Shown here piece by piece: positions 1 to 64,000 of a DNA stretch of 64,000 nt. The number at the start of each line of letters is the position of its first letter. The stretch's first letter is position 1. The stretch lies in the NCBI RefSeq assembly GCF_017086365.1, contig NZ_CP070969.1:806001-870000 (forward strand). The letters are read 5' to 3'. This DNA comes from Paenibacillus tianjinensis. Its GTDB lineage: Bacteria > Bacillota > Bacilli > Paenibacillales > Paenibacillaceae. Position numbers and translations under genes: made by a program. Below the pieces are notes generated by a model. That model did not search any database, was not told the origin of the DNA, and saw nothing but the letters and a program-made list of their open reading frames with translations.

Positions 1-558
1 CATGAACTGTATTCGTATGTGCCGATGAATGGCGTGAAATTCAATCAGGAGACGGTAGCCGCAGCGCTGGTAAGCGCATTTGAGGTACTTGCCGTTGGCG
101 GTAGGATCATTATCCGGGACGGGATCATGACTGAACCGGAGGCATTGCAGCGGAGAATCCGGTTTCTGGAACAGAGCGGCCTGGCGTGGCTGGAACGGTA
201 TGCCGGGGATTTTGCCGGACGCAAAATCCACTATGAGGTGGTCGGTGAGCAGGAGGTGCTGATGCCTGTTAACGATGCCATGGAATTTCTATATACCTAC
301 ACATGGGGTGAAGAAGCTTACGTCCACGAGGTCCAGGAGCAGTTTGGTTATTTTACACCCGAGCAGTATGTGAAGTTTATCAGGGATCATCTGGGAGAGC
401 AGGCTCAGATTGAAGTGTTCCGCCACTATCTGCAGGAAGGGTATACGCTGGCACTTCAGGAACGGGTCGTTATCATGGATGAGCACGGTAATGAGACGGC
501 TTTGCCGGACAGCACCTGCTTCATGGTAATCCGCAAGGTCGGCAGCGCGGCAAAGTAA
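1..558 (+). CDS. class I SAM-dependent methyltransferase, C-terminal part (partial)
   Basis: The frame is already open at base 1, so the start and probably the SAM-binding Rossmann core lie to the left of the window; the first ATG at 19 is internal. The visible ~185 residues contain the segment AVGGRIIIRDGIM, which fits the late strand of class I methyltransferases (a gly-gly turn before a hydrophobic strand ending in Asp), followed by a helical, acidic tail. The substrate cannot be told from this part. The gene ends just before an intrinsic terminator, so it is the last gene of its transcript. The methyltransferase assignment rests on this one motif and general character, so it is moderate. 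Confidence 0.6.
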   Translation, partial: HELYSYVPMNGVKFNQETVAAALVSAFEVLAVGGRIIIRDGIMTEPEALQRRIRFLEQSGLAWLERYAGDFAGRKIHYEVVGEQEVLMPVNDAMEFLYTYTWGEEAYVHEVQEQFGYFTPEQYVKFIRDHLGEQAQIEVFRHYLQEGYTLALQERVVIMDEHGNETALPDSTCFMVIRKVGSAAK

Positions 559-576
559 GGGATTAACGCCAGTAAG

Positions 577-620
577 GCAAACACCAGCAGCCAAGAAAGG
601 GAGCGGTGTTTGCTTTTTTT
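577..620 (+). terminator. intrinsic terminator after the methyltransferase gene
   Basis: Perfect 9-bp stem GCAAACACC / GGTGTTTGC (577-585 and 605-613) followed by seven T. It separates this transcript from the leftward AraC gene. Confidence 0.85.
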
Positions 621-653
621 GTTAACAGACATAGGTTCCGGGAAATTGCCCTC

Positions 654-1583
654 TCACGGATACAGCTGCCCTTGCCCTGCTCCCTGCATGGCTCCCAGCG
701 CGGCCCCTTTGCGGAACTCCGAGGGTGAGCATTTCATCGCCTTACGGAACACCTTAATGAAATAGCTGACATTGTCGAAGCCGACCGCAAGGGCGATGTC
801 CGATATCTTACGTTCACTCTGCTGCAGCAGTTCAGCCGCCTGGCGGATGCGGTAGGAGTTGATATAATCGACGGGCGTCTTGCGGGTCATAGCTTTGAAG
901 AAGCGGCAGAACTGGCCCTCGCTCATCGGAATCAGCTCTGACAGATCGCGGGTGCGGATCGGCTCCTGATAGTTGTCCTGGATATACAGAATGACCTTTT
1001 TGAGCCGGTTGATCTTGGTCGAATCAGCGCTCTCTGACTGGCTGTGGTTCACGGACCGGTCCGGACTGGCAATCTGCGAGAGCATAATGAGCAACGTTCC
1101 TTTCATAAAGGCTTCGAATCCGGGCATTTTATTAGTATATGCTTCCATCATCCGCTCCAGGTGGTGCAGCAGCTCCTGCTGCCAGGGAACAGCGGGTGTA
1201 ATGTGACGGGGAAAGCTCTGGCGCTTCTCCTGAAGCGGAAGAATCACATTTTGCTGGATCGTATCGTACTGGGCACTGGCCAGAAGGTCGGGGTGGAAGA
1301 CGAGCGCACAGAACCGGCAAGGGCCTTCCTTCAGGACGTAGGCGGCATGAATATCACCGGATTCGATAAAGACGGCTTCACCTGCGCGGAGCGGAAAATA
1401 ATCGGTGTCCACCTGAAAAAGGATCTCTCCCTCCAGCAGCAAAAAGAACTCGGCCTCCTCATGCCAGTGCGTGTCCAGGACATGCGTTCCGGACGGAAGC
1501 TCGATCCAGTAAGCAGCCAGCGGAAACATAACATCACCATGTACTCGGTCTTCTTTGAGCAAACGCTGGGACGTGCGGTCCAT
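654..1583 (-). CDS. AraC/XylS-family transcriptional regulator with N-terminal cupin
   Basis: A 309-residue cytoplasmic regulator. Residues ~20-110 form a cupin-like sugar-sensing domain (HWHEEAEFFLLLEGE, a histidine/glutamate-rich beta strand, then GEAVFIESGDIHA). Residues ~195-295 are the double helix-turn-helix of the AraC family, with the second-helix signature IALAVGFDNVSYFIKVFRK. It is transcribed divergently from the GH31 alpha-xylosidase gene, with about 125 bp of AT-rich DNA between them. The likely role is sugar-responsive control of that glycosidase; the effector is not known. Family assignment is firm, the target is inferred from position. Confidence 0.9.
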   Translation of the reverse strand: MDRTSQRLLKEDRVHGDVMFPLAAYWIELPSGTHVLDTHWHEEAEFFLLLEGEILFQVDTDYFPLRAGEAVFIESGDIHAAYVLKEGPCRFCALVFHPDLLASAQYDTIQQNVILPLQEKRQSFPRHITPAVPWQQELLHHLERMMEAYTNKMPGFEAFMKGTLLIMLSQIASPDRSVNHSQSESADSTKINRLKKVILYIQDNYQEPIRTRDLSELIPMSEGQFCRFFKAMTRKTPVDYINSYRIRQAAELLQQSERKISDIALAVGFDNVSYFIKVFRKAMKCSPSEFRKGAALGAMQGAGQGQLYP

Positions 1584-1640
1584 TTCTAGGCCTCCTTTAG
1601 CTAAAATATCAAAATAGTGTTATAAATGAGCTATATTATA

Positions 1641-1670
1641 TTAGTTTTGTTGTTTTATTATCGTTATAAT
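1641..1670 (+). promoter_or_regulatory. candidate sigma-A promoter for the alpha-xylosidase gene
   Basis: A perfect -10 hexamer TATAAT lies at 1665-1670. The -35 region is weak (TTAGTT at 1641-1646, 18-bp spacing), as expected for a promoter that needs an activator such as the divergent AraC protein. About 40 nt separate the hexamer from the start codon. Confidence 0.45.
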
Positions 1671-1710
1671 GCAACTATAAACACCAAATTGAAAGGTGGC
1701 AAGTGCACAC

Positions 1711-4032
1711 ATGAAATTTACAGACGGCCTCTGGCTGGTTCGTGACGGAATCAACATCAACGGCGCAGTACAAAACTATGTAGTAGAAAAAACATCCGAG
1801 GGTTTGACAGCAGTCACTCAAACAACTCCAATTACAGGACGCGCAGCTACACTGAACTCCACGCTCCTTACCGTTAAATTCCATTCCCCGCTTCCTGGTG
1901 TAGTGGGTGTGAAGATCATTCATAATGACGGCGTGATCGACCGCGGTCCGGCTTTTGAATTGACCAAGGGAACCGGCGACCATGTACAGATTGAAGAAAA
2001 TGAAGCCCAAACCGTGCTGATCAGCGGCGGACTCCGTGTGGTTATCCATAAAGGCACTCAATGGTCCGTGGATTTCTACCGCGGCGACGAGCGCATTACA
2101 GGCAGCGGTTACAAATCGATGGCCTATATCACCGACCAGGACGGCAACACGTTCATGCGTGAAGAGCTGGACATCGGTGTAGGCGAATTCGTGTACGGTC
2201 TGGGCGAGCGCTTCACTGCTTTTGTGAAGAACGGCCAAGTGGTTGATATCTGGAATAAAGACGGCGGCACCAGCTCCGAGCAGGCCTACAAGAACATTCC
2301 GTTCTATGTAACCAGCAAGGGCTACGGCGTATTTGTGAACCAGCCTGAACTGGTTTCGTATGAAATCGCTTCGGAAAAAGTGAAAAAAGCCCAATTCAGC
2401 GTAGCTGGAGAGAGCCTGGAATATTTCGTAATTGAAGGACCTACGATAAAAGAGGTCATCAGCAAATATACTTCGCTTACCGGCAAGCCTGCACTTCCGC
2501 CGGCCTGGACCTTCGGCCTGTGGCTGACCACTTCGTTCACCACTGACTACGATGAAGCAACAGTTAACTCCTTCGTTGAAGGTATGGCTGAACGCGATCT
2601 GCCGCTGCATGTATTCCACTTCGACTGCTTCTGGATGCGTGAATACCAATGGACCGATTTCCAGTGGGACGAGCGCGTCTTCCCGGACCCGGTAGGCATG
2701 CTGAAACGCCTGAAGGAAAAAGGATTGAAAATCTGCGTCTGGATCAACTCCTATATCGGACAGCGTTCACCGCTGTTTGAAGAAGGCAAGAAGAACGGCT
2801 ATCTGCTTAAAAAGGCGAACGGCGACGTATATCAAACCGATCTTTGGCAGGCGGGTATGGGACTCGTAGACTTTACGAACCCAGCTGCTTGTGAATGGTA
2901 TGCAGGATACCTGCGCGGTCTGGTGGATATGGGCGTAGACAGCTTCAAAACAGACTTCGGCGAACGGATTCCGACGGATGTTGTGTACTTCGACGGCTCC
3001 GATCCGCAGAAAATGCATAACTATTACACTCAGCTGTATAACAAAGTGGTCTTTGAAGTATTGGAAGAGAAGCTTGGCAAAAATGAAGCAGCCGTGTTCG
3101 CACGTTCGGCAACAGCCGGCGGGCAGCAGTTCCCTGTACACTGGGGCGGTGACTGCTACGCAGATTACGAGTCTATGGCAGAAAGCCTGCGCGGCGGCTT
3201 GTCCCTCGGTCTGTCCGGCTTCGGGTTCTGGAGCCATGACATCGGCGGCTTCGAAAATACCGCACCGGCGCATGTCTTCAAACGCTGGCTGGCCTTCGGC
3301 CTGCTCTCCAGCCACAGCCGTCTGCACGGCAGCACCTCGTACCGTGTGCCTTGGGCTTACGATGACGAAGCGGTGGATGTTACCCGGTTCTTCACCAAGC
3401 TCAAATGCAGCCTGATGCCTTACCTGTATGATGTAGCCGGCCAGGCGCATGAAGAAGGCTGGGCTTCGATGCGGGCCATGGTCATGGAATTCCCAGAAGA
3501 TCCTACCTGCGAAGTACTGGACCGTCAGTACATGCTTGGTGACAAGCTGCTCGTAGCTCCAATCTTCCAGGAGAACGGCGAAGTGAAATACTACCTGCCG
3601 GCTGGTCGCTGGACTCACCTACTGAATGGTGAAACGGTAGTAGGCGGATCATGGCGCAAAGAAAAACATGACTTCTTCAGCCTTCCGCTGTTCGTACGCC
3701 AGAACTCGCTGCTGGCCACAGGCAGTGTCGACAACCGTCCGGATTATGACTTTGCTGACGGCGTGAAATTCGGCCTGTATTCCCTGGAAGACGGCGCAAC
3801 AACAGCTGCAACGGTCCGCGATATCAAAGGCGCTCCAGAACTGACAGTGACAGCTGAACGCACTGGCAGCACGATTAAGGTAACTGCTGAAGGCAGCGGC
3901 AAGCCGTTCACATTTGCTGTGAAGGATCTCGGCGCTATCGCTTCCGTAGAAGGCGCAGAGCAAGCAGATGAAGCTACAGTACAAGTTAGCGGCGGCAGCA
4001 AGTCCGTATCGTTCACGATTACATTGAAATAA
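1711..4032 (+). CDS. yicI: GH31 alpha-xylosidase (YicI type)
   Basis: Releases alpha-xylosyl residues from the non-reducing end of xyloglucan-type oligosaccharides. The protein is 773 residues, essentially the length of E. coli YicI (772). The nucleophile motif KTDFGERIP places Asp415, and the acid/base motif WGGDCYADYESM places Asp481, both one residue off the YicI positions. An N-terminal beta-sandwich precedes the barrel and a beta-rich C-terminal domain follows. The ATG at 1711 is chosen because AAAGGTGG (1692-1699) lies 11 nt upstream; the in-frame GTG at 1696 falls inside that ribosome site. There is no signal peptide, so the enzyme is cytoplasmic and acts on imported oligosaccharides. 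A terminator follows. Confidence 0.95.
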   Translation: MKFTDGLWLVRDGININGAVQNYVVEKTSEGLTAVTQTTPITGRAATLNSTLLTVKFHSPLPGVVGVKIIHNDGVIDRGPAFELTKGTGDHVQIEENEAQTVLISGGLRVVIHKGTQWSVDFYRGDERITGSGYKSMAYITDQDGNTFMREELDIGVGEFVYGLGERFTAFVKNGQVVDIWNKDGGTSSEQAYKNIPFYVTSKGYGVFVNQPELVSYEIASEKVKKAQFSVAGESLEYFVIEGPTIKEVISKYTSLTGKPALPPAWTFGLWLTTSFTTDYDEATVNSFVEGMAERDLPLHVFHFDCFWMREYQWTDFQWDERVFPDPVGMLKRLKEKGLKICVWINSYIGQRSPLFEEGKKNGYLLKKANGDVYQTDLWQAGMGLVDFTNPAACEWYAGYLRGLVDMGVDSFKTDFGERIPTDVVYFDGSDPQKMHNYYTQLYNKVVFEVLEEKLGKNEAAVFARSATAGGQQFPVHWGGDCYADYESMAESLRGGLSLGLSGFGFWSHDIGGFENTAPAHVFKRWLAFGLLSSHSRLHGSTSYRVPWAYDDEAVDVTRFFTKLKCSLMPYLYDVAGQAHEEGWASMRAMVMEFPEDPTCEVLDRQYMLGDKLLVAPIFQENGEVKYYLPAGRWTHLLNGETVVGGSWRKEKHDFFSLPLFVRQNSLLATGSVDNRPDYDFADGVKFGLYSLEDGATTAATVRDIKGAPELTVTAERTGSTIKVTAEGSGKPFTFAVKDLGAIASVEGAEQADEATVQVSGGSKSVSFTITLK

Positions 4033-4051
4033 GTTATTCCGTGTGTATCAG

Positions 4052-4103
4052 ACTCTCTGATGGCCGGGGACACATTGTCCCTGGCTCATTAGGGAGTTTT
4101 TTT
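4052..4103 (+). terminator. intrinsic terminator after yicI
   Basis: A long hairpin, ACTCTCTGATGGCCGGGGACA pairing with TGTCCCTGGCTCATTAGGGAGT with a few G-T pairs, followed by a T-run of seven. Confidence 0.8.
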
Positions 4104-4261
4104 AGAAAAACAAAGTATCTATATGAATGGCTCAACACTAACATCAGTGCCTGACAGTTGGCGGGAATAATTTTGGAGATATTCCCTTTGGAAACGGGTA
4201 GAGAGAAGATAGCCATATGAATAGTTATATTTTGCGGATCAGGACAGGAGAATTGATTACT

Positions 4262-5437
4262 ATGATTATTAAAGATAACAACGGTGTACTCAGCGAAGCG
4301 GGCTACTCTTCAGCTACGGCGCTGTCCACCGCCGCCAATTATATTATGAATGCACCGGAGACGTTCACCCATACCTACCGGACATACATCCGCCTGCGGG
4401 AAAACGGCAGTTTGACGCTGAAATTCTGGCACAGCAACAGTGTCGATTCCACCTGGGATATGGGGCAGGAAGCAAGCGGCAGCGAACGGGGCGGGGAGTG
4501 GAGCATAGAAGAAGCGTATATCGCTGATGGAGGGCTTGTGCCGGACGGTGCGGTAGCACCGGGCTCGCAGGTTCCGGTTACCTTCGCGGGGGCAAACTCG
4601 AAGGCGGTTGCTCCCGGCGAATGCTTCTGGAGTGACGAAGCCTCACTCGACTTGCCGGAAGGTCATTACCTGGCGTTTACCTGGACCCTTAGAACAGCCG
4701 CGCCGGGCAAGTCCTTCCCGTTCAACGTCGAAGGCATCCTCGTGTCCGCTTATGATGCTGACGGCAATCTGGCCGGGCAGGAATCTGTGGATACCTTTGC
4801 CGAGTCGGACAAGCTGCTGGTTATGCCAGGCTATATCGGATACAAGAAGCAGGTGGCGAAGAAGCTGGTGTTCCTAGGGGACTCGATCACACAGGGAGTC
4901 CGGACGGAGAAGGATGCCTACAGCTATTGGGCGGCGCGGATCGCCGAAGGTCTGGGGACGGATTACGGACTGTGGAATATCGGTTCAGGCTGGGGCAGGG
5001 CTTATGACGTTGCTGCGGACGGGGCGTGGCTGAATAAGGCTAAGCAGGGTGATGAGGTACTGATTGTCCTCGGAGTCAACGATCTGGATATCGGCAAGCG
5101 CAGTGCTGAGGAACTGCTTGGCGATCTGACGAATATTATCGGGAAGATTAAAGAGGCGAACACCAGCACAGACATTATCCTCAGCACCGTACCGCCGTTC
5201 AATTTCACGGAAGAGCGGGAGACCTACTGGCGCATAGTGAATGATACGATTCTCACGAACCCTCCGGCCGGGGTAGACCGGGTATTCGACATCGCTGCGG
5301 TACTGTCTGAACCGGCTCCGGCAGATCATAGAATCAAACCGGAATACATGAGCAACGAGTTTGATCCGCATCCGAACGGGAACGCCGGCAAGGCGGTAGC
5401 AGAAGCTTTTCTGGCTTGGTACGGGGGAAATAGATAA
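4262..5437 (+). CDS. SGNH/GDSL-family hydrolase with N-terminal accessory domain
   Basis: A predicted esterase, possibly acting on acylated or acetylated sugars given its glycosidase neighbours. Residues ~1-195 form a beta-rich accessory domain. The SGNH core then shows block I FLGDSITQG (nucleophile Ser208), block III GVNDL and a C-terminal DPHPNG with His370 as catalytic base. No signal peptide is visible. The start at 4262 is preferred because AGGACAGGAG precedes it by 11 nt; an in-frame ATG at 4217 would add 15 residues but has only a weak ribosome site. The family is clear, the substrate is not. Confidence 0.85.
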   Translation: MIIKDNNGVLSEAGYSSATALSTAANYIMNAPETFTHTYRTYIRLRENGSLTLKFWHSNSVDSTWDMGQEASGSERGGEWSIEEAYIADGGLVPDGAVAPGSQVPVTFAGANSKAVAPGECFWSDEASLDLPEGHYLAFTWTLRTAAPGKSFPFNVEGILVSAYDADGNLAGQESVDTFAESDKLLVMPGYIGYKKQVAKKLVFLGDSITQGVRTEKDAYSYWAARIAEGLGTDYGLWNIGSGWGRAYDVAADGAWLNKAKQGDEVLIVLGVNDLDIGKRSAEELLGDLTNIIGKIKEANTSTDIILSTVPPFNFTEERETYWRIVNDTILTNPPAGVDRVFDIAAVLSEPAPADHRIKPEYMSNEFDPHPNGNAGKAVAEAFLAWYGGNR

Positions 5438-5458
5438 AGAGAACACCACAGGCTTACT

Positions 5459-5500
5459 AGGCATACTATGTAGTACTTTTAACAGAAGGGTAGTGTGCCT
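5459..5500 (+). promoter_or_regulatory. stem-loop enclosing the ribosome site of the 104-residue gene
   Basis: AGGCATACTA (5459-5468) can pair with TAGTGTGCCT (5491-5500) at nine of ten positions plus one wobble-type mismatch. The loop carries AGAAGGG, the ribosome site, and the GTG at 5495 is in the descending arm. There is no T-run, so it is not an intrinsic terminator. It could tune translation; this is inference. Confidence 0.35.
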
Positions 5501-5809
5501 CCAATGGGTATTCAAGCGGGAATGCAGCCGAAGGTGCTGTATCAGGCAGATCAAAATTATGTTCAAACTATGAAATCGGTTAGACATCACTTGCACAGTA
5601 TATGTAGACAACATGTAAACCAATTCGTCCAGGTGCAGACAATTGACGGTCAGGTCGTTACGGGAAGAATTTTGGGCTGTGATAGAGGAATGTTATATAT
5701 GGGCGTGCAGAGTCATGGAGGACAACGCGCATTCTATGGGGGCAGCGATGAAGCGATTCTAGCCCTGGTGCTGTTCGAATTGCTTGTAATCACTTTATTG
5801 TACACGTAA
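5495..5809 (+). CDS. small protein of unknown function, possibly Sm-like
   Basis: A 104-residue protein that I cannot assign to a named family. The middle part (residues ~40-75, FVQVQTIDGQVVTGRILG then GMLYMGV) has the strand-turn-strand pattern of an Sm-like or SH3-like barrel: QTIDG-x-x-x-TGRI resembles the Sm1 motif. The C-terminus (ALVLFELLVITLLYT) is strongly hydrophobic and could be a membrane or interaction helix. GTG 5495 is four nt behind AGAAGGG; ATG 5504 is an alternative start with 13-nt spacing. It is followed by a terminator and by a leftward sporulation peptide gene, so a spore-related role is possible but unproven. Confidence 0.6.
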   Translation: MPPMGIQAGMQPKVLYQADQNYVQTMKSVRHHLHSICRQHVNQFVQVQTIDGQVVTGRILGCDRGMLYMGVQSHGGQRAFYGGSDEAILALVLFELLVITLLYT

Positions 5810-5816
5810 TTCCCAG

Positions 5817-5847
5817 TAGAGCCTGCATTTGCAGGCTCTACTTTTTT
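5817..5847 (+). terminator. intrinsic terminator
   Basis: Perfect stem TAGAGCCTGC / GCAGGCTCTA with a four-base loop and a T-run at 5842-5847. The stem could also end the leftward YjcZ-type gene. Confidence 0.85.
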
Positions 5848-5860
5848 AGGCTAACGATAC

Positions 5861-5956
5861 TTAAAATGTTCTAAGAATGATCACCAGCAGAATATAAAGC
5901 ACCAGGATTGTAGTAGTAGAAGTAATCATACCACCTACGTTTGCGCAACCGCCCAT
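5861..5956 (-). CDS. YjcZ-family sporulation peptide
   Basis: A 31-residue peptide: MGGCANVGG, then a run ITSTTTILVLYILLVIIL forming one membrane helix, ending RTF. The Gly/Cys-rich head and single hydrophobic helix are the signature of the YjcZ/YhdX family of tiny Bacillales sporulation proteins. A strong ribosome site AAGGGGG lies 7 nt before the ATG. A sigma-K-like promoter (5993-6019) sits in front. The gene is too short for most gene callers. Function in the spore is not established. Confidence 0.85.
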   Translation of the reverse strand: MGGCANVGGMITSTTTILVLYILLVIILRTF

Positions 5957-5992
5957 AGCTTTACCCCCTTCGCATTATCATCTTACAGACCC

Positions 5993-6019
5993 ATGATATG
6001 CACCTTCCCCTATTCCTGT
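5993..6019 (-). promoter_or_regulatory. candidate sigma-K promoter for the YjcZ-type gene
   Basis: On the minus strand, AC (6019-6018), a 17-nt spacer, then CATATCAT (6000-5993) fits the AC-N16/17-CATANNNT pattern of sigma-K promoters. It would give a leader of about 30 nt. The motif is short, so the call rests mainly on the neighbouring sporulation gene. Confidence 0.35.
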
Positions 6020-6061
6020 ATGGACAATTGCCCCACTTGAAAATTAAAATCGTATAGCCTG

Positions 6062-7711
6062 TTAAAGCAGGATTTGTGTTCGATAGTCCTTCGGAGAGCT
6101 GCCGACCTGCTTCTTGAACACTTTACTGAAGTACTTCACATCGTGGAAGCCGACCATTTCCGAGATTTGTGACAGCTTGAGGTTCGGATTCTGCAGCAGG
6201 AGCTTAGCTTTATTGATTCTGACGCTGCCGATGTAGTCGGAGAAATTAATGCCGTATTCCTGCTTGAATTTGCGGGAGACGTATTCGCGGCTGACATAGA
6301 ATCTGCCGGCGACCTCCTGCAGCGACAGGTCGGACTGATAGTTCTGCTCGATATATTTGACGATTTCTGTTAGCGGGTTACGTTCCTTGATCTGCCTTGC
6401 CGACAGCTCCTGCGACAGGCGCTGCATCAAGGCGAAGGACCAGTCGCGCCAGGCGAACAGCGAGAAGGAATAGCCATTGGCATAAGGAGCAGGATTGTGC
6501 CGGTCGGCCAGCTCCAGTTCAGCCAGAGCACTGTCGGCTTCCCCGCCCAGCGCTTCGCGTACGAGCCGGGAGCGGAACAGCAGGGCATCGGCTTTCCAGG
6601 AGCCCAGCATTTCCGGCGTTACCACGCCCCCGCGGCTCATCTCATCAATCCAGTGCTGGGCTGCAGCGGACAAGGCCTCTGTATTCCCGCTGATAACGGC
6701 CATCCTCCAGTCCTCCTGGACATGGGCGAAGATTGCCCTGGAGCCGTCGGCTCCGGCTGCTTGTTCAGCCTTGCTATGCTCTCCGGCAGAGGAAGCGAAG
6801 TGGCAATAATCCTCATGCCGGAGCAGATTCCGCCGCATCAGGGCATCCAAAGCTTCCGATCGCTGCTGTGCAAGCTGGCCTGGCAGGCTGCCCGCACTGC
6901 TGATCCCAAAATGCATCCGGAACTGCAGCGTCCGGAAGATACCTTGATTGATCCGGCTGATCAGCTCCAGTACCGGTTCATGGACATCCCATAGCAGGAT
7001 GGCGATTTCCGGAGGCCCTCCCCAGTAGCGGAAAGCAATTCCTTTCTTCTGGGGATGCAAGAACTCATTGCAAATATTGACGATGGCATAATAAAGCAGC
7101 TCGCTGTCTCCGCCGAATCTTTTGAGCAACTGATTATTGCCCGCATCGGTCTGTATTAGAATCAGCCGGGAGGACCCGGCATTACCGGGAATGACGTTCT
7201 CAGCAACAAGCCGTCGGAGCGAGGCCTCAGAAGTAACGGGATCATCAATCAGTGCCGACAGGAGGCGCTCTCCGTAGATCGGTTTGATCTCATTCAGCCG
7301 GATGCTCTGCTGCTGCCGGTGGCTGCGTTCTTCTTCCTCGGAGCGCCAGGAGGCAACCGCCTTGGACACGGCTGTATTGATGGCATCGGCCTCAATGGGC
7401 TTAAGAATATAGTCAATTCCTCCATGCCGGACTGTCTGGCGTACAAATTCAAAATCATTATGTCCGCTGACGACAATAAACTTCGTATTCCCGGCAAACT
7501 CATTCACCCAGGTCATCAGCTCAATGCCGCTCCCCGATTCCATCATCATATCCATGATCACCAGAGCCGGCTTTTGAGCGCGGATCACTTCAATGGCTTC
7601 ATTGCCGTTTCCCGCTTCCAGAATCTCATCGATCTGATGGGCGTCCCAGTCGACCAGCAGCCGGACCGCCTTTCTGACTCTCGCTTCATCATCCACAATC
7701 AGCGCCTTCAT
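6062..7711 (-). CDS. response regulator, receiver plus AraC-type HTH (YesN-like)
   Basis: A 549-residue response regulator. An N-terminal receiver domain begins MKALIVDDEARVRKAV (acidic pocket DDE) with the phospho-acceptor Asp in ALVIMDMMM near residue 55. A poorly conserved middle region of ~250 residues follows, then a C-terminal AraC double HTH (ISEMVGFHDVKYFSKVFKKQ). The ATG overlaps the stop of the upstream kinase gene by 4 bp (ATGA), showing one operon and translational coupling. This YesMN-type pair is divergent from a sugar ABC transporter and probably activates it when the kinase senses the extracellular sugar. Confidence 0.93.
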   Translation of the reverse strand: MKALIVDDEARVRKAVRLLVDWDAHQIDEILEAGNGNEAIEVIRAQKPALVIMDMMMESGSGIELMTWVNEFAGNTKFIVVSGHNDFEFVRQTVRHGGIDYILKPIEADAINTAVSKAVASWRSEEEERSHRQQQSIRLNEIKPIYGERLLSALIDDPVTSEASLRRLVAENVIPGNAGSSRLILIQTDAGNNQLLKRFGGDSELLYYAIVNICNEFLHPQKKGIAFRYWGGPPEIAILLWDVHEPVLELISRINQGIFRTLQFRMHFGISSAGSLPGQLAQQRSEALDALMRRNLLRHEDYCHFASSAGEHSKAEQAAGADGSRAIFAHVQEDWRMAVISGNTEALSAAAQHWIDEMSRGGVVTPEMLGSWKADALLFRSRLVREALGGEADSALAELELADRHNPAPYANGYSFSLFAWRDWSFALMQRLSQELSARQIKERNPLTEIVKYIEQNYQSDLSLQEVAGRFYVSREYVSRKFKQEYGINFSDYIGSVRINKAKLLLQNPNLKLSQISEMVGFHDVKYFSKVFKKQVGSSPKDYRTQILL

Positions 7712-9531
7712 ATCCGTTCACTCTCCGTTAGTATTTCAATTTCCAGTCTTATCAGGACCCCGCCTTCAGGCAGATTGTCCACGGTCAGCGCAGCGTCATC
7801 CCCGCAGACAAGGCGCAGGCGCGCGAGTACATTGCCAAGGCCGATTCCTGCGCCTGGCGCATCCCGCCTGCTGTCACTGTTCTTTACGGCGGTGACGTCG
7901 AGCGGAGCAGGCTGCTCTAGCTCCTGCCGGAGCTTCTCCAGTCTCGCCAGAGGAATGACATTGCCGTTATTCCGAATCATGATTTCCATTCGTCCTGTTG
8001 CCAGCCGGGCTGCCGTAATCTCGATCAACCCATCACTGCGCGACAGATTGAAGCCGTGCTTGAAGTAATTTTCAACAATCGGCTGGAGGATCATTTTGGG
8101 CATCAGCGCATTCAGCAGCGGTTCCTCCATATCGTAGCGGAAACTGAATTTATTTTCAAAACGCTCCTTTTGCAGTTCGATGTAAGCTTTGACATGCTCC
8201 AGCTCATTTTGAATGGTCACAATCTTCTCGTCATTGTACATGCTGTAACGCATCATCTTGGCCAGCGCCGACAGCAGGGCATAGATTTGCGGCACTTTCA
8301 TCTCAAGGGCAAGCGTACCGATAATCTGCAGTGTGTTGTTGAGAAAATGCGGATTGATTTGCGACTGCAGTGCCCTCAATTCATTGGTTTTATTAGACAG
8401 CTCCAGCCGGTATTCCCGCAAAATCAGATTGTTGATCGTATCCATCATGCTGCGGAAATGCTCGGTCAGCACACCGATCTCATCATTGCCCGCCGGGCTG
8501 ATCTCGACCTCCAGATTCCCGGTCCGCACCTGATTCATATACCGGGTCAGCTGCTTGATCGGAGCAGTGATCCGGAAGGAGATGAAGATCGTTAGAGCAA
8601 TAATCATGGTCATTAGCAGGAAGAGGAGCAGCAGGTTGATGCCTGCGGCTTCCTTGGCTTCACGGAACAGGTAGGACACCGGTATCTGTTTGACCAGCAT
8701 CCAGCTCAGGCCGGTGCCTTCCACCTTCTGATAAATGAATACAGACCCGCCTTCCTCAAAATAACCTTGAGCCTCCGTATTTGGAGCAATCTGCTTACTG
8801 TACCAGGCTGCATTCAGCGGCTTGCCGAGCGAATCGGCATCCTGGCCGTACACCAGCATACCGTCACTGTCCACTACATAGGTCTTCTCCTGATCCTGTT
8901 CATACAGCTGGTCGACAATTTCGGCAAGCGCCGTCAGCTTGACATCAATCGACAGATAGCCTAGTGCCTCCGAAGAAGGAATGCGCTCAATTCTGCGGTG
9001 CAAGGTAAAGACCGGCTCAGGCGTGAACTGGATCAAAGGCAGGTTCAGCCCGTAAGCATTGCTGATGTGGGTGCTCTGAACACTTACCGGAGAACTGCCC
9101 GTAATGTTGGACTCCAGATACGGCATGTTCACCAGCCAGCGCTTGGGCGTTGTATTGTCGGTAATCAGTGTGGCTTTGCTGTCCTTAACCCCGTATAAGT
9201 ATACCTGCGAGATGTCGGGCAGCGAAGTGGAAATATAACTGAGTGAATTATAGATGGCAATATCAGAGGACAGGTCATCATAACCGGCTTCCAGCAGACG
9301 GTAAAAATCTGAATCGGAGTATACGCTCAGCGACAGCCGGTTGACCTCCTGAATGAGGCTGTTAATATTTTTGGAGCCTTGATAGAGCAGATTTTTGTTC
9401 TCATCTACGGCCCGTGTTCTCAGCGACTGGGTCGTGTAAGAATAGCTGATATACATCGTCGCCATAATACAAATTAAGGTTGGAAGGAGTAAAAAAAGGA
9501 TCAGTTTGGTGCGGATATTGGTCCATTTCAT
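7708..9531 (-). CDS. sensor histidine kinase (YesM-like)
   Basis: A 607-residue membrane kinase. A transmembrane helix near residues 10-30 and another near 290-315 flank an extracellular sensor region of the dCache type. A HAMP linker follows (RITAPIKQLTRYMNQVRTGN). The phospho-acceptor is in LQSQINPHFLNNTLQIIG, the motif of the LytS/YesM kinase group, and a C-terminal ATPase domain shows N-box-like PIVENYFKHGF and GIGLGNVLARL. It would phosphorylate the downstream AraC-type response regulator, with which it overlaps by 4 bp. The signal is probably a sugar or a solute-binding protein, from the divergent transporter; that part is inference. Confidence 0.93.
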   Translation of the reverse strand: MKWTNIRTKLILFLLLPTLICIMATMYISYSYTTQSLRTRAVDENKNLLYQGSKNINSLIQEVNRLSLSVYSDSDFYRLLEAGYDDLSSDIAIYNSLSYISTSLPDISQVYLYGVKDSKATLITDNTTPKRWLVNMPYLESNITGSSPVSVQSTHISNAYGLNLPLIQFTPEPVFTLHRRIERIPSSEALGYLSIDVKLTALAEIVDQLYEQDQEKTYVVDSDGMLVYGQDADSLGKPLNAAWYSKQIAPNTEAQGYFEEGGSVFIYQKVEGTGLSWMLVKQIPVSYLFREAKEAAGINLLLLFLLMTMIIALTIFISFRITAPIKQLTRYMNQVRTGNLEVEISPAGNDEIGVLTEHFRSMMDTINNLILREYRLELSNKTNELRALQSQINPHFLNNTLQIIGTLALEMKVPQIYALLSALAKMMRYSMYNDEKIVTIQNELEHVKAYIELQKERFENKFSFRYDMEEPLLNALMPKMILQPIVENYFKHGFNLSRSDGLIEITAARLATGRMEIMIRNNGNVIPLARLEKLRQELEQPAPLDVTAVKNSDSRRDAPGAGIGLGNVLARLRLVCGDDAALTVDNLPEGGVLIRLEIEILTESERI

Positions 9532-9665
9532 CGATTCTTGTCACATCCGATCAATATTTTACACCTGAAAGATCACTTGCGTAGGTGTAAGAGGTCCGTC
9601 AAAAAACGGATAATATCTTTAGATCATAAACAAGTAAGTGAGTAAAAGAAAGGGGGGGCCAATTC

Positions 9666-10547
9666 ATGCGAGGTCATAAGTTGTCCCAATTCGGTCAACA
9701 GCTTTTTTTCGTTGGCCCGGCAGTACTGTTTTTCTCTGTAGTCATGATTATTCCATTTCTGATGGGGATGTATTATTCCTTCACTGACTGGAACGGTGTA
9801 TCGGGAAATGTTAGCTGGGTAGGAATTGATAACTTCAAAAGTATTTTCACGAATGACCCTGACTTCTGGTCATCGTTCTGGTTTACCGTTAGATTTACTC
9901 TGTTAGGTGTTGTTTTGACCAACGTGGTCGGCTTTTTCCTGGCGTATCTGTTGACGAAACCTTTAAAAACTCGCAATATGCTCCGTACGATCTTCTTTAT
10001 GCCGAATGTTATCGGGGGCTTGTTGCTCGGTTTTATATGGCAGTTTATCTTTATCAAAGGTTTTGCCACACTCGGTGAAACCACAGGCTGGCCGTTCTTT
10101 AATCTTCCTTGGCTTGGTGATGCGACGACCGGCTTTTGGGCAATCGTTATGGTATTCGTCTGGCAGTCCTCCGGTTATCTGATGGTTATCTACATCGCTT
10201 CGCTCAGCAATGTATCCAAGGAAGTGCTTGAAGCTGCTGACATCGACGGCGCCTCGCCGTTCCAGGTGCTCCGCAACATCGTCGTTCCGCTGATTATGCC
10301 TGCGGTAACTATCGGTTTGTTCCTGGCCATTTCCTGGTCATTCAAAATGTTCGACCTGAACCTGTCGCTGACCAAGGGCGGACCGTTCAAATCAACGGAG
10401 TCTGTAGCGATGAACATCTATAATGAAGCCTTCCTGAATAACCGTTACGGTCTGGGTACGGCAAAAGCGCTGCTGTTCTTTGTAATTGTCGCGGTCATCA
10501 CGATGATTCAGGTCCGTGTAACGAAGAGCAAGGAGGTCGAGGCTTAA
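9666..10547 (+). CDS. sugar ABC transporter permease, MalF/UgpA type
   Basis: A 293-residue inner-membrane permease of a carbohydrate importer (CUT1 family), with about six membrane helices. The EAA loop that contacts the ATPase is visible as EVLEAADIDGASPFQVLRNIVVPLIMP. The ATG at 9666 follows AAAGGGGGGG. It opens an operon: permease, permease, binding protein. No ATPase gene is present here, as is usual for this family, which shares a common MsmK/UgpC-type ATPase. The upstream 130 bp hold TCCGT-N6-ACGGA (9593-9610) directly before a weak -10 TAATAT at 9611-9616, a plausible site for the divergent YesN-like regulator. Confidence 0.93.
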   Translation: MRGHKLSQFGQQLFFVGPAVLFFSVVMIIPFLMGMYYSFTDWNGVSGNVSWVGIDNFKSIFTNDPDFWSSFWFTVRFTLLGVVLTNVVGFFLAYLLTKPLKTRNMLRTIFFMPNVIGGLLLGFIWQFIFIKGFATLGETTGWPFFNLPWLGDATTGFWAIVMVFVWQSSGYLMVIYIASLSNVSKEVLEAADIDGASPFQVLRNIVVPLIMPAVTIGLFLAISWSFKMFDLNLSLTKGGPFKSTESVAMNIYNEAFLNNRYGLGTAKALLFFVIVAVITMIQVRVTKSKEVEA

Positions 10548-11380
10548 TGAACGCAAAGTCAAAAAGCAGATGGACTATCGGGATTGAAGTGCTGATGATC
10601 CTGCTTGCCCTGCTCTTCCTCGCTCCGTTTTATTTCCTGCTGGCGAACTCCGTGAAATCATTTGGCGAAATTCTCAGCAATGCGGCAAGCTGGCCGCAGG
10701 AATTCATGTGGTCCAACTATTCAAATGCCTGGAAGCTGGCCCGCTTCGGTGAAGCGTTCCGCAACTCCCTCATTGTAACGGTAATCAGTGTCGTCCTGAT
10801 CGCTTTGTTCAGCGCAATGGCTGCATACCGTATGGTCCGTGCGGATACGAAGTTCAATAAGGTCCTGCTGCTGCTGTTCGTAGCGGCAATGGTGGTGCCG
10901 TTCCAGACCATCATGATCCCGATCCTGAAGGTTGTAAACGTCCTGGGCGTGAACAACTCCATTCCAGGTCTCTTGATCACTAACTTGGGTCTCAGCATTC
11001 CGATGGCGATCTTCCTGTTCCACGGGTTCATCAAATCGGTCCCGCTTGAAATCGAAGAGGCGGCTACAGTCGACGGCTGTAATCCGATTACGGTATTCTT
11101 CCGGATTGTGCTTCCGCTGCTGAAGCCGATGCTGATGACAACCATCGTCCTGAATGCACTTGGGATTTGGAATGACTATCTGCTGCCGTCTCTGATTCTT
11201 CAGGCGCCTAATCTGCGGACCATTCCACTGGCCACCTTCTCGTTCTTCGGCCAGTATACGAAGCAATGGGATATGGCGCTCCCGGCACTTACGATCGGCG
11301 TAGCACCCATTGTAATTTTCTATCTGTTCATGCAGCGTTACATTGTTGAGGGAATAGCGGCAGGCTCGGTGAAGGGTTAA
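10547..11380 (+). CDS. sugar ABC transporter permease, MalG type
   Basis: A 277-residue partner permease with six predicted helices and the EAA loop EIEEAATVDGCNPITVFFRIVLPLLKP. The ATG shares one base with the stop of the preceding permease gene (TAATG), so the two are translationally coupled and produced in equal amounts. With the upstream permease it forms the membrane channel; with the following lipoprotein it completes the importer. The substrate is probably a galactoside or similar oligosaccharide because a GH42 beta-galactosidase follows, which is inference. Confidence 0.93.
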   Translation: MNAKSKSRWTIGIEVLMILLALLFLAPFYFLLANSVKSFGEILSNAASWPQEFMWSNYSNAWKLARFGEAFRNSLIVTVISVVLIALFSAMAAYRMVRADTKFNKVLLLLFVAAMVVPFQTIMIPILKVVNVLGVNNSIPGLLITNLGLSIPMAIFLFHGFIKSVPLEIEEAATVDGCNPITVFFRIVLPLLKPMLMTTIVLNALGIWNDYLLPSLILQAPNLRTIPLATFSFFGQYTKQWDMALPALTIGVAPIVIFYLFMQRYIVEGIAAGSVKG

Positions 11381-11444
11381 CCTTCACGGAGTCCCCGTTC
11401 CAAATATTTATTATGCAGTTAAACTTATCTAGGGGGAAAATAGA

Positions 11445-12752
11445 ATGATGAAGAAACGTTCTGCAGTAATGATGTCCAGCGTTATGCTGATGTCTGTCGT
11501 ACTCGCGGCGTGTGGCGGTAACAACAACACCGCTTCAAATAACACACAAAATGGAAGCGCTGGCAACGCTGCTTCCGGAAAAGTGAAAACGGTTAAGATC
11601 TTCCAGTTCAAAACCGAAATCGTTGAAGGCCTCAATGAGCTGAAAGTAGAGTTTGAAAAAGAACATCCAAACATCAAGCTGGACATCCAGACGGTCGGCG
11701 GCGGTGCAGACTATGCAGCAGCCCTGAAAACCAAATTCGCTTCCGGCGATGCTCCTGATATTTTCAGTAACGGCGGTTATGCCGAAATGGCGCTTTGGGC
11801 AGACAAGCTGGAGGACCTGTCCGATCAGCCATGGGTTAAGGATCTGATTCCTTTGGCCGCTGAGCCAATGACCAAAGACGGCAAAACCTACGGTATGCCG
11901 ATGAATCTTGAAGGTATCGGTTTTGTATACAACAAAGACCTGTTCGCAAAAGCAGGGATCACTGAAACACCAAAAACAATCACCGAGCTTGAAGAGGCTG
12001 CTAAAAAACTGCAGGCCATCGATGTTATTCCATTCGGCAACGCGTATCAGGAATGGTGGCTGCTGGGTATCCAGGGCATCAGCGTAGCTTTTGCACAGCA
12101 GGATAATGTTGATGAGTTCATCAACGGCCTGAACGCCGGCACTTCCACAATCGTGGGCAACGAGAAATTTAAGGATTGGAGCAACCTGCTCAACCTGACT
12201 GTAAAATACGGACAGAAAAATCCTTTGACTACAGATGCTAATACTCACCTGGCTATGTTCGCTAACGGCGAAACGGCTATGATGCAGGAAGGCAACTGGG
12301 CACAGACTCTGGTTGACGGCATCACTCCGGACATGAACATCGGTATGTTCCCTATGCCAATCAACGACGATGCTGCGATGAATGATAAGCTGTCTGTAGG
12401 CGTTCCGGCTAACCTGGTCGTTAACAAGGATTCCGATTCGAAGGAAGAAGCTAAGACTTTCCTCAACTGGCTCGTTACTTCTGACATGGGTAAAGAGTAT
12501 ATCGTGAAAAAATGGAAATTCATTCCTGCCCTGTCCACAATCCCTGCAACACCTGAAGATATCGGTCTTCTTGGTGCGGATGTATGGAACTATGTTAAAG
12601 CAGGTAAAGTTTACGGATTGCAGGCTTCGAAATTCCCTGATGGTGTAACCCAAGAATTCGCCAGCTCGATTCAGCAGCTGATTGCTGGAAAGGTCGACGA
12701 AGCCGGCTGGGAAGCTTCCATGCAAGCGGCTTGGGACAAGCTGAAGAAATAA
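11445..12752 (+). CDS. extracellular sugar-binding lipoprotein of the ABC transporter
   Basis: A 435-residue solute-binding protein of the family-1 type. The signal peptide ends in the lipobox VLAAC, so Cys23 would be lipidated and the protein anchored outside the membrane. A low-complexity Asn/Ser/Gly linker follows, and then the two-lobed binding fold (VEFEKEHPNIKLDIQ near the N-terminus, then FASGDAPDIFSNGG). AGGGGG precedes the ATG by 9 nt. It captures the sugar for the two permeases upstream. The codon usage here is more biased than in the neighbouring genes, consistent with high expression. Confidence 0.95.
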   Translation: MMKKRSAVMMSSVMLMSVVLAACGGNNNTASNNTQNGSAGNAASGKVKTVKIFQFKTEIVEGLNELKVEFEKEHPNIKLDIQTVGGGADYAAALKTKFASGDAPDIFSNGGYAEMALWADKLEDLSDQPWVKDLIPLAAEPMTKDGKTYGMPMNLEGIGFVYNKDLFAKAGITETPKTITELEEAAKKLQAIDVIPFGNAYQEWWLLGIQGISVAFAQQDNVDEFINGLNAGTSTIVGNEKFKDWSNLLNLTVKYGQKNPLTTDANTHLAMFANGETAMMQEGNWAQTLVDGITPDMNIGMFPMPINDDAAMNDKLSVGVPANLVVNKDSDSKEEAKTFLNWLVTSDMGKEYIVKKWKFIPALSTIPATPEDIGLLGADVWNYVKAGKVYGLQASKFPDGVTQEFASSIQQLIAGKVDEAGWEASMQAAWDKLKK

Positions 12753-12816
12753 AGAATTTATGACCATAAAGAGAGTCCTCTAAAGGACCGGTAAGTGGAT
12801 AAAGTGGATTTGCCAG

Positions 12817-12865
12817 GGCGCTCCCCGCCTAACTCATTAATAATGTGAGGCGGGGGCGCCTTTTT
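12817..12865 (+). terminator. intrinsic terminator after the sugar ABC operon
   Basis: GGCGCTCCCCGCCT pairs with AGGCGGGGGCGCC (one bulge) and is followed by five T. It separates the transporter from the beta-galactosidase gene, though read-through is possible because only ~40 nt remain before that gene. Confidence 0.8.
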
Positions 12866-12902
12866 GGTAAGATGGGGAGCATACGGGAAAGGAGAAGGGG
12901 AG

Positions 12903-14906
12903 ATGGAGATGCTCAGCTACAGCAATGTTCAAATCGGTGTCGATTATTACCCGGAGCATTGGGATGAGTCTTTGTGGGAAGCAGATATGCAATTAATGAA
13001 GGAGACCGGAGTGAAAGTGGTCCGGGTGGCCGAGTTCGCCTGGAGCCGGCTGGAGCCTGTCGAAGGAAGCTTTGATTTTGCCTGGCTGGACCGGGCGATT
13101 GATGCTCTGCACCGCTATGGGCTGCAGGTGGTGATCGGAACACCTACAGCAACACCTCCGCGCTGGCTGACGACAGGATATCCCGATGTGCTGCCGGTAT
13201 TTGCAGACGGACAGACCTTTCATCCAGGCGTGCGCGGGCACCGCTGCTACAATAGCAGGTCACTGCTGAAATACGGTACGCGGATTATCCACAAGCTGGC
13301 CCGTCATTACAGCGGTCATCCCGCGGTCATCGGCTGGCAGACTGACAATGAATTCGGCATGATTGACTGCCACTGTGACAGATGTAATGAGGCTTTCCGC
13401 GACTGGGTGCAGGACAAGTATAAGACGCTCGAACATGTGAATGCAGAATGGGGAACGGTAGTATGGAGCGGGGAATACAGCGACTGGCAGGAGCTGACGG
13501 TCCCTTATGGCGGATCTCCGTTCCAGAATCCTTCGCTGCTGCTGGACTTCCAGCGGTTCCAGTGGGATTCGGTGGTGAAGTTCCAGCAGACGCAGATTGA
13601 TGTGCTGCGTGCGGAGTGTCCGGATCATTTCATCACCCATAACTTCCACAGCTATCCCCAGCGGCTGGATATGTATGCGGTCGGCGCTGGGCTGGATGTG
13701 GCATCATTTGACTATTATCCGAATACCTCTCCTAACAAGCAGGCAACGACGCCCTACAGCGGAGCCTTGTCGCTGGATGTGACAAGGGGAATCAAGCGGA
13801 AGAATTTCTGGATCATGGAGCAGCTGAGCGGTCCGCCCGGGTGCTGGATGCCGATGTGGCGCACACCGTATCCCGGCTTTATCCGGGCTTATGCCTGGCA
13901 GGCCATCGCGCGTGGAGCGGATACCGTGGTCCACTTCCGCTGGAGAAGTGCGGTTGCGGGTGCAGAGCAGTACTGGCATGGCCTGATCGACCACAGCAAT
14001 GTGCCGGGCCGCAGGTTTGCAGAGTTCGGCCGGCTATGCTATGAAGTAAACGCGTTAGCCGATAAGCTTAAGGGAACGGAGCTTAAGCATGAGGTGGCCA
14101 TACTTCATTCCCATGAACAGAAGGCGGCGCTGGACATCCAGCCGCAGGCCGAGGGAATGGATTACTACGAGAATATCAAGCAGTATCACCGTGTACTGAC
14201 CAAGCTGGGTATCGGATGTGATGTTATCCAGGCAGGTGAGCCGCTGGAGAAATATAAGCTGGTCATTGCACCAAGCCTTTATCTGTTAAGTGAGGAGCTG
14301 GCTGCGCAGCTTGAAGCTTTTGCTATTAAGGGCGGTACCCTGATTCTGACAAACCGCAGCGGTGTGAAGAATATCAATAATATTTGTCTGATGCAGCCGT
14401 TGCCTGGCATGCTGAGCCGTGCAGCCGGAGTATGGGTCAAGGAATATGATCCGGTTGGCGGGGATGTGCATACCCTCCTGGACGGGCAGGGCATTACCTT
14501 CGAATGCAGCCAGTGGTGCGATCTGCTCGCTCCGGTTACCGCAGAGCCCATCGCCTGGTATAACGATGACTTTTATGCGGGAACTGCGGCGATCACTGTC
14601 AACAGCTTCGGCAAAGGCCAGGTCTATTACTTTGGCACCCATGCCGAAGAAGGTTACTGGTCCATGCTGCTGGCCGGGCTTGCAGACAAGCTTGGCCTGC
14701 TGCGCTTCGCTGGTCTGCCGGAAGGCGTCCAGGCTACGGTCCGCAGCGGAGAGAACGGCAGCTTCCTGTTCCTGCTGAATCTCAGCAAGGCAGAGCAGAC
14801 GGTCAAGCTGGACAAGCCTTATCGCTGTGAGCTGACCGGAGCCGTACGTTCGGGACCGGTTGTGTTTGCCCCGTACGGCGTAGAGATTCTCGGGACAGAA
14901 GGCTGA
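12903..14906 (+). CDS. GH42 beta-galactosidase (zinc-cysteine type)
   Basis: Hydrolyses terminal beta-galactosides. The protein is 667 residues and cytoplasmic (no signal peptide). The acid/base is Glu150 in WQTDNEFG, and the nucleophile Glu306 in FWIMEQLSG. The four cysteines of the structural zinc site of GH42 enzymes are present: Cys115, Cys156, Cys158 and Cys161 (CHCDRC). A trimerisation domain and a small C-terminal beta domain follow the barrel. The start at 12903 is chosen for the preceding GGAGAAGGGG; the frame stays open to 12864. It lies directly behind the sugar importer, which probably supplies its substrate. Confidence 0.93.
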   Translation: MEMLSYSNVQIGVDYYPEHWDESLWEADMQLMKETGVKVVRVAEFAWSRLEPVEGSFDFAWLDRAIDALHRYGLQVVIGTPTATPPRWLTTGYPDVLPVFADGQTFHPGVRGHRCYNSRSLLKYGTRIIHKLARHYSGHPAVIGWQTDNEFGMIDCHCDRCNEAFRDWVQDKYKTLEHVNAEWGTVVWSGEYSDWQELTVPYGGSPFQNPSLLLDFQRFQWDSVVKFQQTQIDVLRAECPDHFITHNFHSYPQRLDMYAVGAGLDVASFDYYPNTSPNKQATTPYSGALSLDVTRGIKRKNFWIMEQLSGPPGCWMPMWRTPYPGFIRAYAWQAIARGADTVVHFRWRSAVAGAEQYWHGLIDHSNVPGRRFAEFGRLCYEVNALADKLKGTELKHEVAILHSHEQKAALDIQPQAEGMDYYENIKQYHRVLTKLGIGCDVIQAGEPLEKYKLVIAPSLYLLSEELAAQLEAFAIKGGTLILTNRSGVKNINNICLMQPLPGMLSRAAGVWVKEYDPVGGDVHTLLDGQGITFECSQWCDLLAPVTAEPIAWYNDDFYAGTAAITVNSFGKGQVYYFGTHAEEGYWSMLLAGLADKLGLLRFAGLPEGVQATVRSGENGSFLFLLNLSKAEQTVKLDKPYRCELTGAVRSGPVVFAPYGVEILGTEG

Positions 14907-14925
14907 TGCATCCGGGAAACCGGGC

Positions 14926-15156
14926 TCATGCGGAGGGATGGCGTCTTGTATCTGTCATCCGGGAGATGAAGGGAATCAGCTTGGCTTTCGGCTTGGTATT
15001 CAGCCTTGAAGCCTGTATCTGCGGTGTATTCTGAACTTCGTCCTTCCGCATGAGATCCAGTAAATCGTACACACTTTTGATTTCGCTGATATCGATATCC
15101 TTCAGGCTGCCTTCCGGATCTCCGGGAATTCTAAAGCTCCAACGTTTGTTATCCAC
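14926..15156 (-). CDS. small protein of unknown function
   Basis: A 76-residue charged protein that I do not recognise. It begins MDNKRWSFRIPGDPEG, has a central region DIDISEIKSVYDLLDLMRKD predicted helical, and a basic C-terminal tail. GTG 15156 is chosen because AAGGAG ends 8 nt upstream; the in-frame GTG at 15163-15165 overlaps that ribosome site. It is convergent with the beta-galactosidase gene and divergent from the LysR gene. It has no membrane segment or signal peptide. Confidence 0.6.
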   Translation of the reverse strand: MDNKRWSFRIPGDPEGSLKDIDISEIKSVYDLLDLMRKDEVQNTPQIQASRLNTKPKAKLIPFISRMTDTRRHPSA

Positions 15157-15296
15157 TTTAATCACTCCTTAAAAGTTTCCTAAAATTAATTTGATTTATA
15201 TTTTCATCATATTCCATGGACCAGTTCCTGTATAATGAAGGGAAATGATGGAGGGCATCACTGCGGCTGATGGCTGATCCGAGGGGGAGAGGGCGG

Positions 15297-16220
15297 ATGA
15301 TGGATATTGGACTTCTTAAAGTGTTTCAGGCGGTTGCCGAGGAAGGGAGTATATCCAAAGCGGCCCAAAGCCTGAACTATGTGCAGTCGAATGTGACAGC
15401 GAGAATTCAGCAGCTGGAGCAGGAGCTGAAGACTCCGCTTTTTTACCGGCATAGCCGAGGCATCACCTTGACTTCAGCCGGGCAGACGCTCATGGAATAT
15501 ACGGTTAGGATATTTAATCTGCTGGAGGAAGCACAGCAGGCAGTTCTTGATTCCCCGGTTCCGAAGGGAACAATTACGGTTGGATCCGATACGACTGCTG
15601 CCGTACGTCTGCCTGCGATCCTGTCCGCTTACCGCGGCTGTTACCCCGATGTTGAGGTTCAACTGCAGATCGGACGGGCGGCTGATCTGATCGATTCTGT
15701 CCTGCAGCATGTGGTGCATGGGGCGTTCATGGACGGGCCGGTCGAGCATCCGGAGATCGTCCAGGAGCTGGTCATCCACGAGCAGCTGGGACTAGTTATT
15801 CCGGATACGATCGGTTATCGGGGTCTTTCTTCGATCCATGATAAGACGCTGCTGATATTGAATGCAGAATGCCTCTACCGTGCGAGGCTTGAGGAGTGGC
15901 TCAGGGAAGAAGGCTTCCGGCTCGGGAAGGTAATGGAGTTCGGGACGATGGAAGGATTGCTTGGCTGCGTTAGGGCCGGCATAGGATTTGCAGTGCTGCC
16001 GGTATCTTATTTCAGGCGGATGAATATTACGGAAGGCATCTCCTGCTATCCGTTTCCGGAGCGGTACGCCGAGGTGCCGACTGTATTCATCCGGCGGCGT
16101 GATCTGTATATGACGAGTGCTTTCCGGGAGTTCATTGAGGAGCTGAAGGTGCATCTGCCGGAAGCGGTATGCAGGACAGACCTTCTCGCGGCGGAAGGCA
16201 GAGGAACAGCTAGTAATTAA
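15297..16220 (+). CDS. LysR-family transcriptional regulator
   Basis: A 307-residue LysR regulator. The N-terminal winged HTH is clear: FQAVAEEGSISKAAQSLNYV, then QSNVTARIQQLEQEL. Residues ~90-295 form the two-lobed effector-binding domain. The ATG at 15297 follows GAGGGGGAGAGGGCGG; the next codon is also ATG. The best-studied relatives with this N-terminus (CysL/CzcR-like group) control metabolism or redox genes, but nothing here identifies the target. It stands alone between two small or regulatory genes and ends at a shared bidirectional terminator. Confidence 0.9.
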   Translation: MMDIGLLKVFQAVAEEGSISKAAQSLNYVQSNVTARIQQLEQELKTPLFYRHSRGITLTSAGQTLMEYTVRIFNLLEEAQQAVLDSPVPKGTITVGSDTTAAVRLPAILSAYRGCYPDVEVQLQIGRAADLIDSVLQHVVHGAFMDGPVEHPEIVQELVIHEQLGLVIPDTIGYRGLSSIHDKTLLILNAECLYRARLEEWLREEGFRLGKVMEFGTMEGLLGCVRAGIGFAVLPVSYFRRMNITEGISCYPFPERYAEVPTVFIRRRDLYMTSAFREFIEELKVHLPEAVCRTDLLAAEGRGTASN

Positions 16221-16261
16221 GACGGGGCAGGCATTGGGTTCAAACCGTCCACCCATACGAA

Positions 16262-16303
16262 AACAGCGGCACCCGGGGGTTACTACCCGGGTGCCGCTGT
16301 TTG
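16262..16303. terminator. bidirectional terminator between LysR and AraC genes
   Basis: A perfect 17-bp stem, AAACAGCGGCACCCGGG and its complement, with an eight-base loop. It lies between two convergent genes and serves both. Confidence 0.8.
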
Positions 16304-16318
16304 TATGCTCTCATGAAT

Positions 16319-17158
16319 TCAGTGCAGCCGCCGGAACTGATCCGGGGTCGTTCCCGACTGCTTGCGGAAGGTGGCCACGAAGTGGCTGACATCTCGGAAA
16401 CCGACGAGCTGGGAGATCGCTTTTACGGTCAGGTCCGGCTGGCTTACGAGCAGTTCCTTGCTCTTGCGGATGCGTAAGCGGACGAAATAGGCATAGGGAG
16501 ATAGCCCGAAGGTCTGCAGGAATAGGCTGTTGAGATACCGGCCTGATACCTCAAGCTGGGAAGCAAGATCATACAGCCCGATGCCGGGATCACCGTAGTG
16601 GTTGTCCATCCATTTCAGGAGCGGCTGCAGCTTGTCCACGTTTCGCGAAATGGCAGTATTGTTATGTAACTGTCCATATTTACTGAGAGTAAGCAGGAAA
16701 CGATAAGCATCGGTGGACACGCCCAGGCTGAACATGTCTGCGGCAGCATCATGCCGGTCAAGCATTTCCTGCAGCATGCGGGTCAGCGGAGCTTCACTTT
16801 CCCAGCGGTAGAAGGCATTGGCCTGCATGCCTAAAGTCTCGAGGATATGCTGGGATGAGCCCCCGCCAAACGTAAGATAATAGGTGCACCAATGCTGGGA
16901 GGAAAGTGATTCGTAGCGGTGTCCGGTACCCGGCAGGAGCAGTACGCCGCTGCCTGCGGCAAGCGTGAGTTTTTTATTCTCGAAATGAATAATCCCTTCA
17001 CCTGAGGCTGTCTGCAGCCAGTGATAGACATGATAGCCGTCCGGACGCGATACCTTTTCCTGATCAGGATTATAGCCCATGCTATCAAGCGTAATGGGCA
17101 GATGCTCCCTGTTTTCCTGGGCAAACACAATTCTGCGGGGGGCTGGCGTTAGCAACAA
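16319..17158 (-). CDS. AraC-family transcriptional regulator
   Basis: A 279-residue regulator with an N-terminal cupin-like domain (residues ~30-140; GEGIIHFENKKLTLAAGSG) and a C-terminal AraC double HTH (ISQLVGFRDVSHFVATFRKQ). The start is a TTG at 17158 or 17155 behind GAGGTG. It is divergent from the second GH42 gene, with ~115 bp between them that contains an inverted repeat, so it probably controls that beta-galactosidase. The effector is probably a galactoside, by analogy only. Confidence 0.9.
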   Translation of the reverse strand: MLLTPAPRRIVFAQENREHLPITLDSMGYNPDQEKVSRPDGYHVYHWLQTASGEGIIHFENKKLTLAAGSGVLLLPGTGHRYESLSSQHWCTYYLTFGGGSSQHILETLGMQANAFYRWESEAPLTRMLQEMLDRHDAAADMFSLGVSTDAYRFLLTLSKYGQLHNNTAISRNVDKLQPLLKWMDNHYGDPGIGLYDLASQLEVSGRYLNSLFLQTFGLSPYAYFVRLRIRKSKELLVSQPDLTVKAISQLVGFRDVSHFVATFRKQSGTTPDQFRRLH

Positions 17159-17223
17159 GAATCACCTCGTAGTTGTACCATATTATTATATGTTCCGGTG
17201 TAAATTTTATATTTATCGCACTA

Positions 17224-17240
17224 AGTTTAAAGGTTAAACT
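17224..17240. promoter_or_regulatory. inverted repeat in the AraC / GH42 intergenic region
   Basis: AGTTTAA-AGG-TTAAACT is a perfect 7-bp inverted repeat placed 35 nt before the GH42 start, in the gap between divergent regulator and enzyme genes. It is a candidate operator. AraC proteins more often bind direct repeats, so another regulator is possible. Confidence 0.35.
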
Positions 17241-17275
17241 AAGAATATACTTATACTATAAAGGAAGTGCGATGT

Positions 17276-19306
17276 GTGATCAACGATAAATTGCCGAAGA
17301 TTTGGTACGGTGGAGACTACAACCCAGAGCAATGGGATGCCCCGGTTTGGGCAGAGGATGAACGGATGTTCAAGCTGGCGGGAATCGATGTGGCGACCAT
17401 CAATGTATTTTCATGGGCCCTGATTCAGCCGTCCGAGGACGTATATGATTTCTCCGGACTGGATGAATTGATGGACCGCCTATATAAGAATGGAACCTAT
17501 GTATGTCTGGCCACAGGCACTGGAGCACATCCGGCATGGATGGCACACCGCTATCCTGAAGTGACCCGTGTGGATGTGCAGGGCAGAAAGCGCAAATTCG
17601 GCGGACGCCATAACTCTAATCCGAACAGTTCGGTGTACCGCAAGTATGCAGCCAAACTGGCCGGCAAGCTGGCTGAACGCTATAAGGATCATCCGGTTCT
17701 GGTGGCCTGGCATATTTCCAATGAATATGGCGGATATGATTATTCCGAGCAGTCTGCGGCGGCTTTCCGCGTCTGGCTGAAGGAACGTTACGGCACACTG
17801 GATACACTGAACAAAGCCTGGAATACCCGCTTCTGGGGTCATACCTTCTATGACTGGGAAGAAATCGTTGTTCCAAATGAGCTGAGTGAAGAGTGGAACG
17901 GTAACCGGACCAATATCCAGGGGATTTCCCTTGACTACCGCCGGTTCATGTCTTACAGCCTGCTTGAGTGTTACAAAATTGAGAAAGAGGCAATCAGGGA
18001 ACACAGCAAGGATATTCCGGTAACGACCAATCTGATGGGCTTTTACCCGGAGCTGGATTATTTCGAATGGGCTAAGCATATGGACATCATCTCATGGGAT
18101 AACTATCCGGCTCTGGACACTCCGGTCAGCCATACGGCGATGACGCATGATCTGATGCGCGGTCTGAAGAACGGACAGCCATTCATGCTGATGGAGCAGA
18201 CGCCGAGCCAGCAGAACTGGATGCCGTATAACTCATTGAAACGGCCTGGTGTGATGCGTCTGTGGAGTTACCAGGCGGTAGCGCGCGGTGCGGACACCGT
18301 GCTGTTCTTCCAGCTGCGCCGCTCCATCGGTGCCTGCGAGAAGTATCACGGTGCGGTCATTGAGCATGTGGGCCATGAGCATACCCGGGTCTTCCGCGAA
18401 TGCGCAGAGCTGGGCCGGGAGCTGGAACGGCTTGGCGACAAGCTGCTGGATGCACGCAGTGCAGCGCAGATCGGCATCATCTATGACTGGGAAAACCGCT
18501 GGGCACTTGATCTGTCGAGCGGACCTACTGTAGCCCTTGATTATGTAAAAGAAGTGCATAAATATTACAATGCTCTCTATCAGCAGAATATCGAAGCCGA
18601 TATGATCGGTGTCGAAGAGAACCTGTCTAAATACAAAATCGTGATCGCACCGGTGTTATATATGATTAAACCGGGCTTCGCCGAGAAAGTGGAAGCCTTC
18701 GTTAAGGCTGGCGGGACATTTGTGACCACCTTCTTCAGCGGGATCGTTGATGAGAATGATCTGGTTACGGTTGGAGGATATCCGGGCGAGCTGCGGAAGG
18801 TGCTTGGCATCTGGGCTGAGGAGATTGATGCGCTGCTGCCGGACATGAGCAATGAAATCGTGATGAACGGGGAGTGGGGTTCGTTAAGCGGGACCTACAA
18901 ATGCGATCTGCTCTGCGATCTGATCCATTCCGAAGGAGCAGAAGTGCTGGCCCATTACGGTACCGATTTCTACAAGGGCATGCCGGTATTGACTGTGAAC
19001 AGCTTCGGTGAAGGCAAAGCCTACTATGTAGCATCGAGCCCTGAAGCCGGCTTCCTGCAAAGCTTCCTGGGGAATCTGTGCGAAGAGAACGGCATCAAGC
19101 CGCTCGTAAACGCACCAGAGGGAATCGAATCGGTACAGCGTGTGAAAGACGGCGTATCCTACCTGTTCCTGTTGAATCATCACGAAGGCGAGCTAAGCGC
19201 AGACATTGGTGCAGCTGAGCGCACCGACCTGCTGACCGGCAAGAGCTTCAGCGGCACCGCTGTTGTTCCGGGCCGCGGCGTATTGATCTTGTCCGATAAC
19301 AAATAG
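17276..19306 (+). CDS. GH42 beta-galactosidase (no zinc cysteines)
   Basis: A second cytoplasmic GH42 enzyme of 676 residues. The acid/base Glu150 is in WHISNEYGG and the nucleophile Glu307 in FMLMEQTPSQ. It lacks the four zinc-site cysteines seen in the other GH42 protein in this window (here GGRHNSN and YGGYDYSEQ), so it belongs to a different GH42 subgroup. Start GTG 17276 is chosen because AAGGAAG ends 8 nt upstream. It is divergent from an AraC regulator and followed by a terminator, so it is a single-gene unit. It probably has a different linkage preference from its paralogue. Confidence 0.93.
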   Translation: MINDKLPKIWYGGDYNPEQWDAPVWAEDERMFKLAGIDVATINVFSWALIQPSEDVYDFSGLDELMDRLYKNGTYVCLATGTGAHPAWMAHRYPEVTRVDVQGRKRKFGGRHNSNPNSSVYRKYAAKLAGKLAERYKDHPVLVAWHISNEYGGYDYSEQSAAAFRVWLKERYGTLDTLNKAWNTRFWGHTFYDWEEIVVPNELSEEWNGNRTNIQGISLDYRRFMSYSLLECYKIEKEAIREHSKDIPVTTNLMGFYPELDYFEWAKHMDIISWDNYPALDTPVSHTAMTHDLMRGLKNGQPFMLMEQTPSQQNWMPYNSLKRPGVMRLWSYQAVARGADTVLFFQLRRSIGACEKYHGAVIEHVGHEHTRVFRECAELGRELERLGDKLLDARSAAQIGIIYDWENRWALDLSSGPTVALDYVKEVHKYYNALYQQNIEADMIGVEENLSKYKIVIAPVLYMIKPGFAEKVEAFVKAGGTFVTTFFSGIVDENDLVTVGGYPGELRKVLGIWAEEIDALLPDMSNEIVMNGEWGSLSGTYKCDLLCDLIHSEGAEVLAHYGTDFYKGMPVLTVNSFGEGKAYYVASSPEAGFLQSFLGNLCEENGIKPLVNAPEGIESVQRVKDGVSYLFLLNHHEGELSADIGAAERTDLLTGKSFSGTAVVPGRGVLILSDNK

Positions 19307-19320
19307 AACGCAAATAGCCC

Positions 19321-19367
19321 AAACCCCGGCAACTCTCCTGAAAGGGAGGGGTGCCGGGGTTTTTTTA
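19321..19367. terminator. intrinsic terminator after GH42, shared with gerC
   Basis: AAACCCCGGCA and AACTCTCCT pair with AGGGAGGG and TGCCGGGGTTT; a run of T follows on the plus strand and a run of A precedes, so it can also end the convergent leftward germination operon. Confidence 0.85.
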
Positions 19368-19370
19368 CAG

Positions 19371-20561
19371 CTATTCCGTAAAGGAGCCGAAATCGGTTAT
19401 TTTCAAATCATATTTAAAACGGACTTCGGAGCGGCTGAATGTATCGTCCCACCGGTCCTGGACCTTTTTCCACACCTGGGGATACTGGATGCTGAGCGCT
19501 TCTCCGAAACCGGCTACATCGGCTTTATACTCTTTTTGCAGCTTACTCATCATCTTCTCCATCATCTTCTCCAGCTTAGCTTCGAATATTCGGCCTACCT
19601 TATCTGTATATTCTGTTGAATCGGCATCACTTGAGCTGCTCCAGGTTTCGATCAGCCGGCCTTCCGTCTCGATGGAGACCTCAAACGAAATAACATCCCC
19701 GTCGACAAGGGCTTTGATTTTGCTCTTCATAGCCTTCATTTCATAGGTCATCGGTTCATCATCCTGATCATAGGCTTTGATCGCGCCAGCCTTGCCTTTA
19801 TTGGTCAGCCAGGAGAGGCATTCCGTGTCTTCCTGTGACAAGGTGCCGATCCAGTGCCCCGTGTCTCCTTTTACCACAGCAGCTCCGGAGAACTCAGTTT
19901 CCCCACCCGCGGTAACGAGATTCTGCAGAGCATAACTCCGCTTGGCATGCATGAGTGCATCCAGTTCGGAAATGATGACCGGGTCCATCACCTTACTTGT
20001 TCTTTTCTGACCATGGATCATATCTCTGAGGTGAAAGGAGGGGATTTCATCGGTCCGCTTGGAGACAAGCGTCTCCTCTGCCCGGCCTTGACTGATAAAA
20101 ACCAAGGTGCTTGGGCGGATATCATTGTCACGGAGTACAAAATCCATCAGCTGTTCCATCGATTGCCGCTTCAGCAATTCCGTTGAGACAACAATGACCT
20201 TCAGATGATGACCAACGATCGGCCGTTCGTTCCTGATAGAATATTGGCGGAAGATTTCCAGTACGGAATCTCCGGTTCCGGAGATGTTGAGATAAGGCGT
20301 AGGCCGTGGGCCCCCCTGCTGCTTTTCCATGCCTGCGTGTTTCACGGGTACAATCTGGACCGTTGCCGTAACTTTATCCCGCTTGGAATAGGTGACGCCT
20401 TGTTCTTCCAGCTCTTGTTCAGCCTTTGTCAGCTTGCCTGTGTCCAGAGCGAGTCCGGTATAAATTGCCAGGTCCTCAATTTCTTTGCTGCTCCAGCATC
20501 CGGACTGTGTGGCAGCAAGCAGGAAGAGACAGAGGAGAAGCGGTATCAACCGTCTACACAT
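19371..20561 (-). CDS. gerC: spore germination lipoprotein, Ger(x)C family
   Basis: The C subunit of a GerA-type nutrient germinant receptor in the spore inner membrane. It is 396 residues with a signal peptide ending in QSGC, so Cys22 would carry the lipid anchor. The N-terminal domain begins WSSKEIEDLAIYTGLALD, characteristic of the family, and the C-terminal domain contains IEAKLEKMMEKMMSKLQKEYKADVAGFG-like helical sequence. It overlaps the end of the upstream permease gene by 8 bp. It is the last gene of the gerA-gerB-gerC operon. Confidence 0.92.
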   Translation of the reverse strand: MCRRLIPLLLCLFLLAATQSGCWSSKEIEDLAIYTGLALDTGKLTKAEQELEEQGVTYSKRDKVTATVQIVPVKHAGMEKQQGGPRPTPYLNISGTGDSVLEIFRQYSIRNERPIVGHHLKVIVVSTELLKRQSMEQLMDFVLRDNDIRPSTLVFISQGRAEETLVSKRTDEIPSFHLRDMIHGQKRTSKVMDPVIISELDALMHAKRSYALQNLVTAGGETEFSGAAVVKGDTGHWIGTLSQEDTECLSWLTNKGKAGAIKAYDQDDEPMTYEMKAMKSKIKALVDGDVISFEVSIETEGRLIETWSSSSDADSTEYTDKVGRIFEAKLEKMMEKMMSKLQKEYKADVAGFGEALSIQYPQVWKKVQDRWDDTFSRSEVRFKYDLKITDFGSFTE

Positions 20562-21657
20562 GCTGCTTCAATCCTTTCGTACGGATGAGCCAGATGACCG
20601 AGAGCAACAGGGGCAGAAGCAGAAACAGGACAATTCCCGCTTTACCGATCATATCCCCCAGACTGAACAGCTCGCTAACGGACTTGGGCACCATCGCAGA
20701 GATGAAAATGACCGGTACCAGCAAGTAAATGACCGCATGTATCTTCAGGCTGAAAATTTGGGAGAGGCCTAGAGAAGCCTGGAAAAAGAAACTGCAGAAG
20801 TTACAAAACATTTGCATCAGCCAGATCACCATCAGCGGAAACTCCATCCGTTCGAACAGAAATCCGGGAATTTCGAAGCTGCGGATCAAATCGATGATCG
20901 GCCAGGTACTTGTGATCACCGAATCGATAGAGAGTCCGCCTATGACCATAATTACTGTCAGCAGATAGAGGCCGATCGGAATGCCGATTCCGACCAGCAT
21001 TACTTTTACAGCCTGACGAGGGTTCTGCATAAACGCTACAAGTGTCATAACGACCTCACACCCGCTATAGACAAGCACTGTTGACCTCAGACCGCTGATC
21101 ACCGGCAGAATCCCGCTGCCGAGCACAGGGCGCAGGTTGTTAATATCAAATAGCCGCAGGCTGAACCCTTAGCAGATGAGCAGAATCATGATGCTGATCG
21201 GAAACAGAATCTGAAAGACCCTGGCGATAGAATTGATTCCGCCGTATACGAGGTAGGTTCCCACCCAGATAAAAGGCAGGATAATCGCCCAGATTGGCGT
21301 GCCTTCCAGCAGAAAGAACAGCGTAACCTCGGCGAGCGAGCGGATCTCAAAGCCTGCGAGAATTAGAAAATAGATAATTAGCAGCAGGCAAAGGAGTGCT
21401 CCCGGTACCCGGCCTACGATTTTTCCGGCATACTGGAAAATAGTTTTTCCGGGAAACTGCTGGCTTATCTTTACCATGAGGACAATTACAGCCATCACGA
21501 TGATCCCCCCGAGCAATACCGACAGCCAGGAATCAGGAGTCTTCACAGCTTGGCTTACGCCCCGCGGCAGTGTCAGAATCCCGGCGCCTAGCACCGTGTT
21601 ATTGAGGAATACCGCTGCTTGTGTAGCGGTGATATTGTCGTCTGTGCGGGTAAACAT
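20554..21657 (-). pseudogene. gerB: spore germination permease, GerAB family, interrupted by an in-frame stop
   Basis: The B subunit of the germinant receptor, an APC-type transporter with ten membrane helices that binds the germinant. Read through, the gene is 367 codons, the normal length. However, a TAA at 21169-21171 follows ISIMILLIC at residue 162, and the same frame continues with GFSLRLFDINNLRPVLG, a typical family segment. There is no frame change, so a single base change explains it. The downstream part has no proper start (GTG 21126 lacks a ribosome site). The A and C subunits are intact. It may be a sequencing error, a recent inactivation or programmed read-through. Confidence 0.85.
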
Positions 21658-21684
21658 GATACTGCCTCCTCTCTTAACATGTAG

Positions 21685-23361
21685 CTACGATTTACGTTTG
21701 CTGTCCAGCGTCTTCATCATTGCCGGTCTGCGTTTCATCAGAGTAAGCGGTGCACGGAAGAACAGGTCCTTCCAGTCCCTTGCCCGAAACGGGGATACAG
21801 GCGTCAGGTAGGGCACACCGAAGCTCTTGAGCTTGGTGAGATGGCTGCAGATCAGCAGGAAGAAGAGGATTGTACCGAACATCCCCAGCAGGGCCGCAAA
21901 TCCCATCCCGACAAAGCGGAGAATCCGCAGCGTTATTCCGGCACTGTACATTGGAATAGAGAAGGAGGAGATCGCGGTGACTGCAACGACAATGACCAGG
22001 AAGGGGCTGACGATCCCTGCATTTACGGCAGCATCGCCAATAATGAGGCCGCCGACGATACCCATTGCCGGACCGACCGGTTTAGGCAGCCGGATGCCGG
22101 CTTCGCGCAGAATTTCAATCGAAACCTCAAGAATCAGCACTTCGATTATTGAGGGGAAAGGGACTCCTTGGCGGGTCTCAATAATAGAGAGTGCCAGCTC
22201 CGTCGGGATCAGTCCGGGATGAAAGGAAATGAACGATATATAGAGAGCCGGGGCCATCAGCGCCAGAAAGGAGGCCGCGAAGCGCAGCATCCGCAGAAGC
22301 GATCCCGGCAGCCAGCGTTCATAATAGTCTTCCGGAGATTGCAGCAGCATGCTGAAGGTAACCGGAACAATCAGCGCGAAGGGGGTTCCGTCCAGCAGAA
22401 TCGCAATCCGTCCTTCCAGCAGCGCACTGATCACCCTGTCAGGACGTTCAGTGTTCTGTACCTGCTGGAAAGGACTTAAATAATTGTCTTCGATCAGCTG
22501 CTCGATATATCCCGATTCTGCAAGAAAATCGATATCCAGTTTGGAGATGCGTGACTCGACTTCCTGCAGCAGCTCCGGATTGACAATATCCTTCATATAA
22601 GCGATAACCAGATCCTTCTGAATCCGGTTACCGGACCGGTGAGTGACTATCTCCAGCTGATCACTCCTGCCCTGGCGGCGTAAGATGGAGGTGTTCTCAT
22701 TTAGCGACTCAGAGAAGCCCAGCCGGGGTCCGCGCAGCAGTGCTTCCGAAACAGGCTCGTCCAGTGAACGGCTGTCTGCTTCCGGGGGCTGGATCAGCAG
22801 GCCTTGCGGCAGCCCCTCAATCAGCAGTCCGGCATATCCGTACAGGACGGACTGATTGAAGTCCGCCAGATCGCTGGCCTCGCTCAGCTGGCTGAACGGC
22901 AGGCGTTGTCCGGCTAATCCGGAAGCGAAGAAGGAATCAGCTGTTGCCTCGAACATCAGAAACTGCATAATCTGCAAATTCAGATTTCTATCGTTCTGCA
23001 TGCCGTCTACATAAATAAGCACCGCCTGTTTCTGCAGCCTGGTTATAGTAAATTCCTTGAAATGGAGATCAGAGTTCCTTCCGATAGCCGACTTAATAGA
23101 CTGAAGGTCTGCGGTATAATTCCCGCTGAAGCCTTGCCGGACTTGCGAAGAGGAGGACACCGGAGCACCGGATTGCTCCTTGCGTTTCTTCACGCTGCTG
23201 CCCGGCGACTCCACCGCTCTGCCACTGCCTACCAGGGAATACAGTGCTTTATAAAGACGGCTTACAGCCAGAGGGAACAGCAGTGCAATTCCCGCCTGAA
23301 AAAAGACATCCCAGCCGGGGACATGAGAAATAACGGAAGATAACAATGAAATCAACCCCAA
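21685..23361 (-). CDS. gerA: spore germination protein, GerA subunit family
   Basis: The A subunit of the germinant receptor, first gene of the operon. It is 558 residues, longer than the usual ~480-530, because of an N-terminal extension with a hydrophobic stretch (FFQAGIALLFPLAVSRLYKAL) and a Ser-rich linker. The soluble N-terminal domain follows (VLIYVDGMQNDRNLNLQIMQ), and then the membrane domain with PERPDRVISALLEGRIAILL-like and PKPVGPAMGIVGGLIIGDAA-like sequence (near residues 300 and 450). The start is uncertain: TTG at 23361 or 23355, with only a weak AGAAAG upstream. It ends 27 bp before gerB. Confidence 0.92.
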   Translation of the reverse strand: MGLISLLSSVISHVPGWDVFFQAGIALLFPLAVSRLYKALYSLVGSGRAVESPGSSVKKRKEQSGAPVSSSSQVRQGFSGNYTADLQSIKSAIGRNSDLHFKEFTITRLQKQAVLIYVDGMQNDRNLNLQIMQFLMFEATADSFFASGLAGQRLPFSQLSEASDLADFNQSVLYGYAGLLIEGLPQGLLIQPPEADSRSLDEPVSEALLRGPRLGFSESLNENTSILRRQGRSDQLEIVTHRSGNRIQKDLVIAYMKDIVNPELLQEVESRISKLDIDFLAESGYIEQLIEDNYLSPFQQVQNTERPDRVISALLEGRIAILLDGTPFALIVPVTFSMLLQSPEDYYERWLPGSLLRMLRFAASFLALMAPALYISFISFHPGLIPTELALSIIETRQGVPFPSIIEVLILEVSIEILREAGIRLPKPVGPAMGIVGGLIIGDAAVNAGIVSPFLVIVVAVTAISSFSIPMYSAGITLRILRFVGMGFAALLGMFGTILFFLLICSHLTKLKSFGVPYLTPVSPFRARDWKDLFFRAPLTLMKRRPAMMKTLDSKRKS

Positions 23362-23541
23362 CTTTCTGTATAAATTGCTGTGTACATGAAGTTTTCCAAA
23401 GTCTGCTTTCGTTTAGTCATTTCTGTAAAAAATAATTGTCCGCAGTATTGGGATATTCAATTAGCAGAGCGTCCTGAATGTCAGCTTAAAGCTTGGTAAA
23501 TATTTCAGAAAAGATTGACTGCCCAATTGAGATATAATGGT

Positions 23542-23751
23542 TATATAAATTGAACTGCCTATTCCATTTGGGAAGGCCGTGACTCCAGAGAACATTTGGA
23601 CTTCCGGCCGCTGTTGTATGCAGATTTCCTGATTTGTACCGCTTTTAGCGGTTGAAATCTGCATACAAAGGCGGGCGCTACCGCTCCTACAGTTCCAAAC
23701 TTCTCTTCCGCCACTTTTTCCTAAATGTTTATTTCAAGTTCAATTTATATA
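23542..23751 (+). repeat. 210-bp palindromic repeat element, copy A
   Basis: The element is bounded by a perfect 15-bp inverted repeat, TATATAAATTGAACT (23542-23556) and its complement (23737-23751). Inside are a perfect 15-bp stem (23614-23628 with 23654-23668) and a 5-bp inner stem ACCGC/GCGGT (23638-23642 with 23648-23652). Conserved flanking blocks are GGACTTCCGGCC on the left and CGCTCCTACAGTTCCAAACT on the right. A second copy lies at 49961-50170 in inverse orientation with the same length and architecture. It encodes no protein; it may be a miniature mobile element or a structured RNA/DNA element. Confidence 0.8.
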
Positions 23752-23795
23752 GTAGAGTGGAGTACAGATACAACCTTCTAGGAAAGAGGCTGCAC

Positions 23796-24353
23796 ATGAC
23801 AACCCTACTGGTAACAGGCTACCGTGCGCATGAGCTCGGGATTTTTGACAATAAGCATCAGGGTATCGCCTATATCAAAAAAGCGCTAGCCGCAAGGCTG
23901 ATTCCTCTCATTGAGGACGGAGTGGATTGGATCATTACTCCCGGCCAATATGGTGTGGATCTTTGGGCCTGCGAGGTGGTACTGGAGCTGAAGCGTAAAT
24001 ATCCGCTTCTGAAGCTGGGGATCATTACGGCTCATGCCAACCCGGAAGAGAAGTGGAAAGAGGACAAGCAGAACGAATACCGGAGGATTGTGGCCGGAGC
24101 GGATTATTATGGAGCGGTAAGCAATGCCCCTTATGACGGCAGCTGGCAGTTCCGGGCCAGAGATAATCTGCTGTTCCGCAAAAGCGATGCCATTCTGCTG
24201 TTCTATGATGAGGATGCCGCTGAAGGAAGCGCGAAATATTTCAAGGAACGGGCACTGAAGCTGCATGCGGAGAGCGACTATGGCCTCTATCTGATGTTTG
24301 CGGAGGAAATCCAGAATATTGCCGACGAGGAAAACCAGCGGGATTTTGAATAA
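23796..24353 (+). CDS. ypsA: YpsA-family SLOG protein
   Basis: A 185-residue protein of the YpsA (DUF1273) branch of the SLOG/LOG nucleotide-binding superfamily. It begins MTTLLVTGYRAHELGIF, the YpsA hallmark, and contains a Rossmann-like core with VDWIITPGQYGVDLWACEVV and a C-terminal DAILLFYDEDAAEGS. B. subtilis YpsA (180 residues) affects cell division and oxidative-stress response; the biochemical role is unresolved. The ATG at 23796 follows AGGAAAGAGG. The frame stays open upstream into the palindromic repeat, and that part is not coding. Confidence 0.9.
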   Translation: MTTLLVTGYRAHELGIFDNKHQGIAYIKKALAARLIPLIEDGVDWIITPGQYGVDLWACEVVLELKRKYPLLKLGIITAHANPEEKWKEDKQNEYRRIVAGADYYGAVSNAPYDGSWQFRARDNLLFRKSDAILLFYDEDAAEGSAKYFKERALKLHAESDYGLYLMFAEEIQNIADEENQRDFE

Positions 24354-24405
24354 AAGCTCTGATTGAAAAAAAGTCATTTTCTTTATCGAAGGAGGAGGAA
24401 GGAAG

Positions 24406-24726
24406 ATGAATTCTGTTCAGGCGGAAGAGGATATTTGTTATGTTATTCTGTTAAGCCCCACACAGCAGGACCGCAGAGATATGGAGATTATCCGCGGGCA
24501 TGTGCAGCATCTACAGGAGCTGGAACGCAGGGGTCAGTTGGTGCTATGCGGGCCGTTTAACGATGCTCCCGGCGGGATGGTAATTATCCGGGCAGAATCC
24601 CGGGAAGAGGCAGAGGCGGTTGCGGAGCGTGATCCGTATGTTCTCTCAGGCATCCGCAGCTACGAGCTCCGCACCTGGAGCCTGTCACATGCAGGCAACA
24701 GGCACATGGGCATAGCCGCGGATTGA
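24406..24726 (+). CDS. YciI-family protein
   Basis: A 106-residue protein with the YCII fold (ferredoxin-like alpha/beta barrel dimer). Visible signatures are YVILLSPTQQDRR, an active-site-like region RGHVQHLQELERRGQLVLCGPF with the conserved His and the GPF turn, and AVAERDPYVLSGI with the conserved Asp-Pro. It has a strong ribosome site GGAGGAGGAAGG. Enzymatic function in this family is mostly unknown; one YciI relative acts in dehalogenation. It is 52 bp behind ypsA and probably in one transcript. Confidence 0.85.
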   Translation: MNSVQAEEDICYVILLSPTQQDRRDMEIIRGHVQHLQELERRGQLVLCGPFNDAPGGMVIIRAESREEAEAVAERDPYVLSGIRSYELRTWSLSHAGNRHMGIAAD

Positions 24727-24739
24727 CGAGAGCTGCTGC

Positions 24740-26197
24740 TTAAATAAAGCTCTGCAGCGAAGGTGCCTTGCGGACCTTGTAATTCTGCTCATAGGCATAG
24801 GCCAGCTTGATCAGCAGCGGCTCCTGATAAGCCTGGGCCGAGAACGTCACTCCGAACGGGGCACCGGCCGAGGTGTAGCCGGAAGGCACGACGATGGAGG
24901 GATATCCTGATCTGGAGGTGATCCGTGCGCCAAAGTCGGCCGGGAACAGCAGGGCATCCAGCTGGTACTCCTTCATGGTCGCGTCGATGCCCTGCTCCTT
25001 GCAGAGCTTCAGATCCGTGGCGCGGTCACGCAAATACTGCGGCTCTGTCAGAGTGCCTGAAGAGGTATATTCGGCATCGATCAGTGTAGCTTGACCATAG
25101 CGCAGCGTTTCTACCGGATGGGCATGGTTGAAGTCAATGATATCCTTTAGGGTCCGTACCTTCGAACCCGGGCCGAGCCGGGCCAGATAAGCGTTAATGG
25201 AGGTTTTGAACTCGTTCAGCACCACGGAGGAATATTTGATCTCGCGCGCGGTGCGGATGTCAGCAGGGTCGATGATTGTTGCGCCAAGCTCACGCATTCT
25301 GTCCACGGAAGCGTTGAACAGTGCCAGCTGTTCTTCCGTTAATTCTTCGAAATAGTAGTCCCGGGGAATGCCGATCCTCGCACCCTGCAGACCGTTCAGA
25401 TCAAGGAATTCCGTATAATCCTCATGCAGCCTTCCCGCGCTAGTGCCCATCGCCGCATCACTGTTGTCCCGGCCGAGCATGGCATTCAGCAGCAGAACAG
25501 CATCACGGACTGTTCTTCCCATTGGCCCGGCAGTATCCTGCGTGTTCGACAGCGGAAGAATGCCGGAGCGGCTGAGCATGCCTACCGTCGGCTTAATTCC
25601 CACAATCGACCCGAGATTGCCGGGATTGAGGATGGAGCCGGAGGTTTCGGTTCCCACCGATACTGTGCAGAAATTACAGGCGACGGCTACAGCGGAGCCG
25701 GCGCTGGAGCCGCCGGTCGGAGTCGAGATATTGTAAGGGTTCAGCACCTGGCCTCCGCGTGAGCTGTAACCTGACGGCATGCCATTCGTCATGAAGTTGG
25801 CGAATTCCGTCATGTTCGCTTTGCCCATGATGATGGCTCCGGCCTCGCGCAGCTTCGTAACGATAAAGGCATCTTCCCCGGCAAAAGAATCCGCCAAAGC
25901 CAGCGATCCCGCACTGGTATGCATTTTATCCCCTGTATTGATATTGTCCTTGAGCAAGACCGGAATGCCATGCATCGGGCCTCTTGGACCCTGCAGCGCA
26001 CGTTCCACATCCAAAGATTCCGCAATGAACAGCGCATCCGGATTGATCTCCAGCACGGAGTTAATCGTCAGGCCGTTTTTGTCATGATCGGCAATGCGCT
26101 CATAATACATGAGAACCAGTTCTTTGGAAGTGATCTCTCCGGCTGCCAGTGCGGCCTGAATTTCCGGGATTGTAGCCTCTACGATTTCAAAACTCAT
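24740..26197 (-). CDS. amidase signature family enzyme
   Basis: A 485-residue serine hydrolase of the amidase signature family, cleaving a small-molecule amide. The Ser-cisSer-Lys triad is visible: Lys83 in LLKDNINTGD, cis-Ser164 in TGGSSAGSA and nucleophile Ser188 in GTETSGSILNP; the 24-residue gap between the serines equals that in fatty acid amide hydrolase. No GatB gene or other Gat subunit is nearby, so it is not the tRNA amidotransferase subunit. No signal peptide is seen. It is convergent with the YciI gene and divergent from a lipoprotein gene. Confidence 0.92.
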   Translation of the reverse strand: MSFEIVEATIPEIQAALAAGEITSKELVLMYYERIADHDKNGLTINSVLEINPDALFIAESLDVERALQGPRGPMHGIPVLLKDNINTGDKMHTSAGSLALADSFAGEDAFIVTKLREAGAIIMGKANMTEFANFMTNGMPSGYSSRGGQVLNPYNISTPTGGSSAGSAVAVACNFCTVSVGTETSGSILNPGNLGSIVGIKPTVGMLSRSGILPLSNTQDTAGPMGRTVRDAVLLLNAMLGRDNSDAAMGTSAGRLHEDYTEFLDLNGLQGARIGIPRDYYFEELTEEQLALFNASVDRMRELGATIIDPADIRTAREIKYSSVVLNEFKTSINAYLARLGPGSKVRTLKDIIDFNHAHPVETLRYGQATLIDAEYTSSGTLTEPQYLRDRATDLKLCKEQGIDATMKEYQLDALLFPADFGARITSRSGYPSIVVPSGYTSAGAPFGVTFSAQAYQEPLLIKLAYAYEQNYKVRKAPSLQSFI

Positions 26198-26373
26198 GCG
26201 GGTTCACGCTTCTTTCTCTCTTTGGTTTGGCCTTCTCCTTCATCTAACCATAGTTTACCGCGTCTTGATAGAGTTCATTTTGGATTTTTTTGATAGTTGG
26301 CATTCCATCTCTGGTGTATAATCCCATCTTGAGAAACGGTTGAACAATCTGCGCTGCAACTTGGGAGGACGGC

Positions 26374-27192
26374 ATGTTGAACAGATGGGGAAAAGTATTG
26401 CTGGTGGGAGTGGCCGTAGTGTTGGGCCTGGCTGGCTGTGCCAAAGATGGCACTGTGAAGGAAAGCCCGGAGCAAGAAGTGGCAGTGCCTACAGCAGAAG
26501 AGTTAATTGCGAAAATAACGGAAGCCGGCGAAGGGCTTAGCAGTTTCGTTCAGGAGTCGCAGACCTGGTCAAATATACATATGGCACAGAGCGAAAAGAA
26601 GGACCTGCAGTCTTCGGAGACGAATTCGACCACTGAGGTTGTGCTGAGCCCGCTGCAAATGCATCAGGCCAGCCGGATCAAATTATCAGGAAAAGGTGAA
26701 CAGCTTATTGAGCAATATTACACTGATAACAGGCTGTTCATATCTATGGACGGACATTGGCGTGAAATGCCTAAGGATATATCCGGCAATATTGGGGGCA
26801 TCGTGCTGCAGTCGGCCAGCCCCAGGGAGCGGATGGAGCAGCTTAAAACAATTCTTCCTTATTTGAAGGTAACAGAGGAAGGCGATGACTATGTACTGAG
26901 CGCCCGGGCATCCGGTGACCAAATGAAGGATTTTACAGCCTATTACCGGGTTCAGTACAGCAGTGTAGAGTTACCTGACCAGGAGATATCTGCTGTGAAG
27001 AGTATGAGCACAACGTACTGTGTTAACAAACAGACCTACCTGCCGACCCGGACAGAAGATGAAATGGTGACCGACAACAGAACTGGCGGGTATGGGATGT
27101 ACACGGAGACGAGGATGAAGACAACCATAGGGAAGTATAATACCCTTTCCAAGATTGAAATTCCGGAAGAAGTGCTGAATGTACAGCGGTAA
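26374..27192 (+). CDS. membrane-anchored lipoprotein, LolA-like (DUF6612-type)
   Basis: A 272-residue lipoprotein. The signal peptide ends at LAGC (Cys22). The rest resembles the LolA/LppX-like fold typical of Bacillales lipoproteins that begin with AEELIAKITEAGEGLSSF and continue with long antiparallel strands; the stretch TDNRLFISMDGHWREMP is typical. Such proteins may bind hydrophobic molecules at the outer face of the membrane, but no function is proven. The ribosome site GGGAGGACGGC is directly upstream. The gene is a single transcription unit. Confidence 0.8.
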   Translation: MLNRWGKVLLVGVAVVLGLAGCAKDGTVKESPEQEVAVPTAEELIAKITEAGEGLSSFVQESQTWSNIHMAQSEKKDLQSSETNSTTEVVLSPLQMHQASRIKLSGKGEQLIEQYYTDNRLFISMDGHWREMPKDISGNIGGIVLQSASPRERMEQLKTILPYLKVTEEGDDYVLSARASGDQMKDFTAYYRVQYSSVELPDQEISAVKSMSTTYCVNKQTYLPTRTEDEMVTDNRTGGYGMYTETRMKTTIGKYNTLSKIEIPEEVLNVQR

Positions 27193-27221
27193 AATCTTAA
27201 TACCGGGTATTCATATAAAAG

Positions 27222-27272
27222 AAACGCTCGTACAGGCAGGAGAGTTTGACATTCCTGCCCGGTACGAGCGTT
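27222..27272 (-). terminator. terminator of the chemoreceptor gene
   Basis: AACGCTCGTAC pairs with GTACGAGCGTT at 27223-27233 and 27262-27272, with inner pairing CAGGCAGG/CCTGCC; on the minus strand TTTCTTTT follows. Confidence 0.7.
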
Positions 27273-27281
27273 GTACTTGGA

Positions 27282-29276
27282 TTAGAGCTTAAAGCTCTCC
27301 ACAATGAGAGAGAGTTCCTCGGCTGTATGGGACAAATGGTCAGCCGAAGCGGAGATCTGCTCCATCGAAGCAAGCTGCTCCTCGATGGCGGCGGAAACGT
27401 TCTGAGTGCCGCCGGAGTTCTCACCGGCTATCGCGATGACATTCTGAAGAGACGACGCCATCCGTGAGGACTGTTCGGCAATCTCTGAAGTAATACCGCG
27501 CAGGACGCTGCTCATTTCTGCCAGTGGATTTACAGCCTGTAAAATACTTTTGAAATTATGATCGGATTCTTCAACAACCTCAATGCCTTTGCGGACCTCA
27601 TCGGCTGTTGTTTTCATAGAGGATACCGCAGCTGAAGTCCCTGTCTGTATCTGATCAACGAGCGTTCTGATGGACTGGGTGGATTGGGCGGTTTGTTCAG
27701 ATAATTTACGGATCTCAGCGGCAACAACAGCGAATCCCCGGCCATGCTCACCAGCGCGGGACGCCTCAATGCTGGCATTCAGTGCAAGCAGATTGGTCTG
27801 CGAAGAGATTTCATGAATCACCTTGATAATTTCACTGATCTCATGCGATTGTCTGTTTAATCCCCCGATAATCAGCGACTGCTGTTCGGTACTGCTCTGA
27901 ATAGCGCTCATCTGGTTGACGACATGCTGCACACCGGTGCTTCCGGCAAGCGAGATTGCCCCGGCTTGGCTCGTGAGCTCGTCCAGTTGGGTCACATAGC
28001 TGTCAATTTCATTCATCCGCTCCGTAATAGAGGAGATCACTTCATGATTCTCGACGAGCAGATTTTCTTGCTGATTGGCACCTACATGGATATTCTCCGC
28101 TGACTCCGCGATATGCTCGGCGGCATGTGTAGCTTGGCCGGCACTTGCGCTCAGCTCCTGTGAAGAGGCAGCCAGAGTCAGGGAAGCACCATGAATTCTG
28201 TTCATGCTCTTGTGGATATTCTCTGCCATAGCGTTGAAACTGCGGCTCAAGAGGCCGAGTTCATCTTTGCCCGTGAGCGGAATCCGCACCGATAAATCCC
28301 CGTTGCTGATCGTATCCGCTGTGACGAGCATAATTTTGAGTGTCCGGACCAGGCGGATGAGGATAAATGAGATCAGGAATCCGGCAATGATAACGGAGAT
28401 GCTCACTACAAGCAGTGTATGGTTAAGGATAGGACGGGCTTCCTCCGTGAATTCCTTGTTATACATCACACCGCCGATTTTCCAACCGGTCATTGGATTA
28501 GAGACGAAGGACATGGACTCCTCCTCACCGTCCGCAGTGAAATTAAATTGTCCGCTATCTCCGGCAAAGAGATTGCCGATCCAGGCTGCCTTGACGGCTT
28601 CTCCGCTCTGAAGAGTAGGGTGGAAGACCAGCTTTTGAGCATTATCAACAATTAATGCGTAACCATTTTTGCCGATTTTGACAGTATCCGCAATTGCCGT
28701 CAGTTCATCGATCTTAACTTCGGTCCGCACAACACCGCTGGCATCAGACACTGCCTTTGACAAGCCGATAACAAAGTCACCTGTTATTGCGGATATGTAA
28801 GGAGAGGATACATGAACCTCCGAGTTCTCCATAGCGGCAGTGAACCACTCTTGCTCGCGGAAGTCGCCTTCGCCGGCCCATTCCTTCCCCTGAACATTGC
28901 GGTAATAGCCGTCTTCGGCGGCAAACTCGATACTGGACATCATCGGATGTGTCTTATAGAACGGATCCAGAATGCCTCTTTGAAGCGTGGCATCCGGTCC
29001 GGTATACACGGATGAGCTAATTAAACCGGACAAATAATTGGTGTTCGCGATTTCAGCTGAAGTGAATTGAGTGATTACGGCGTTCAATAGCTCAACATTT
29101 TGTTTCGCACCGCCGTTCATTTGATCGCTGATTTCTGTTTTGGCTGTTTGATATGACAGAATACTGACAGCGAGCACCGGAGCAAGCAATACAACAGCAA
29201 ATGTTAGAGTAAGCTTGGTGCGCAGCGACATGTTTGTTTGCAGCCGGGGAATGCGGAACTTCGAAAAAATAGACAT
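27282..29276 (-). CDS. methyl-accepting chemotaxis protein
   Basis: A 664-residue chemoreceptor. One membrane helix near residues 20-42 and another near 285-305 flank an extracellular dCache-type sensor. A HAMP domain follows, and then the long cytoplasmic coiled coil. The signalling hairpin tip is visible as [21 protein letters not shown] and [18 protein letters not shown]. It would control CheA activity at the cell pole. It is a single gene with its own terminator; the ribosome site is GGGAGGTC. The ligand is unknown. A cre-like site lies ~90 bp upstream, which may link it to carbon supply. Confidence 0.95.
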
Positions 29277-29280
29277 AATG

Positions 29281-29589
29281 ACCTCCCAATGATGTGCTTT
29301 ATTATTTATATATATAAAATAAAACCTGAGAGAGAAGATAAAGTGAATTCAGGCTTCACTTATTTAAAGCGTTTTCAATATTGTCGTTATTCTAACCCGT
29401 TTCTTCTTTGAATCCCTGTAAATATTGTGATATTTAAGTATTTTCATAGGATTTTGATAAAGTTTGAGCTTGTTTAATACCTCCAGTTGAGTAAAGGCTA
29501 ATATATATCATAAACTGTAATATTTCATATGATATTAAATAAATAAATAAAATACAATAATAAAATTCATAACCTATAAATTATGAAGA
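29281..29589. other. AT-rich intergenic region without a gene
   Basis: About 310 bp of very AT-rich DNA between the start of the chemoreceptor gene and a terminator. I see no supported open reading frame on either strand. Runs such as TTTATATATATAAAATAAAA near 29308 and AAATAAATAAATAAAATAC near 29537 are low complexity. It should hold the chemoreceptor promoter. Confidence 0.6.
29364..29377. promoter_or_regulatory. cre-like site upstream of the chemoreceptor gene
   Basis: TTAAAGCGTTTTCA differs by one base from the CcpA catabolite-response consensus TGWNANCGNTNWCA. It lies 88 bp upstream of the chemoreceptor start. The consensus is loose, so chance is possible. Confidence 0.3.
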
Positions 29590-29636
29590 AAGCCTGCAGG
29601 CCCCCAATGAAGATTGCGGGGCTTGCAGGCTTGTTT
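29590..29636. terminator. intrinsic terminator after the 165-residue gene
   Basis: AGCCTGCAGGCCCC pairs with GGGGCTTGCAGGCT with one mismatch. On the minus strand it is followed by TTTCTTC, and on the plus strand by TTGTTTT. Confidence 0.7.
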
Positions 29637-29664
29637 TAAGGCTACAATCATTTGAGAATACATG

Positions 29665-30162
29665 TTATTGCACGCCAGGAGTAAATCCTTCTTCCGCCAG
29701 ATACTCGTGGGCTTCCTCAAGGGTTTCGAAGGCCATTTCCAGCTGAAGTCCGGCATAGAGATACCATAAGTCTTCTTCGAATCTCAGACTAAGGCTGTTG
29801 CCTTCCTCATTCATCCAAAGGGTCTCAGCCGGGTCTGCTGCCGGTTTCTTCTTGCGTTTACTAGGCGCAGGAGCTTCCGGAATGTACATGGTCAAGGAGG
29901 CAATGGATGCCTCAATCAGCTCCCGCAGTCCGGCTTCGGAATAATCGCGGATATTTACAAGACCCTTGTTATCCGTTTCATAGCCCCGCAGCAGCCCTGC
30001 GTATACAAAGCCGTTGCCGTTGGGATGAAGATGGGAAGCAACGGTTTTTTTGTCATGCCGGCTGCCTTCGAAATGGTAGTTCACCCGGCCAAGCGAGACA
30101 TTCCTCCGCTCAAGCTCTGGATAGGAATCAAATATCGCCAATTTCTGTTCAAAAGTTAGCAT
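29665..30162 (-). CDS. hypothetical protein
   Basis: A 165-residue cytoplasmic protein I do not recognise. It starts MLTFEQKLAIFDSYPELERR; the ATG at 30162 has GGAGG six nt upstream, so the longer frame is not used. Residues ~20-85 look like a compact DNA- or partner-binding alpha/beta domain (VNYHFEGSRHDKKTVASHLH, then GNGFVYAG). A basic linker SKRKKKPAAD separates it from an acidic C-terminal half. No membrane segment is seen. It lies between a terminator and a sensor kinase gene that is read in the same direction. Confidence 0.65.
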   Translation of the reverse strand: MLTFEQKLAIFDSYPELERRNVSLGRVNYHFEGSRHDKKTVASHLHPNGNGFVYAGLLRGYETDNKGLVNIRDYSEAGLRELIEASIASLTMYIPEAPAPSKRKKKPAADPAETLWMNEEGNSLSLRFEEDLWYLYAGLQLEMAFETLEEAHEYLAEEGFTPGVQ

Positions 30163-30269
30163 ATACAGCCTCCGGTTCACGGTTCTCGTTAAAGTTATTG
30201 TCAAATCGGTGCAAGTGATTATACCACGTTGACGGCCCGCGGGACTACAGCTGCCGCTTCGCTACTGGT

Positions 30270-31679
30270 TTAAGCATGGAGCGGCAGGATCAGCTCGAAG
30301 GTGGAGCCTTGGGCGGGACTGCTTCCCAGCACCAGGCTTCCGCCCATCGCTTCGGCCAGCAGACGGCTGAAGGTCAGGCCCAGCCCCAGGCCGCGAAGTG
30401 TGCTCTGCTTGTCACTGCTGCGGAAGAACGCTTCGAAGATTCTGCCGCTGATGTCCGGCGAAATGCCCGGCCCGTTATCGGTGACGGTAATTTCGGCATA
30501 TCCCTGCGGAATGGCGGCCAGGCTAATGGTCAGCTGGAGATTTTGTCCCGGAAGTGCAGCCTGTACGCTGTTGTTCAGCAGATTTACGATGATCTGCTGG
30601 AGGCGCAGGGGATCTCCCCGCACATAGAGCGGCTTCTCGGGCAGCTGAAGCACCGGTTCACTGACCGATTCACACTGGGTAAGCTTCCACTGGTAGACGA
30701 TCTCCGCCAGCAGCGGAGCGGCATCCAGCCGGTCATGCCGGACGGCCACGATGCCGGCGGTCAGGGCATTGTAATCCAGCAGATCGGCCACCATGCGCTG
30801 CAGCCGGCCCGCCTCCTTCAGGGCGATGTCGAGGAATTCTTCGGCTTCATCGCCTTCAACCACACCCTCTCGGACGGCATGAACCAGTCCTTTGATGGAC
30901 GTGACTGGTGTTTTCAGCTCATGAGAAACTCCGGCCAGCATAACCGCCCTGGACTGCTCGAATTGCTGCAGCTTGCCAGACATCTCCTGGAAGGAGAGCA
31001 GCAGCTCATGGATTTCCCGCTCTTTGGCCCCTGTGTCCAGAATAATATTGTACTCCCCGCTGCTAATCTGTGACGCTGCGGCAGCTACCCGCTGAATGGG
31101 CTTTGCCAGCTTGCTTGACAAGAGGTAGATGGTCAGCCAGCTCAGGATGATCAGGAACAGAATCAGAACGGAGAAGAAGGTAATCTCCTCCTGGGGGATA
31201 TGGCGCAGCGAACGTTTGGACTGGAGGACGACAACCTGCCCCAGGGTTTCGCGGCCATGCTGAATTTGGGCCACCGCGGCCTTGAATTCCGGACTTCGCG
31301 AGCCGGACAGCGTGTCATTAAGCTTATGGTTCATCTCTTCCTGGGTCAGGGACGGCTCAGAGAAGAGCAGTTTACCCTCCGGGTCCGTAATAATCACGCA
31401 CATTTCCAGCGTTAATTTGAAGAAGCGCTTGCGGTCTTCCACCAGCTTGGCCAAGGTTGGGCTGATCTGCATGGTTCCGTCGCTGCTGACACTGCGGTCT
31501 GCAATCTCCTGGGCGAGCAGTGCGGTGGTCTGCATGCGGTTGTTCATCGCCTCCTGCTGAATCCACCAGAAAGTTACCAGTGCCGTGAGCAGAAGCCCAA
31601 TGCTGATAATAATCAGATAGCGGAGCGTCCAGTAGGAGAGGATGGAGGTACGTCTCGGCGGCTGCTTCATACGGTCCAT
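30270..31679 (-). CDS. sensor histidine kinase with HAMP domain
   Basis: A 469-residue membrane kinase. Two membrane helices (residues ~18-40 and ~170-190) flank an extracellular sensor loop. A HAMP domain follows (KLAKPIQRVAAAASQISSGE). The phospho-acceptor His is in VMLAGVSHELKTPVTSIKG, then N-box QQIIVNLLNNSVQAA, G1 VTDNGPGIS and G2 RGLGLGLTFSRLL. It phosphorylates the OmpR-type regulator encoded immediately upstream; the two genes overlap by 13 bp. The signal is unknown. Confidence 0.95.
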   Translation of the reverse strand: MDRMKQPPRRTSILSYWTLRYLIIISIGLLLTALVTFWWIQQEAMNNRMQTTALLAQEIADRSVSSDGTMQISPTLAKLVEDRKRFFKLTLEMCVIITDPEGKLLFSEPSLTQEEMNHKLNDTLSGSRSPEFKAAVAQIQHGRETLGQVVVLQSKRSLRHIPQEEITFFSVLILFLIILSWLTIYLLSSKLAKPIQRVAAAASQISSGEYNIILDTGAKEREIHELLLSFQEMSGKLQQFEQSRAVMLAGVSHELKTPVTSIKGLVHAVREGVVEGDEAEEFLDIALKEAGRLQRMVADLLDYNALTAGIVAVRHDRLDAAPLLAEIVYQWKLTQCESVSEPVLQLPEKPLYVRGDPLRLQQIIVNLLNNSVQAALPGQNLQLTISLAAIPQGYAEITVTDNGPGISPDISGRIFEAFFRSSDKQSTLRGLGLGLTFSRLLAEAMGGSLVLGSSPAQGSTFELILPLHA

Positions 31680-32347
31680 AACTGGTACCCCGTCCCTCGC
31701 AGCGTGCGGATCTCCCCTTCTTCAGCCGGCCAGTGCGAGAGCGCCTGGCGCAGTCTCTTGATGGACAGATCGACAGCCCGGTCGCTGCCTTCATAGTCCA
31801 TCTCCCACACCAGCTCAATCAGCTGGTCTCTGGTGCAGATCTGATTTGGACGCTCGGCCAGGAACAGCAGGACGGACATATCGCGCGGGCTTAGACTGAC
31901 CTCAGCGTTATTCAGGAAGACGCTGCGGGCGCTGAAATCGACAAACAGGCTGCCGAAGTGGCGTTTGCCGCTGCCGTCCGACCACTGGGAAGGACGGCGC
32001 AGCACGGCGTTCACCCGGGCTACAACCTCTTCGGGGATGAACGGCTTGGACATATAATCGTCGGCACCGCCGTCGAGTCCGGCCAGCCGGTCCTTAATGC
32101 CGTCCCGGGCAGTGAGCATGATGACGGGACAGCTGCTGATTTTGCGGATCTGGCCCAGCAGTTCAAAGCCGTCCATGTTCGGCAGCATAATGTCGAGCAA
32201 TATAAGGGAAGGGGGCGATGCCCCGAAAATTTCAAGTGCGGCTGCCCCGTCGGCGGCATGGGTAACCTGGAAGCCGGCTTTTTTCAGATAGGCGCCTAGC
32301 ACACGGGCAATCGCAGCCTCATCTTCAACGATCAGAATGGATTTCAT
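31667..32347 (-). CDS. OmpR/PhoB-family response regulator
   Basis: A 226-residue regulator. The receiver domain begins MKSILIVEDEAAIARVLG, with phospho-acceptor Asp in SLILLDIMLPNMDGF and the switch Lys in ADDYMSKPF. The C-terminal winged helix shows LIELVWEMDYEGSDRAVDLS and IRTLRGTGYQL. The start at 32347 follows AAAGGAGG and matches the family's N-terminus; the open frame to 32539 is not coding. It pairs with the kinase downstream and is divergent from a YceI-type gene, a likely target. Confidence 0.95.
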   Translation of the reverse strand: MKSILIVEDEAAIARVLGAYLKKAGFQVTHAADGAAALEIFGASPPSLILLDIMLPNMDGFELLGQIRKISSCPVIMLTARDGIKDRLAGLDGGADDYMSKPFIPEEVVARVNAVLRRPSQWSDGSGKRHFGSLFVDFSARSVFLNNAEVSLSPRDMSVLLFLAERPNQICTRDQLIELVWEMDYEGSDRAVDLSIKRLRQALSHWPAEEGEIRTLRGTGYQLWTV

Positions 32348-32484
32348 GGAAAACAAGCCTCCTTTAGCGGACATTTTACCACAGAACACCGGGCGGTGCT
32401 TTGACTTATTCCCGACATATTGCTTTGTTAGAATGGGAGCTAGCCGGACAAGGCAGAGAAAAATTTTAAATGGAGGGAATAAGG

Positions 32485-33201
32485 ATGAAGAAGAAAACAT
32501 GGGTGTGGGCAGCCACAGGCGTTGTAATCGTGGGGGCAATCACAGCATTTACGTTACTGAACAACAGCCTGGGCAATAACGTGGAAATCGAGTCCGTCAT
32601 TCCTGCACAGGAACAGGGAACGAATAACTCGGGAACGGGAGTAGCGAATGCGGCGGCGGCAACAGGCGCTGCAGTTACATCAGAACAATTAAACGGTGCC
32701 TGGAATATTGCCGACACTTCGAAAGTATACTGGTCGGTTACGACCTCCAAAGAAACGGTCAATTTCGTAGATGCTTCCGTTCAAGGGACATGGAATGTCA
32801 ATCTGGATGACTCAGCCTCCATGACAGGCAAAGGTTCGATAGAGATGAGTGCGCTGGATTCCGGAGAAGGACAACGGGACGAGCATGTAAAAAGCGCGGA
32901 TTTCCTGAATGTAGAAGAGTTCCCGCAGTCGACATTTACGGTGAGCTCCTTCTCTGAGCTGCCGGCGGAATGGACGGAAGGGACTGCGGTGCCGGTACAG
33001 ATGACGGGTACGCTTACCGTAAAAGGAATAGAGAAAGAGGTTACCTTCGATTCGCAGGCAGTGTACAGCGGTGGACAGCTTATGCTGTCGGGGACGACAA
33101 CCGTAACCTTTGCAGACTTCGGTATGAAGAACCCGCACTCGATCGTGCTGGATACTGAGAATGATCTTGAAGTGCGTCTGGAGCTTGTGCTAAGCAAGTA
33201 A
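32485..33201 (+). CDS. YceI-family lipocalin-like protein, membrane-anchored
   Basis: A 238-residue protein with an N-terminal membrane anchor or uncleaved signal (residues ~5-25, WVWAATGVVIVGAITAFTLL), a Thr/Asn/Ala-rich linker, and a C-terminal YceI domain (residues ~65-238). The YceI pattern is NGAWNIADTSKVYWSV, then RDEHVKSADFLNVEEFPQST and TGTLTVKGIEKEVTF. This fold binds polyisoprenoid or amphiphilic molecules in an extended beta-barrel. It acts outside the cell membrane. It starts with GGAGGG seven nt before the ATG, divergent from the two-component pair. Confidence 0.9.
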   Translation: MKKKTWVWAATGVVIVGAITAFTLLNNSLGNNVEIESVIPAQEQGTNNSGTGVANAAAATGAAVTSEQLNGAWNIADTSKVYWSVTTSKETVNFVDASVQGTWNVNLDDSASMTGKGSIEMSALDSGEGQRDEHVKSADFLNVEEFPQSTFTVSSFSELPAEWTEGTAVPVQMTGTLTVKGIEKEVTFDSQAVYSGGQLMLSGTTTVTFADFGMKNPHSIVLDTENDLEVRLELVLSK

Positions 33202-33260
33202 TATAGTGAGCAGGCCAAATATAAAAAGCTTCTACCCATTACAAATTCGCTATTATCAGC

Positions 33261-33300
33261 AAAACAAGCTCATTCCGTTTATGGAATGAGCTTGTTTTTT
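33261..33300. terminator. bidirectional terminator between YceI and PBP genes
   Basis: AAAACAAGCTCATTCC pairs perfectly with GGAATGAGCTTGTTTT around a six-base loop, with A-run before and T-run after. Confidence 0.9.
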
Positions 33301-33302
33301 GT

Positions 33303-35399
33303 TCACTGCTTAGTTTCATCCTTCACAGGCGGAATATTCTTCTTCGGTGTTCCATCAAGGCCGTATTCCCAATCATAGGCGTCAAAAATTTTGCGGGCAA
33401 CGGGTGCGGCGCTGTTGGAACCGAATCCCCCTTCGGGAATGACAACGGCGACGGCCAGCTTGGGATTCTCGCGGGGGGCGAAGGCGATGAAGACGCCGTT
33501 GTCCGCCAGGTAACTGCTCTTTTTAACCGTATATTGCTGCTGGGAGGTACCGGTTTTACGTGCAAAGTCATAAGGGAAATCCTCGAATGCACTCACAGAG
33601 GTGTTCATACCCTTGATGACCTCACGCCAGTATGCTTTGTCGAACTTCACTTCGTTCAGCACTTCTCTGCCGAAGGTCTTGACGATATTGCCGGACTGAT
33701 CTGTGATTTTGCTGACAAGCTGTGGCTTGATCCGGACTCCCTGGTTCGCCAGCGTGGAGGCATACTGGGCCAGCTGCAGCGCCGTGTAGCGGCCTTGCTG
33801 CCCGAATGACGCAAAGACCAGCGCTGACTGGGCGCTACCGCTTTTTGCCTCTTTCACATAGTTGATCAGGCCTTTATGCTCATTCGGCAGTCCGCTGCCC
33901 GGCCGCTCCCCCAGCCCGAACTCCCTCATGTATTTATCCCAGACATTGACTCCCTCAGAGCCGTACTTCTCATAGAGTTTTTTGCCGACCATATCGATCA
34001 TGAAGACGTTGGAGGACTTCTCTATGGCTTCAGCCGGAGAATTGAAAAATCCGTAGGCATGGCCGCCTGCGTTGCGGACGGTAGTCTCATATCCGGCTCT
34101 GCCGAAGGTTGTGCTGCCTTTGTCGGTATAGGTTGTACGTGTTGTAATGAACCCTTCGTTCAGGCCGATCAATACGGTCAGCGGCTTGATCACTGAACCG
34201 AGGAATACAGCAGAATCGAAATTGTGCCCGGAGCGTCCGGAGGAAATTGGGGTGACGGTACCGTTCTGATAATTCAATTGAATCTCGTTATATATCTCTT
34301 TTGGCAGAGTGCCTGAAGTCCATATATTGGTGTCATAATCCTCCATGCTGGCCATTGCCACAATATTGCCGGTATCGACTTCCATGGCAACGGCGTAGCC
34401 GGTCTTGGCATCAGGGTGAACCTTGCCCTGCACCGGATGGCTGTGTACCCATTTAATCTGATCCAGAATCGCCTGCTCCGTCTTTAGCTGAACGTTCTTA
34501 TCGATGGTGGTCCATACATCATTGCCTTTGACAGGAGGTACAATGGCTTCAATACCCTCGGCCATATTCTTGGCATTAACACCTACGGTCAGGTAGCCGT
34601 TGCGCCCGCGCAGCTCCCGCTGATACTGCAGCTCAAGGCCGTCGAAACCGACGAATTCATCATCCCTGTACGCCAGGCCGGGGTCAGCGTCCTTTCTCAT
34701 GGCAGCCTGAATGTTCAGATAGATATCAAGGCTCTCTTTCGATTTCTTAAAAGGCTTGATATATCCGACCGTCTGTACAGCTACTGTGTCCGGATCATAG
34801 TGGCGCTCATCCTCCTCGCTGACGGTGAGATTCGGATACTTGTCCTTATGCTCCATGAAGTAGGCAATTTCCTCTTTAACCAGACCGCGTTTGATCGGCC
34901 GCAGCATGAAGCCCGAATAGACTTTGGAGTCGAGGTCCATGGCTTTCAGCACAGCATCCTTCGTAATCACTTCATCTTCCGGCACCTTGGCCCCGTATTT
35001 GGCGAAATCGGCAGCAAGGTCGGCGGCAAGCTGATTAGCTTTGGTGGTAGCTTCGGGCGACCGTGAGGTTAATTTGGTTGTTTTGTCCGTTACGGTTTCC
35101 GTATAGTCAGTGGTCAAGGAGAAATAAAGCGTTTGCACCGAGGTGGAATAGGCCAGCTTTTCTCCGCCCTTTGCCAAAATATTTCCGCGTATCGAAGCAA
35201 GCGGCACGTTTTTGGTATCCCGGCTCGTTTCGACCTCGGTGAGCGTGGGTCCCTCAACAAACTGTAGAATGGCAAGACGGACAATAATAATGCAGAATAT
35301 AATAAAAGTGCCGAAGAAAAATATATTGATGCGCAGACTAAGCGACGGGTTCGCGCTCTGTTCCTCATTCCTGCCATCCGGTCTGAAAATAGATTTCAC
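33303..35399 (-). CDS. class B penicillin-binding protein (transpeptidase)
   Basis: A 698-residue monofunctional transpeptidase that cross-links peptidoglycan outside the membrane. A single N-terminal membrane helix (residues ~25-47) anchors it. A PBP dimer domain follows. The transpeptidase motifs are S402-VIK, S462-SN and K615-TGT. The dimer-domain insertion and the lack of an obvious PASTA tail fit the PBP2/PbpA/PbpH group for cylindrical growth or spore wall rather than the division protein. It stands alone with its own terminator. The exact paralogue cannot be told. Confidence 0.93.
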   Translation of the reverse strand: MKSIFRPDGRNEEQSANPSLSLRINIFFFGTFIIFCIIIVRLAILQFVEGPTLTEVETSRDTKNVPLASIRGNILAKGGEKLAYSTSVQTLYFSLTTDYTETVTDKTTKLTSRSPEATTKANQLAADLAADFAKYGAKVPEDEVITKDAVLKAMDLDSKVYSGFMLRPIKRGLVKEEIAYFMEHKDKYPNLTVSEEDERHYDPDTVAVQTVGYIKPFKKSKESLDIYLNIQAAMRKDADPGLAYRDDEFVGFDGLELQYQRELRGRNGYLTVGVNAKNMAEGIEAIVPPVKGNDVWTTIDKNVQLKTEQAILDQIKWVHSHPVQGKVHPDAKTGYAVAMEVDTGNIVAMASMEDYDTNIWTSGTLPKEIYNEIQLNYQNGTVTPISSGRSGHNFDSAVFLGSVIKPLTVLIGLNEGFITTRTTYTDKGSTTFGRAGYETTVRNAGGHAYGFFNSPAEAIEKSSNVFMIDMVGKKLYEKYGSEGVNVWDKYMREFGLGERPGSGLPNEHKGLINYVKEAKSGSAQSALVFASFGQQGRYTALQLAQYASTLANQGVRIKPQLVSKITDQSGNIVKTFGREVLNEVKFDKAYWREVIKGMNTSVSAFEDFPYDFARKTGTSQQQYTVKKSSYLADNGVFIAFAPRENPKLAVAVVIPEGGFGSNSAAPVARKIFDAYDWEYGLDGTPKKNIPPVKDETKQ

Positions 35400-35539
35400 G
35401 TTTAGCCTCCCCGAAAACTACATTTATTCTATGGAGCTAGTGAAGAACAGTTAATTAGTATGCAATTCATATTTTACCATATAAAACCACAAAATGGCAT
35501 CTCTCGTAAATGTTGAGTGCCGGTCCGGAGGAGCAAAAA

Positions 35540-35932
35540 ATGAGGATTGAAGTAGCGGCGGCGATTATCCATAATAAAGAAGGACAGGTACTGATCGCCC
35601 GGCGGAAACCAGGCAAAGCGCAGGCAGGACTGTGGGAATTCCCCGGAGGCAAGCTGGAAGCCGGCGAAGATGCCGTGCAGTGTCTGCGCAGAGAGCTAAT
35701 GGAGGAAATGAGGATCGCCATCCGGCCTTATGAAGCATTAGGAAGCCATGAGCATGATTATGGCAGCGTACAGATTACACTGGTAGCCTGGAAGGCAGAG
35801 TATCTGGGCGGAGAGATTGCCTTGAGTGACCATGATGCCTGCAGATGGGTGGAGCGGGGCGAGCTGGCGGAATACGACTTTGCCCCGGCGGATATTCCTT
35901 TTGTAGAGCGCCTGAGGAAGGAGCTTTGCTGA
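35540..35932 (+). CDS. Nudix hydrolase, MutT-like
   Basis: A 130-residue Nudix protein of the CTP pyrophosphohydrolase/MutT type. The N-terminus EVAAAIIHNKEGQVLIARR, then LWEFPGGKLEAGE, match MutT. The Nudix box reads GKLEAGE-x7-RELMEEMRI, so the conserved Gly of the EExG element is Arg; the metal-binding Glu residues are kept. Substrate is likely an oxidised or modified nucleotide. The start at 35540 is chosen for the preceding GGAGGAG; an upstream in-frame start at 35510 has none. It is followed by a MazG-like gene, forming a small nucleotide-sanitation group. Confidence 0.88.
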   Translation: MRIEVAAAIIHNKEGQVLIARRKPGKAQAGLWEFPGGKLEAGEDAVQCLRRELMEEMRIAIRPYEALGSHEHDYGSVQITLVAWKAEYLGGEIALSDHDACRWVERGELAEYDFAPADIPFVERLRKELC

Positions 35933-35965
35933 AGGATAGCCGATTATAGAATGAAAGGCGGCTGA

Positions 35966-36316
35966 TTGATTTTGACCGAGTATTTCAAGCTTGTAAGAGA
36001 TGGTATTCCGGCGCTGATTGCATCGCAGGGGAAGACCTGTGCCACCAGAATACTGGATACTGAGGAATACATAGAGGCACTGCGTGCGAAGCTGCGCGAG
36101 GAAGCAGAGGAGTACTTCAGGGAAGAACAGGACGACCATGCGCTCGAGGAACTGGCAGATATGCTTGAGGTCATCCAGGCATTAGCTGTAATCCATGGCG
36201 GAGACAGTGAGAGGCTGGAGGCGATCCGTGCGGAGAAGGCAGAGCGCCGCGGCGGATTCAAGGACCGTATTTTGCTGCTTCAGACAGAAGGGGCTGCAGC
36301 TGATGTTCAAAAATAA
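35966..36316 (+). CDS. MazG/HisE-like nucleotide pyrophosphohydrolase
   Basis: A 116-residue protein of the all-alpha NTP pyrophosphatase group. It begins with a variant of YNKLVRDGIP (here FKLVRDGIPALIASQG), typical of the short phosphoribosyl-ATP pyrophosphohydrolase-like family, and has the metal motif EEAEEYFREEQDDHALEELAD (ExxE plus ExxD). The start is TTG 35966 or TTG 35972 behind AAAGGCGG. It is 33 bp after the Nudix gene and overlaps the next gene by 14 bp, so the three form an operon. The exact nucleotide is unknown. Confidence 0.85.
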   Translation: MILTEYFKLVRDGIPALIASQGKTCATRILDTEEYIEALRAKLREEAEEYFREEQDDHALEELADMLEVIQALAVIHGGDSERLEAIRAEKAERRGGFKDRILLLQTEGAAADVQK

Positions 36317-36653
36317 AATGACGTTCACCTTAAGCAGTATCGCTGCCATCATTCCTGTTTTGCTATATATGTATCTTTACCGGGAGATGCCCGATTTTGT
36401 ACCTATTCATTACAATGGTGAGGTGGCGGACCGGTTTGTGGACAAAGGGAGCTACGAGGTCCTATTAGTGAGTTTATTCGGCTGGCTCAGCTTCGGGTTC
36501 ATCCGGCTGCTTCAGCTGCTGCTGCGAAGGCTGTTCCTCCGCAGCTATATTGAGAATCTCGCGCTGAATCACCAGATCTGGAACGCCGCTACGCTTCTGG
36601 TGACGGTCGGATTTTCTGTAATAAGCGTGTTTGCGCTGCTGGCTATGGTCTGA
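36303..36653 (+). CDS. DUF1648-type small membrane protein
   Basis: A 116-residue membrane protein with about three helices (residues ~9-24, ~50-70, ~88-112). The segment YREMPDFVPIHYNGEVADRFVDKGSY is the signature of DUF1648 proteins, related to SdpI immunity proteins. It may act in immunity or membrane homeostasis; nothing here specifies which. The ATG at 36303 lies inside the end of the MazG-like gene and follows AGAAGGGG. It is the last gene of that small operon. Confidence 0.8.
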   Translation: MFKNKMTFTLSSIAAIIPVLLYMYLYREMPDFVPIHYNGEVADRFVDKGSYEVLLVSLFGWLSFGFIRLLQLLLRRLFLRSYIENLALNHQIWNAATLLVTVGFSVISVFALLAMV

Positions 36654-36733
36654 GCTTAGCGGAGATTCTTTTACACAAGAAGCACAGTTTGATAGAATCA
36701 AATAGACTGAAACTATTGCAGGAGGAGACTTTA

Positions 36734-37735
36734 ATGCCAATGGATAACGCTTACAAGGTGAAATGGGGAATTCTCAGCACCGGCTGGATTGCCCACCAGT
36801 TCGCAACGGATCTGGCCCATGCCAGTAACGGTATTGCTTACGCTGTCGGATCACGCACCCAGGAAAGCGCGGATGAATTCGCTAAGAATCACGGCATTCC
36901 CGTCGCCTATGCTACTTACGAAGAACTGGTGAACGACCCGGAGGTGGATGCCATCTATATCGGGACGCCGCATCCGTTCCATAAACAGAACGCCCTGCTG
37001 GCCCTGCGCGCCGGCAAGGCTGTGCTGTGTGAGAAGCCGTTCACGGTGAACAGCGGGGAGCTGGAAGAAGTCGTGGCCTATGCCCGCGAGCATAAGCTGT
37101 TCCTGATGGAGGCCATGTGGAGCCGCTATATCCCGGCTAACGTCAAAGTCAGAGAGTGGATTGCTGCAGGGAAGATTGGGGACGTCCGCCTGGTCCAGGC
37201 AGACCTTGGCTTCCGCGCCGACTGGAATCCGGAAAGCCGCCTGCTGAATCCGGCGCTGGGCGGCGGAGCATTGCTGGATGTCGGCATCTATCCGATATCC
37301 TTCGCTTCCATGGTTTTAGGGCCTCATCCTGAGTCCGTATCCAGTACGGTACATATCGGTGAGACCGGGGTGGATGAGCATTTCTCACTGCTGTTGTCCT
37401 ATGGCGGCGGAAAAAGCGCTTCGCTTAACGGGGGAATCCGGCTCAAGCTGCTGGAGGAAGCTCATGTATTCGGAACCGAGGGCCATATTATTGTGAAAGG
37501 CACGCTGGTGAATCCGCGTGCGGCCGAGCTGTATATCGGCGGTGAACTGGCAGAGACCTTTGAGGATGACCGTGCTTCTGTCGGCTATTCGTTTGAGGCG
37601 GAGGAAGTGGGCCGCTGTCTGCAGGCCGGTCTGACGGAAAGTCCGGTTATGACGCTGGATGAATCCGTAGCGATTCTGAAGCTGCTGGATCAGGTCCGGG
37701 CACAGTGGGGACTTAAGTATCCTGGCGAACAATAA
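36734..37735 (+). CDS. Gfo/Idh/MocA-family oxidoreductase
   Basis: A 333-residue NAD(P)-dependent sugar or inositol-type dehydrogenase. The Rossmann start KWGILSTGWIAHQFATDL carries the GxGxIA-like turn (GxxSTGWIA), and the conserved ALRAGKAVLCEKPFTVN gives the EKP motif with the catalytic Lys. The C-terminal alpha/beta domain includes GGGALLDVGIYPI with the conserved Asp. The ATG at 36734 follows AGGAGGAG. It stands alone and its substrate is unknown, although nearby glycosidase genes make a sugar likely. Confidence 0.92.
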   Translation: MPMDNAYKVKWGILSTGWIAHQFATDLAHASNGIAYAVGSRTQESADEFAKNHGIPVAYATYEELVNDPEVDAIYIGTPHPFHKQNALLALRAGKAVLCEKPFTVNSGELEEVVAYAREHKLFLMEAMWSRYIPANVKVREWIAAGKIGDVRLVQADLGFRADWNPESRLLNPALGGGALLDVGIYPISFASMVLGPHPESVSSTVHIGETGVDEHFSLLLSYGGGKSASLNGGIRLKLLEEAHVFGTEGHIIVKGTLVNPRAAELYIGGELAETFEDDRASVGYSFEAEEVGRCLQAGLTESPVMTLDESVAILKLLDQVRAQWGLKYPGEQ

Positions 37736-37758
37736 TTAAATGCTTCTGAAGAAACCGG

Positions 37759-37793
37759 CGGTCCCCAGAGAATATTGTTAACTCTGGGGACCG
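37759..37793 (+). promoter_or_regulatory. 12-bp perfect hairpin upstream of the ADP-ribosylglycohydrolase gene
   Basis: CGGTCCCCAGAG and CTCTGGGGACCG form a perfect stem with an 11-base loop. No T-run follows, so it is not a normal intrinsic terminator. It lies 12-24 bp before the ribosome site AAGGAGG of the next gene, and could protect the 3' end of the previous mRNA or shape the next leader. Confidence 0.4.
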
Positions 37794-37816
37794 TCAGTGC
37801 ATAAGGAGGATGCAGT

Positions 37817-38755
37817 ATGACTTTGAATGCGGATCGATATCAGGGGTGTCTGCATGGGCTGGCGGTAGGGGATGCGCTCGGAACCACGGCCGAATTCAAG
37901 GCCCCCGGCACCTTTGCACCGCTGGAGGATATCATAGGGGGCGGCGTCTTCGGCTTGCAGCCGGGACAGTGGACAGATGACACATCCATGGCACTATGCC
38001 TGGCGGAAAGCCTGCTCTCAAAGCAGGGATTTGATCCTGCAGACCAGATGCAGCGTTATTTGAAATGGTTCCGTGAGGGGCATCTGAGCAGCACCGGGGA
38101 ATGCTTTGACATCGGCAATGCTACGCGGGCGGCGCTGCTTCAATATGAAGCGAGCGGAGAGGCCTACAGCGGTTCGGCCGATCCGTTTGCTGCGGGGAAT
38201 GGCTCGATTATGCGGCTGGCTCCTGTCGTCATGTATTACGCTGCTCATCCTTCGGATGCCATCCGGTATGCGGCCGACAGCTCCAGAACGACACATGCCG
38301 CAGCGGAATGTGTCAGCGCCTGCCGTCTGCTGGCGGCCTATATTCTCGCCGGACTGCACGGGTGGAGCAAACAGGAGATGCTGGCCCCGGAGGCTTTCGG
38401 CGGCTGGCTGCAGGAGGATCAGCTGACACCGCATATTCTGGGCATTATGAATGGCTCTTACAAGCTTAAGGAACCGCCTGAAATTCAAGGCTCCGGGTAT
38501 GTGGTGGAATCGCTGGAAGCGGCGCTGTGGGCGTTCCGCAACTCTGCCAGCTTTGCCGAAGGTGCGCTGCTCGCTGTCAATCTGGGCAATGATGCCGATA
38601 CGACCGGGGCGGTCTACGGCCAGATTGCCGGAGCCTTTTACGGATTAAGCGGCATCCCGGAGCACTGGATTTCCAAACTTGCGATGCGCGAGCTGATTGC
38701 TGACTATGCAGGAAGATTGTTTGCGGATGAAACAAGGGACCTTGGGGAAAAGTAG
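37817..38755 (+). CDS. ADP-ribosylglycohydrolase family protein (DraG-like)
   Basis: A 312-residue enzyme that removes ADP-ribose from proteins or small molecules. The family's metal and ligand motifs are present: GLAVGDALGTTAEF at the N-terminus, QWTDDTSMALCLAES (the di-metal TDDT motif) and LAVNLGNDADTTGAVYGQIAGAFYG (the C-terminal DxDT motif). All key acidic residues are kept, so it should be active. The ribosome site AAGGAGG is well placed. No ADP-ribosyltransferase gene is nearby, so its partner is unknown. Confidence 0.93.
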   Translation: MTLNADRYQGCLHGLAVGDALGTTAEFKAPGTFAPLEDIIGGGVFGLQPGQWTDDTSMALCLAESLLSKQGFDPADQMQRYLKWFREGHLSSTGECFDIGNATRAALLQYEASGEAYSGSADPFAAGNGSIMRLAPVVMYYAAHPSDAIRYAADSSRTTHAAAECVSACRLLAAYILAGLHGWSKQEMLAPEAFGGWLQEDQLTPHILGIMNGSYKLKEPPEIQGSGYVVESLEAALWAFRNSASFAEGALLAVNLGNDADTTGAVYGQIAGAFYGLSGIPEHWISKLAMRELIADYAGRLFADETRDLGEK

Positions 38756-38782
38756 GGGAAATACCCTAAGGGAGTGATCTGG

Positions 38783-39067
38783 ATGGCAAGAAGAAACCGG
38801 AAATATGCAGTACCGGGAGCAGCACAGGGAATGCAGACCTTCAAAGCGGATGTAATGAGGCGTGAAGGGTATACCGTTGATCCAAACCACCCGGACGATG
38901 TGAAATATGAAGTCGCCAAGGAGCTGGGCATTCCCCTTCAGCCGGGCAATAATGGCGGTTTGACTACGGAATCTGCCGGTCATATCGGCGGCAAAATCGG
39001 CGGCTCCATGGTCCGCGAAATGATCCGCCTTGCCCAGGAGCAGCTCGCGGAGAAGGGGAATTCTTAG
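38783..39067 (+). CDS. alpha/beta-type small acid-soluble spore protein
   Basis: A 94-residue DNA-binding spore protein that saturates spore DNA in the A-like form and protects it. The C-terminal half carries the family's two motifs: YEVAKELGIPLQPGNNGGLT (the GPR protease site lies within ELGIP-like sequence) and GGKIGGSMVREMIRLAQEQL. The N-terminal 35 residues (MARRNRKYAVPGAAQGMQTF) are an unusual extension compared with ~70-residue SspA/B. The ATG at 38783 follows AAGGGAG. It lies just upstream of a terminator that was hit by a group II intron. Confidence 0.9.
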   Translation: MARRNRKYAVPGAAQGMQTFKADVMRREGYTVDPNHPDDVKYEVAKELGIPLQPGNNGGLTTESAGHIGGKIGGSMVREMIRLAQEQLAEKGNS

Positions 39068-39165
39068 GAGCTGACTTGGCTTGCAGTGGCCGATTTGTTC
39101 GGAAGTTCAACGGTGATTTGCGGAATCACGCCTAATCTAACATTTATATATGTTGTTCTAGATCC

Positions 39166-39199
39166 AAAAAGGAGCTCCCCGCCACGGGAAGCTCCTTTT
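39166..39199. terminator. bidirectional terminator, target of the intron
   Basis: AAAAGGAGCT (39167-39176) and AGCTCCTTTT (39190-39199) form the stem. It ends the SASP transcript and, before the intron inserted, would also have ended the leftward IF-3-like gene. Confidence 0.85.
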
Positions 39200-39205
39200 G
39201 TCATC

Positions 39206-41087
39206 GTACGCCCAGCATGGGCGTCATCTCTAGGGTGAAAGTCCCGAGCGGGGGCTGGCAAGCGCCTACCGTTAGCCAAGGGCAAGGGTGTCCACCGTGA
39301 GGCGGAATCTGAAGGAAGCCGGAGGCAAAAGCACGACCTGAGGTACGCGAATCCAATTTGAGGCGGTTGCAGCCGGATGAGTCACCCATACATGACAAAA
39401 TCCAAAGCTGCCAAGGGCTGCAGCCGTAAACTTGGGCAGGTGCGGGCGGAAAGATGACGTTCTTATCTGGGGAGGCCTGCCGGAGGGGCAAGGAAAAAAA
39501 AACTTGTAACCGTAGCCGAGAGGCTGCGCTGAACCGGCAGGAGTCAGCAGAGGCCATAGTACGTAAACTGCTGCAGCGTTTACGGAAGGGCTGAACCGAA
39601 AGGAGAGAGGAAACCGATGCGTTCGCATGAAGTGCAAAGACAGCAGAATATCTCGCAAGAGAGCTTACGGCAAAGAGAAGCGGTGAAGCCGCCAGGGTAT
39701 GCCGGAGCGCCGAGTTCTTCGTCGGCACAAATCGCCCCTTCCTCTCGCGAAGCAGAGAGCAACTTGCTGGAGCGAATGCTCGAAGGAGACAACCTTCGGC
39801 TCGCGTATAAACGAGTGGTACAAAACGGAGGAGCGCCCGGTGTGGACAATGTAACGGTAGCGAATCTACAAGCTTATTTGAAAACACATTGGGAATCGGT
39901 GAAAGCCGAACTTCTAGCGGGGGCTTACAGACCTGCGTCAGTCAAACGGGTGGAAATCCCCAAACCCGGAGGCGGTGTAAGGCTACTAGGCATCCCAACC
40001 GTTATGGACCGTTTTCTCCAGCAGGCGCTTCTACAAGTCATGAACCCGATCTTTGACGCAGAGTTCTCCTGGTATAGCTATGGCTTTCGACCGGGGAAAA
40101 GTGCACATGACGCCGTGAAACAAGCGCAAAGATATATCCAAAGTGGCCTCCGGTGGGTCATAGACCTCGATCTGGAGAAATTCTTTGACCGGATAAACCA
40201 CGACATGCTGATGGCAAGAGTGGCGCGGAAAGTGACAGACAAAAGAGTACTGATCCTGATTCGTGCGTATCTGAACGCCGGAGTTATGGTGAACGGAAAG
40301 CTGGAACGTAGCCGGGAAGGAACGCCCCAAGGCGGTCCGCTCAGTCCGCTTTTGGCAAACATTCTACTGGACGATCTGGATAAGGAATTGGCCGGACGCG
40401 GGCTGCGTTTTGTACGCTATGCGGACGACTGTAATATCTTTGTGGCGAGTAAACGAGCGGGCGAACGGGTCATGGAATCGGTTAGCCGATTTGTAGAAGG
40501 AAAGCTGAAACTGAAAGTGAACCGGGATAAAAGTGCGGTAGCAAGACCGTGGCACCGAAAGTTCTTAGGTTTCAGTTTCCTGAGTCAGAAGCAGGCAACG
40601 ATTCGATTAGCTCCGAAAACAATCTCGCGATTCAAGGAAAGAATCCGTGAACTAACGAATCGAACGTGGTCCATTTCCATGGAAGAGCGAATTCGCCAAG
40701 TGAACCGGTATGTGATGGGGTGGCTTGGCTATTTCCATCTGGCGTCGGCGAAGAAACACCTCCAAACGCTGGACCAATGGATTCGGAGGAGGCTGCGAAT
40801 GTGCCTGTGGAAACAATGGAAACGAGTGCGCACACGAATCCGCGAACTCCGGGCGCTTGGGGTGCCCGAGTGGGCCTGTTTCACAATGGCAAACTCACGG
40901 CGAGGCGCATGGGAAATGTCCCGGAACACAAATAATGCCCTTCCCACTTCCTACTGGGAAGGGAAAGGGCTGAAAAGTTTGCTTTCACGTTACTTGGAGC
41001 TTTGTTAACCTTTTGGAACCGCCGTATGCGGACCCGCATGTACGGTGGTGTGAGAGGACGGGGGTTAGCCGCCCCCTCCTACTCGAT
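39206..41087 (+). mobile_element. group IIC intron
   Basis: A complete group II intron of about 1.88 kb. It begins GTACGCCCAGCATGGGCG and has the conserved TAGGGTGAAAGTCCCGA and GAATCTGAAGGAAGC segments of class C introns such as the Oceanobacillus one. Domain V is GAACCGCCGTATGCGG then CCGCATGTACGGTGGTG, with a CGC catalytic triad, and domain VI follows, ending near TACTCGAT. It encodes one reverse transcriptase. It sits directly behind the stem of an intrinsic terminator, the preferred target of class C introns. The exact 5' and 3' junctions are uncertain by a few bases. Confidence 0.93.
39617..41008 (+). CDS. ltrA: group II intron reverse transcriptase/maturase
   Basis: A 463-residue intron-encoded protein that helps splicing and copies the intron into DNA. 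The reverse-transcriptase blocks are intact: RVEIPKPGGGVRLLGIPTV, WVIDLDLEKFFDRINHD, GTPQGGPLSPLLANILLDDLD and the active-site FVRYADDCNIF. The group II maturase domain follows (residues ~330-440). No endonuclease domain is present, which is normal for class C introns. The start at 39617 follows AGGAGAGAGG. The gene is intact, so the element may still be mobile. Confidence 0.95.
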   Translation: MRSHEVQRQQNISQESLRQREAVKPPGYAGAPSSSSAQIAPSSREAESNLLERMLEGDNLRLAYKRVVQNGGAPGVDNVTVANLQAYLKTHWESVKAELLAGAYRPASVKRVEIPKPGGGVRLLGIPTVMDRFLQQALLQVMNPIFDAEFSWYSYGFRPGKSAHDAVKQAQRYIQSGLRWVIDLDLEKFFDRINHDMLMARVARKVTDKRVLILIRAYLNAGVMVNGKLERSREGTPQGGPLSPLLANILLDDLDKELAGRGLRFVRYADDCNIFVASKRAGERVMESVSRFVEGKLKLKVNRDKSAVARPWHRKFLGFSFLSQKQATIRLAPKTISRFKERIRELTNRTWSISMEERIRQVNRYVMGWLGYFHLASAKKHLQTLDQWIRRRLRMCLWKQWKRVRTRIRELRALGVPEWACFTMANSRRGAWEMSRNTNNALPTSYWEGKGLKSLLSRYLELC

Positions 41088-41099
41088 TATACCGGCTGA

Positions 41100-41621
41100 T
41101 CAGCGCGGATTCAACTTCACTTTCGAGCCTTTGCCGCCGGTCTGGAGGCCGGTTTCCTTGACTCCGGCTTCCTTGAGGTCGGCGACCAGCCGCTCAAGCA
41201 CGGTCTTGGCCGCGGCGGCTTCCTTGGCGCCGGAGGCCTGCACAACCAGCTGCACCGGCTTGCCGGAGCGCAGGTGCTTGTCCGCCTGGCGCAGCTTCGT
41301 CTCGTAATCATGCTCCTCGATATGCGCGGTGAAGCGCAGCTCCTTGACCTTCTCCTTGCCACCGCTCTTTCCGGCTGCCTGTCCGGGGGCTGCCTTGCGT
41401 GCCGAAGCGGCTTCCTTCTGCGCGGCTGCCTTTGCTTTGCCTTTGGCCATCAGGCTGCAGGGCGGGGGGCTGCTCATCAGCGAGGTGCAGACCAGATCCG
41501 CCCCTTGGGTCCGGGCCATCCCCAGTGCCTCCTCTCTGGAGACTATACCGAGCTTCTCGCCTCTTAGTCCGGTGAGCACAACCTCGGATGCTCTGATTTG
41601 TTCATTCATGAATACTGCCAT
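41100..41621 (-). CDS. divergent IF-3-like protein (paralogue of translation initiation factor IF-3)
   Basis: A 173-residue protein with both IF-3 domains. The N-domain begins MNEQIRASEVVLTGLRGEKLG, closely like IF-3, with SREEALGMARTQGADLV. The C-domain has KVKELRFTAHIEEHDYETKL, then KTVLERLVADLKEAGV. The linker is an Ala/Lys/Gly-rich stretch instead of the usual basic helix. MNEQI starts at 41609, but ATG 41621 has AGGAGG ten nt upstream and is preferred. It is not in the usual infC-rpmI-rplT operon. Its leader carries a hairpin with a T-run, and a group IIC intron separates the gene from its probable terminator. Confidence 0.85.
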   Translation of the reverse strand: MAVFMNEQIRASEVVLTGLRGEKLGIVSREEALGMARTQGADLVCTSLMSSPPPCSLMAKGKAKAAAQKEAASARKAAPGQAAGKSGGKEKVKELRFTAHIEEHDYETKLRQADKHLRSGKPVQLVVQASGAKEAAAAKTVLERLVADLKEAGVKETGLQTGGKGSKVKLNPR

Positions 41622-41722
41622 TCTTATGAAACCTCCTGCTTGAGCCATGATACTGATATCATAACGGGAAGCGGTCTGCGGTTCAATCGGGAGGCAGCTG
41701 CAAGTCCTGTATATTAATAAAA

Positions 41723-41746
41723 GAACCCGGCAGACTCTGCCGGGTT
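41723..41746 (-). terminator. leader terminator (candidate attenuator) of the IF-3-like gene
   Basis: On the minus strand GAACCCGGCAGA and TCTGCCGGGTTC form a near-perfect 10-11 bp stem followed by TTTTATTAAT. It lies ~100 nt upstream of the IF-3-like start and ~100 nt downstream of a promoter, and no gene precedes it on that strand, so it is a leader terminator rather than a gene end. Confidence 0.65.
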
Positions 41747-41853
41747 CGGTCTATAAAATAAATTGCATACAAAAAGGCGTTGTGATATAGTTGAACAGTA
41801 TCGGTTTTTTCGTACCTAAAACTTCATAGTTATTGCATCTTATCTACACCTTA

Positions 41854-41883
41854 ATCTTACCATAGGAATTAAGGGTTTGTCAA
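41854..41883 (-). promoter_or_regulatory. sigma-A promoter of the IF-3-like gene
   Basis: On the minus strand a perfect -35 TTGACA (41883-41878), an 18-bp spacer and a -10 TAAGAT (41859-41854). It would give a leader of ~225 nt containing the hairpin at 41723-41746. Confidence 0.55.
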
Positions 41884-41931
41884 ACTTTCTTTTTGATCCC
41901 GATTAGACTGAGAAGGAGCGTGTCCAGTAGG

Positions 41932-44370
41932 ATGATTAACGCGAACGATTGGCAGCAGGAACAGGACCGGTTGGAGCTGGTTGAAGAAAGGCTGCGGGCG
42001 GCAATCAGCGGACTAGAGCCGGAGGTAACCGGACTGCACGAGCAGGCGGCGGATATCCGCAAGCGGTTCTGGGAGGAAGTTACGGTTAATACCAGCACCC
42101 ACGAGGATTTCGAAGAGACCTTCTATAGCATCAGGCAGCAGGAGGCGATGCTGTCTGAACGGGAACGGAGTCACCGGCTGCGCCTGCAGCGCTACAGAAG
42201 CATGCAGCGGCTGCTGCCGTCCCCCTATTTCGGACGGATTGACTTTCGGGAGGACGGTTTCAGCGGCAGTGAGCAAATATACATCGGCGTAGCCTCTTTT
42301 GCCGATGAGGATGGTATGAGCTTTCTGGTATACGACTGGCGGACGCCTATTGCAAGCATGTACTACGATTATTCCCCCGGGGCAGCCGCTTACGAAACGC
42401 CCGGCGGTTCAATTACGGGCGAGATGATATTGAAGCGGCAGTATCAGATCCGCGGCGCAGAGCTCCACAATGTGTTCGATACGAGTCTCACAATCGGTGA
42501 CGAATTGCTTCAGCAGGTGCTCGGCAAAGGTGCAGATAACCAAATGAAGAGCATCGTGGCAACGATTCAGAAGGAGCAAAATGCGATTATCCGTGACGAC
42601 AAGAGCCGTATGCTCATTGTGCAGGGAGCAGCCGGGAGCGGCAAGACGTCAGCTGCACTGCAGCGGGTGGCCTACTTGCTCTATAAGCACCGCGGCCGGA
42701 TCCGGGCCGATCAGATTGTGCTTTTCTCGCCGAATCCGATGTTTAACAGCTATGTATCCACAGTGCTTCCCGAGCTGGGTGAGGAAAACATGCAGCAGAC
42801 GACCTTTCAGGAATATCTTGCCTACTTGCTGGGCTCGGCGTTCCGGCTGGAGGACCCATTCGAGCAGATCGAATATGCCATGAATCCAGCGTCTGCCTCC
42901 GGGTACGAAGCACGAATGAACGGGATGCGATATAAGGCCTCTGAAGCTTTCCTGCATGCTCTCCAGAATTACGCATTATGGCTCGGGAAGGAAGGTATGT
43001 TATTCCGCAGTATCACTTTCCGGGGCCGCGAGCTGATTACCGCAGAGAAGATGAAAATGCAGTTTTACAGCTACGACAGCTCCATCCGCCTGGCTAACCG
43101 AGTTGCATTGCTGCAGGAATGGCTGCTCCGGGAGCTGGCTTCGCTTGAGCTTAAGGAGCAAGAAGAGCCGTGGGTTCAGGATGAGCTTGATTATCTCGAC
43201 AACGAGCAATATGCCGAAGCTTACAGCGCCCTGCTCAAGAAAGTTCAGCGGGAAACCGTTGTCTTTGATTTTACTCAGGAGTATGTGGAACAATATGGAG
43301 ACCTTCGCGGACAGGAGCAGGGAGAAGAGAATGTCTTCGACTTCGGACTTCAGCAAGAAGAACTGCTGCAGCGGATGATTGTGAAGGAACATTTCAAACC
43401 GCTGAAACGGGAAATCAAACGGTTCATGTTCGTAGATGTGACCGGGCTCTATAGCCAGTTGTTTGGAGAGGAGGCTGCTTACCGGACGATGACGGATGAG
43501 GCCGGGGTACCTGATCATTGGACTGAAATCTGCAGGCAGACGAGAGAGAAGCTGGGACACAGCGAGCTTTTCTATGAGGATGCAACCCCGTTCCTGTATT
43601 TAAAAGAACTCTTGGAGGGTGTACGGACGAACACAGTGGTAAGGCATTTGTTTGTCGATGAAGGCCAGGATTATTCGCCCTTCCAATATGCTTATCTCAA
43701 ACGGCTGTTTCCCCGCGCGCGGATGACCGTGCTGGGCGATTTCGGCCAGGCGATTTTTCCCCAGGCCACGAATCTGCATGAGGCGGATTCCCCGCTGATC
43801 CGGCTGCATGGCGAAGAAGACACAAGCCTGATCCGGCTTGTCCGGAGCTACCGCTCAACACGGGAGATTGTCGAATTCACGAAGTCCATGCTCCCGGGCG
43901 AAGAGATTGTGCCGTTCGACAGACACGGCAGTAAGCCGTGTCTCGCGCGGACCGGCGGGGGCGCCGCGCGGGCGGAACGGATCCTTGAAGATGTCGCAGC
44001 ACTCCAGGCAGAGGGCTACGACTCCATCGCCATCATTACGAAGACCGCTGCGGAAAGTCACGAGGCTTATGAAGCATTGACGGCGCAAGGCCCGGGGGCA
44101 CTGCGGCTTATTACGAAGGAGACCCTTACCTTTGAAAAGGGGACGCTGGTTATCCCCGCATATCTTGCCAAAGGAGTAGAATTTGACGCTGTGCTCATCT
44201 ATGATGCTTCTTCGCAGACGTATCACCGGGAGAGCGAAAGGAAGCTGTTTTACACCGCATGCACGCGGGCGATGCACCGTCTAATGCTGTACACCACAGC
44301 GGACTGGACACCTTATCTCCAGGCAGCGGATGCTTCGTTGTATGATGTGGGTTCTTTGGAACGGTTATAA
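41932..44370 (+). CDS. helD: HelD-type UvrD/Rep-like helicase, RNA polymerase recycling factor
   Basis: An 812-residue superfamily 1 helicase-like ATPase that binds stalled RNA polymerase and releases it from DNA. The N-terminal ~90 residues form the coiled-coil arm (QQEQDRLELVEERLRAAI) that enters the polymerase secondary channel. Walker A is GAAGSGKT with Lys238, Walker B VDEGQDYSPF, and the C-terminal motif is LAKGVEFDAVLIYDASS. ATG 41932 matches the arm's start, though its ribosome site is only moderate. It is a single gene, divergent from the IF-3-like gene and convergent with AAC(3). Confidence 0.92.
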   Translation: MINANDWQQEQDRLELVEERLRAAISGLEPEVTGLHEQAADIRKRFWEEVTVNTSTHEDFEETFYSIRQQEAMLSERERSHRLRLQRYRSMQRLLPSPYFGRIDFREDGFSGSEQIYIGVASFADEDGMSFLVYDWRTPIASMYYDYSPGAAAYETPGGSITGEMILKRQYQIRGAELHNVFDTSLTIGDELLQQVLGKGADNQMKSIVATIQKEQNAIIRDDKSRMLIVQGAAGSGKTSAALQRVAYLLYKHRGRIRADQIVLFSPNPMFNSYVSTVLPELGEENMQQTTFQEYLAYLLGSAFRLEDPFEQIEYAMNPASASGYEARMNGMRYKASEAFLHALQNYALWLGKEGMLFRSITFRGRELITAEKMKMQFYSYDSSIRLANRVALLQEWLLRELASLELKEQEEPWVQDELDYLDNEQYAEAYSALLKKVQRETVVFDFTQEYVEQYGDLRGQEQGEENVFDFGLQQEELLQRMIVKEHFKPLKREIKRFMFVDVTGLYSQLFGEEAAYRTMTDEAGVPDHWTEICRQTREKLGHSELFYEDATPFLYLKELLEGVRTNTVVRHLFVDEGQDYSPFQYAYLKRLFPRARMTVLGDFGQAIFPQATNLHEADSPLIRLHGEEDTSLIRLVRSYRSTREIVEFTKSMLPGEEIVPFDRHGSKPCLARTGGGAARAERILEDVAALQAEGYDSIAIITKTAAESHEAYEALTAQGPGALRLITKETLTFEKGTLVIPAYLAKGVEFDAVLIYDASSQTYHRESERKLFYTACTRAMHRLMLYTTADWTPYLQAADASLYDVGSLERL

Positions 44371-44399
44371 TCATTCTCTGCCTTGGAATCGGCAAAAAT

Positions 44400-45203
44400 T
44401 TAAGCCCGATGCCGCTCCATCCAGGCCGTTGCCCAGTCGACGAGCGGACGCTGTTCCAGCAGCCGGACCTCAGCGTTGCCGATGCGATGAACGGTTAGCT
44501 TCATTTCTTCCTCGTATGCGGTTCCTAACTGGACAAAATCGCTGTCGTCCACGGCCTGGGTGGGGTATGTAATCCACTCCCGCTTGCCGTCTACCATCAC
44601 TGCGCTACTCTCATTGACCGTTTGTTTGCCGGGGAAGGAAGCACGGGTCTCCGCTAAATGCAGTGAAGTGTTCTTGTCATGGCCGACACCGACCAGGAGC
44701 ACAGAGCCATTCAAGCGGTAGAGCTTATCCAAGGGAGAGCCCTCGCCAAAAATATTGCTCAGATCGTGATTCTCCGTAAGGTAGGACGCATATTTGCCGA
44801 CCGCTGCAACAGAACGGGCAGGATGATCTGATCTTTGGGCCCCCGGCCATTTGCGGAGCATTTCGGCGGCAACGCCCATGCCGATAGCCGGGGTGACCTC
44901 TTTGTCATACGCCGGCCAATGCTCCCGGATGACGGGCCACCATTCTGCTGGCGCTTCCCAATGCACACCAGTAGCGGGATCGAGATTCTTCCACGTCTGC
45001 GAAGGCATCATTATAGTGCCCTCAGGCCCGACGATTTCCAGAAGAGCCCGGATAAGAGTCTCCGCTCCGCCAACGACAAACCCCAGTTTGCTGAGAGAGG
45101 TATGAACAAGCAGGTGCTGTCCTTCTTTGACTCCGCAGCTTTTGAATTGACTGATTAACTCATCCCTGGTGAAAATTACTCTTGGTTCCTGCTCCATACT
45201 CAT
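44400..45203 (-). CDS. AAC(3)-family N-acetyltransferase
   Basis: A 267-residue acetyltransferase of the aminoglycoside 3-N-acetyltransferase (antibiotic_NAT) family, using acetyl-CoA. Signature segments are LLVHTSLSKLGFVVGGAETL, TIMMPSQTW, HPARSVAAVGKYA and GSVLLVGVGHDKNTSLHLAE. The ATG at 45203 follows GGTGGAGG; an in-frame GTG at 45215 overlaps that site. Relatives of this kind in Bacillales (YokD) are chromosomal and need not give resistance. No mobile element or resistance cassette surrounds it, so it is probably an intrinsic gene. Confidence 0.88.
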   Translation of the reverse strand: MSMEQEPRVIFTRDELISQFKSCGVKEGQHLLVHTSLSKLGFVVGGAETLIRALLEIVGPEGTIMMPSQTWKNLDPATGVHWEAPAEWWPVIREHWPAYDKEVTPAIGMGVAAEMLRKWPGAQRSDHPARSVAAVGKYASYLTENHDLSNIFGEGSPLDKLYRLNGSVLLVGVGHDKNTSLHLAETRASFPGKQTVNESSAVMVDGKREWITYPTQAVDDSDFVQLGTAYEEEMKLTVHRIGNAEVRLLEQRPLVDWATAWMERHRA

Positions 45204-45239
45204 TTTTACCTCCACCTTTCATAGTCCCAAAATATCTAT

Positions 45240-45279
45240 ATAAAAAAGACAACCCCGCAGCAGTCTGCGGGGTTGTCTT
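45240..45279 (-). terminator. terminator of thyX
   Basis: AAGACAACCCCGCAG and CTGCGGGGTTGTCTT form a perfect 15-bp stem; TTTTTTATA follows on the minus strand. Confidence 0.85.
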
Positions 45280-45422
45280 CGGATAGTCTGAAGAACATTG
45301 CCCTTCGGTTAATAATGATAGATTATACCACTTTAGCTCTATTGTGGATGATACAAAGTTCATTTTCCTGCACTTTAATTTCAAATTGAGGTGATTTCAG
45401 CACAGGAACTAAAAAGGCAAAC

Positions 45423-46124
45423 TTAGCGGGATAACAATTCTTCCACAGTTACCGGGAATAATGTCTTCACTATGCTGAGTATGGCTTTGGCATAATCCTG
45501 GATTTCCTTCTGGGCGTCATGTTCCAGCCGCTGCTGGAGAAAGTGGGCAGCGGATTGCAGCGAAGCCGTCCAGTACCAGCGGACATAAAGTCCGTAAGCT
45601 GGAAGAAACAGCCTTGCCTGTTCGGCGCAGATGCCGTCCGCCAGGGCTGCTTCGTATTTTTGCATGCCGAGTTCAGTGTAGTCCATCAGCTCCTTCGTGT
45701 ATTTCGCTCCAAGCTCCCAAGAGATCAGGCTGCCGCTGCCCTGCTTGGAATTCTCCGGTGCACTCCGCCACTCCCCGCCCGAAGGCAGATAAAAGGCAGG
45801 TTCCTCCGTAATATACCTGCGGCTGGATTCATTCCAGGCCTCCAGACTGTCGCCGGTGCCTTCATAATGGGCTGAGCCCACCACATACTTCCACCACTGT
45901 CTTGCTACCATCAGCGGAGCATAGATCTCAAGCTGGATTACAGCATGCCTAAAGGGTGAAGTGTGCCCTTCCCGGGCCAGAAACTGAATCAGCCGGATGT
46001 CTTTATCACTCAGTTCATCCGATTGTTTGGCATAGGAGACCCGCGCTGCATTCACAACAGTCAGATCGCTGCCCATATGATTAACCAGCCGGACATATCC
46101 TTTATCGAGCACATTGATTAACAT
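45423..46124 (-). CDS. thyX: flavin-dependent thymidylate synthase
   Basis: A 233-residue ThyX that makes dTMP from dUMP with FAD and methylene-tetrahydrofolate. The family core is clear: NAARVSYAKQSDELSDKDI, LAREGHTSPFRHAVI and WNESSRRYITEEPAFYLP. The class motif RHRx7S is altered: after VARQWW comes KYV where RHR is usual, and about 12 extra residues (VGSAHYEGTGDS) precede NESSRRY. The start has GGAGGTCG upstream. The change may mark a ThyX subfamily or altered nucleotide binding. It is a single gene with its own terminator. Confidence 0.9.
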   Translation of the reverse strand: MLINVLDKGYVRLVNHMGSDLTVVNAARVSYAKQSDELSDKDIRLIQFLAREGHTSPFRHAVIQLEIYAPLMVARQWWKYVVGSAHYEGTGDSLEAWNESSRRYITEEPAFYLPSGGEWRSAPENSKQGSGSLISWELGAKYTKELMDYTELGMQKYEAALADGICAEQARLFLPAYGLYVRWYWTASLQSAAHFLQQRLEHDAQKEIQDYAKAILSIVKTLFPVTVEELLSR

Positions 46125-46202
46125 GTAACGACCTCCAATGGATTAAGCTTCTACACTTATTCACCTGTCAGGGTCAAATTCCCTGCAATATCATAATTTG
46201 TC

Positions 46203-46232
46203 ATGACCTGTTCAGATTTTGCATGGTATAAT
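46203..46232 (+). promoter_or_regulatory. sigma-A promoter (extended -10) of the Nudix / glycosyltransferase genes
   Basis: TGGTATAAT (46224-46232) is an extended -10 with a perfect TATAAT; the -35 ATGACC lies 18 bp upstream. The distance to the start codon at 46301 leaves a ~60-nt leader. Confidence 0.6.
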
Positions 46233-46300
46233 TTTCCTATGTGTTCCTGTTGCGATATGGGATATAGCATAGTGTTTATCCGTGACTGGAGTGATTGATT

Positions 46301-46810
46301 ATGCTGCTCAGACAAATGGCCGTGGCTTTTTTATTTAATGAAGCGGGGGAAGTGTTATTTCTGCAAAAAAAGTCCGCAAGCCGGTTTCTTGGCGGATATT
46401 TGGTCCCTATCGGAGGGCATTTGGAGGACGGGGAATACAATGACCCGAGGCGTGCCTGCATAAGAGAGATTGAGGAAGAGACCGGATTAACGGAGCGGGC
46501 AGTCCAGGGTCTGACGCTTCGGTACATCGTTCACCGGAATAAGGGTGATCAGGAAATCCGAGTACAATACGTGTTTATGGGAAGTGTATCCGCAGACAAC
46601 GGACTGGCCCCAAGTGAGGAAGGAGAGCTGCTATGGATAGATAACAGCAAGCTTGCCGGGCTGGAAGTGACCGCGTCTACGAGAGCTATTATGGAGCATT
46701 ATCTGGAGACAGGAATACATAACAAGCGGATTTATACGGGAACAATGTACCCGCTGCAGGGAGAGCCTGCGGTGGGCTGGAATGTGCTTGAAGGCTGGGA
46801 GGACAAGTGA
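46301..46810 (+). CDS. Nudix hydrolase
   Basis: A 169-residue Nudix protein. The Nudix box reads GGHLEDGE-x9-REIEEETGL, with a two-residue expansion (YNDPRRACI) compared with the usual x7, but with all metal-binding Glu residues. The C-terminal third has no recognised domain. The start ATG 46301 is 7 nt behind GGAGTGA. Its stop overlaps the start region of a WecG/TagA-type glycosyltransferase gene, so the two are co-expressed. Substrate unknown; a nucleotide-sugar is possible from the neighbour. Confidence 0.85.
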   Translation: MLLRQMAVAFLFNEAGEVLFLQKKSASRFLGGYLVPIGGHLEDGEYNDPRRACIREIEEETGLTERAVQGLTLRYIVHRNKGDQEIRVQYVFMGSVSADNGLAPSEEGELLWIDNSKLAGLEVTASTRAIMEHYLETGIHNKRIYTGTMYPLQGEPAVGWNVLEGWEDK

Positions 46811-46812
46811 TT

Positions 46813-47562
46813 ATGGGGAATTCTGTTTCGATTTTGGGCGTACCGTTTTCCAAGCTGACGCTTGAGGAGACGACACTGTATCTGGCTGAGCAGATCCGCA
46901 AGGAACGCTCCGGCCTGTTTCACCTGATCACAGCCAATCCGGAAATTACGCTCGCCAGCCAGTCCGATGAGCTGCTGCGGGAAATTATCCGCGCTGCGGA
47001 TCTTGTTGTTCCGGACGGAATTGGAATTGTGCTGGCAGCCAAAAGAAAGGGTGAGCCCATCCCTGAACGGGTGACCGGGTATGACCTTTTGCTGCGGCTG
47101 CTGGAGAAGGGGAACGAGCGGGGCTGGAGCTTTTATTTTCTGGGAACAGACGAGCAGACGAGCGGACAAGCTGTGGAGAGGATTTCCCGCACCTATCCGC
47201 AGGTAAAGCTTGCCGGCAGGCATCATGGATTTTTCAGTCCGGAGGAAGAGCCGGGGATTATTGCGGAGATTCAGCTCAGCAAACCGGATGTACTTATTCT
47301 CGCTATGGGTGCACCCTATTCGGATAAGTGGCTGCATAGACACAAACAAGAGCTTAGCGGGGTCAAGCTGGTGTTTGGTGTCGGCGGCAGTCTGGATGTT
47401 ATCTCGGGGAAAGTGAAGCCTGCACCGGCGGTGTGGAAAAAGCTTAATCTGGAGTGGGCCCACCGGCTGTTGTTCGCACCTGTAGCCAAAGGCCAGAAAT
47501 CACGCTGGCGCAGACAGGCTGCACTGCCCAAATTTGTCTACCGAACGATCATCCGAAAATAA
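46813..47562 (+). CDS. WecG/TagA/CpsF-family glycosyltransferase
   Basis: A 249-residue glycosyltransferase of the GT26 family, which transfers ManNAc-type sugars to lipid-linked GlcNAc in teichoic acid or polysaccharide synthesis. Signatures are HLITANPEITLASQSDELL, ADLVVPDGIGIV with the catalytic Asp, FFLG-like FYFLGTDEQTS and GVGGSLDVISGKVKPAP with a basic C-terminal region (KSRWRRQ) that contacts the membrane. ATG 46813 has GGGAGG ten nt upstream. Its stop TAA overlaps the ATG of the remnant gene downstream. It is the second gene of the Nudix operon. Confidence 0.92.
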   Translation: MGNSVSILGVPFSKLTLEETTLYLAEQIRKERSGLFHLITANPEITLASQSDELLREIIRAADLVVPDGIGIVLAAKRKGEPIPERVTGYDLLLRLLEKGNERGWSFYFLGTDEQTSGQAVERISRTYPQVKLAGRHHGFFSPEEEPGIIAEIQLSKPDVLILAMGAPYSDKWLHRHKQELSGVKLVFGVGGSLDVISGKVKPAPAVWKKLNLEWAHRLLFAPVAKGQKSRWRRQAALPKFVYRTIIRK

Positions 47563-47888
47563 TGGATTGGAGCAACCTGAACGTTCTGGTGAAGGGCAAT
47601 GACGAAGTTTATTTCATTGACTGGGAAGAGGCGCGCTACGGTTCATTGTTCATGGACATCCCCATGCGCTGCGGGAGCCTACAGCAAGCGGGGAGTTACC
47701 GCAGGTATCTTGAATCTCTAGGCTTTAGTATTGCGGATCAGCATTTTACCGAAAGGTTTGCTGTGGCCTCCCGGTACCCGGGTCTCGGGTTTATGTGCTG
47801 GAACTTAGGCGTATGGCAGCAGAATGAACCAGCCTGGAACGGACTGCTCCAATATATGGATATGGTAACGCGTCCTTTATTCAGCTAA
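47562..47888 (+). pseudogene. remnant of an aminoglycoside phosphotransferase-like kinase (C-terminal lobe)
   Basis: A 108-residue open frame that matches only the C-lobe of choline/aminoglycoside kinases. It begins at the catalytic loop, MDWSNLNVLV (usually HGDxxxxN; here Asp and Asn remain but the His-Gly before Asp is gone), then VYFIDWEEARYGSLFMDIP with the metal-binding Asp. The N-lobe with the nucleotide-binding loop and Lys is absent; upstream is a different gene. The ATG overlaps the stop of that gene (TAATG). It is probably a deletion remnant fused to the operon, or a non-catalytic product. Confidence 0.75.
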
Positions 47889-47891
47889 TAC

Positions 47892-47937
47892 AAAAAGCAG
47901 ACCACTGACAGATTAATATCCGTCTATGGTCTGCTTT
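47892..47937. terminator. bidirectional terminator between the remnant and the dehydrogenase gene
   Basis: AAAGCAGACCA and TGGTCTGCTTT form a perfect 11-bp stem with a long loop; on the minus strand a run TTTTTG follows. Confidence 0.75.
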
Positions 47938-47959
47938 GGAAAATATACACGATTTTTCT

Positions 47960-48613
47960 TTAGATGGTATATGGTGTTGCTTCCATCGTTTCCGCCAGTG
48001 CCACCGCTGCTCCCAGCGTCATGCCGGCAAAGGCTTGGGCGTGGAGGAAGCGTCCGCTTTTCTTGTCGTCCACAAAGGCGGCGACAGCAATTCCCGGGAT
48101 AACGCTTTCGACCGGACTGGTGGCATTCGGGCCGCCGAGATCGGTCCGGCACCAGCCCGGATCCGTTAAGCTGAGAATTACATCGGTTCCATCCAGCCGG
48201 GAGGCTAGATCTTTGGTGAATTTATCGAGCGCCGCTTTACTGGCTGCATAACCTGCCTGCTCCGGTTCATTTTTAATACCGCTGGTTGTATTGATGACCC
48301 GTCCGAAGCCGCGCCCGATCATCTGAGGAATAAAACGGTTACATATCGTTGCGATGGAAATGAAGTTAACCCGGAAGCTCTGCTCAAAATCCTCCACCGG
48401 CGTATTCCAGTAATCGGTTCTGTAGGCGATTTGCACAGCCGCATTATTAAAGACAATGTCTACGGAGGTGCCTTTACCTTCAATTTCATCCAGCATGGCG
48501 ACGACTTCTTCGTGATTGGCCAGCTCGGCCTGCACACAGTAGACATCAACACCGAGTGCCCGCACTCTGCTTGCCCCTGTAATCAGGGCCCATTTGCCTT
48601 GTACATCTACCAC
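47960..48613 (-). pseudogene. short-chain dehydrogenase/reductase with internal deletion
   Basis: A 217-residue SDR-type frame. The N-terminus WALITGASR continues directly into VRALGVDVYCVQAEL. The normal SDR has GIG plus the whole first alpha helix and second strand between these points, so about 40 residues including the GxG of the cofactor loop are missing, without a frame change. The active site is otherwise kept: NNAAVQ, NTTSG and YAASK (Tyr and Lys present). Start GTG behind AGGAG. It is unlikely to bind NAD(P), so I call it a broken gene; a non-enzymatic role cannot be excluded. Confidence 0.75.
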
Positions 48614-48759
48614 GAGTATCTCTCCTTATATTGACAGATTAAATGAATATATAAGAATCAACTTACAAAATCCAGCGTTCCAAAAGCAAGTGTAGCACAC
48701 TATACGGTACTAGTGGATCTATCAAAAAATAGACTAAATGTGGAAAAGGAGTTTTTGCC

Positions 48760-49899
48760 ATGTCCCAACGTTTTCAGGTTGAGCTGAAAAAGCTAGTCGA
48801 CAACTCTTACGAGATCGAGATCGGCGAAGGGCTGTTTCCTTCGCTGATCCGTGATATACAGGGGGGACTTGTGCCGGGCGTAAGCAAATACGCGATAATT
48901 ACGGACTCCTCAGTCGAACCGCTGTATGGCCGGCCCCTGCTTGCACTGCTGCGGCAGAACGGTTTTGTGGCTGAGCTGTTTGCATTTCCGGCCGGGGAGC
49001 CATCCAAAACCCGCGAAACCAAGGCGCTCCTGGAGGATCAGCTGCTGAGCCATTCCTACGGACGGGATTGCTGCATCATAGCAGTCGGCGGCGGTGCGGT
49101 AACGGATCTGGCCGGCTTCCTGGCCGGGACGTTCGGCCGGGGAGTACCGAGCCTGAACTATGCAACGACGCTGCTGGCAGCGGCCGATGCTTCTGTTGGC
49201 GGCAAAACAGGCGTGAATACGCCGGTCGCCACCAATCTGATCGGTGTATTCCATCAGCCGCGCAAAGTGTACATTGATCTCGCAGCCTGGCGGACGCTCC
49301 CTGTCCGTGAGTTCAGAAGCGGCCTGGCGGAGACGATAAAGCATGCCTGTCTGGCGGACGCGAAGTTTTTTGAGTATCTGGAGGATCATATCGGTAAAAT
49401 CGTGTCACCGGACGGGGAGCTGATCCTTGACCCTGAGACTTGCGAACAAATTGCGCTGCACAACTGCCGGATCAAATACGAGGTAGTGGAGCAGGACGAG
49501 CATGAGAGCAATCTGCGGCAGATTTTGAACCTCGGCCATACGGCCGGGAGGGCGCTGGAAGCGGTCAGCGGCTATGCGCTGCTGCACGGAGAAGCCGTTG
49601 CGGTCGGTCTGGTGATTCAAGCGAAGCTGGGAGTGAAGCTGGGCTATATGACCGGAGAACAGGCGGAGCGTGTCGCAGCACTGCTGCGCAGAGCGGGTCT
49701 TCCGACAGAGATTCCGGACGCTATTACAAACCGGATGCTGATGGACAAAATGTATACGGATAAAAAAGTGCGCAGCGGCCGGATCCGCTTCGTCTTCCAG
49801 GACGGCATCGGGGCGATGAAGCGTTTCGCGGACGGTTCTTATTCTACTCCGGTGGAGGAAGCGACAATTATGGAGCTGCTGGAAGAAATCCGCGGCTGA
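48760..49899 (+). CDS. aroB: 3-dehydroquinate synthase family sugar-phosphate cyclase
   Basis: A 379-residue NAD- and metal-dependent cyclase. The family motifs are present: CIIAVGGGAVTDLAGFLAGTF, TTLLAAADASVGGKTGVN, and the metal-binding ETIKHACL, LGHTAGRALEAV and LLHGEAVAVGL with their Glu and His residues. It differs from typical AroB in several places (VTDLAGF for VGDLAGF, YATTLL for VPTTLL, ADASVGG for VDSSVGG). It is not beside other aro genes and has no obvious partner, so it may be a second DHQ synthase or a cyclase making another cyclitol. Its ribosome site is AAAGGAG. Confidence 0.78.
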   Translation: MSQRFQVELKKLVDNSYEIEIGEGLFPSLIRDIQGGLVPGVSKYAIITDSSVEPLYGRPLLALLRQNGFVAELFAFPAGEPSKTRETKALLEDQLLSHSYGRDCCIIAVGGGAVTDLAGFLAGTFGRGVPSLNYATTLLAAADASVGGKTGVNTPVATNLIGVFHQPRKVYIDLAAWRTLPVREFRSGLAETIKHACLADAKFFEYLEDHIGKIVSPDGELILDPETCEQIALHNCRIKYEVVEQDEHESNLRQILNLGHTAGRALEAVSGYALLHGEAVAVGLVIQAKLGVKLGYMTGEQAERVAALLRRAGLPTEIPDAITNRMLMDKMYTDKKVRSGRIRFVFQDGIGAMKRFADGSYSTPVEEATIMELLEEIRG

Positions 49900-49960
49900 G
49901 CTATCCTTCATCCGGTGAATCCGCCTCCGCTTATCCGGGTAAGTATAGGTAAAGGATAAG

Positions 49961-50170
49961 TATATAAGCTGAACTAGGCGCCACCCAAAAGGCGAAGAAG
50001 CGGAGGGGAAGTTTGGAACTGTAGGAGCGAATGCGTCCGCCTTTAGGTTTGGATTTCTACCGCGGTTCGCGGTTAAATTCAGGAAATCCAAACCTAACAG
50101 TGGCCGGAAGTCCAAACATTCCTCGTAGTTGCGACTACGCCGGATTGGTTAATCTGATGTTTAGTTTATA
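49961..50170 (-). repeat. 210-bp palindromic repeat element, copy B
   Basis: Same length and architecture as copy A at 23542-23751, in opposite orientation. One end is TATATAAGCTGAACT (49961-49975); the other end is degenerate. The inner stem is again a perfect 15-bp repeat (50043-50057 with 50083-50097), but its sequence differs from copy A while pairing is kept. The innermost stem is ACCGCG/CGCGGT (50059-50064 with 50068-50073). The conserved blocks GGACTTCCGGCC and CGCTCCTACAGTTCCAAACT are present on the minus strand. The element ends exactly at the ribosome site of the next gene. Confidence 0.8.
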
Positions 50171-50185
50171 AAGGAGGAGATATGA

Positions 50186-50506
50186 ATGGGCAACCCGATT
50201 AAGGAATTTAAGAACAGTCTCGACGGACTGAAGCAGTCACTGGAAGGTGTCAAGCAGTCTGTAGACGGTTTGAAGGAACCGGTGGATGAAGTGAAGGCCA
50301 ATATTCAGGAGACTGTGGGTGAGGCGAAAACCCGCTTGGATAGCGTGAAGCTGCAGTTTAGACGGATGAAGGCCACCGTGCAGGAGACTAAGGCGGTGCT
50401 GGGCGAGGTTAGGGAGACGATTTCGGCGGCTGGTGAAGTTCTCTACACACAGAAGCGGCATAGAAGATTGCTCAGCCGCAAGAAGAAAGCAAAAACGATT
50501 GGATAA
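50186..50506 (+). CDS. small coiled-coil protein
   Basis: A 106-residue protein with no membrane segment. Residues ~5-75 are repetitive, rich in Lys/Glu/Val with repeating LKQSLEGVKQSVDGLKEPVDEV segments that fit a long amphipathic coiled coil. The C-terminus RHRRLLSRKKKAKTIG is strongly basic. The ribosome site AAGGAGG is directly behind palindromic repeat copy B. It resembles LEA-like or YtxH-type coil proteins without the membrane helix, but I cannot assign a family. It is followed by a strong terminator. Confidence 0.65.
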   Translation: MGNPIKEFKNSLDGLKQSLEGVKQSVDGLKEPVDEVKANIQETVGEAKTRLDSVKLQFRRMKATVQETKAVLGEVRETISAAGEVLYTQKRHRRLLSRKKKAKTIG

Positions 50507-50550
50507 AACCACCAGTCATAGCTCAAAGTCATTAACCACATATAGCCTAA

Positions 50551-50607
50551 AAACGCAGAGCAGCGATTCCCCGTTTAACAGAAGAATCGCTGCTTTGCTC
50601 TTTTTTT
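50551..50607. terminator. terminator between the coiled-coil gene and the leftward operon
   Basis: AGCAGCGATTC (50559-50569) and GAATCGCTGCT (50584-50594) form a perfect stem followed by CTCTTTTTTT. It ends the rightward coiled-coil gene and can also end the leftward operon to the right. Confidence 0.85.
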
Positions 50608-50630
50608 GGGAAAATGCGGCAGCCGGGCAT

Positions 50631-52442
50631 TTAATCTGTAGCTGCTTCTTCGTTGAGATTCGCACTCAGGCTCCCCAGTGAATCGACGACAAAGACAGGT
50701 ACATACTGCTCACCGATCTCTGTCTCTACATAATCGTAGCTGTTTTGATACTGGCCGCTCACGACAGCGGGTCCCGTAATGGAACCGACATTACCTTGCA
50801 GGGAGATGTAGCGTCCTTCAGAGCTGCCGACACTTCTGCCTGCAGAATCAATATAGATATCGCAGTTCAGGGTGACCTTCTCGAACGGGTGAAGCTCCAG
50901 CTCGGAAGCAGGAATAAGCGGAGACTCCTGCAGAATCTCAGCAAACTGGTAACTGCCATCCTCACTTAGGCGGTACACTCCGGTCTCGCCAAGCACACCA
51001 TCCCCGGTATCCGCGTTGGTTACGAGGATTGAGTTATCATCCGGCTGCAGTTCATAACTGTCACCGGCAAAGGAGAATAGCAGGGAAATTCCCTCCGGCT
51101 TGATTCGATAGGCCGAAAAAGCGGTCCGCCCGTCCTCCTGGCTTCCTATAGCTAAGACGACCGGCACTTCGGCCATAGCAGACAGCTGATCGTCGAAGGC
51201 TAGCCCGCTAAGCCGTTCGAAGCCGGGAAGGATATCGCCGGTCCGTGTAGAGACTCTGCCCTCATCACTCAGATCGGCGTAATACAGCCTGCCGCTGTTA
51301 TCCGTGCCGGCTACAGCGGCCTTGGCGCCGTAGCGTCCGGAGGCTGTGGCCACATGGATATATCTGCCGGCTTCATCGCCGCCCGGCAGCAGGCGGACCG
51401 GCTCGGCGGTGTTCCAGGCAAGCTGAGCGGCGGCAATCTCAGCTGAAGTATCCTGCAGCTGGGAGAGGCTGGTGTACAGCTGGATGGCCTCAGCATATTC
51501 GCCGCCGCGGATCAGCCGGGCGGCGCTCTTCAGCAGCTTCGCTGCACTGCTGTCGATGAATGCCAGCACTTTGGACGAATCAGGATCAAGTGCTGCAGCT
51601 GCGGCGTAAGTGCGGTAGGCGGCAGCGTGTCCGGCGAAGGCGGATATATGATCACCTTCCAGATCCTTGTCCAGAATAACCTGGGCACTGTCCTCAGCCT
51701 GCTTCTGCACCCACGGCGCCTGATAGCTATGATTGCTGTACGCTTCTATCATGGATAGGGAGCTGTCGAGCATAGGGCCAAAGCTGCCTCCAGCGGCCAG
51801 AACCTTCAGTCTGGCCGTATCATGCGCCTTGAACCCCGTTGCCAGCAGCTTATTCTTGGCATCTGTTCCTCCATAATAAGCATCCGGAATCTGCAGCAGA
51901 TTCCATTTGAACTGATCTCCGTTATCATCACTGCCGCTGCCGTTCTGGCTTGCGGCAAGCTCAGCCAGGAACTGGCTCTTAAACTGCCCGAAGCCTGCCG
52001 TCAGCTGTGCGGAAATGCCTGAATCCTCAGACAGCTGGCGATAATAGGATACATAGGGTCCTCCGCTGATGAAATACTTGGACTTAAGGCTGATCAAGGT
52101 AGCATAGCTCTCCATGAATTCGGCAAAATCCCTGGTCACAAGCTGATCCGTTACCCTTTTTACCAGGGTGTTTAGTCCGCTCCGGATGGCTGAAATCGGC
52201 GCCAGTTCTTCCAGGCGTGCAGCAATTTGCTCCTCTTTATAATGAATGGCCGGGTTATCCGCTGCTTGGCGGTACAGGTTCTCGGCAGCAATAAGATCCC
52301 CGGCGGCATAAAGCCGCTCTGCTTCCTGCACCTCACGGATCTTGTCTCCGATTTGCAGTATCTTCATTCCGAGCAGCGCCAGCATACATATACACAGAAT
52401 AATCATAATATTCCGCAGGGATATGGCTTGTTTGAACGTCAT
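50631..52442 (-). CDS. membrane-anchored protein with repeats, part of the tubulin-like system
   Basis: A 603-residue protein I do not recognise. One N-terminal membrane helix (residues ~13-31, IMIILCICMLALLGMKI) anchors it. Residues ~40-330 are helical with TPR-like pairs (AERLYAAGDLIAAENLYRQA, then GGEYAEAIQLYTSL). Residues ~340-600 are beta-rich with Gly/Asp-rich turns, like a propeller or carbohydrate-binding sheet, and probably lie on the far side of the membrane. It is the last gene of the leftward operon, 55 bp after the zinc-ribbon gene, and opposes the tubulin-like operon. A scaffold role is inferred. Confidence 0.7.
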   Translation of the reverse strand: MTFKQAISLRNIMIILCICMLALLGMKILQIGDKIREVQEAERLYAAGDLIAAENLYRQAADNPAIHYKEEQIAARLEELAPISAIRSGLNTLVKRVTDQLVTRDFAEFMESYATLISLKSKYFISGGPYVSYYRQLSEDSGISAQLTAGFGQFKSQFLAELAASQNGSGSDDNGDQFKWNLLQIPDAYYGGTDAKNKLLATGFKAHDTARLKVLAAGGSFGPMLDSSLSMIEAYSNHSYQAPWVQKQAEDSAQVILDKDLEGDHISAFAGHAAAYRTYAAAAALDPDSSKVLAFIDSSAAKLLKSAARLIRGGEYAEAIQLYTSLSQLQDTSAEIAAAQLAWNTAEPVRLLPGGDEAGRYIHVATASGRYGAKAAVAGTDNSGRLYYADLSDEGRVSTRTGDILPGFERLSGLAFDDQLSAMAEVPVVLAIGSQEDGRTAFSAYRIKPEGISLLFSFAGDSYELQPDDNSILVTNADTGDGVLGETGVYRLSEDGSYQFAEILQESPLIPASELELHPFEKVTLNCDIYIDSAGRSVGSSEGRYISLQGNVGSITGPAVVSGQYQNSYDYVETEIGEQYVPVFVVDSLGSLSANLNEEAATD

Positions 52443-52497
52443 AGTATAGTAGCCCCTTTTTCTAAATTAAAGTATGCCTCCAGCTTCCGGCATCCAT

Positions 52498-53421
52498 TTA
52501 AAAATCGGGGTCCCAGCGGTACTTTGCTTCCCGGACTTCCGCTACCTTGAGGTCCAGGCCGTTCCATGGTTCATAGGGACTGGCGGAGATCAGCTTGGAC
52601 AAGCGCAGAAAGCGGTCCTTAGGCAGATCCTGTATGTATCTTCCGATCATTCCGGAGTAGAGCAGCGCATATCGCTTCAAGCGGACTGCCGCCCCTGCAA
52701 CACTGATCAGGATGGCTACGCCTTTGTCCATTTCAAGAATTTGTGCCTCATAATTCTTAACATAACGCAGCGTACGGTCCTTGATCAGCTCGGGACGGAC
52801 CTTGGCAATCTCGCCGATATACTCGGCGAGCAGCGGCTCGAAATCCTTCAGCAGCAGCTGCTCCAGCTCAAGGTTCATATCCTTGCGCAGCTGGAAGCCG
52901 TGAAGCAGGGCGACGCGCTGGCGGGAGATCCGGTCACCGCGCAGCAGGATAGAAATTTCGCGCAGCTTCTCATAAGCCAGCACATCGTCCTCGCGAAGCA
53001 CAGCTACAGCCTCCTGGCGGTTAATCTCCAGGCCTTCCTTGATGCTGTCGATGTTCCGGCCCAGCAGCTCGTTCAGCGCAAAGAGATTCTCATTCTGCCG
53101 GACCTTCCGCTGCATATAATAGAGGGCTGCGGCCAGGACAGTTCCTCCTGCACCGCATAAGGCCATCTGCTGCAGGCTCTGCCCGAAGTAGACCGCAGCC
53201 AGGGTGAGCAGCGCGATAAGCAGCAGACGGGTATGCATTTTGCGTCCGGCGATGGCCGTGGCCTGCTTCTCAAGCGAAGATAAGGCGGCGCGCCCGCACC
53301 CGCCGCAGCGTTCTTCGCCGAGTGCGGTAAACCGGCCGCAGCGGCGGCAGATCCGCAGCTTATCATAGGCATAACGAGGGACTTTGAACGGCCGGAAGGT
53401 CACGGGTCTTTTCTTATTCAC
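52498..53421 (-). CDS. zinc-ribbon membrane protein, part of the tubulin-like system
   Basis: A 307-residue protein of unknown function. The N-terminus has a zinc ribbon with two knuckles, CRRCGR and CGGCGR, spaced by 12 residues. Two membrane helices follow (residues ~62-95, LLLIALLTLAAVYFGQ and CGAGGTVLAAALYYM). The C-terminal ~200 residues are a cytoplasmic all-helical domain (ENLFALNELLGRNIDSIKEG). The GTG start at 53421 is chosen because GGAGGG lies 10 nt upstream; an ATG at 53439 would overlap that site. It overlaps the preceding 50-residue gene by 8 bp, so the two are coupled. Confidence 0.7.
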   Translation of the reverse strand: MNKKRPVTFRPFKVPRYAYDKLRICRRCGRFTALGEERCGGCGRAALSSLEKQATAIAGRKMHTRLLLIALLTLAAVYFGQSLQQMALCGAGGTVLAAALYYMQRKVRQNENLFALNELLGRNIDSIKEGLEINRQEAVAVLREDDVLAYEKLREISILLRGDRISRQRVALLHGFQLRKDMNLELEQLLLKDFEPLLAEYIGEIAKVRPELIKDRTLRYVKNYEAQILEMDKGVAILISVAGAAVRLKRYALLYSGMIGRYIQDLPKDRFLRLSKLISASPYEPWNGLDLKVAEVREAKYRWDPDF

Positions 53422-53566
53422 GGGTGCCAGTCCCTCCATTCAGTGCGGCCAGCAGCCTCGCGTCAATATCGTCACGGGTAAGCGGCTTCCGCCGCCTTGA
53501 TGCATAAATAGAGATCTGGATTACGGCATAAAGAAACGTAATACCGAGAATAACGTATGAAATCAT
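53414..53566 (-). CDS. 50-residue single-helix membrane peptide
   Basis: A small gene below usual size cutoffs: MISYVILGITFLYAVIQISI then a basic YASRRRKPLTRDDIDARLLA tail. One membrane helix (residues ~3-21) with the tail inside. The start is behind AGGAAGAG. Its stop overlaps the GTG of the zinc-ribbon gene by 8 bp, a coupling that supports it being real and the first gene of the leftward operon. No family is recognised. Confidence 0.7.
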   Translation of the reverse strand: MISYVILGITFLYAVIQISIYASRRRKPLTRDDIDARLLAALNGGTGTRE

Positions 53567-53769
53567 GGAACTCTTCCTTTCACTTGGAAGTATGGCTGCC
53601 TTGAAAGGCTGATAGAATGACGATTCTACCCTTGGCGGCAGCTGTCAGGCGGGCACAAAGTTGAAGTTTACAATGTTTAATTATATCATAATGGCATGCT
53701 ATTTACAGATTTTAGCTAACTGACAACCCCGTCTCTATTACCGAATATAACACAAGAGGAGCCATCTTT

Positions 53770-55593
53770 ATGCTTCGTACACAGCTTTGCCCTAGAACAA
53801 CTAAGAATATGCTTAAGCGGCTAATCCCTGTACTATTGCTGATTCTGTGCCTGTCCGCCTCTCCGTTTGCCGTAATGCGGGCATCGGCAGCCCCGGCGGG
53901 TCCGTCCCGGATTGACGCGGTGCTGCTGATTGATGTCAGCAACTCCATGAATAAGAGCGACAAAAACAATATCGCCGGTGAGGCGATGAAGATGTTTATA
54001 GATATGCTGTCCGCCCAAGGGGACAAGGTCGGGATCGTAGCCTACACCGACAAGGTCCAGCGTGAGAAAGCCCTGCTGCAGATCGGCTCGGCCGGAGACA
54101 AACAGGATTTGAAGGATTTCATCGACGGGCTGGACCGCGGCCCTTATACGGATATTGCCGTTGGTGTGGAAGAAGCCGTCAAAGTGCTGGAGAACGGCAG
54201 TGATCCTGGGCATGAGCCGATGATCGTCATGCTGGCTGACGGTAACAATGATCTCAACGAGTCAGGCAGCCGGACCCAGAGCCAGTCTGACCAGGAGCTG
54301 TCCGCTGCAGTGGAGGCCGCCAAGCAGAAAGGCTATCCGATTTATACTATAGGCCTCAATGCTGATGGCAAGCTGAATAAAAGCATCCTGTCCGGACTGT
54401 CTGATGAGACAGGAGGCAAAGCATTTACTACGGATTCAGCGGATGATCTGCCGCAGATCCTCAGCGAGATTTTTGCCAGTCATTTGAAGCTGAAGGTTGT
54501 GCCTGTGCAGTCGATTACGGCGAACGGCAGCTACCAGGATGTAACGGTCAATGTGCCCAACAGCAGTGTGCTGGAAGCGAATATTTCCATCATGTCGTCA
54601 CAGCCGGTGACCGCGAAGCTGACTGATCCGTCCGGCAAGGAAGTCGCCATTCCGTCAGACGATGTTCTGCTGTCCAAGTCTTCCAGCTATAGTCTGATCA
54701 AGCTGCTCTCACCCGAGCAGGGCGACTGGAAGCTGCAGGTAAAGGGCGTTCCGAAGGATAAGATCGATATTAATCTCGTATTCAACTATGATTTAGAGCT
54801 TAAAATAGATGCGCTGCCGTCCGCCAAGTATCAAAAAGGCGATACCATTGAAATCGTATCCCATCTGTTCAGTAATGGTACTCAGGTAACGCTCAGCAAT
54901 TTGTATCAAGATATGAAGGCGGTGCTGCTTGCCACAGATACCGATACAGGCGCTGTGCAGGAGATTCCGCTGGATAATTCCGGCGCAGAATTTAAAGGCA
55001 GCTTTGAGATCAAGGACAGCCACAGCTACGAGCTCAAGGTCCGTGCGGAGGAGAGCAGCTTCTACCGCGAGAGCGATGTGCTCAAAATCGATGCCAAGAC
55101 CGGGGCTGTAAGCACAGCGCCGGCGGCCACAAGCGGACCTGCCGGCGAAGAGCCTCTTCAGGAGAAAGAAACCTCGAACACCCTGTACTTTATCATCGGC
55201 GGAGTACTGCTGCTGCTCGCTGCGGCTGTTGTGCTGTGGATGCTGCGCAAAAAGGCGACCCGCGGTTTTGTCGGACAACTGGTTGTGGAGGTGCTGGATG
55301 GCAACACCGGGGAAAAGACGTATCCGCAGTATAAGAAGCTGTCTGCCTTCCGGGGCAAATTCACGCTCCATCAGCTGCTGCAGCTTGCGCCTGAACTGAA
55401 GGAGAGTGAGAAGGTCGTATTCACACCCGGTAAAAATGACCGGCTGCTGCTGCGCAGCGGGGAAGGCATTTCCGTTGAGAGATCAGGACGGGCTGCCGAT
55501 ACCTCGCGCGGGCTGGAACTCAAGAGCGGGGACCGTATTTCGGTGCCGCTGCAAACTGTAGATAAGACCATTCTGCTTGAGTATTTAATATAG
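53770..55593 (+). CDS. secreted VWA-domain protein with C-terminal membrane anchor
   Basis: A 607-residue protein, first gene of the rightward operon. It has a signal peptide (residues ~15-40), then a von Willebrand A domain with the metal site DVSNSM (Asp55, Ser57, Ser59), a Thr near TDIAVGVEEA and the last Asp in VMLADGNND. Beta-sandwich domains follow. A membrane helix (residues ~471-493) leads to a C-terminal cytoplasmic domain of ~115 residues. It can bind a partner outside the cell and signal to the cytoplasm. It is 13 bp before the tubulin-like gene. The ribosome site is AGAGGAG. Confidence 0.85.
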   Translation: MLRTQLCPRTTKNMLKRLIPVLLLILCLSASPFAVMRASAAPAGPSRIDAVLLIDVSNSMNKSDKNNIAGEAMKMFIDMLSAQGDKVGIVAYTDKVQREKALLQIGSAGDKQDLKDFIDGLDRGPYTDIAVGVEEAVKVLENGSDPGHEPMIVMLADGNNDLNESGSRTQSQSDQELSAAVEAAKQKGYPIYTIGLNADGKLNKSILSGLSDETGGKAFTTDSADDLPQILSEIFASHLKLKVVPVQSITANGSYQDVTVNVPNSSVLEANISIMSSQPVTAKLTDPSGKEVAIPSDDVLLSKSSSYSLIKLLSPEQGDWKLQVKGVPKDKIDINLVFNYDLELKIDALPSAKYQKGDTIEIVSHLFSNGTQVTLSNLYQDMKAVLLATDTDTGAVQEIPLDNSGAEFKGSFEIKDSHSYELKVRAEESSFYRESDVLKIDAKTGAVSTAPAATSGPAGEEPLQEKETSNTLYFIIGGVLLLLAAAVVLWMLRKKATRGFVGQLVVEVLDGNTGEKTYPQYKKLSAFRGKFTLHQLLQLAPELKESEKVVFTPGKNDRLLLRSGEGISVERSGRAADTSRGLELKSGDRISVPLQTVDKTILLEYLI

Positions 55594-55606
55594 AGGGGGA
55601 GAACCT

Positions 55607-58600
55607 ATGAAACCGGTAGTAAGAGAGCATATACAGCAACTCGATGTATCACTTGGCGGGGGGATCGTCAGCGACAAAATCAGAGTAGATACGATCGACA
55701 ACCCGATCCTGATCATCGGCCTCGGCGGCACGGGCATCGACGCCCTGTTGCGGCTGAAATACCAGATTAACCGCCGCTTTAAGCTGCCCGAAGATCCGCT
55801 CTCCAAGAAGAAGCGCGATAAACCGGATAACGTGGAGTTCCTGGCTTTTGAGACGAATGAACAGGACCGCGGCAAAAAATACAAAGGGATCGGCCTTGAT
55901 CCCCAGAACGAGTTCGTGCTGCTGGCTAACGCGGAAATCGGCGGCCTGCTGCAAAACAGAAGTATTCTCGAGCCCTACATTACCGAATGGCTGTCGCCGG
56001 AGCTGAGCATTACGGATGGTATGAACGGCGCCGCCGGTGTACGCCAGGCCGGGCGCCTGCTGCTGTTCACCAAGATCAATCAGGTCGTAGGTGCAATCGA
56101 TAAGAAGATCAAGACGCTGTCCGTCGGCACCAGCAAGAAGCTGATGGTGTTCCTGCTCACCGGCTTATCCGGAGGTACGGGAAGCGGAGCTTTTCTGGAT
56201 ATCGCCTATATCGTGCGCGGCATTATTGAACGCGACTACGGCGCGGCAGGCATAGACCGGGTCAACACACTGGGCTACCTGTTCACACCGGACGTCAATC
56301 TGGCGAATAAAAGCCTCAGCGAACACACCCGCGAATATATCCGCAAGAACGGTTATGCGGCGCTCAAAGAGCTGGATTACTGGATGAACGTGGACAGCCG
56401 CGGTGAGCGGTTCCGCCAGCAGTACGGCAATATTCTCACCGTGAATTCGCCGCTGCCGCCGTTCAATCTGTGCCATCTGATCTCGGCAACTAATACCGAG
56501 GGCAAGCTGCTGGAGAATGCCTATGATTACTGCATGAACGTAACGGCAGAGAACATCACCAACTTCATGGCCAGTGAGGAAAAAGCTTCGGGCGAGGAAT
56601 TCGCCATCCATGACTATATCAGCAACATCCGTACGAACATTGCGCAGATGAACAAGACGTACCCTGCCAATTATGAATACAACATTATCGGGGCTTCGTC
56701 GGCCGTGCTGCCGATTGAGGAAATGACCACCTACCTCGCCTACCGGCTGTTCGACAAAATGGACAAGATGTTCCAGCAGGCACCCGGCCAGGAGGATGTG
56801 GAGAAGTTCGCGCGCAAGCTTGGAATCGATCTCGATACTATGGTCAAAACATTCGAATCCCGCGTACCCGAGCCGCTGCCCGGCTATCAGAACAGCGAGC
56901 GGCTCAGCCACGCCAATGTGATCAAGAACCAGGTCGTGGATATGGACACCGAGCTGGAGCAGAACTTCCTGTCCCGGGCGCGCGAAGAATATATTAAATC
57001 CAAAAAACAGCTGCCCGGCGAAATTACCGGACGTTTCAGTGAGGAGCTGGAGCGCATCTTCCTGCATCCCGAGCAGGGGCCGTTCTATGTCTCGCGGCTG
57101 CTCTACACCGAGAAGGGCTTCTGCATCCTGAAGCTGATCCAGTCCTATATCGAAGCGCTGCGTGAGAGTCTTCTGCGCCTGCCGCGTGATATTGAGACGG
57201 CTCAGGACAGCGCGGAAGAGAAGCTCGGCGATGCGCGCAGCGCTTTTGTCTCCAAGGAGAAGAAGAAGAACGCCTACATCGAAGCCAAGATCAATGAGTA
57301 CTGGCTGCATGCCGATGTGGAGCGCACAGAGCAGATGATCCAGTTCTATGAGGATCTGTTTGAGCTGCTGAATGAGGAGAATAACCGGATTTACGGCGTA
57401 TTTACAGAGATTCTCAGCGCGCTCAGCTCGATTTTCGAGAAGAACGGGGACATTCTGCTGAGCGGGGAAGAGCAGGCGGATCACAAAGGCAACAAAACCT
57501 ACTATTGGAATATCGTCAACGTGCCGGATATTTCCGCGACGATCTCCAAGGTGATGGACCAGAAGGACGGCGACGACCTCATCCGTGACTTCACGCGGGA
57601 AATGCTTAAGCATTCCGGACGCTGGGTCAGAGAGCAGGAGATCGATATTGTCCGTTCCATCTCCGAGTTCCTGAGCGACAAGTTCGGGGATCTGATTACA
57701 CGTTCCATGGAAGATTTCCTGGTGATGAAATACGGCCGCGAGGAGCCGCTGGATAAATTCGTGGAGCGGATAATCGCAGGCAGGCTGGATGAGGATGCGG
57801 TGCCGATTTTTCATCTCAGCAACAGCTCTGGCAGCCTGCACTTCCCGTCATGGGGCTTCGTGTCCGTGCCGGTCAAAGCGCCGGGCATCCTGAAAGGGAT
57901 CCGCAATTACCAGAATAACGCACTCGGCAAATCACAGTTTACGGTGAAGGAGAGCGAGGTTAAGAACCGGATTTTCTGGCTCAATACCCGCAACGGGGTG
58001 CCGCTCTTCGTCTATACACCGCTCCGGGTATTCGAGGAGAATTATGAACGGACGATCCTCGACAAGGAAGGCATCGGCCGCCATCTGGTAATGACCGATA
58101 AGAACAACTGGACCTATCTGCCGTCTCCGATTCCGGAGAAATCATGGGGTGACACCTATGTTAACCCGCGTGTCCGTGAATACAACGCCAGAGTGCGGGC
58201 TGATTTCGCCCGGGCGCTGAAGAGCGGAGTCATCATCGAGAAGGGCCAGGATGAAAATACAAGCAGCCGTTTCTCGGTCATCTTCACCAAGCCGTTTGAT
58301 CTGGAGAAGCTGCTGGGCGGCTATGATCTGCAGCTGGGCTCATCCCGTCCGAATCTCGGGGAAGTGAAGAAGGCAGCTGATGAGCTGCGAATGCTGCATG
58401 AGAACGGCCTGGAGCGTGAAGGGGTCAAGGATATTTTCGGGAGCATCAACATGGAGCTGGCCCAGGAGAACCTGATCCGCTCACCGCAGCTGATCACCCG
58501 TGTCCGCGAGGAGCTGCTCAAATATGACGCCCTGACAGCCAAAGCAGCTGAGCTGGACGCTCTGCTCCGTCAATATCTCGACGAAGATAAGTGGTTGGAC

Positions 58601-58996
58601 CAGTTCATCGAGGCTCTCTATACCGATACCATTGTCAAAAAAGGCGCACTTTATGTCTATGACCGTGACGAGGAAGAAGAGGCCTGGGAGCCGTTCGCTA
58701 ATTTAATGAAAGAACGCAGCTATGTGGAATATGCCGTATACCGCCATTTCCGCGAACTGGATGAGAAGAGCCGCAGTGTGCTGCTGCGCAAAGCGGCGCG
58801 ACGCTCCGGAGAAATGACGGCAGCTGAAGATGTAACCCCGCTGCTGTATAAGCTGGAGGGTCTGTATGTCTCCTTCCTGGAGGCACGCGACAGCCTGGAA
58901 TACGAGCGGGTAGAGCATGCGAACGGGGACGAAATGTACGGCTTCTACAAGAGCCTGACCGGCAAGCTCGGCAGTATCCGCAGGAAGCTGAAGTAA
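55607..58996 (+). CDS. tubulin/FtsZ-like GTPase (Tubulin_2 type)
   Basis: A 1129-residue cytoplasmic protein. The N-terminal ~330 residues carry the tubulin fold: strand 1 PILIIGLGGTGIDALLRL (G1, residues 38-43), and the tubulin signature TGLSGGTGSGAF (Gly189-Gly194), the GTP-binding loop. The H7-like region is near FNLCHLISATNTEG (residues 286-299). The C-terminal ~790 residues are mostly helical, with coiled-coil parts, and have no known domain. This kind of FtsZ-like family in operons with VWA genes was described by Makarova and Koonin (2010) as a possible membrane-remodelling system. The first gene ends 13 bp upstream and the next starts 4 bp downstream. Confidence 0.85.
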   Translation: MKPVVREHIQQLDVSLGGGIVSDKIRVDTIDNPILIIGLGGTGIDALLRLKYQINRRFKLPEDPLSKKKRDKPDNVEFLAFETNEQDRGKKYKGIGLDPQNEFVLLANAEIGGLLQNRSILEPYITEWLSPELSITDGMNGAAGVRQAGRLLLFTKINQVVGAIDKKIKTLSVGTSKKLMVFLLTGLSGGTGSGAFLDIAYIVRGIIERDYGAAGIDRVNTLGYLFTPDVNLANKSLSEHTREYIRKNGYAALKELDYWMNVDSRGERFRQQYGNILTVNSPLPPFNLCHLISATNTEGKLLENAYDYCMNVTAENITNFMASEEKASGEEFAIHDYISNIRTNIAQMNKTYPANYEYNIIGASSAVLPIEEMTTYLAYRLFDKMDKMFQQAPGQEDVEKFARKLGIDLDTMVKTFESRVPEPLPGYQNSERLSHANVIKNQVVDMDTELEQNFLSRAREEYIKSKKQLPGEITGRFSEELERIFLHPEQGPFYVSRLLYTEKGFCILKLIQSYIEALRESLLRLPRDIETAQDSAEEKLGDARSAFVSKEKKKNAYIEAKINEYWLHADVERTEQMIQFYEDLFELLNEENNRIYGVFTEILSALSSIFEKNGDILLSGEEQADHKGNKTYYWNIVNVPDISATISKVMDQKDGDDLIRDFTREMLKHSGRWVREQEIDIVRSISEFLSDKFGDLITRSMEDFLVMKYGREEPLDKFVERIIAGRLDEDAVPIFHLSNSSGSLHFPSWGFVSVPVKAPGILKGIRNYQNNALGKSQFTVKESEVKNRIFWLNTRNGVPLFVYTPLRVFEENYERTILDKEGIGRHLVMTDKNNWTYLPSPIPEKSWGDTYVNPRVREYNARVRADFARALKSGVIIEKGQDENTSSRFSVIFTKPFDLEKLLGGYDLQLGSSRPNLGEVKKAADELRMLHENGLEREGVKDIFGSINMELAQENLIRSPQLITRVREELLKYDALTAKAAELDALLRQYLDEDKWLDQFIEALYTDTIVKKGALYVYDRDEEEEAWEPFANLMKERSYVEYAVYRHFRELDEKSRSVLLRKAARRSGEMTAAEDVTPLLYKLEGLYVSFLEARDSLEYERVEHANGDEMYGFYKSLTGKLGSIRRKLK

Positions 58997-59000
58997 GCCT

Positions 59001-61421
59001 ATGATTAGAACAGAAGCGCTTGTATATGCCGAACAATACGCGGCGCAGGAAGAGGCGCAGCACAGCAAGGGGGATGGCCGCAGCAGCATTCATTACCCTG
59101 CGCTGTTCCTGTTCCTCGGCGACAAAGTAACCCCGGCCATCGGCCCGGTACTGGAGCGGTGTGAGCGGAAATGGGACAATGCCGCTGGCGTTCTGGCGCT
59201 GCATGCGGCGGCTCAAGGAAGCAGCGAGCAGGGCAGCGTCAAAGGAAATAGCGTGGGTAAGGATCATACCGGCGGTGGCGGCAGGGAACGGGTGATGACC
59301 ATGGGTCTGCCGGACACGGCAGGCCGTGACCCCCGCACGGTCCGCCAAGAGGTCTACCGTAAGTTCCACGAAGACAGCCGTTATCTGGCCGGGATGAACC
59401 GGACGCTCCGGCGCCTCGGCAACAGTATAGCGGACTATGGACGGCTGTATTCTTCCTTCGACGTTATCCATCTCTCTATCATTACGCGGGTCGACGACCC
59501 GCTTAATGTGCTGCTGCCAGAAGTTGCCCTGCTGGCCCGTGCGGTGCTCGGACAGTCGTTCAAGTCGGTGCAGACCGACCTATACGTGCTGATCAACGAG
59601 CGGGAGCAGGGGGACAACTTCGGATATTCCAGCTCGGTAGGGCTGGCTTTTCTGCGTGAGCTGGACGGAATGCAGCTGCCTGGTTATACCTTTAATGCTC
59701 CGCTTCTGGTTACGGAGGAGGGGTTGTCCATTCCGGTAACCCATGGTCCATCTGCGCTGTTTGATCTTGTCTACCTGCTCTCGGATAAAAACGAGCGCGG
59801 CATGATGTCGGCGGGCGGCATGGAAGACAACTATGAGATTATCGCACACATCAGTCTGCTCAAGAACCGGGTGCGGCCATCGGCGGACCAGGCCACCGGA
59901 CAAGGCGGCTATAACAATATGACGTTCAAAAGCGGCATCCGCGGCAGCACGGGCAGAGAAGGGTATGCTTCCGCCGGCTTCTCCGCGGTGCGCAGGCCGA
60001 GCAAGCCTATTGCTTTAGCGGTGCTGTACCATGCTTTTCATTACCTTGCCGCAGAGCTGCGCGGGGGCAGCAGCTGGAGTCTGCGTGAGCGGCAGGCCCT
60101 GCTTGGCCTTACTCCCGAAGCGCTGCGCGAACGGGCCGCCGGCTTCTTGCCGGAGGAGGCGGGGATCGCCGAGATGACCGGGCTGATGAGCCACGGCCGC
60201 CCGTCCTTCAGCGAGCTGAAGCCGCTGACGCTGCGCGAAGCGGAACAGCTGCTGTTCGGGGGCGGCGGCGAGGCGTATTTCCGCAGCAACTTTGCGGATG
60301 TATCCGCTGCGCGGGCTGCGGCCCTTGACCCTGCCCGCGAATGGTCCGCCGTACTGGCGGCTCAGGAGCAGTCTGCTGCGCCAGTGACGTTCTACCAGCT
60401 GGCGGAGTGGACGGCCGAGCAGGGCGAGGCCGGAGGCAGTGTGCTGAACGCGCTGCGCCAGCACATGGGCGGCCTCCGCTCGGCAATCGCCTCGGCCGAG
60501 GAGGAGCTGGACCGGCTCTACAGTGAGACCGTAGACCGCCAGCCCTTCCAGCGGGTGCCGCTGCTTGACAAGCGGACCGTGCGTAATTTCATTCATTATT
60601 TATTTGATAGTATCTACAGCAGGAAATATGAGATTCTGCGTCTTAAGCTGGAGCTGGACTTGGCGGTGAGCTATGATACTGCGCTGGAGCAGCTGCATGC
60701 AGAGAGCAAAGCCAAGGTGCAGATGATGGAGGCGCTGGATGAAGAGCTGCGCAGCCTGGTACTGGCAAGCACCTTGCGCTCGAGCGAAGCGGTGGACCAG
60801 AATATCATGGAGTACTACCGCACCGTGACCGCGGAAGTCATGCAGGATATTCAAACCAGGCGCGGTGCAGGTATCTTCGCAAGCGACCGGTTTATGGGCA
60901 GCATCTCGGAGCTGCTCCGCCAGGGCGGCACCGCTGTTATCCGCCGCCTGATCGACGTATGCAGGAGAGAGCTGCTGACGGCGGAGCCGTTCGCACTGCC
61001 CTTCGAAGAGGAGCTGCTGCGGCGGGCGAATGTCGCAGCTGCGTATGAGAACCGCGAGATTGTCTCCAAGGAGGAGCTGTTCAAGCGGCTGTACCTCAGT
61101 CTCGAGGAAGGGGCCAGCATCAATGTCCGCCTGTTCGAATATACACAGGAGCACCGTCATGAAGAGAAATACTTCTTCGGCGACAGCACCTCCGAATTTC
61201 TGCGCTATGCCCTGAGCGCAGACGAGACGACCCGGATCTACCGGCTGGGCGTTGTCCATGAGCAGCGCAGAAGCGGTGTCGAGAAGCTGAACCTGATGGG
61301 CGGCTTCCATCTGGAGGACCTGCTCTATTACCGTAACGGCAAGGTCTATTATGAAACCTACGTCCAGAATGGTTACCAGCTGCATGGCGTGGAAGAGGAG
61401 CAGCTGCCGGTGCTTCGGTGA
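59001..61421 (+). CDS. degenerate tubulin-like paralogue (no GTP-binding motifs)
   Basis: An 806-residue protein I do not recognise by family name. By eye it is collinear with the N-terminal part of the upstream tubulin-like protein: YPALFLFLGDKVTPAIG against NPILIIGLGGTGIDALL; HLSIITRVDDPLNVLLPEVA (DDPLNV at 165-170) against FLLTGLSGGTGSGAFLDIA; VGLAFLRELDGM against NGYAALKELDYW; and FDLVYLLSDKNERG (254-267) against FNLCHLISATNTEG. The GTP-binding glycines are lost. The C-terminal ~400 residues are helical with coiled coil. It starts 4 bp after the GTPase gene, so equimolar expression and a GTPase/pseudo-GTPase complex are plausible. Confidence 0.65.
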   Translation: MIRTEALVYAEQYAAQEEAQHSKGDGRSSIHYPALFLFLGDKVTPAIGPVLERCERKWDNAAGVLALHAAAQGSSEQGSVKGNSVGKDHTGGGGRERVMTMGLPDTAGRDPRTVRQEVYRKFHEDSRYLAGMNRTLRRLGNSIADYGRLYSSFDVIHLSIITRVDDPLNVLLPEVALLARAVLGQSFKSVQTDLYVLINEREQGDNFGYSSSVGLAFLRELDGMQLPGYTFNAPLLVTEEGLSIPVTHGPSALFDLVYLLSDKNERGMMSAGGMEDNYEIIAHISLLKNRVRPSADQATGQGGYNNMTFKSGIRGSTGREGYASAGFSAVRRPSKPIALAVLYHAFHYLAAELRGGSSWSLRERQALLGLTPEALRERAAGFLPEEAGIAEMTGLMSHGRPSFSELKPLTLREAEQLLFGGGGEAYFRSNFADVSAARAAALDPAREWSAVLAAQEQSAAPVTFYQLAEWTAEQGEAGGSVLNALRQHMGGLRSAIASAEEELDRLYSETVDRQPFQRVPLLDKRTVRNFIHYLFDSIYSRKYEILRLKLELDLAVSYDTALEQLHAESKAKVQMMEALDEELRSLVLASTLRSSEAVDQNIMEYYRTVTAEVMQDIQTRRGAGIFASDRFMGSISELLRQGGTAVIRRLIDVCRRELLTAEPFALPFEEELLRRANVAAAYENREIVSKEELFKRLYLSLEEGASINVRLFEYTQEHRHEEKYFFGDSTSEFLRYALSADETTRIYRLGVVHEQRRSGVEKLNLMGGFHLEDLLYYRNGKVYYETYVQNGYQLHGVEEEQLPVLR

Positions 61422-61472
61422 GTAAACTTATTTCAGGCAGGGCCGGGGGAAGCCCCTGCCCTTGCCCTTCTG

Positions 61473-61662
61473 CTTCTATTGCAGATAGTACATTAGAATA
61501 GAGTGATAAATCCTTATTAGAAGATTCTATTGCATTTTGTACAGCAGAATCAGAACAATCTCGGTTTTAGAGCGTTTATTCTGTTTTCTATTGTAGAGAA
61601 TGCAGTAGAATTGAATCTAAATCATCTTATTAGGCATTCTGTTGCACTAATTGCAATAGAAT
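61473..61662. promoter_or_regulatory. array of four phased 27-bp palindromes
   Basis: Four copies of an inverted repeat ATTCTRTTGCA-N5-TGCARTAGAAT lie at 61473-61499, 61524-61550, 61585-61611 and 61636-61662. Every copy has the same 5-base gap. Their starts are 51, 61 and 51 bp apart, so all face the same side of the helix; the whole array is two ~112-bp units. No T-runs follow the arms, and arms are not perfectly paired, so protein-binding sites fit better than terminators. The array is AT-rich in GC-richer DNA, 36 bp before the VWA membrane protein gene. Confidence 0.75.
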
Positions 61663-61698
61663 TGTTTTGCCAGTTTCCTCGGGAAAGGATGAGTATCG

Positions 61699-62979
61699 AT
61701 GCAGCGAAAAATCAATCTGCTCTTATTGTGCTTCAGCCTGCTGGGCGGCGGAATAGCTTTTGTCCTCGGCGAGCTGCTGCTCGGCCGCAGGCCTTATGAT
61801 CTGCCGTCAATTCTGATTATTGCCATTTATTTCGCCATTGTGGCCCTTGGCGTCGGACTGGGCGCCCTGCTTGCCGAGATGATCTCGCCGAGACTGAACG
61901 GCTTATCATGGAAGCAGCGTTATCTTGGCATGTCGTGGAAGCTGCTGCCGCTGACGGTGGTGCTGCTGTTCGGTGTCGGTGCGCTGACAGAGTTTGTGTA
62001 TGAGCTGAACTTCGGCGGTGTGAAGCCGGTTAAGAATGTTGTCATGGTCATCGACGACTCCGGCAGCATGCAGCAAAGCGATCCAGGTAACAGCCGGTAC
62101 GCAGCGGCCGAGGCACTGGTGCAGCAGATGGATAAGGATAACCAGGTGGCTGTAGTGACCTTTAGCCAGGATGCATCAGTCGTTCAGCCGCTGATCTCAC
62201 TCAAGAGTCCCGAAAACCGCGAGAAGGTATCGGCAGTAATCCGTAGTCTGCAGACGACAGATGGCGGAACGAATATCAGCGGCGCCCTCAATGAGGCGAT
62301 GAACGTGATTAACAGTGAAGGCCAGACCAGCCGCGGAGCCATGGTAATCATGCTGTCTGACGGCTTCAGCGAGTTTGATACGTCCAGAGAGCTGAGCGAA
62401 TATGTGAGCCGCGGGATTGCTGTGAACACCATCGGTCTTGCGCTGGATGACCAGTCCGGTTCCCGCCTGCTGCAGGATATTGCCTCCGTTACAGGCGGGC
62501 AGTATTACGATGTTACAGATGCGGACCGGCTTGGCGATGTGTTCCAGCAAATTTATGACCGGCTGGGTGACCGTACCCTGCTGACCGAACGCAGTGATGC
62601 TACAGCAGACAGTCCTTATTACGCAGTTGTGCGGATCTTGGCACTGATTCTGATCGGCACCGCGCTCGGCATCGGTCTTGGCATTGTATTTGATAACCGT
62701 CATCTGGCCAAAAGCTTCGGGTTCGGCGGCTGGGTAGCAGGACTATGTGCCGGTCTGATTCTTGAATTCGGACTCAGCGGACAATCCTTCGGCGATGCGC
62801 TGATCCGCCTGATCGCTCTGCTGGTGCTGGCAGCAATCCTCTCTCTCTTCACCTATGTGGTGCCGGTAGGCGAAGGCCGCCTGTCCCGCAGGGGGAGAAG
62901 AGAGGCAGCCGCTGCTGCGCCATCTTCTTCAGAGGGTTTCCATTCGCCCCGCAGAAACCGGGGCAGCAAGGGATTTTAA
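61699..62979 (+). CDS. polytopic membrane VWA-domain protein
   Basis: A 426-residue membrane protein. Three membrane helices in residues ~5-25, ~37-60 and ~82-100 precede a VWA domain (residues ~112-290) with metal site IDDSGSM (Asp119, Ser121, Ser123), Thr in TDGGTNISGAL and Asp in MLSDGFSEF. Three more helices follow (residues ~304-390) and a basic, Ser/Arg-rich tail. The VWA domain faces outside if the N-terminus is inside. The ribosome site is GGAAAGGATGAG. It lies behind the palindromic array and belongs to the tubulin-like operon by direction and content. Confidence 0.85.
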   Translation: MQRKINLLLLCFSLLGGGIAFVLGELLLGRRPYDLPSILIIAIYFAIVALGVGLGALLAEMISPRLNGLSWKQRYLGMSWKLLPLTVVLLFGVGALTEFVYELNFGGVKPVKNVVMVIDDSGSMQQSDPGNSRYAAAEALVQQMDKDNQVAVVTFSQDASVVQPLISLKSPENREKVSAVIRSLQTTDGGTNISGALNEAMNVINSEGQTSRGAMVIMLSDGFSEFDTSRELSEYVSRGIAVNTIGLALDDQSGSRLLQDIASVTGGQYYDVTDADRLGDVFQQIYDRLGDRTLLTERSDATADSPYYAVVRILALILIGTALGIGLGIVFDNRHLAKSFGFGGWVAGLCAGLILEFGLSGQSFGDALIRLIALLVLAAILSLFTYVVPVGEGRLSRRGRREAAAAAPSSSEGFHSPRRNRGSKGF

Positions 62980-63018
62980 CCGGAGTTTAGAATGTGAATG
63001 TGAAAGGAGCTTACAGAC

Positions 63019-63654
63019 ATGAGGTACGCCGAAGATAATGCCTCCGCACCGGCAATTACCGATGTGACTGCCCGGGTGGAGGACCGGTTCTGTACGCTTA
63101 GGTGGCGCTGGCCGGACGGCGTACAGGCGGTCTATATCCATAAGGCATCAGCAGAAATGCCGGATCACGGAGAGCTTCCGCCTTCCGGCATGAAGCTGTA
63201 CACCCGCGAGGAGTATAAGGCGAACAACGGATACCGGGAACGGATGGATGACATCGGCCTGATTGTCTATACCGTCTATGCCCGGCTGGAAGGCAACGGG
63301 GAGATTGTGCTGGTTCGCCAGCGGGGTGGTGCTAATCAAACGACTGTCAGCGCGGGCAAGGCGAGAATTTATTATTCCATAGTCCAGAAAAAAGCGTTAT
63401 TCGGCAAACAAAAAACGGTACATATGACGATTACCGCGGAAACGCCGGTGCCGAAGGATGTACTCTGCTACGTCAAAAAAAGAGGCGGCTATCCGGCCTC
63501 CAGGGAGGACGGGGTCCTCTTCCATTTCGTGCAGGATTTTGCTGCCGGACGGAATGCGCTCCCGCCGATTGAGATCGGCAAAGAGGACTTTGTACGGATC
63601 TTTTTCACCGACGGCCGCAAGTACGGACTGTATTATGAGCTGGTGCCGGAGTAG
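63019..63654 (+). CDS. beta-rich protein of the tubulin-like operon
   Basis: A 211-residue protein I do not recognise. Residues ~10-100 resemble a fibronectin type III-like sandwich: ITDVTARVEDRFCTLRWRWP, then GLIVYTVYARLEGNGEIVLV. The second half is also beta-rich (ARIYYSIVQKKALFG, VHMTITAETPVPKDV). No signal peptide, cysteine pair or membrane helix is seen, so it is probably cytoplasmic and binds other members of the system. Ribosome site AAAGGAG. It is 39 bp after the polytopic VWA gene and 140 bp before a zinc-ribbon gene. Confidence 0.65.
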   Translation: MRYAEDNASAPAITDVTARVEDRFCTLRWRWPDGVQAVYIHKASAEMPDHGELPPSGMKLYTREEYKANNGYRERMDDIGLIVYTVYARLEGNGEIVLVRQRGGANQTTVSAGKARIYYSIVQKKALFGKQKTVHMTITAETPVPKDVLCYVKKRGGYPASREDGVLFHFVQDFAAGRNALPPIEIGKEDFVRIFFTDGRKYGLYYELVPE

Positions 63655-63706
63655 GCCGGGGCAGCAGGCTCCTGGTGAGCGCGTTTAAGCGATCCGGTTG
63701 AGCTGT

Positions 63707-63778
63707 CAAAACTTAAGTTTATGCTTCCGTAGTGAGTTTTGTCCGGAGCATTTCAATGGAGGTTACGCTCACAAAACT
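63707..63778 (+). promoter_or_regulatory. leader with alternative pairings before the zinc-ribbon gene
   Basis: CAAAACTTAAG (63707-63717) and ACAAAACT (63771-63778) can both pair with AGTTTTGT (63735-63742), so the two hairpins exclude each other. The second one borders the ribosome site AAGGAGG (63781-63787). A third stem, ATGCTTCCG with CCGGAGCAT (one bulge), frames the shared strand. This looks like a structured leader that could switch access to the ribosome site. It is inference from pairing only. Confidence 0.45.
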
Positions 63779-63794
63779 TTAAGGAGGATGAGAG

Positions 63795-64000
63795 ATGTCT
63801 TTTTTCAGCCGCTTTATGAAGAAAAACCAGCCGCAGCCGCGGCCGCTTTTTTATGATATTGTGTGCCCTTACTGCTTCACGAAGTTTCAGCCGGAGGATG
63901 TGGTCTTCCGGGCGATGCACAGCCGTGAAGATGATGAGAACTATGCGCTCGGCGAAGATGATGCGCTGAACAAATATCGCGAGCGCTTCGGCCTCGATAC
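63795..64000 (+). CDS. zinc-ribbon protein (partial, runs off the window)
   Basis: The first 68 residues of a protein that continues past the right edge. It starts MSFFSRFMKKNQPQPRPLFYD and has a zinc-knuckle motif CPYCFTKF at residues ~23-30; the rest is acidic (SREDDENYALGEDDALNKY). The second cysteine pair, if present, is outside the window. The ribosome site AAGGAGG is followed by a good ATG. It probably belongs to the tubulin-like operon; what follows the ribbon cannot be seen. Confidence 0.75.
   Translation, partial: MSFFSRFMKKNQPQPRPLFYDIVCPYCFTKFQPEDVVFRAMHSREDDENYALGEDDALNKYRERFGLD

Follow-up and report, generated by a model that had tools for sequence, protein, structure and literature searches.

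A Tubulin_2/FtsZl1 cassette with VWA proteins, a DO-GTPase and a GAP1 protein, conserved in Paenibacillus

The literature describes Tubulin_2 proteins as sparse and scattered (PMC9871819), and the system to which they belong carries two differing proposals. Makarova and Koonin (2010; Biol Direct 5:33, PMC2875224) described an operon in which the FtsZ-like protein FtsZl1 accompanies a VWA protein and a GTPase, some of the latter fused to a Cys-rich domain, and proposed a role in membrane remodelling. Kaur, Burroughs, Iyer and Aravind (2020; eLife 9:e52696, PMC7159879) described a firmicute GAP1-N2 tubulin system, which they read as a biological conflict system. No experimental work on the system was among the matches listed by a literature search run without most subscription journals.

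Composition of the cassette

The window analysed here is a 64,000-nucleotide stretch of Paenibacillus tianjinensis DNA. Its ORF list places eight open reading frames on both strands between 50631 and 63654, where an earlier note made from the sequence had put them, and the gaps around the 1129-residue protein TUB (13 bp after VWA1, 4 bp before P806) agree with the 4-13 bp given there (Table 1). The last gene of the stretch, starting at 63795, runs past the end of the window. The earlier note had called it a zinc-ribbon protein; the ribbon stands, in the form of two CxxC pairs, but it is the start of a 420-residue DO-GTPase, and because the window stops there, both this GTPase and the following GAP1 protein had been missed. 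Together these two identify the cassette, which comprises nine or ten neighbouring chromosomal genes in Paenibacillus, as the firmicute GAP1-N2 tubulin system; its core is already known from Kaur et al. (2020).

Table 1. Features of the cassette, with positions in the window.
Feature	Position	Strand	Length	Description
P603	50631..52442	-	603 aa	One N-terminal TM (3-21), remainder probably extracellular; accessory
P313	52498..53439	-	313 aa	Zinc ribbon, TM region and C-terminal domain; conserved cassette member
P50	53414..53566	-	~50 aa	Single-pass membrane microprotein, TM 2-20; reading frame overlaps P313
Promoter-like block	53660..53703	.		Ultraconserved; + strand -35 TTGAAG 53661-53666, -10 TATCAT 53684-53689; - strand -10 TATAAT 53685-53680
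VWA1	53770..55593	+	607 aa	Signal/TM, VWA with DxSxS, further ectodomain, TM, inner tail 496-607
TUB	55607..58996	+	1129 aa	Tubulin_2/FtsZl1 GTPase; PF13809 E 9.7e-76
P806	59001..61421	+	806 aa	Second, degenerate tubulin-like protein without G-rich loops (sequence profiles)
VWA2	61699..62979	+	426 aa	Polytopic membrane protein, VWA domain, DxSxS
P211	63019..63654	+	211 aa	Conserved, without TM; perhaps stands where the published system has its FNIII component
DO-GTPase start	63795..64000	+	420 aa in full	Would end at 65057 (L002:796-2058)
GAP1-N2 protein	would-be 65054-68074, beyond the window		1006 aa	L002:2055-5075; C-terminal TM

TUB matched PF13809 at 255.8 bits against a cut-off of 27 and is counted as a member of Tubulin_2, the family also named FtsZl1, which upholds the FtsZ-like/VWA association that the earlier note had taken from Makarova and Koonin. 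The two tubulin motifs it had seen, GLGGTG and GGTGSG, are kept in TUB of 71/71 loci, where the GTP-binding loops are intact and resemble T1 and T4 of canonical FtsZ. In contrast to canonical FtsZ, TUB did not match the FtsZ C-terminal domain in Pfam, and since FtsZ was found in 100/100 genus genomes, TUB is an extra protein. A profile match between TUB and FtsZ covered T4 alone, at E 0.0026 and 11.5% probability, and the canonical T6/T7 elements of FtsZ-type filaments were not identified in TUB, as Makarova and Koonin likewise report for FtsZl1. Against PDB sequences, the TUB and P806 profiles each gave 0 matches at E<=1.

Sequence profiles suggest, at moderate strength, that P806 has the fold of a second, degenerate tubulin, and to that degree the pseudo-tubulin proposed in the earlier note is supported. 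The P806 profile matched that of TUB at E 6e-5 (65% probability), and PF13809 was matched by 29 of the 52 rows of the P806 alignment (51 distinct, one duplicate) at E<=0.05, the best at 3e-6, while P806 itself had no Pfam match. The motif GG[TS]G occurred at 0/71 P806 loci, the G-rich loops having been lost. Adjacency of TUB and P806 was strict across the genus loci and those of other family genera; such a partner, present here at 71/71 loci, is undescribed for FtsZl1 in the accessible text of Makarova and Koonin (PMC2875224).

Pfam VWA domains were recovered in both proteins so described by the earlier note (E 1.9e-16 in VWA1, 2.1e-21 in VWA2), with DxSxS present at 71/71 loci for each. Hydropathy gives VWA1 TM segments at 18-36 and 474-492, a topology that places its VWA domain outside, and its inner tail is 70% identical in 15 deep-clade genomes. 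VWA2 has five TM segments by the same measure. The membrane linkage that the earlier note had given the set is upheld. P211, described there as beta-rich, was found in all 71 loci and is perhaps a candidate for the FNIII-repeat component that Kaur et al. describe. Pfam bore out neither suggestion: across 17 members it matched neither FNIII nor any other family consistently. Nor did Pfam confirm in VWA1 the YtkA domain of their system (PMC7159879), which was absent from the best 25 of 29 families.

The DO-GTPase combines two CxxC pairs with a P-loop GTPase, reaching 27.3 bits for PF19993 (cut-off 27, E 3.4e-6) and, for PF19975, 26.9, just below the cut-off of 27; its P-loop and D.[AS]GE are kept at 71/71 loci and both CxxC pairs at 70/71. 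Directly downstream lies the GAP1-N2/GAP1-M protein (PF20013 E 1.2e-39, PF20014 E 1.3e-24). Kaur et al. (PMC7159879) describe the same arrangement, a zinc-ribbon DO-GTPase upstream of a GAP1-N2 protein with TM segment and polar tail, and the same firmicute theme of two tubulins and two VWA proteins, one of them polytopic with an extracellular VWA domain; the second tubulin is recognised here by profile only.

Conservation in the genus and family

TUB is single-copy in 93/100 genus genomes; it lies in several pieces in G029, G044, G053 and G066 and is cut by a contig end in G090. We compared 71 loci, of which 51 are from the genus (50 fetched relatives, picked for long contigs, were drawn from the 92 other TUB-positive genomes) and 20 are TUB-positive loci of other family genera. 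Gene order, on which the earlier note had staked its reading, was identical in 51/51 and 20/20 of these, respectively. It was the same in 72/72 named loci of >=23 kb, which remained after 8 shorter ones among 80 were dropped and which overlap in species with the other locus sets. Because the same order recurs in all three sets, the cassette is not a chance arrangement. A GAP1 match was present in 18/20 of the 20-kb stretches from other genera, and we assume that in the other two the gene lies beyond the stretch edge. Across the family, 125/295 genomes gave no match to TUB.

The position of TUB relative to FtsZ was fixed in 34/39 contigs compared. In 16 genomes with a median FtsZ identity of 92%, the GTPase domain of TUB reaches 92.6%. 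Both FtsZ comparisons omit some genomes, such as G059 and G066. The DO-GTPase domain is 91% identical in the deep clade. In the seven TUB-less genus genomes, searches for TUB, GAP1-N2, P603 and VWA1 found no GAP1-N2 or P603 either, and no close match to VWA1. In the genus, the cassette looks like a slowly changing core chromosomal set, and this conservation argues for a constant cell function, at least in the Paenibacillus lineage. As Paenibacillus is a culturable soil genus with a strongly constrained, single-copy TUB, the question of its role is open to simple deletion. Further handles are the pseudo-tubulin fixed beside the active tubulin, the conserved microprotein, and the promoter-like block, which is traceable in any Paenibacillus transcriptome.

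The divergent arm and the promoter-like block

The divergent arm of P50 and P313 belongs to the cassette. P50 was found at 71/71 loci by combined searches (BLAST alone missed 6/51 genus loci), and P313 adjoins VWA1-TUB in 71/71 loci and 72/72 named loci. P313 carries CxxC..CxxC at 70/71 loci, with no precomputed Pfam domain among 120 listed of its 196 relatives. Alignments of P211, P603 and P313 matched no clear Pfam family and gave weak zinc-ribbon and TPR signals, among them weak TPR_2 matches in 4/21 P603 members at E<=0.05. P603 was matched in 82/100 genus genomes, one of them doubtful (E 9e-4).

The earlier note had called the set a richer version of the described operons. This holds for the divergent 50- and 313-residue genes, which, like a shared promoter, go unmentioned in the accessible text of Kaur et al. 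(PMC7159879), but not for the tubulins, VWA proteins, zinc-ribbon GTPase and GAP1, which are already there. What is added here is the genus-wide core conservation, the P50-P313 arm and the shared promoter-like block.

Both arms begin at this one block, the geometry of which is that of a predicted bidirectional promoter. TTGAAS-17-TATCAT plus ATTATATCAT occurs in 51/51 genus loci; outside the genus, 3/20 family loci carry it in full and 12/20 carry TATATCAT. The 44-bp block is 97% identical in 34 genomes chosen by match, compared with 64% at third codon positions of TUB, the ungapped comparison with its requirement for >=36/44 matching bases slightly inflating the former and slightly deflating the flanks, while leaving the 51/51 count unaffected. 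A regulon search of its own genome with the promoter motif, at <=3 mismatches, gave this single site. The opposed -10 boxes overlap at 53680-53689, with predicted starts at 53673 and 53696. Bidirectional promoters in bacteria have overlapping opposed -10 elements and starts 10, 18 or 23 bp apart (PMC12825309); the present block is alike in its -10 boxes and 23-bp spacing, but its starts are predicted from sequence and its -35 boxes are weak (rightward best match 4/6 in 51/51; leftward 4/6 in 22 and 3/6 in 29). A generic promoter scan of the region called 10 sites against 8.4 +/- 2.8 in shuffles, which is chance level, and did not call the leftward promoter.

Proposed function and alternatives

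We tentatively favour, at somewhat less than even confidence, the reading that the locus is the version of the GAP1-N2/DO-GTPase tubulin system found in Paenibacillaceae, a core cassette for regulated, envelope-linked tubulin assembly. TUB would bind GTP and assemble in the cytoplasm, probably together with P806, as one active and one inactive subunit. The set may, as the earlier note suggested, build a cell-envelope filament. VWA1, with its presumed metal-dependent extracellular VWA domain, TM segment and inner tail, could hold the assembly at the membrane with VWA2, P313 and P50. The DO-GTPase and the membrane-anchored GAP1 might then form a switch that permits or dissolves assembly, triggered when the extracellular VWA domains or ectodomains meet a ligand or wall strain, and a single bidirectional promoter would couple expression of the membrane and tubulin arms. 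Counted against this proposal are the 7/100 genus genomes without TUB and the few with it fragmented, along with the 125/295 family genomes that gave no match, the moderate P806 match, the failure to find T6/T7 elements in TUB, the fast evolution of peripheral parts, the weak -35 boxes and the chance-level promoter scan. A more speculative version, which we consider quite improbable, would make the cassette a counterpart of the integrin-cytoskeleton link in function, not descent: extracellular MIDAS-type VWA domains linked across the bilayer to one active and one nucleotide-dead tubulin, which would form an obligate heteropolymer gated by DO-GTPase and GAP1, the whole serving Paenibacillus housekeeping and not being a defence island.

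An anti-invader or abortive-infection-like role, as in Kaur et al. (2020), in which GAP1 together with the DO-GTPase would define a threshold, FNIII and VWA parts would sense the invader and the tubulin assembly would act as effector, seems to us rather unlikely. The components equal the published theme, GAP1-N2 is associated with a multicellular habit in 601/904 organisms (Table 1 of PMC7159879), and the peripheral parts, among them the GAP1 tail, evolve fast in the deep clade (median identity 40% for GAP1 and 35% for the ectoprotein P603, the presence or absence of which follows lineage), as this reading would also expect. However, Kaur et al. called their neighbourhoods mobile (PMC7159879), whereas in the genus it is nearly fixed and largely syntenic, with a slow core and no recognised swapping of effectors; a single copy, constant order and FtsZ-like conservation of the GTPase make it a poor fit to a mobile, hypervariable conflict label. 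Inspection by eye of 15 loci without P603 recognised no replacement effector; in one of them, G497, a secreted 583-aa protein is next on the same strand. The PADLOC library of 2023, which may not include the GAP1-N2 tubulin system, matched none of the eight window proteins or GAP1 at E<=0.1, and the DO-GTPase weakly (0.022 and 0.046).

A machine that remodels membrane or forms vesicles, its tubulin polymer bending the bilayer, was suggested by Makarova and Koonin (2010), whose operon of FtsZl1, VWA protein and Cys-rich-domain GTPase (PMC2875224) is recovered here alongside many TM partners. One reviewer's objection to the 2010 paper was that VWA proteins are outside and FtsZl1 inside (PMC2875224); VWA1 spans the membrane, which removes the objection without thereby showing bending. 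No membrane-bending-specific element was recognised in the cassette, and we regard this role as unlikely. Most doubtful is a platform for surface-protein export or assembly, in which the GTPases and a tubulin scaffold would place secretion: a reviewer of the 2010 paper suggested transport or signalling (PMC2875224) and the cassette has VWA ectodomains and the anchored P603, but no channel or translocase domain is among its Pfam matches.

Other candidates were rejected. Plasmid-segregating TubZ is set aside, the cassette being chromosomal with no DNA-binding domain among its above-cut-off Pfam matches, and the presence of FtsZ throughout the genus dismisses replacement of the division protein. 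A defence island is dismissed too: PADLOC matches in the cassette stop at the two weak ones of the DO-GTPase, and of the 10 flanking proteins only three were matched, one a group II intron RT, another UvrD-type and the third ABC-type. The motility protein CmoA of Paenibacillus NAIST15-1 is a different VWA protein, of 1064 aa with IPT/TIG domains (PMC5072692). Phage origin is rejected: TUB, P806, DO-GTPase, GAP1 and P313 lacked any PHROG match at E<=0.01, and the four PHROG families that VWA2 matched align with its VWA region, three of these families having unknown function.

Composition of the cassette

The source genome, a Paenibacillus to judge from its relatives, is a single contig of 6.27 Mb, of which the window covers bases 806001-870000, and the ORF positions given in an earlier note agree with the ORF list computed from the window. 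In a Pfam search TUB matched PF13809 (Tubulin_2) with an E value of 9.7e-76, its match to the general tubulin model PF00091 (E 0.0089) lying below that model's cut-off, and PF00092 was matched by both VWA1 and VWA2. The last gene of the window had been read as a zinc-ribbon protein; two CxxC pairs are indeed present, but the sequence is actually the start of a 420-aa P-loop DO-GTPase continuing beyond the window (L002), which falls barely above the Pfam cut-off of one DO-GTPase family and barely below that of the other. Its gene overlaps by 4 bases that of GAP1, a 1006-aa GAP1-N2/GAP1-M protein (L002).

Features of the cassette within the window
Feature	Position (strand)	Size	Description	Basis
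P603	50631-52442 (-)	603 aa		
P313	52498-53439 (-)		zinc-ribbon membrane protein	
P50	53414-53566 (-)		membrane microprotein	
Promoter-like block	53660-53703	44 bp	between the two divergent arms	conservation
VWA1	53770-55593 (+)	607 aa	VWA protein	
TUB	55607-58996 (+)	1129 aa	Tubulin_2/FtsZl1 protein	
P806	59001-61421 (+)	806 aa	candidate pseudo-tubulin partner	
VWA2	61699-62979 (+)	426 aa	polytopic VWA protein	
P211	63019-63654 (+)	211 aa		
DO-GTPase	from 63795 (+)	420 aa	cut by window end	

The FtsZl1 family was defined by Makarova and Koonin 2010 (PMC2875224), who describe it together with VWA proteins and with a GTPase that in some cases carries a fused DnaJ-like cysteine-rich domain, and who propose a role in membrane remodelling. 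DO-GTPases and GAP1 were defined by Kaur et al. 2020 (PMC7159879), and the firmicute GAP1-N2 systems described there contain two tubulin proteins, two VWA proteins, one of them with several TM helices and an extracellular VWA domain, and a GAP1 bearing a polar C-terminal extension. The present locus fits this description, and we consider the identity of the cassette near certain. Tubulin_2 proteins were put to one side in a 2023 phylogeny (PMC9871819), which described their occurrence as sparse and scattered.

P806 itself had no Pfam match. In a profile-profile comparison its alignment was collinear with that of TUB (columns 222-422 to TUB 237-432; E 6e-5, probability 65%). PF13809 was matched at E<=0.05 by 29 of the 52 members of the P806 alignment (best 3e-6), and a search of these 52 sequences with the TUB profile placed 10 above the inclusion threshold, two being the same protein. 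Among the 120 matches listed, two P806 relatives carry a precomputed PF13809 label. The GG[TS]G motif occurred in none of 71 P806 sequences; TUB has both loops in every locus. The comparisons suggest, with moderate confidence, that P806 is a pseudo-tubulin. In public records, many of its relatives among the matches listed bear the name "transcription initiation factor TFIID", for which the sequence of P806 gives no support.

Two TM segments are predicted by hydropathy in VWA1 (18-36 and 474-492), which would put the VWA domain outside and the conserved 110-aa tail inside. By the same measure there are five TM segments in VWA2, a single clear one in P313 and one each in P50, P603 (at the N-terminus) and GAP1 (766-784), with none in TUB, P806, P211 or DO-GTPase. 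The MIDAS motif DxSxS is intact in VWA1 and VWA2 at all 71 loci.

Conservation and distribution

Gene order was compared at 50 more genus loci (of 92 other TUB positives) and at 20 loci from nine other genera of the family. The arrangement P313(-), P50(-), then VWA1-TUB-P806-VWA2-P211-DO-GTPase-GAP1(+) was identical in 51/51 genus loci and in 20/20 loci of the other genera, GAP1 being seen in 18 of the latter; BLAST missed P50 in six of the 51, where an ORF of the same kind was found. Among named loci, the 72 with a length of 23 kb or more all kept the full order, and 36 of them have P603. Genes flanking the cassette are conserved among near relatives only, as is an adjoining 106-aa coiled-coil-like small ORF (window 50186-50506). 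At 15 loci lacking P603 the genes after P313 look unrelated when judged by eye; at G497, one of the 15, a secreted protein of 583 aa is encoded next, in the same direction. At two other loci, G036 (L102) and G015 (L104), P603 is kept but is separated from P313 by two inserted forward genes of about 240 and 428 aa. The P806-VWA2 gap (window 61422-61698, with a hairpin at 61636-61662) ranges from 5 to 2344 bp across the 51 genus loci and in G046 (L049:1-500, 1888-1995) holds tandem repeats of ~51 bp with palindromes.

Sequence constraint was measured against the window proteins in 16 genomes with FtsZ identities of 88-94% (median 92). Median identities were 84% for DO-GTPase, 80% for TUB (92.6% for its GTPase domain by itself), 63% for VWA1, 53% for VWA2, 52% for P806, 51% for P211, 46% for P313, 40% for GAP1 and 35% for P603 (15 genomes). 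TUB is exactly 1129 aa long in 48/51 loci (first-start ORF). In 15 deep-clade genomes the regions with at least 70% identity were TUB 1-30 (97), the TUB GTPase domain (92) and TUB middle (78), the DO-GTPase domain (91), C-terminal part (79) and zinc-ribbon part (73), and the VWA domain (72) and inner tail (70) of VWA1. Through these regions the three proteins could relay a signal across the membrane.

TUB was found in 93/100 genus genomes, one copy each except for broken or contig-cut copies, GAP1-N2 in 92, P603 in 82 (one a doubtful match, E 9e-4) and FtsZ in all 100. GAP1-N2 and P603 were likewise absent from all seven TUB-less genomes, which held no close VWA1 (32% at best, in G010; weak generic VWA matches in three; none in three). 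Judged by the four genes tested, the cassette is thus either there in full or missing altogether. G010 (L264), with a 713-aa VWA1-like reading frame at 32% identity and a weak PF13809 match (2.1e-5), possibly holds a divergent version of the system.

At family level 166/295 genomes passed the Tubulin_2 cut-off, with matches in 12/19 genera; a phylum sample gave matches in 9/299 genomes, five from the same family as the source. Two TUB peptide patterns, whose reach is limited to close relatives, were scanned against 84,980 species genomes and 309 loci were confirmed; the best 80 belong to Paenibacillus or to records with the label Bacillus sp. FJAT. One distant Bacillota genome (L182) has 1192-aa Tubulin_2, 887-aa VWA-like, 653-aa TM and 1465-aa proteins in one run, near kinase- and PP2C-like ORFs; all names but Tubulin_2 were assigned by eye.

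Region between the divergent arms

Across 34 genomes, which were picked for their match to it, the 44-bp block has 97% identity; TUB third codon positions reach 64%, and the ungapped flanks of the block 50% and 30%. TTGAAS-17-TATCAT and ATTATATCAT are present in 51/51 genus loci, and the full motif in only 3/20 loci of other family genera. The -10 boxes of the two directions, TATAAT leftward and TATCAT rightward, overlap; assuming 7 bp from -10 to start, the two arms would start near 53673 (-) and 53696 (+), 23 bp from each other, a spacing that is common for bidirectional promoters (PMC12825309). Two results speak against such a promoter: the -35 boxes are weak (rightward 4/6, leftward 3-4/6), and a generic promoter scan called only the rightward of the two opposed sites, with promoter-like sites no more frequent in the region than expected by chance. 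No second copy of the block occurs in the genome at <=3 mismatches.

Function and neighbouring genes

For the function of the cassette we favour a possible envelope mechanism because of the constraint, the fixed order, the transmembrane architecture and the probable co-regulation of the two arms: a membrane-linked, GTP-regulated tubulin pair would be coupled to extracellular VWA domains, with DO-GTPase and GAP1 acting as its switch and the TUB machinery serving a constant envelope task. The main alternative is a conflict system; Kaur et al. 2020 (PMC7159879) class firmicute GAP1-N2 systems as NTP-dependent conflict systems in mobile neighbourhoods. The distance from FtsZ to TUB is 0.37-0.49 of the contig, with the same orientation, in 34/39 contigs compared; in five deep-clade members it is 0.12-0.30, with TUB inverted. 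Such conservation and placement fit a core cassette that is inherited vertically and has moved at least once, and do not fit a mobile module. This pattern falls short of proving a non-conflict role, and a conflict function would still agree with the fast evolution of GAP1 and P603. A PADLOC search gave no clear match for the cassette, a result that counts only weakly for or against conflict.

Past the cassette, L002:5889-15233 encodes an SLH protein of 1721 aa that contains four DUF4430 stretches, and a second DUF4430 protein, together with CbiQ/ABC/ECF S-component (ECF-transporter) genes that resemble an uptake set for a corrinoid or vitamin, the substrate being inferred. Elsewhere in the window, a group II intron (39291-41087; Rfam RF02001, RF01998, RF00029) contains a reverse transcriptase ORF at 39617-41008.
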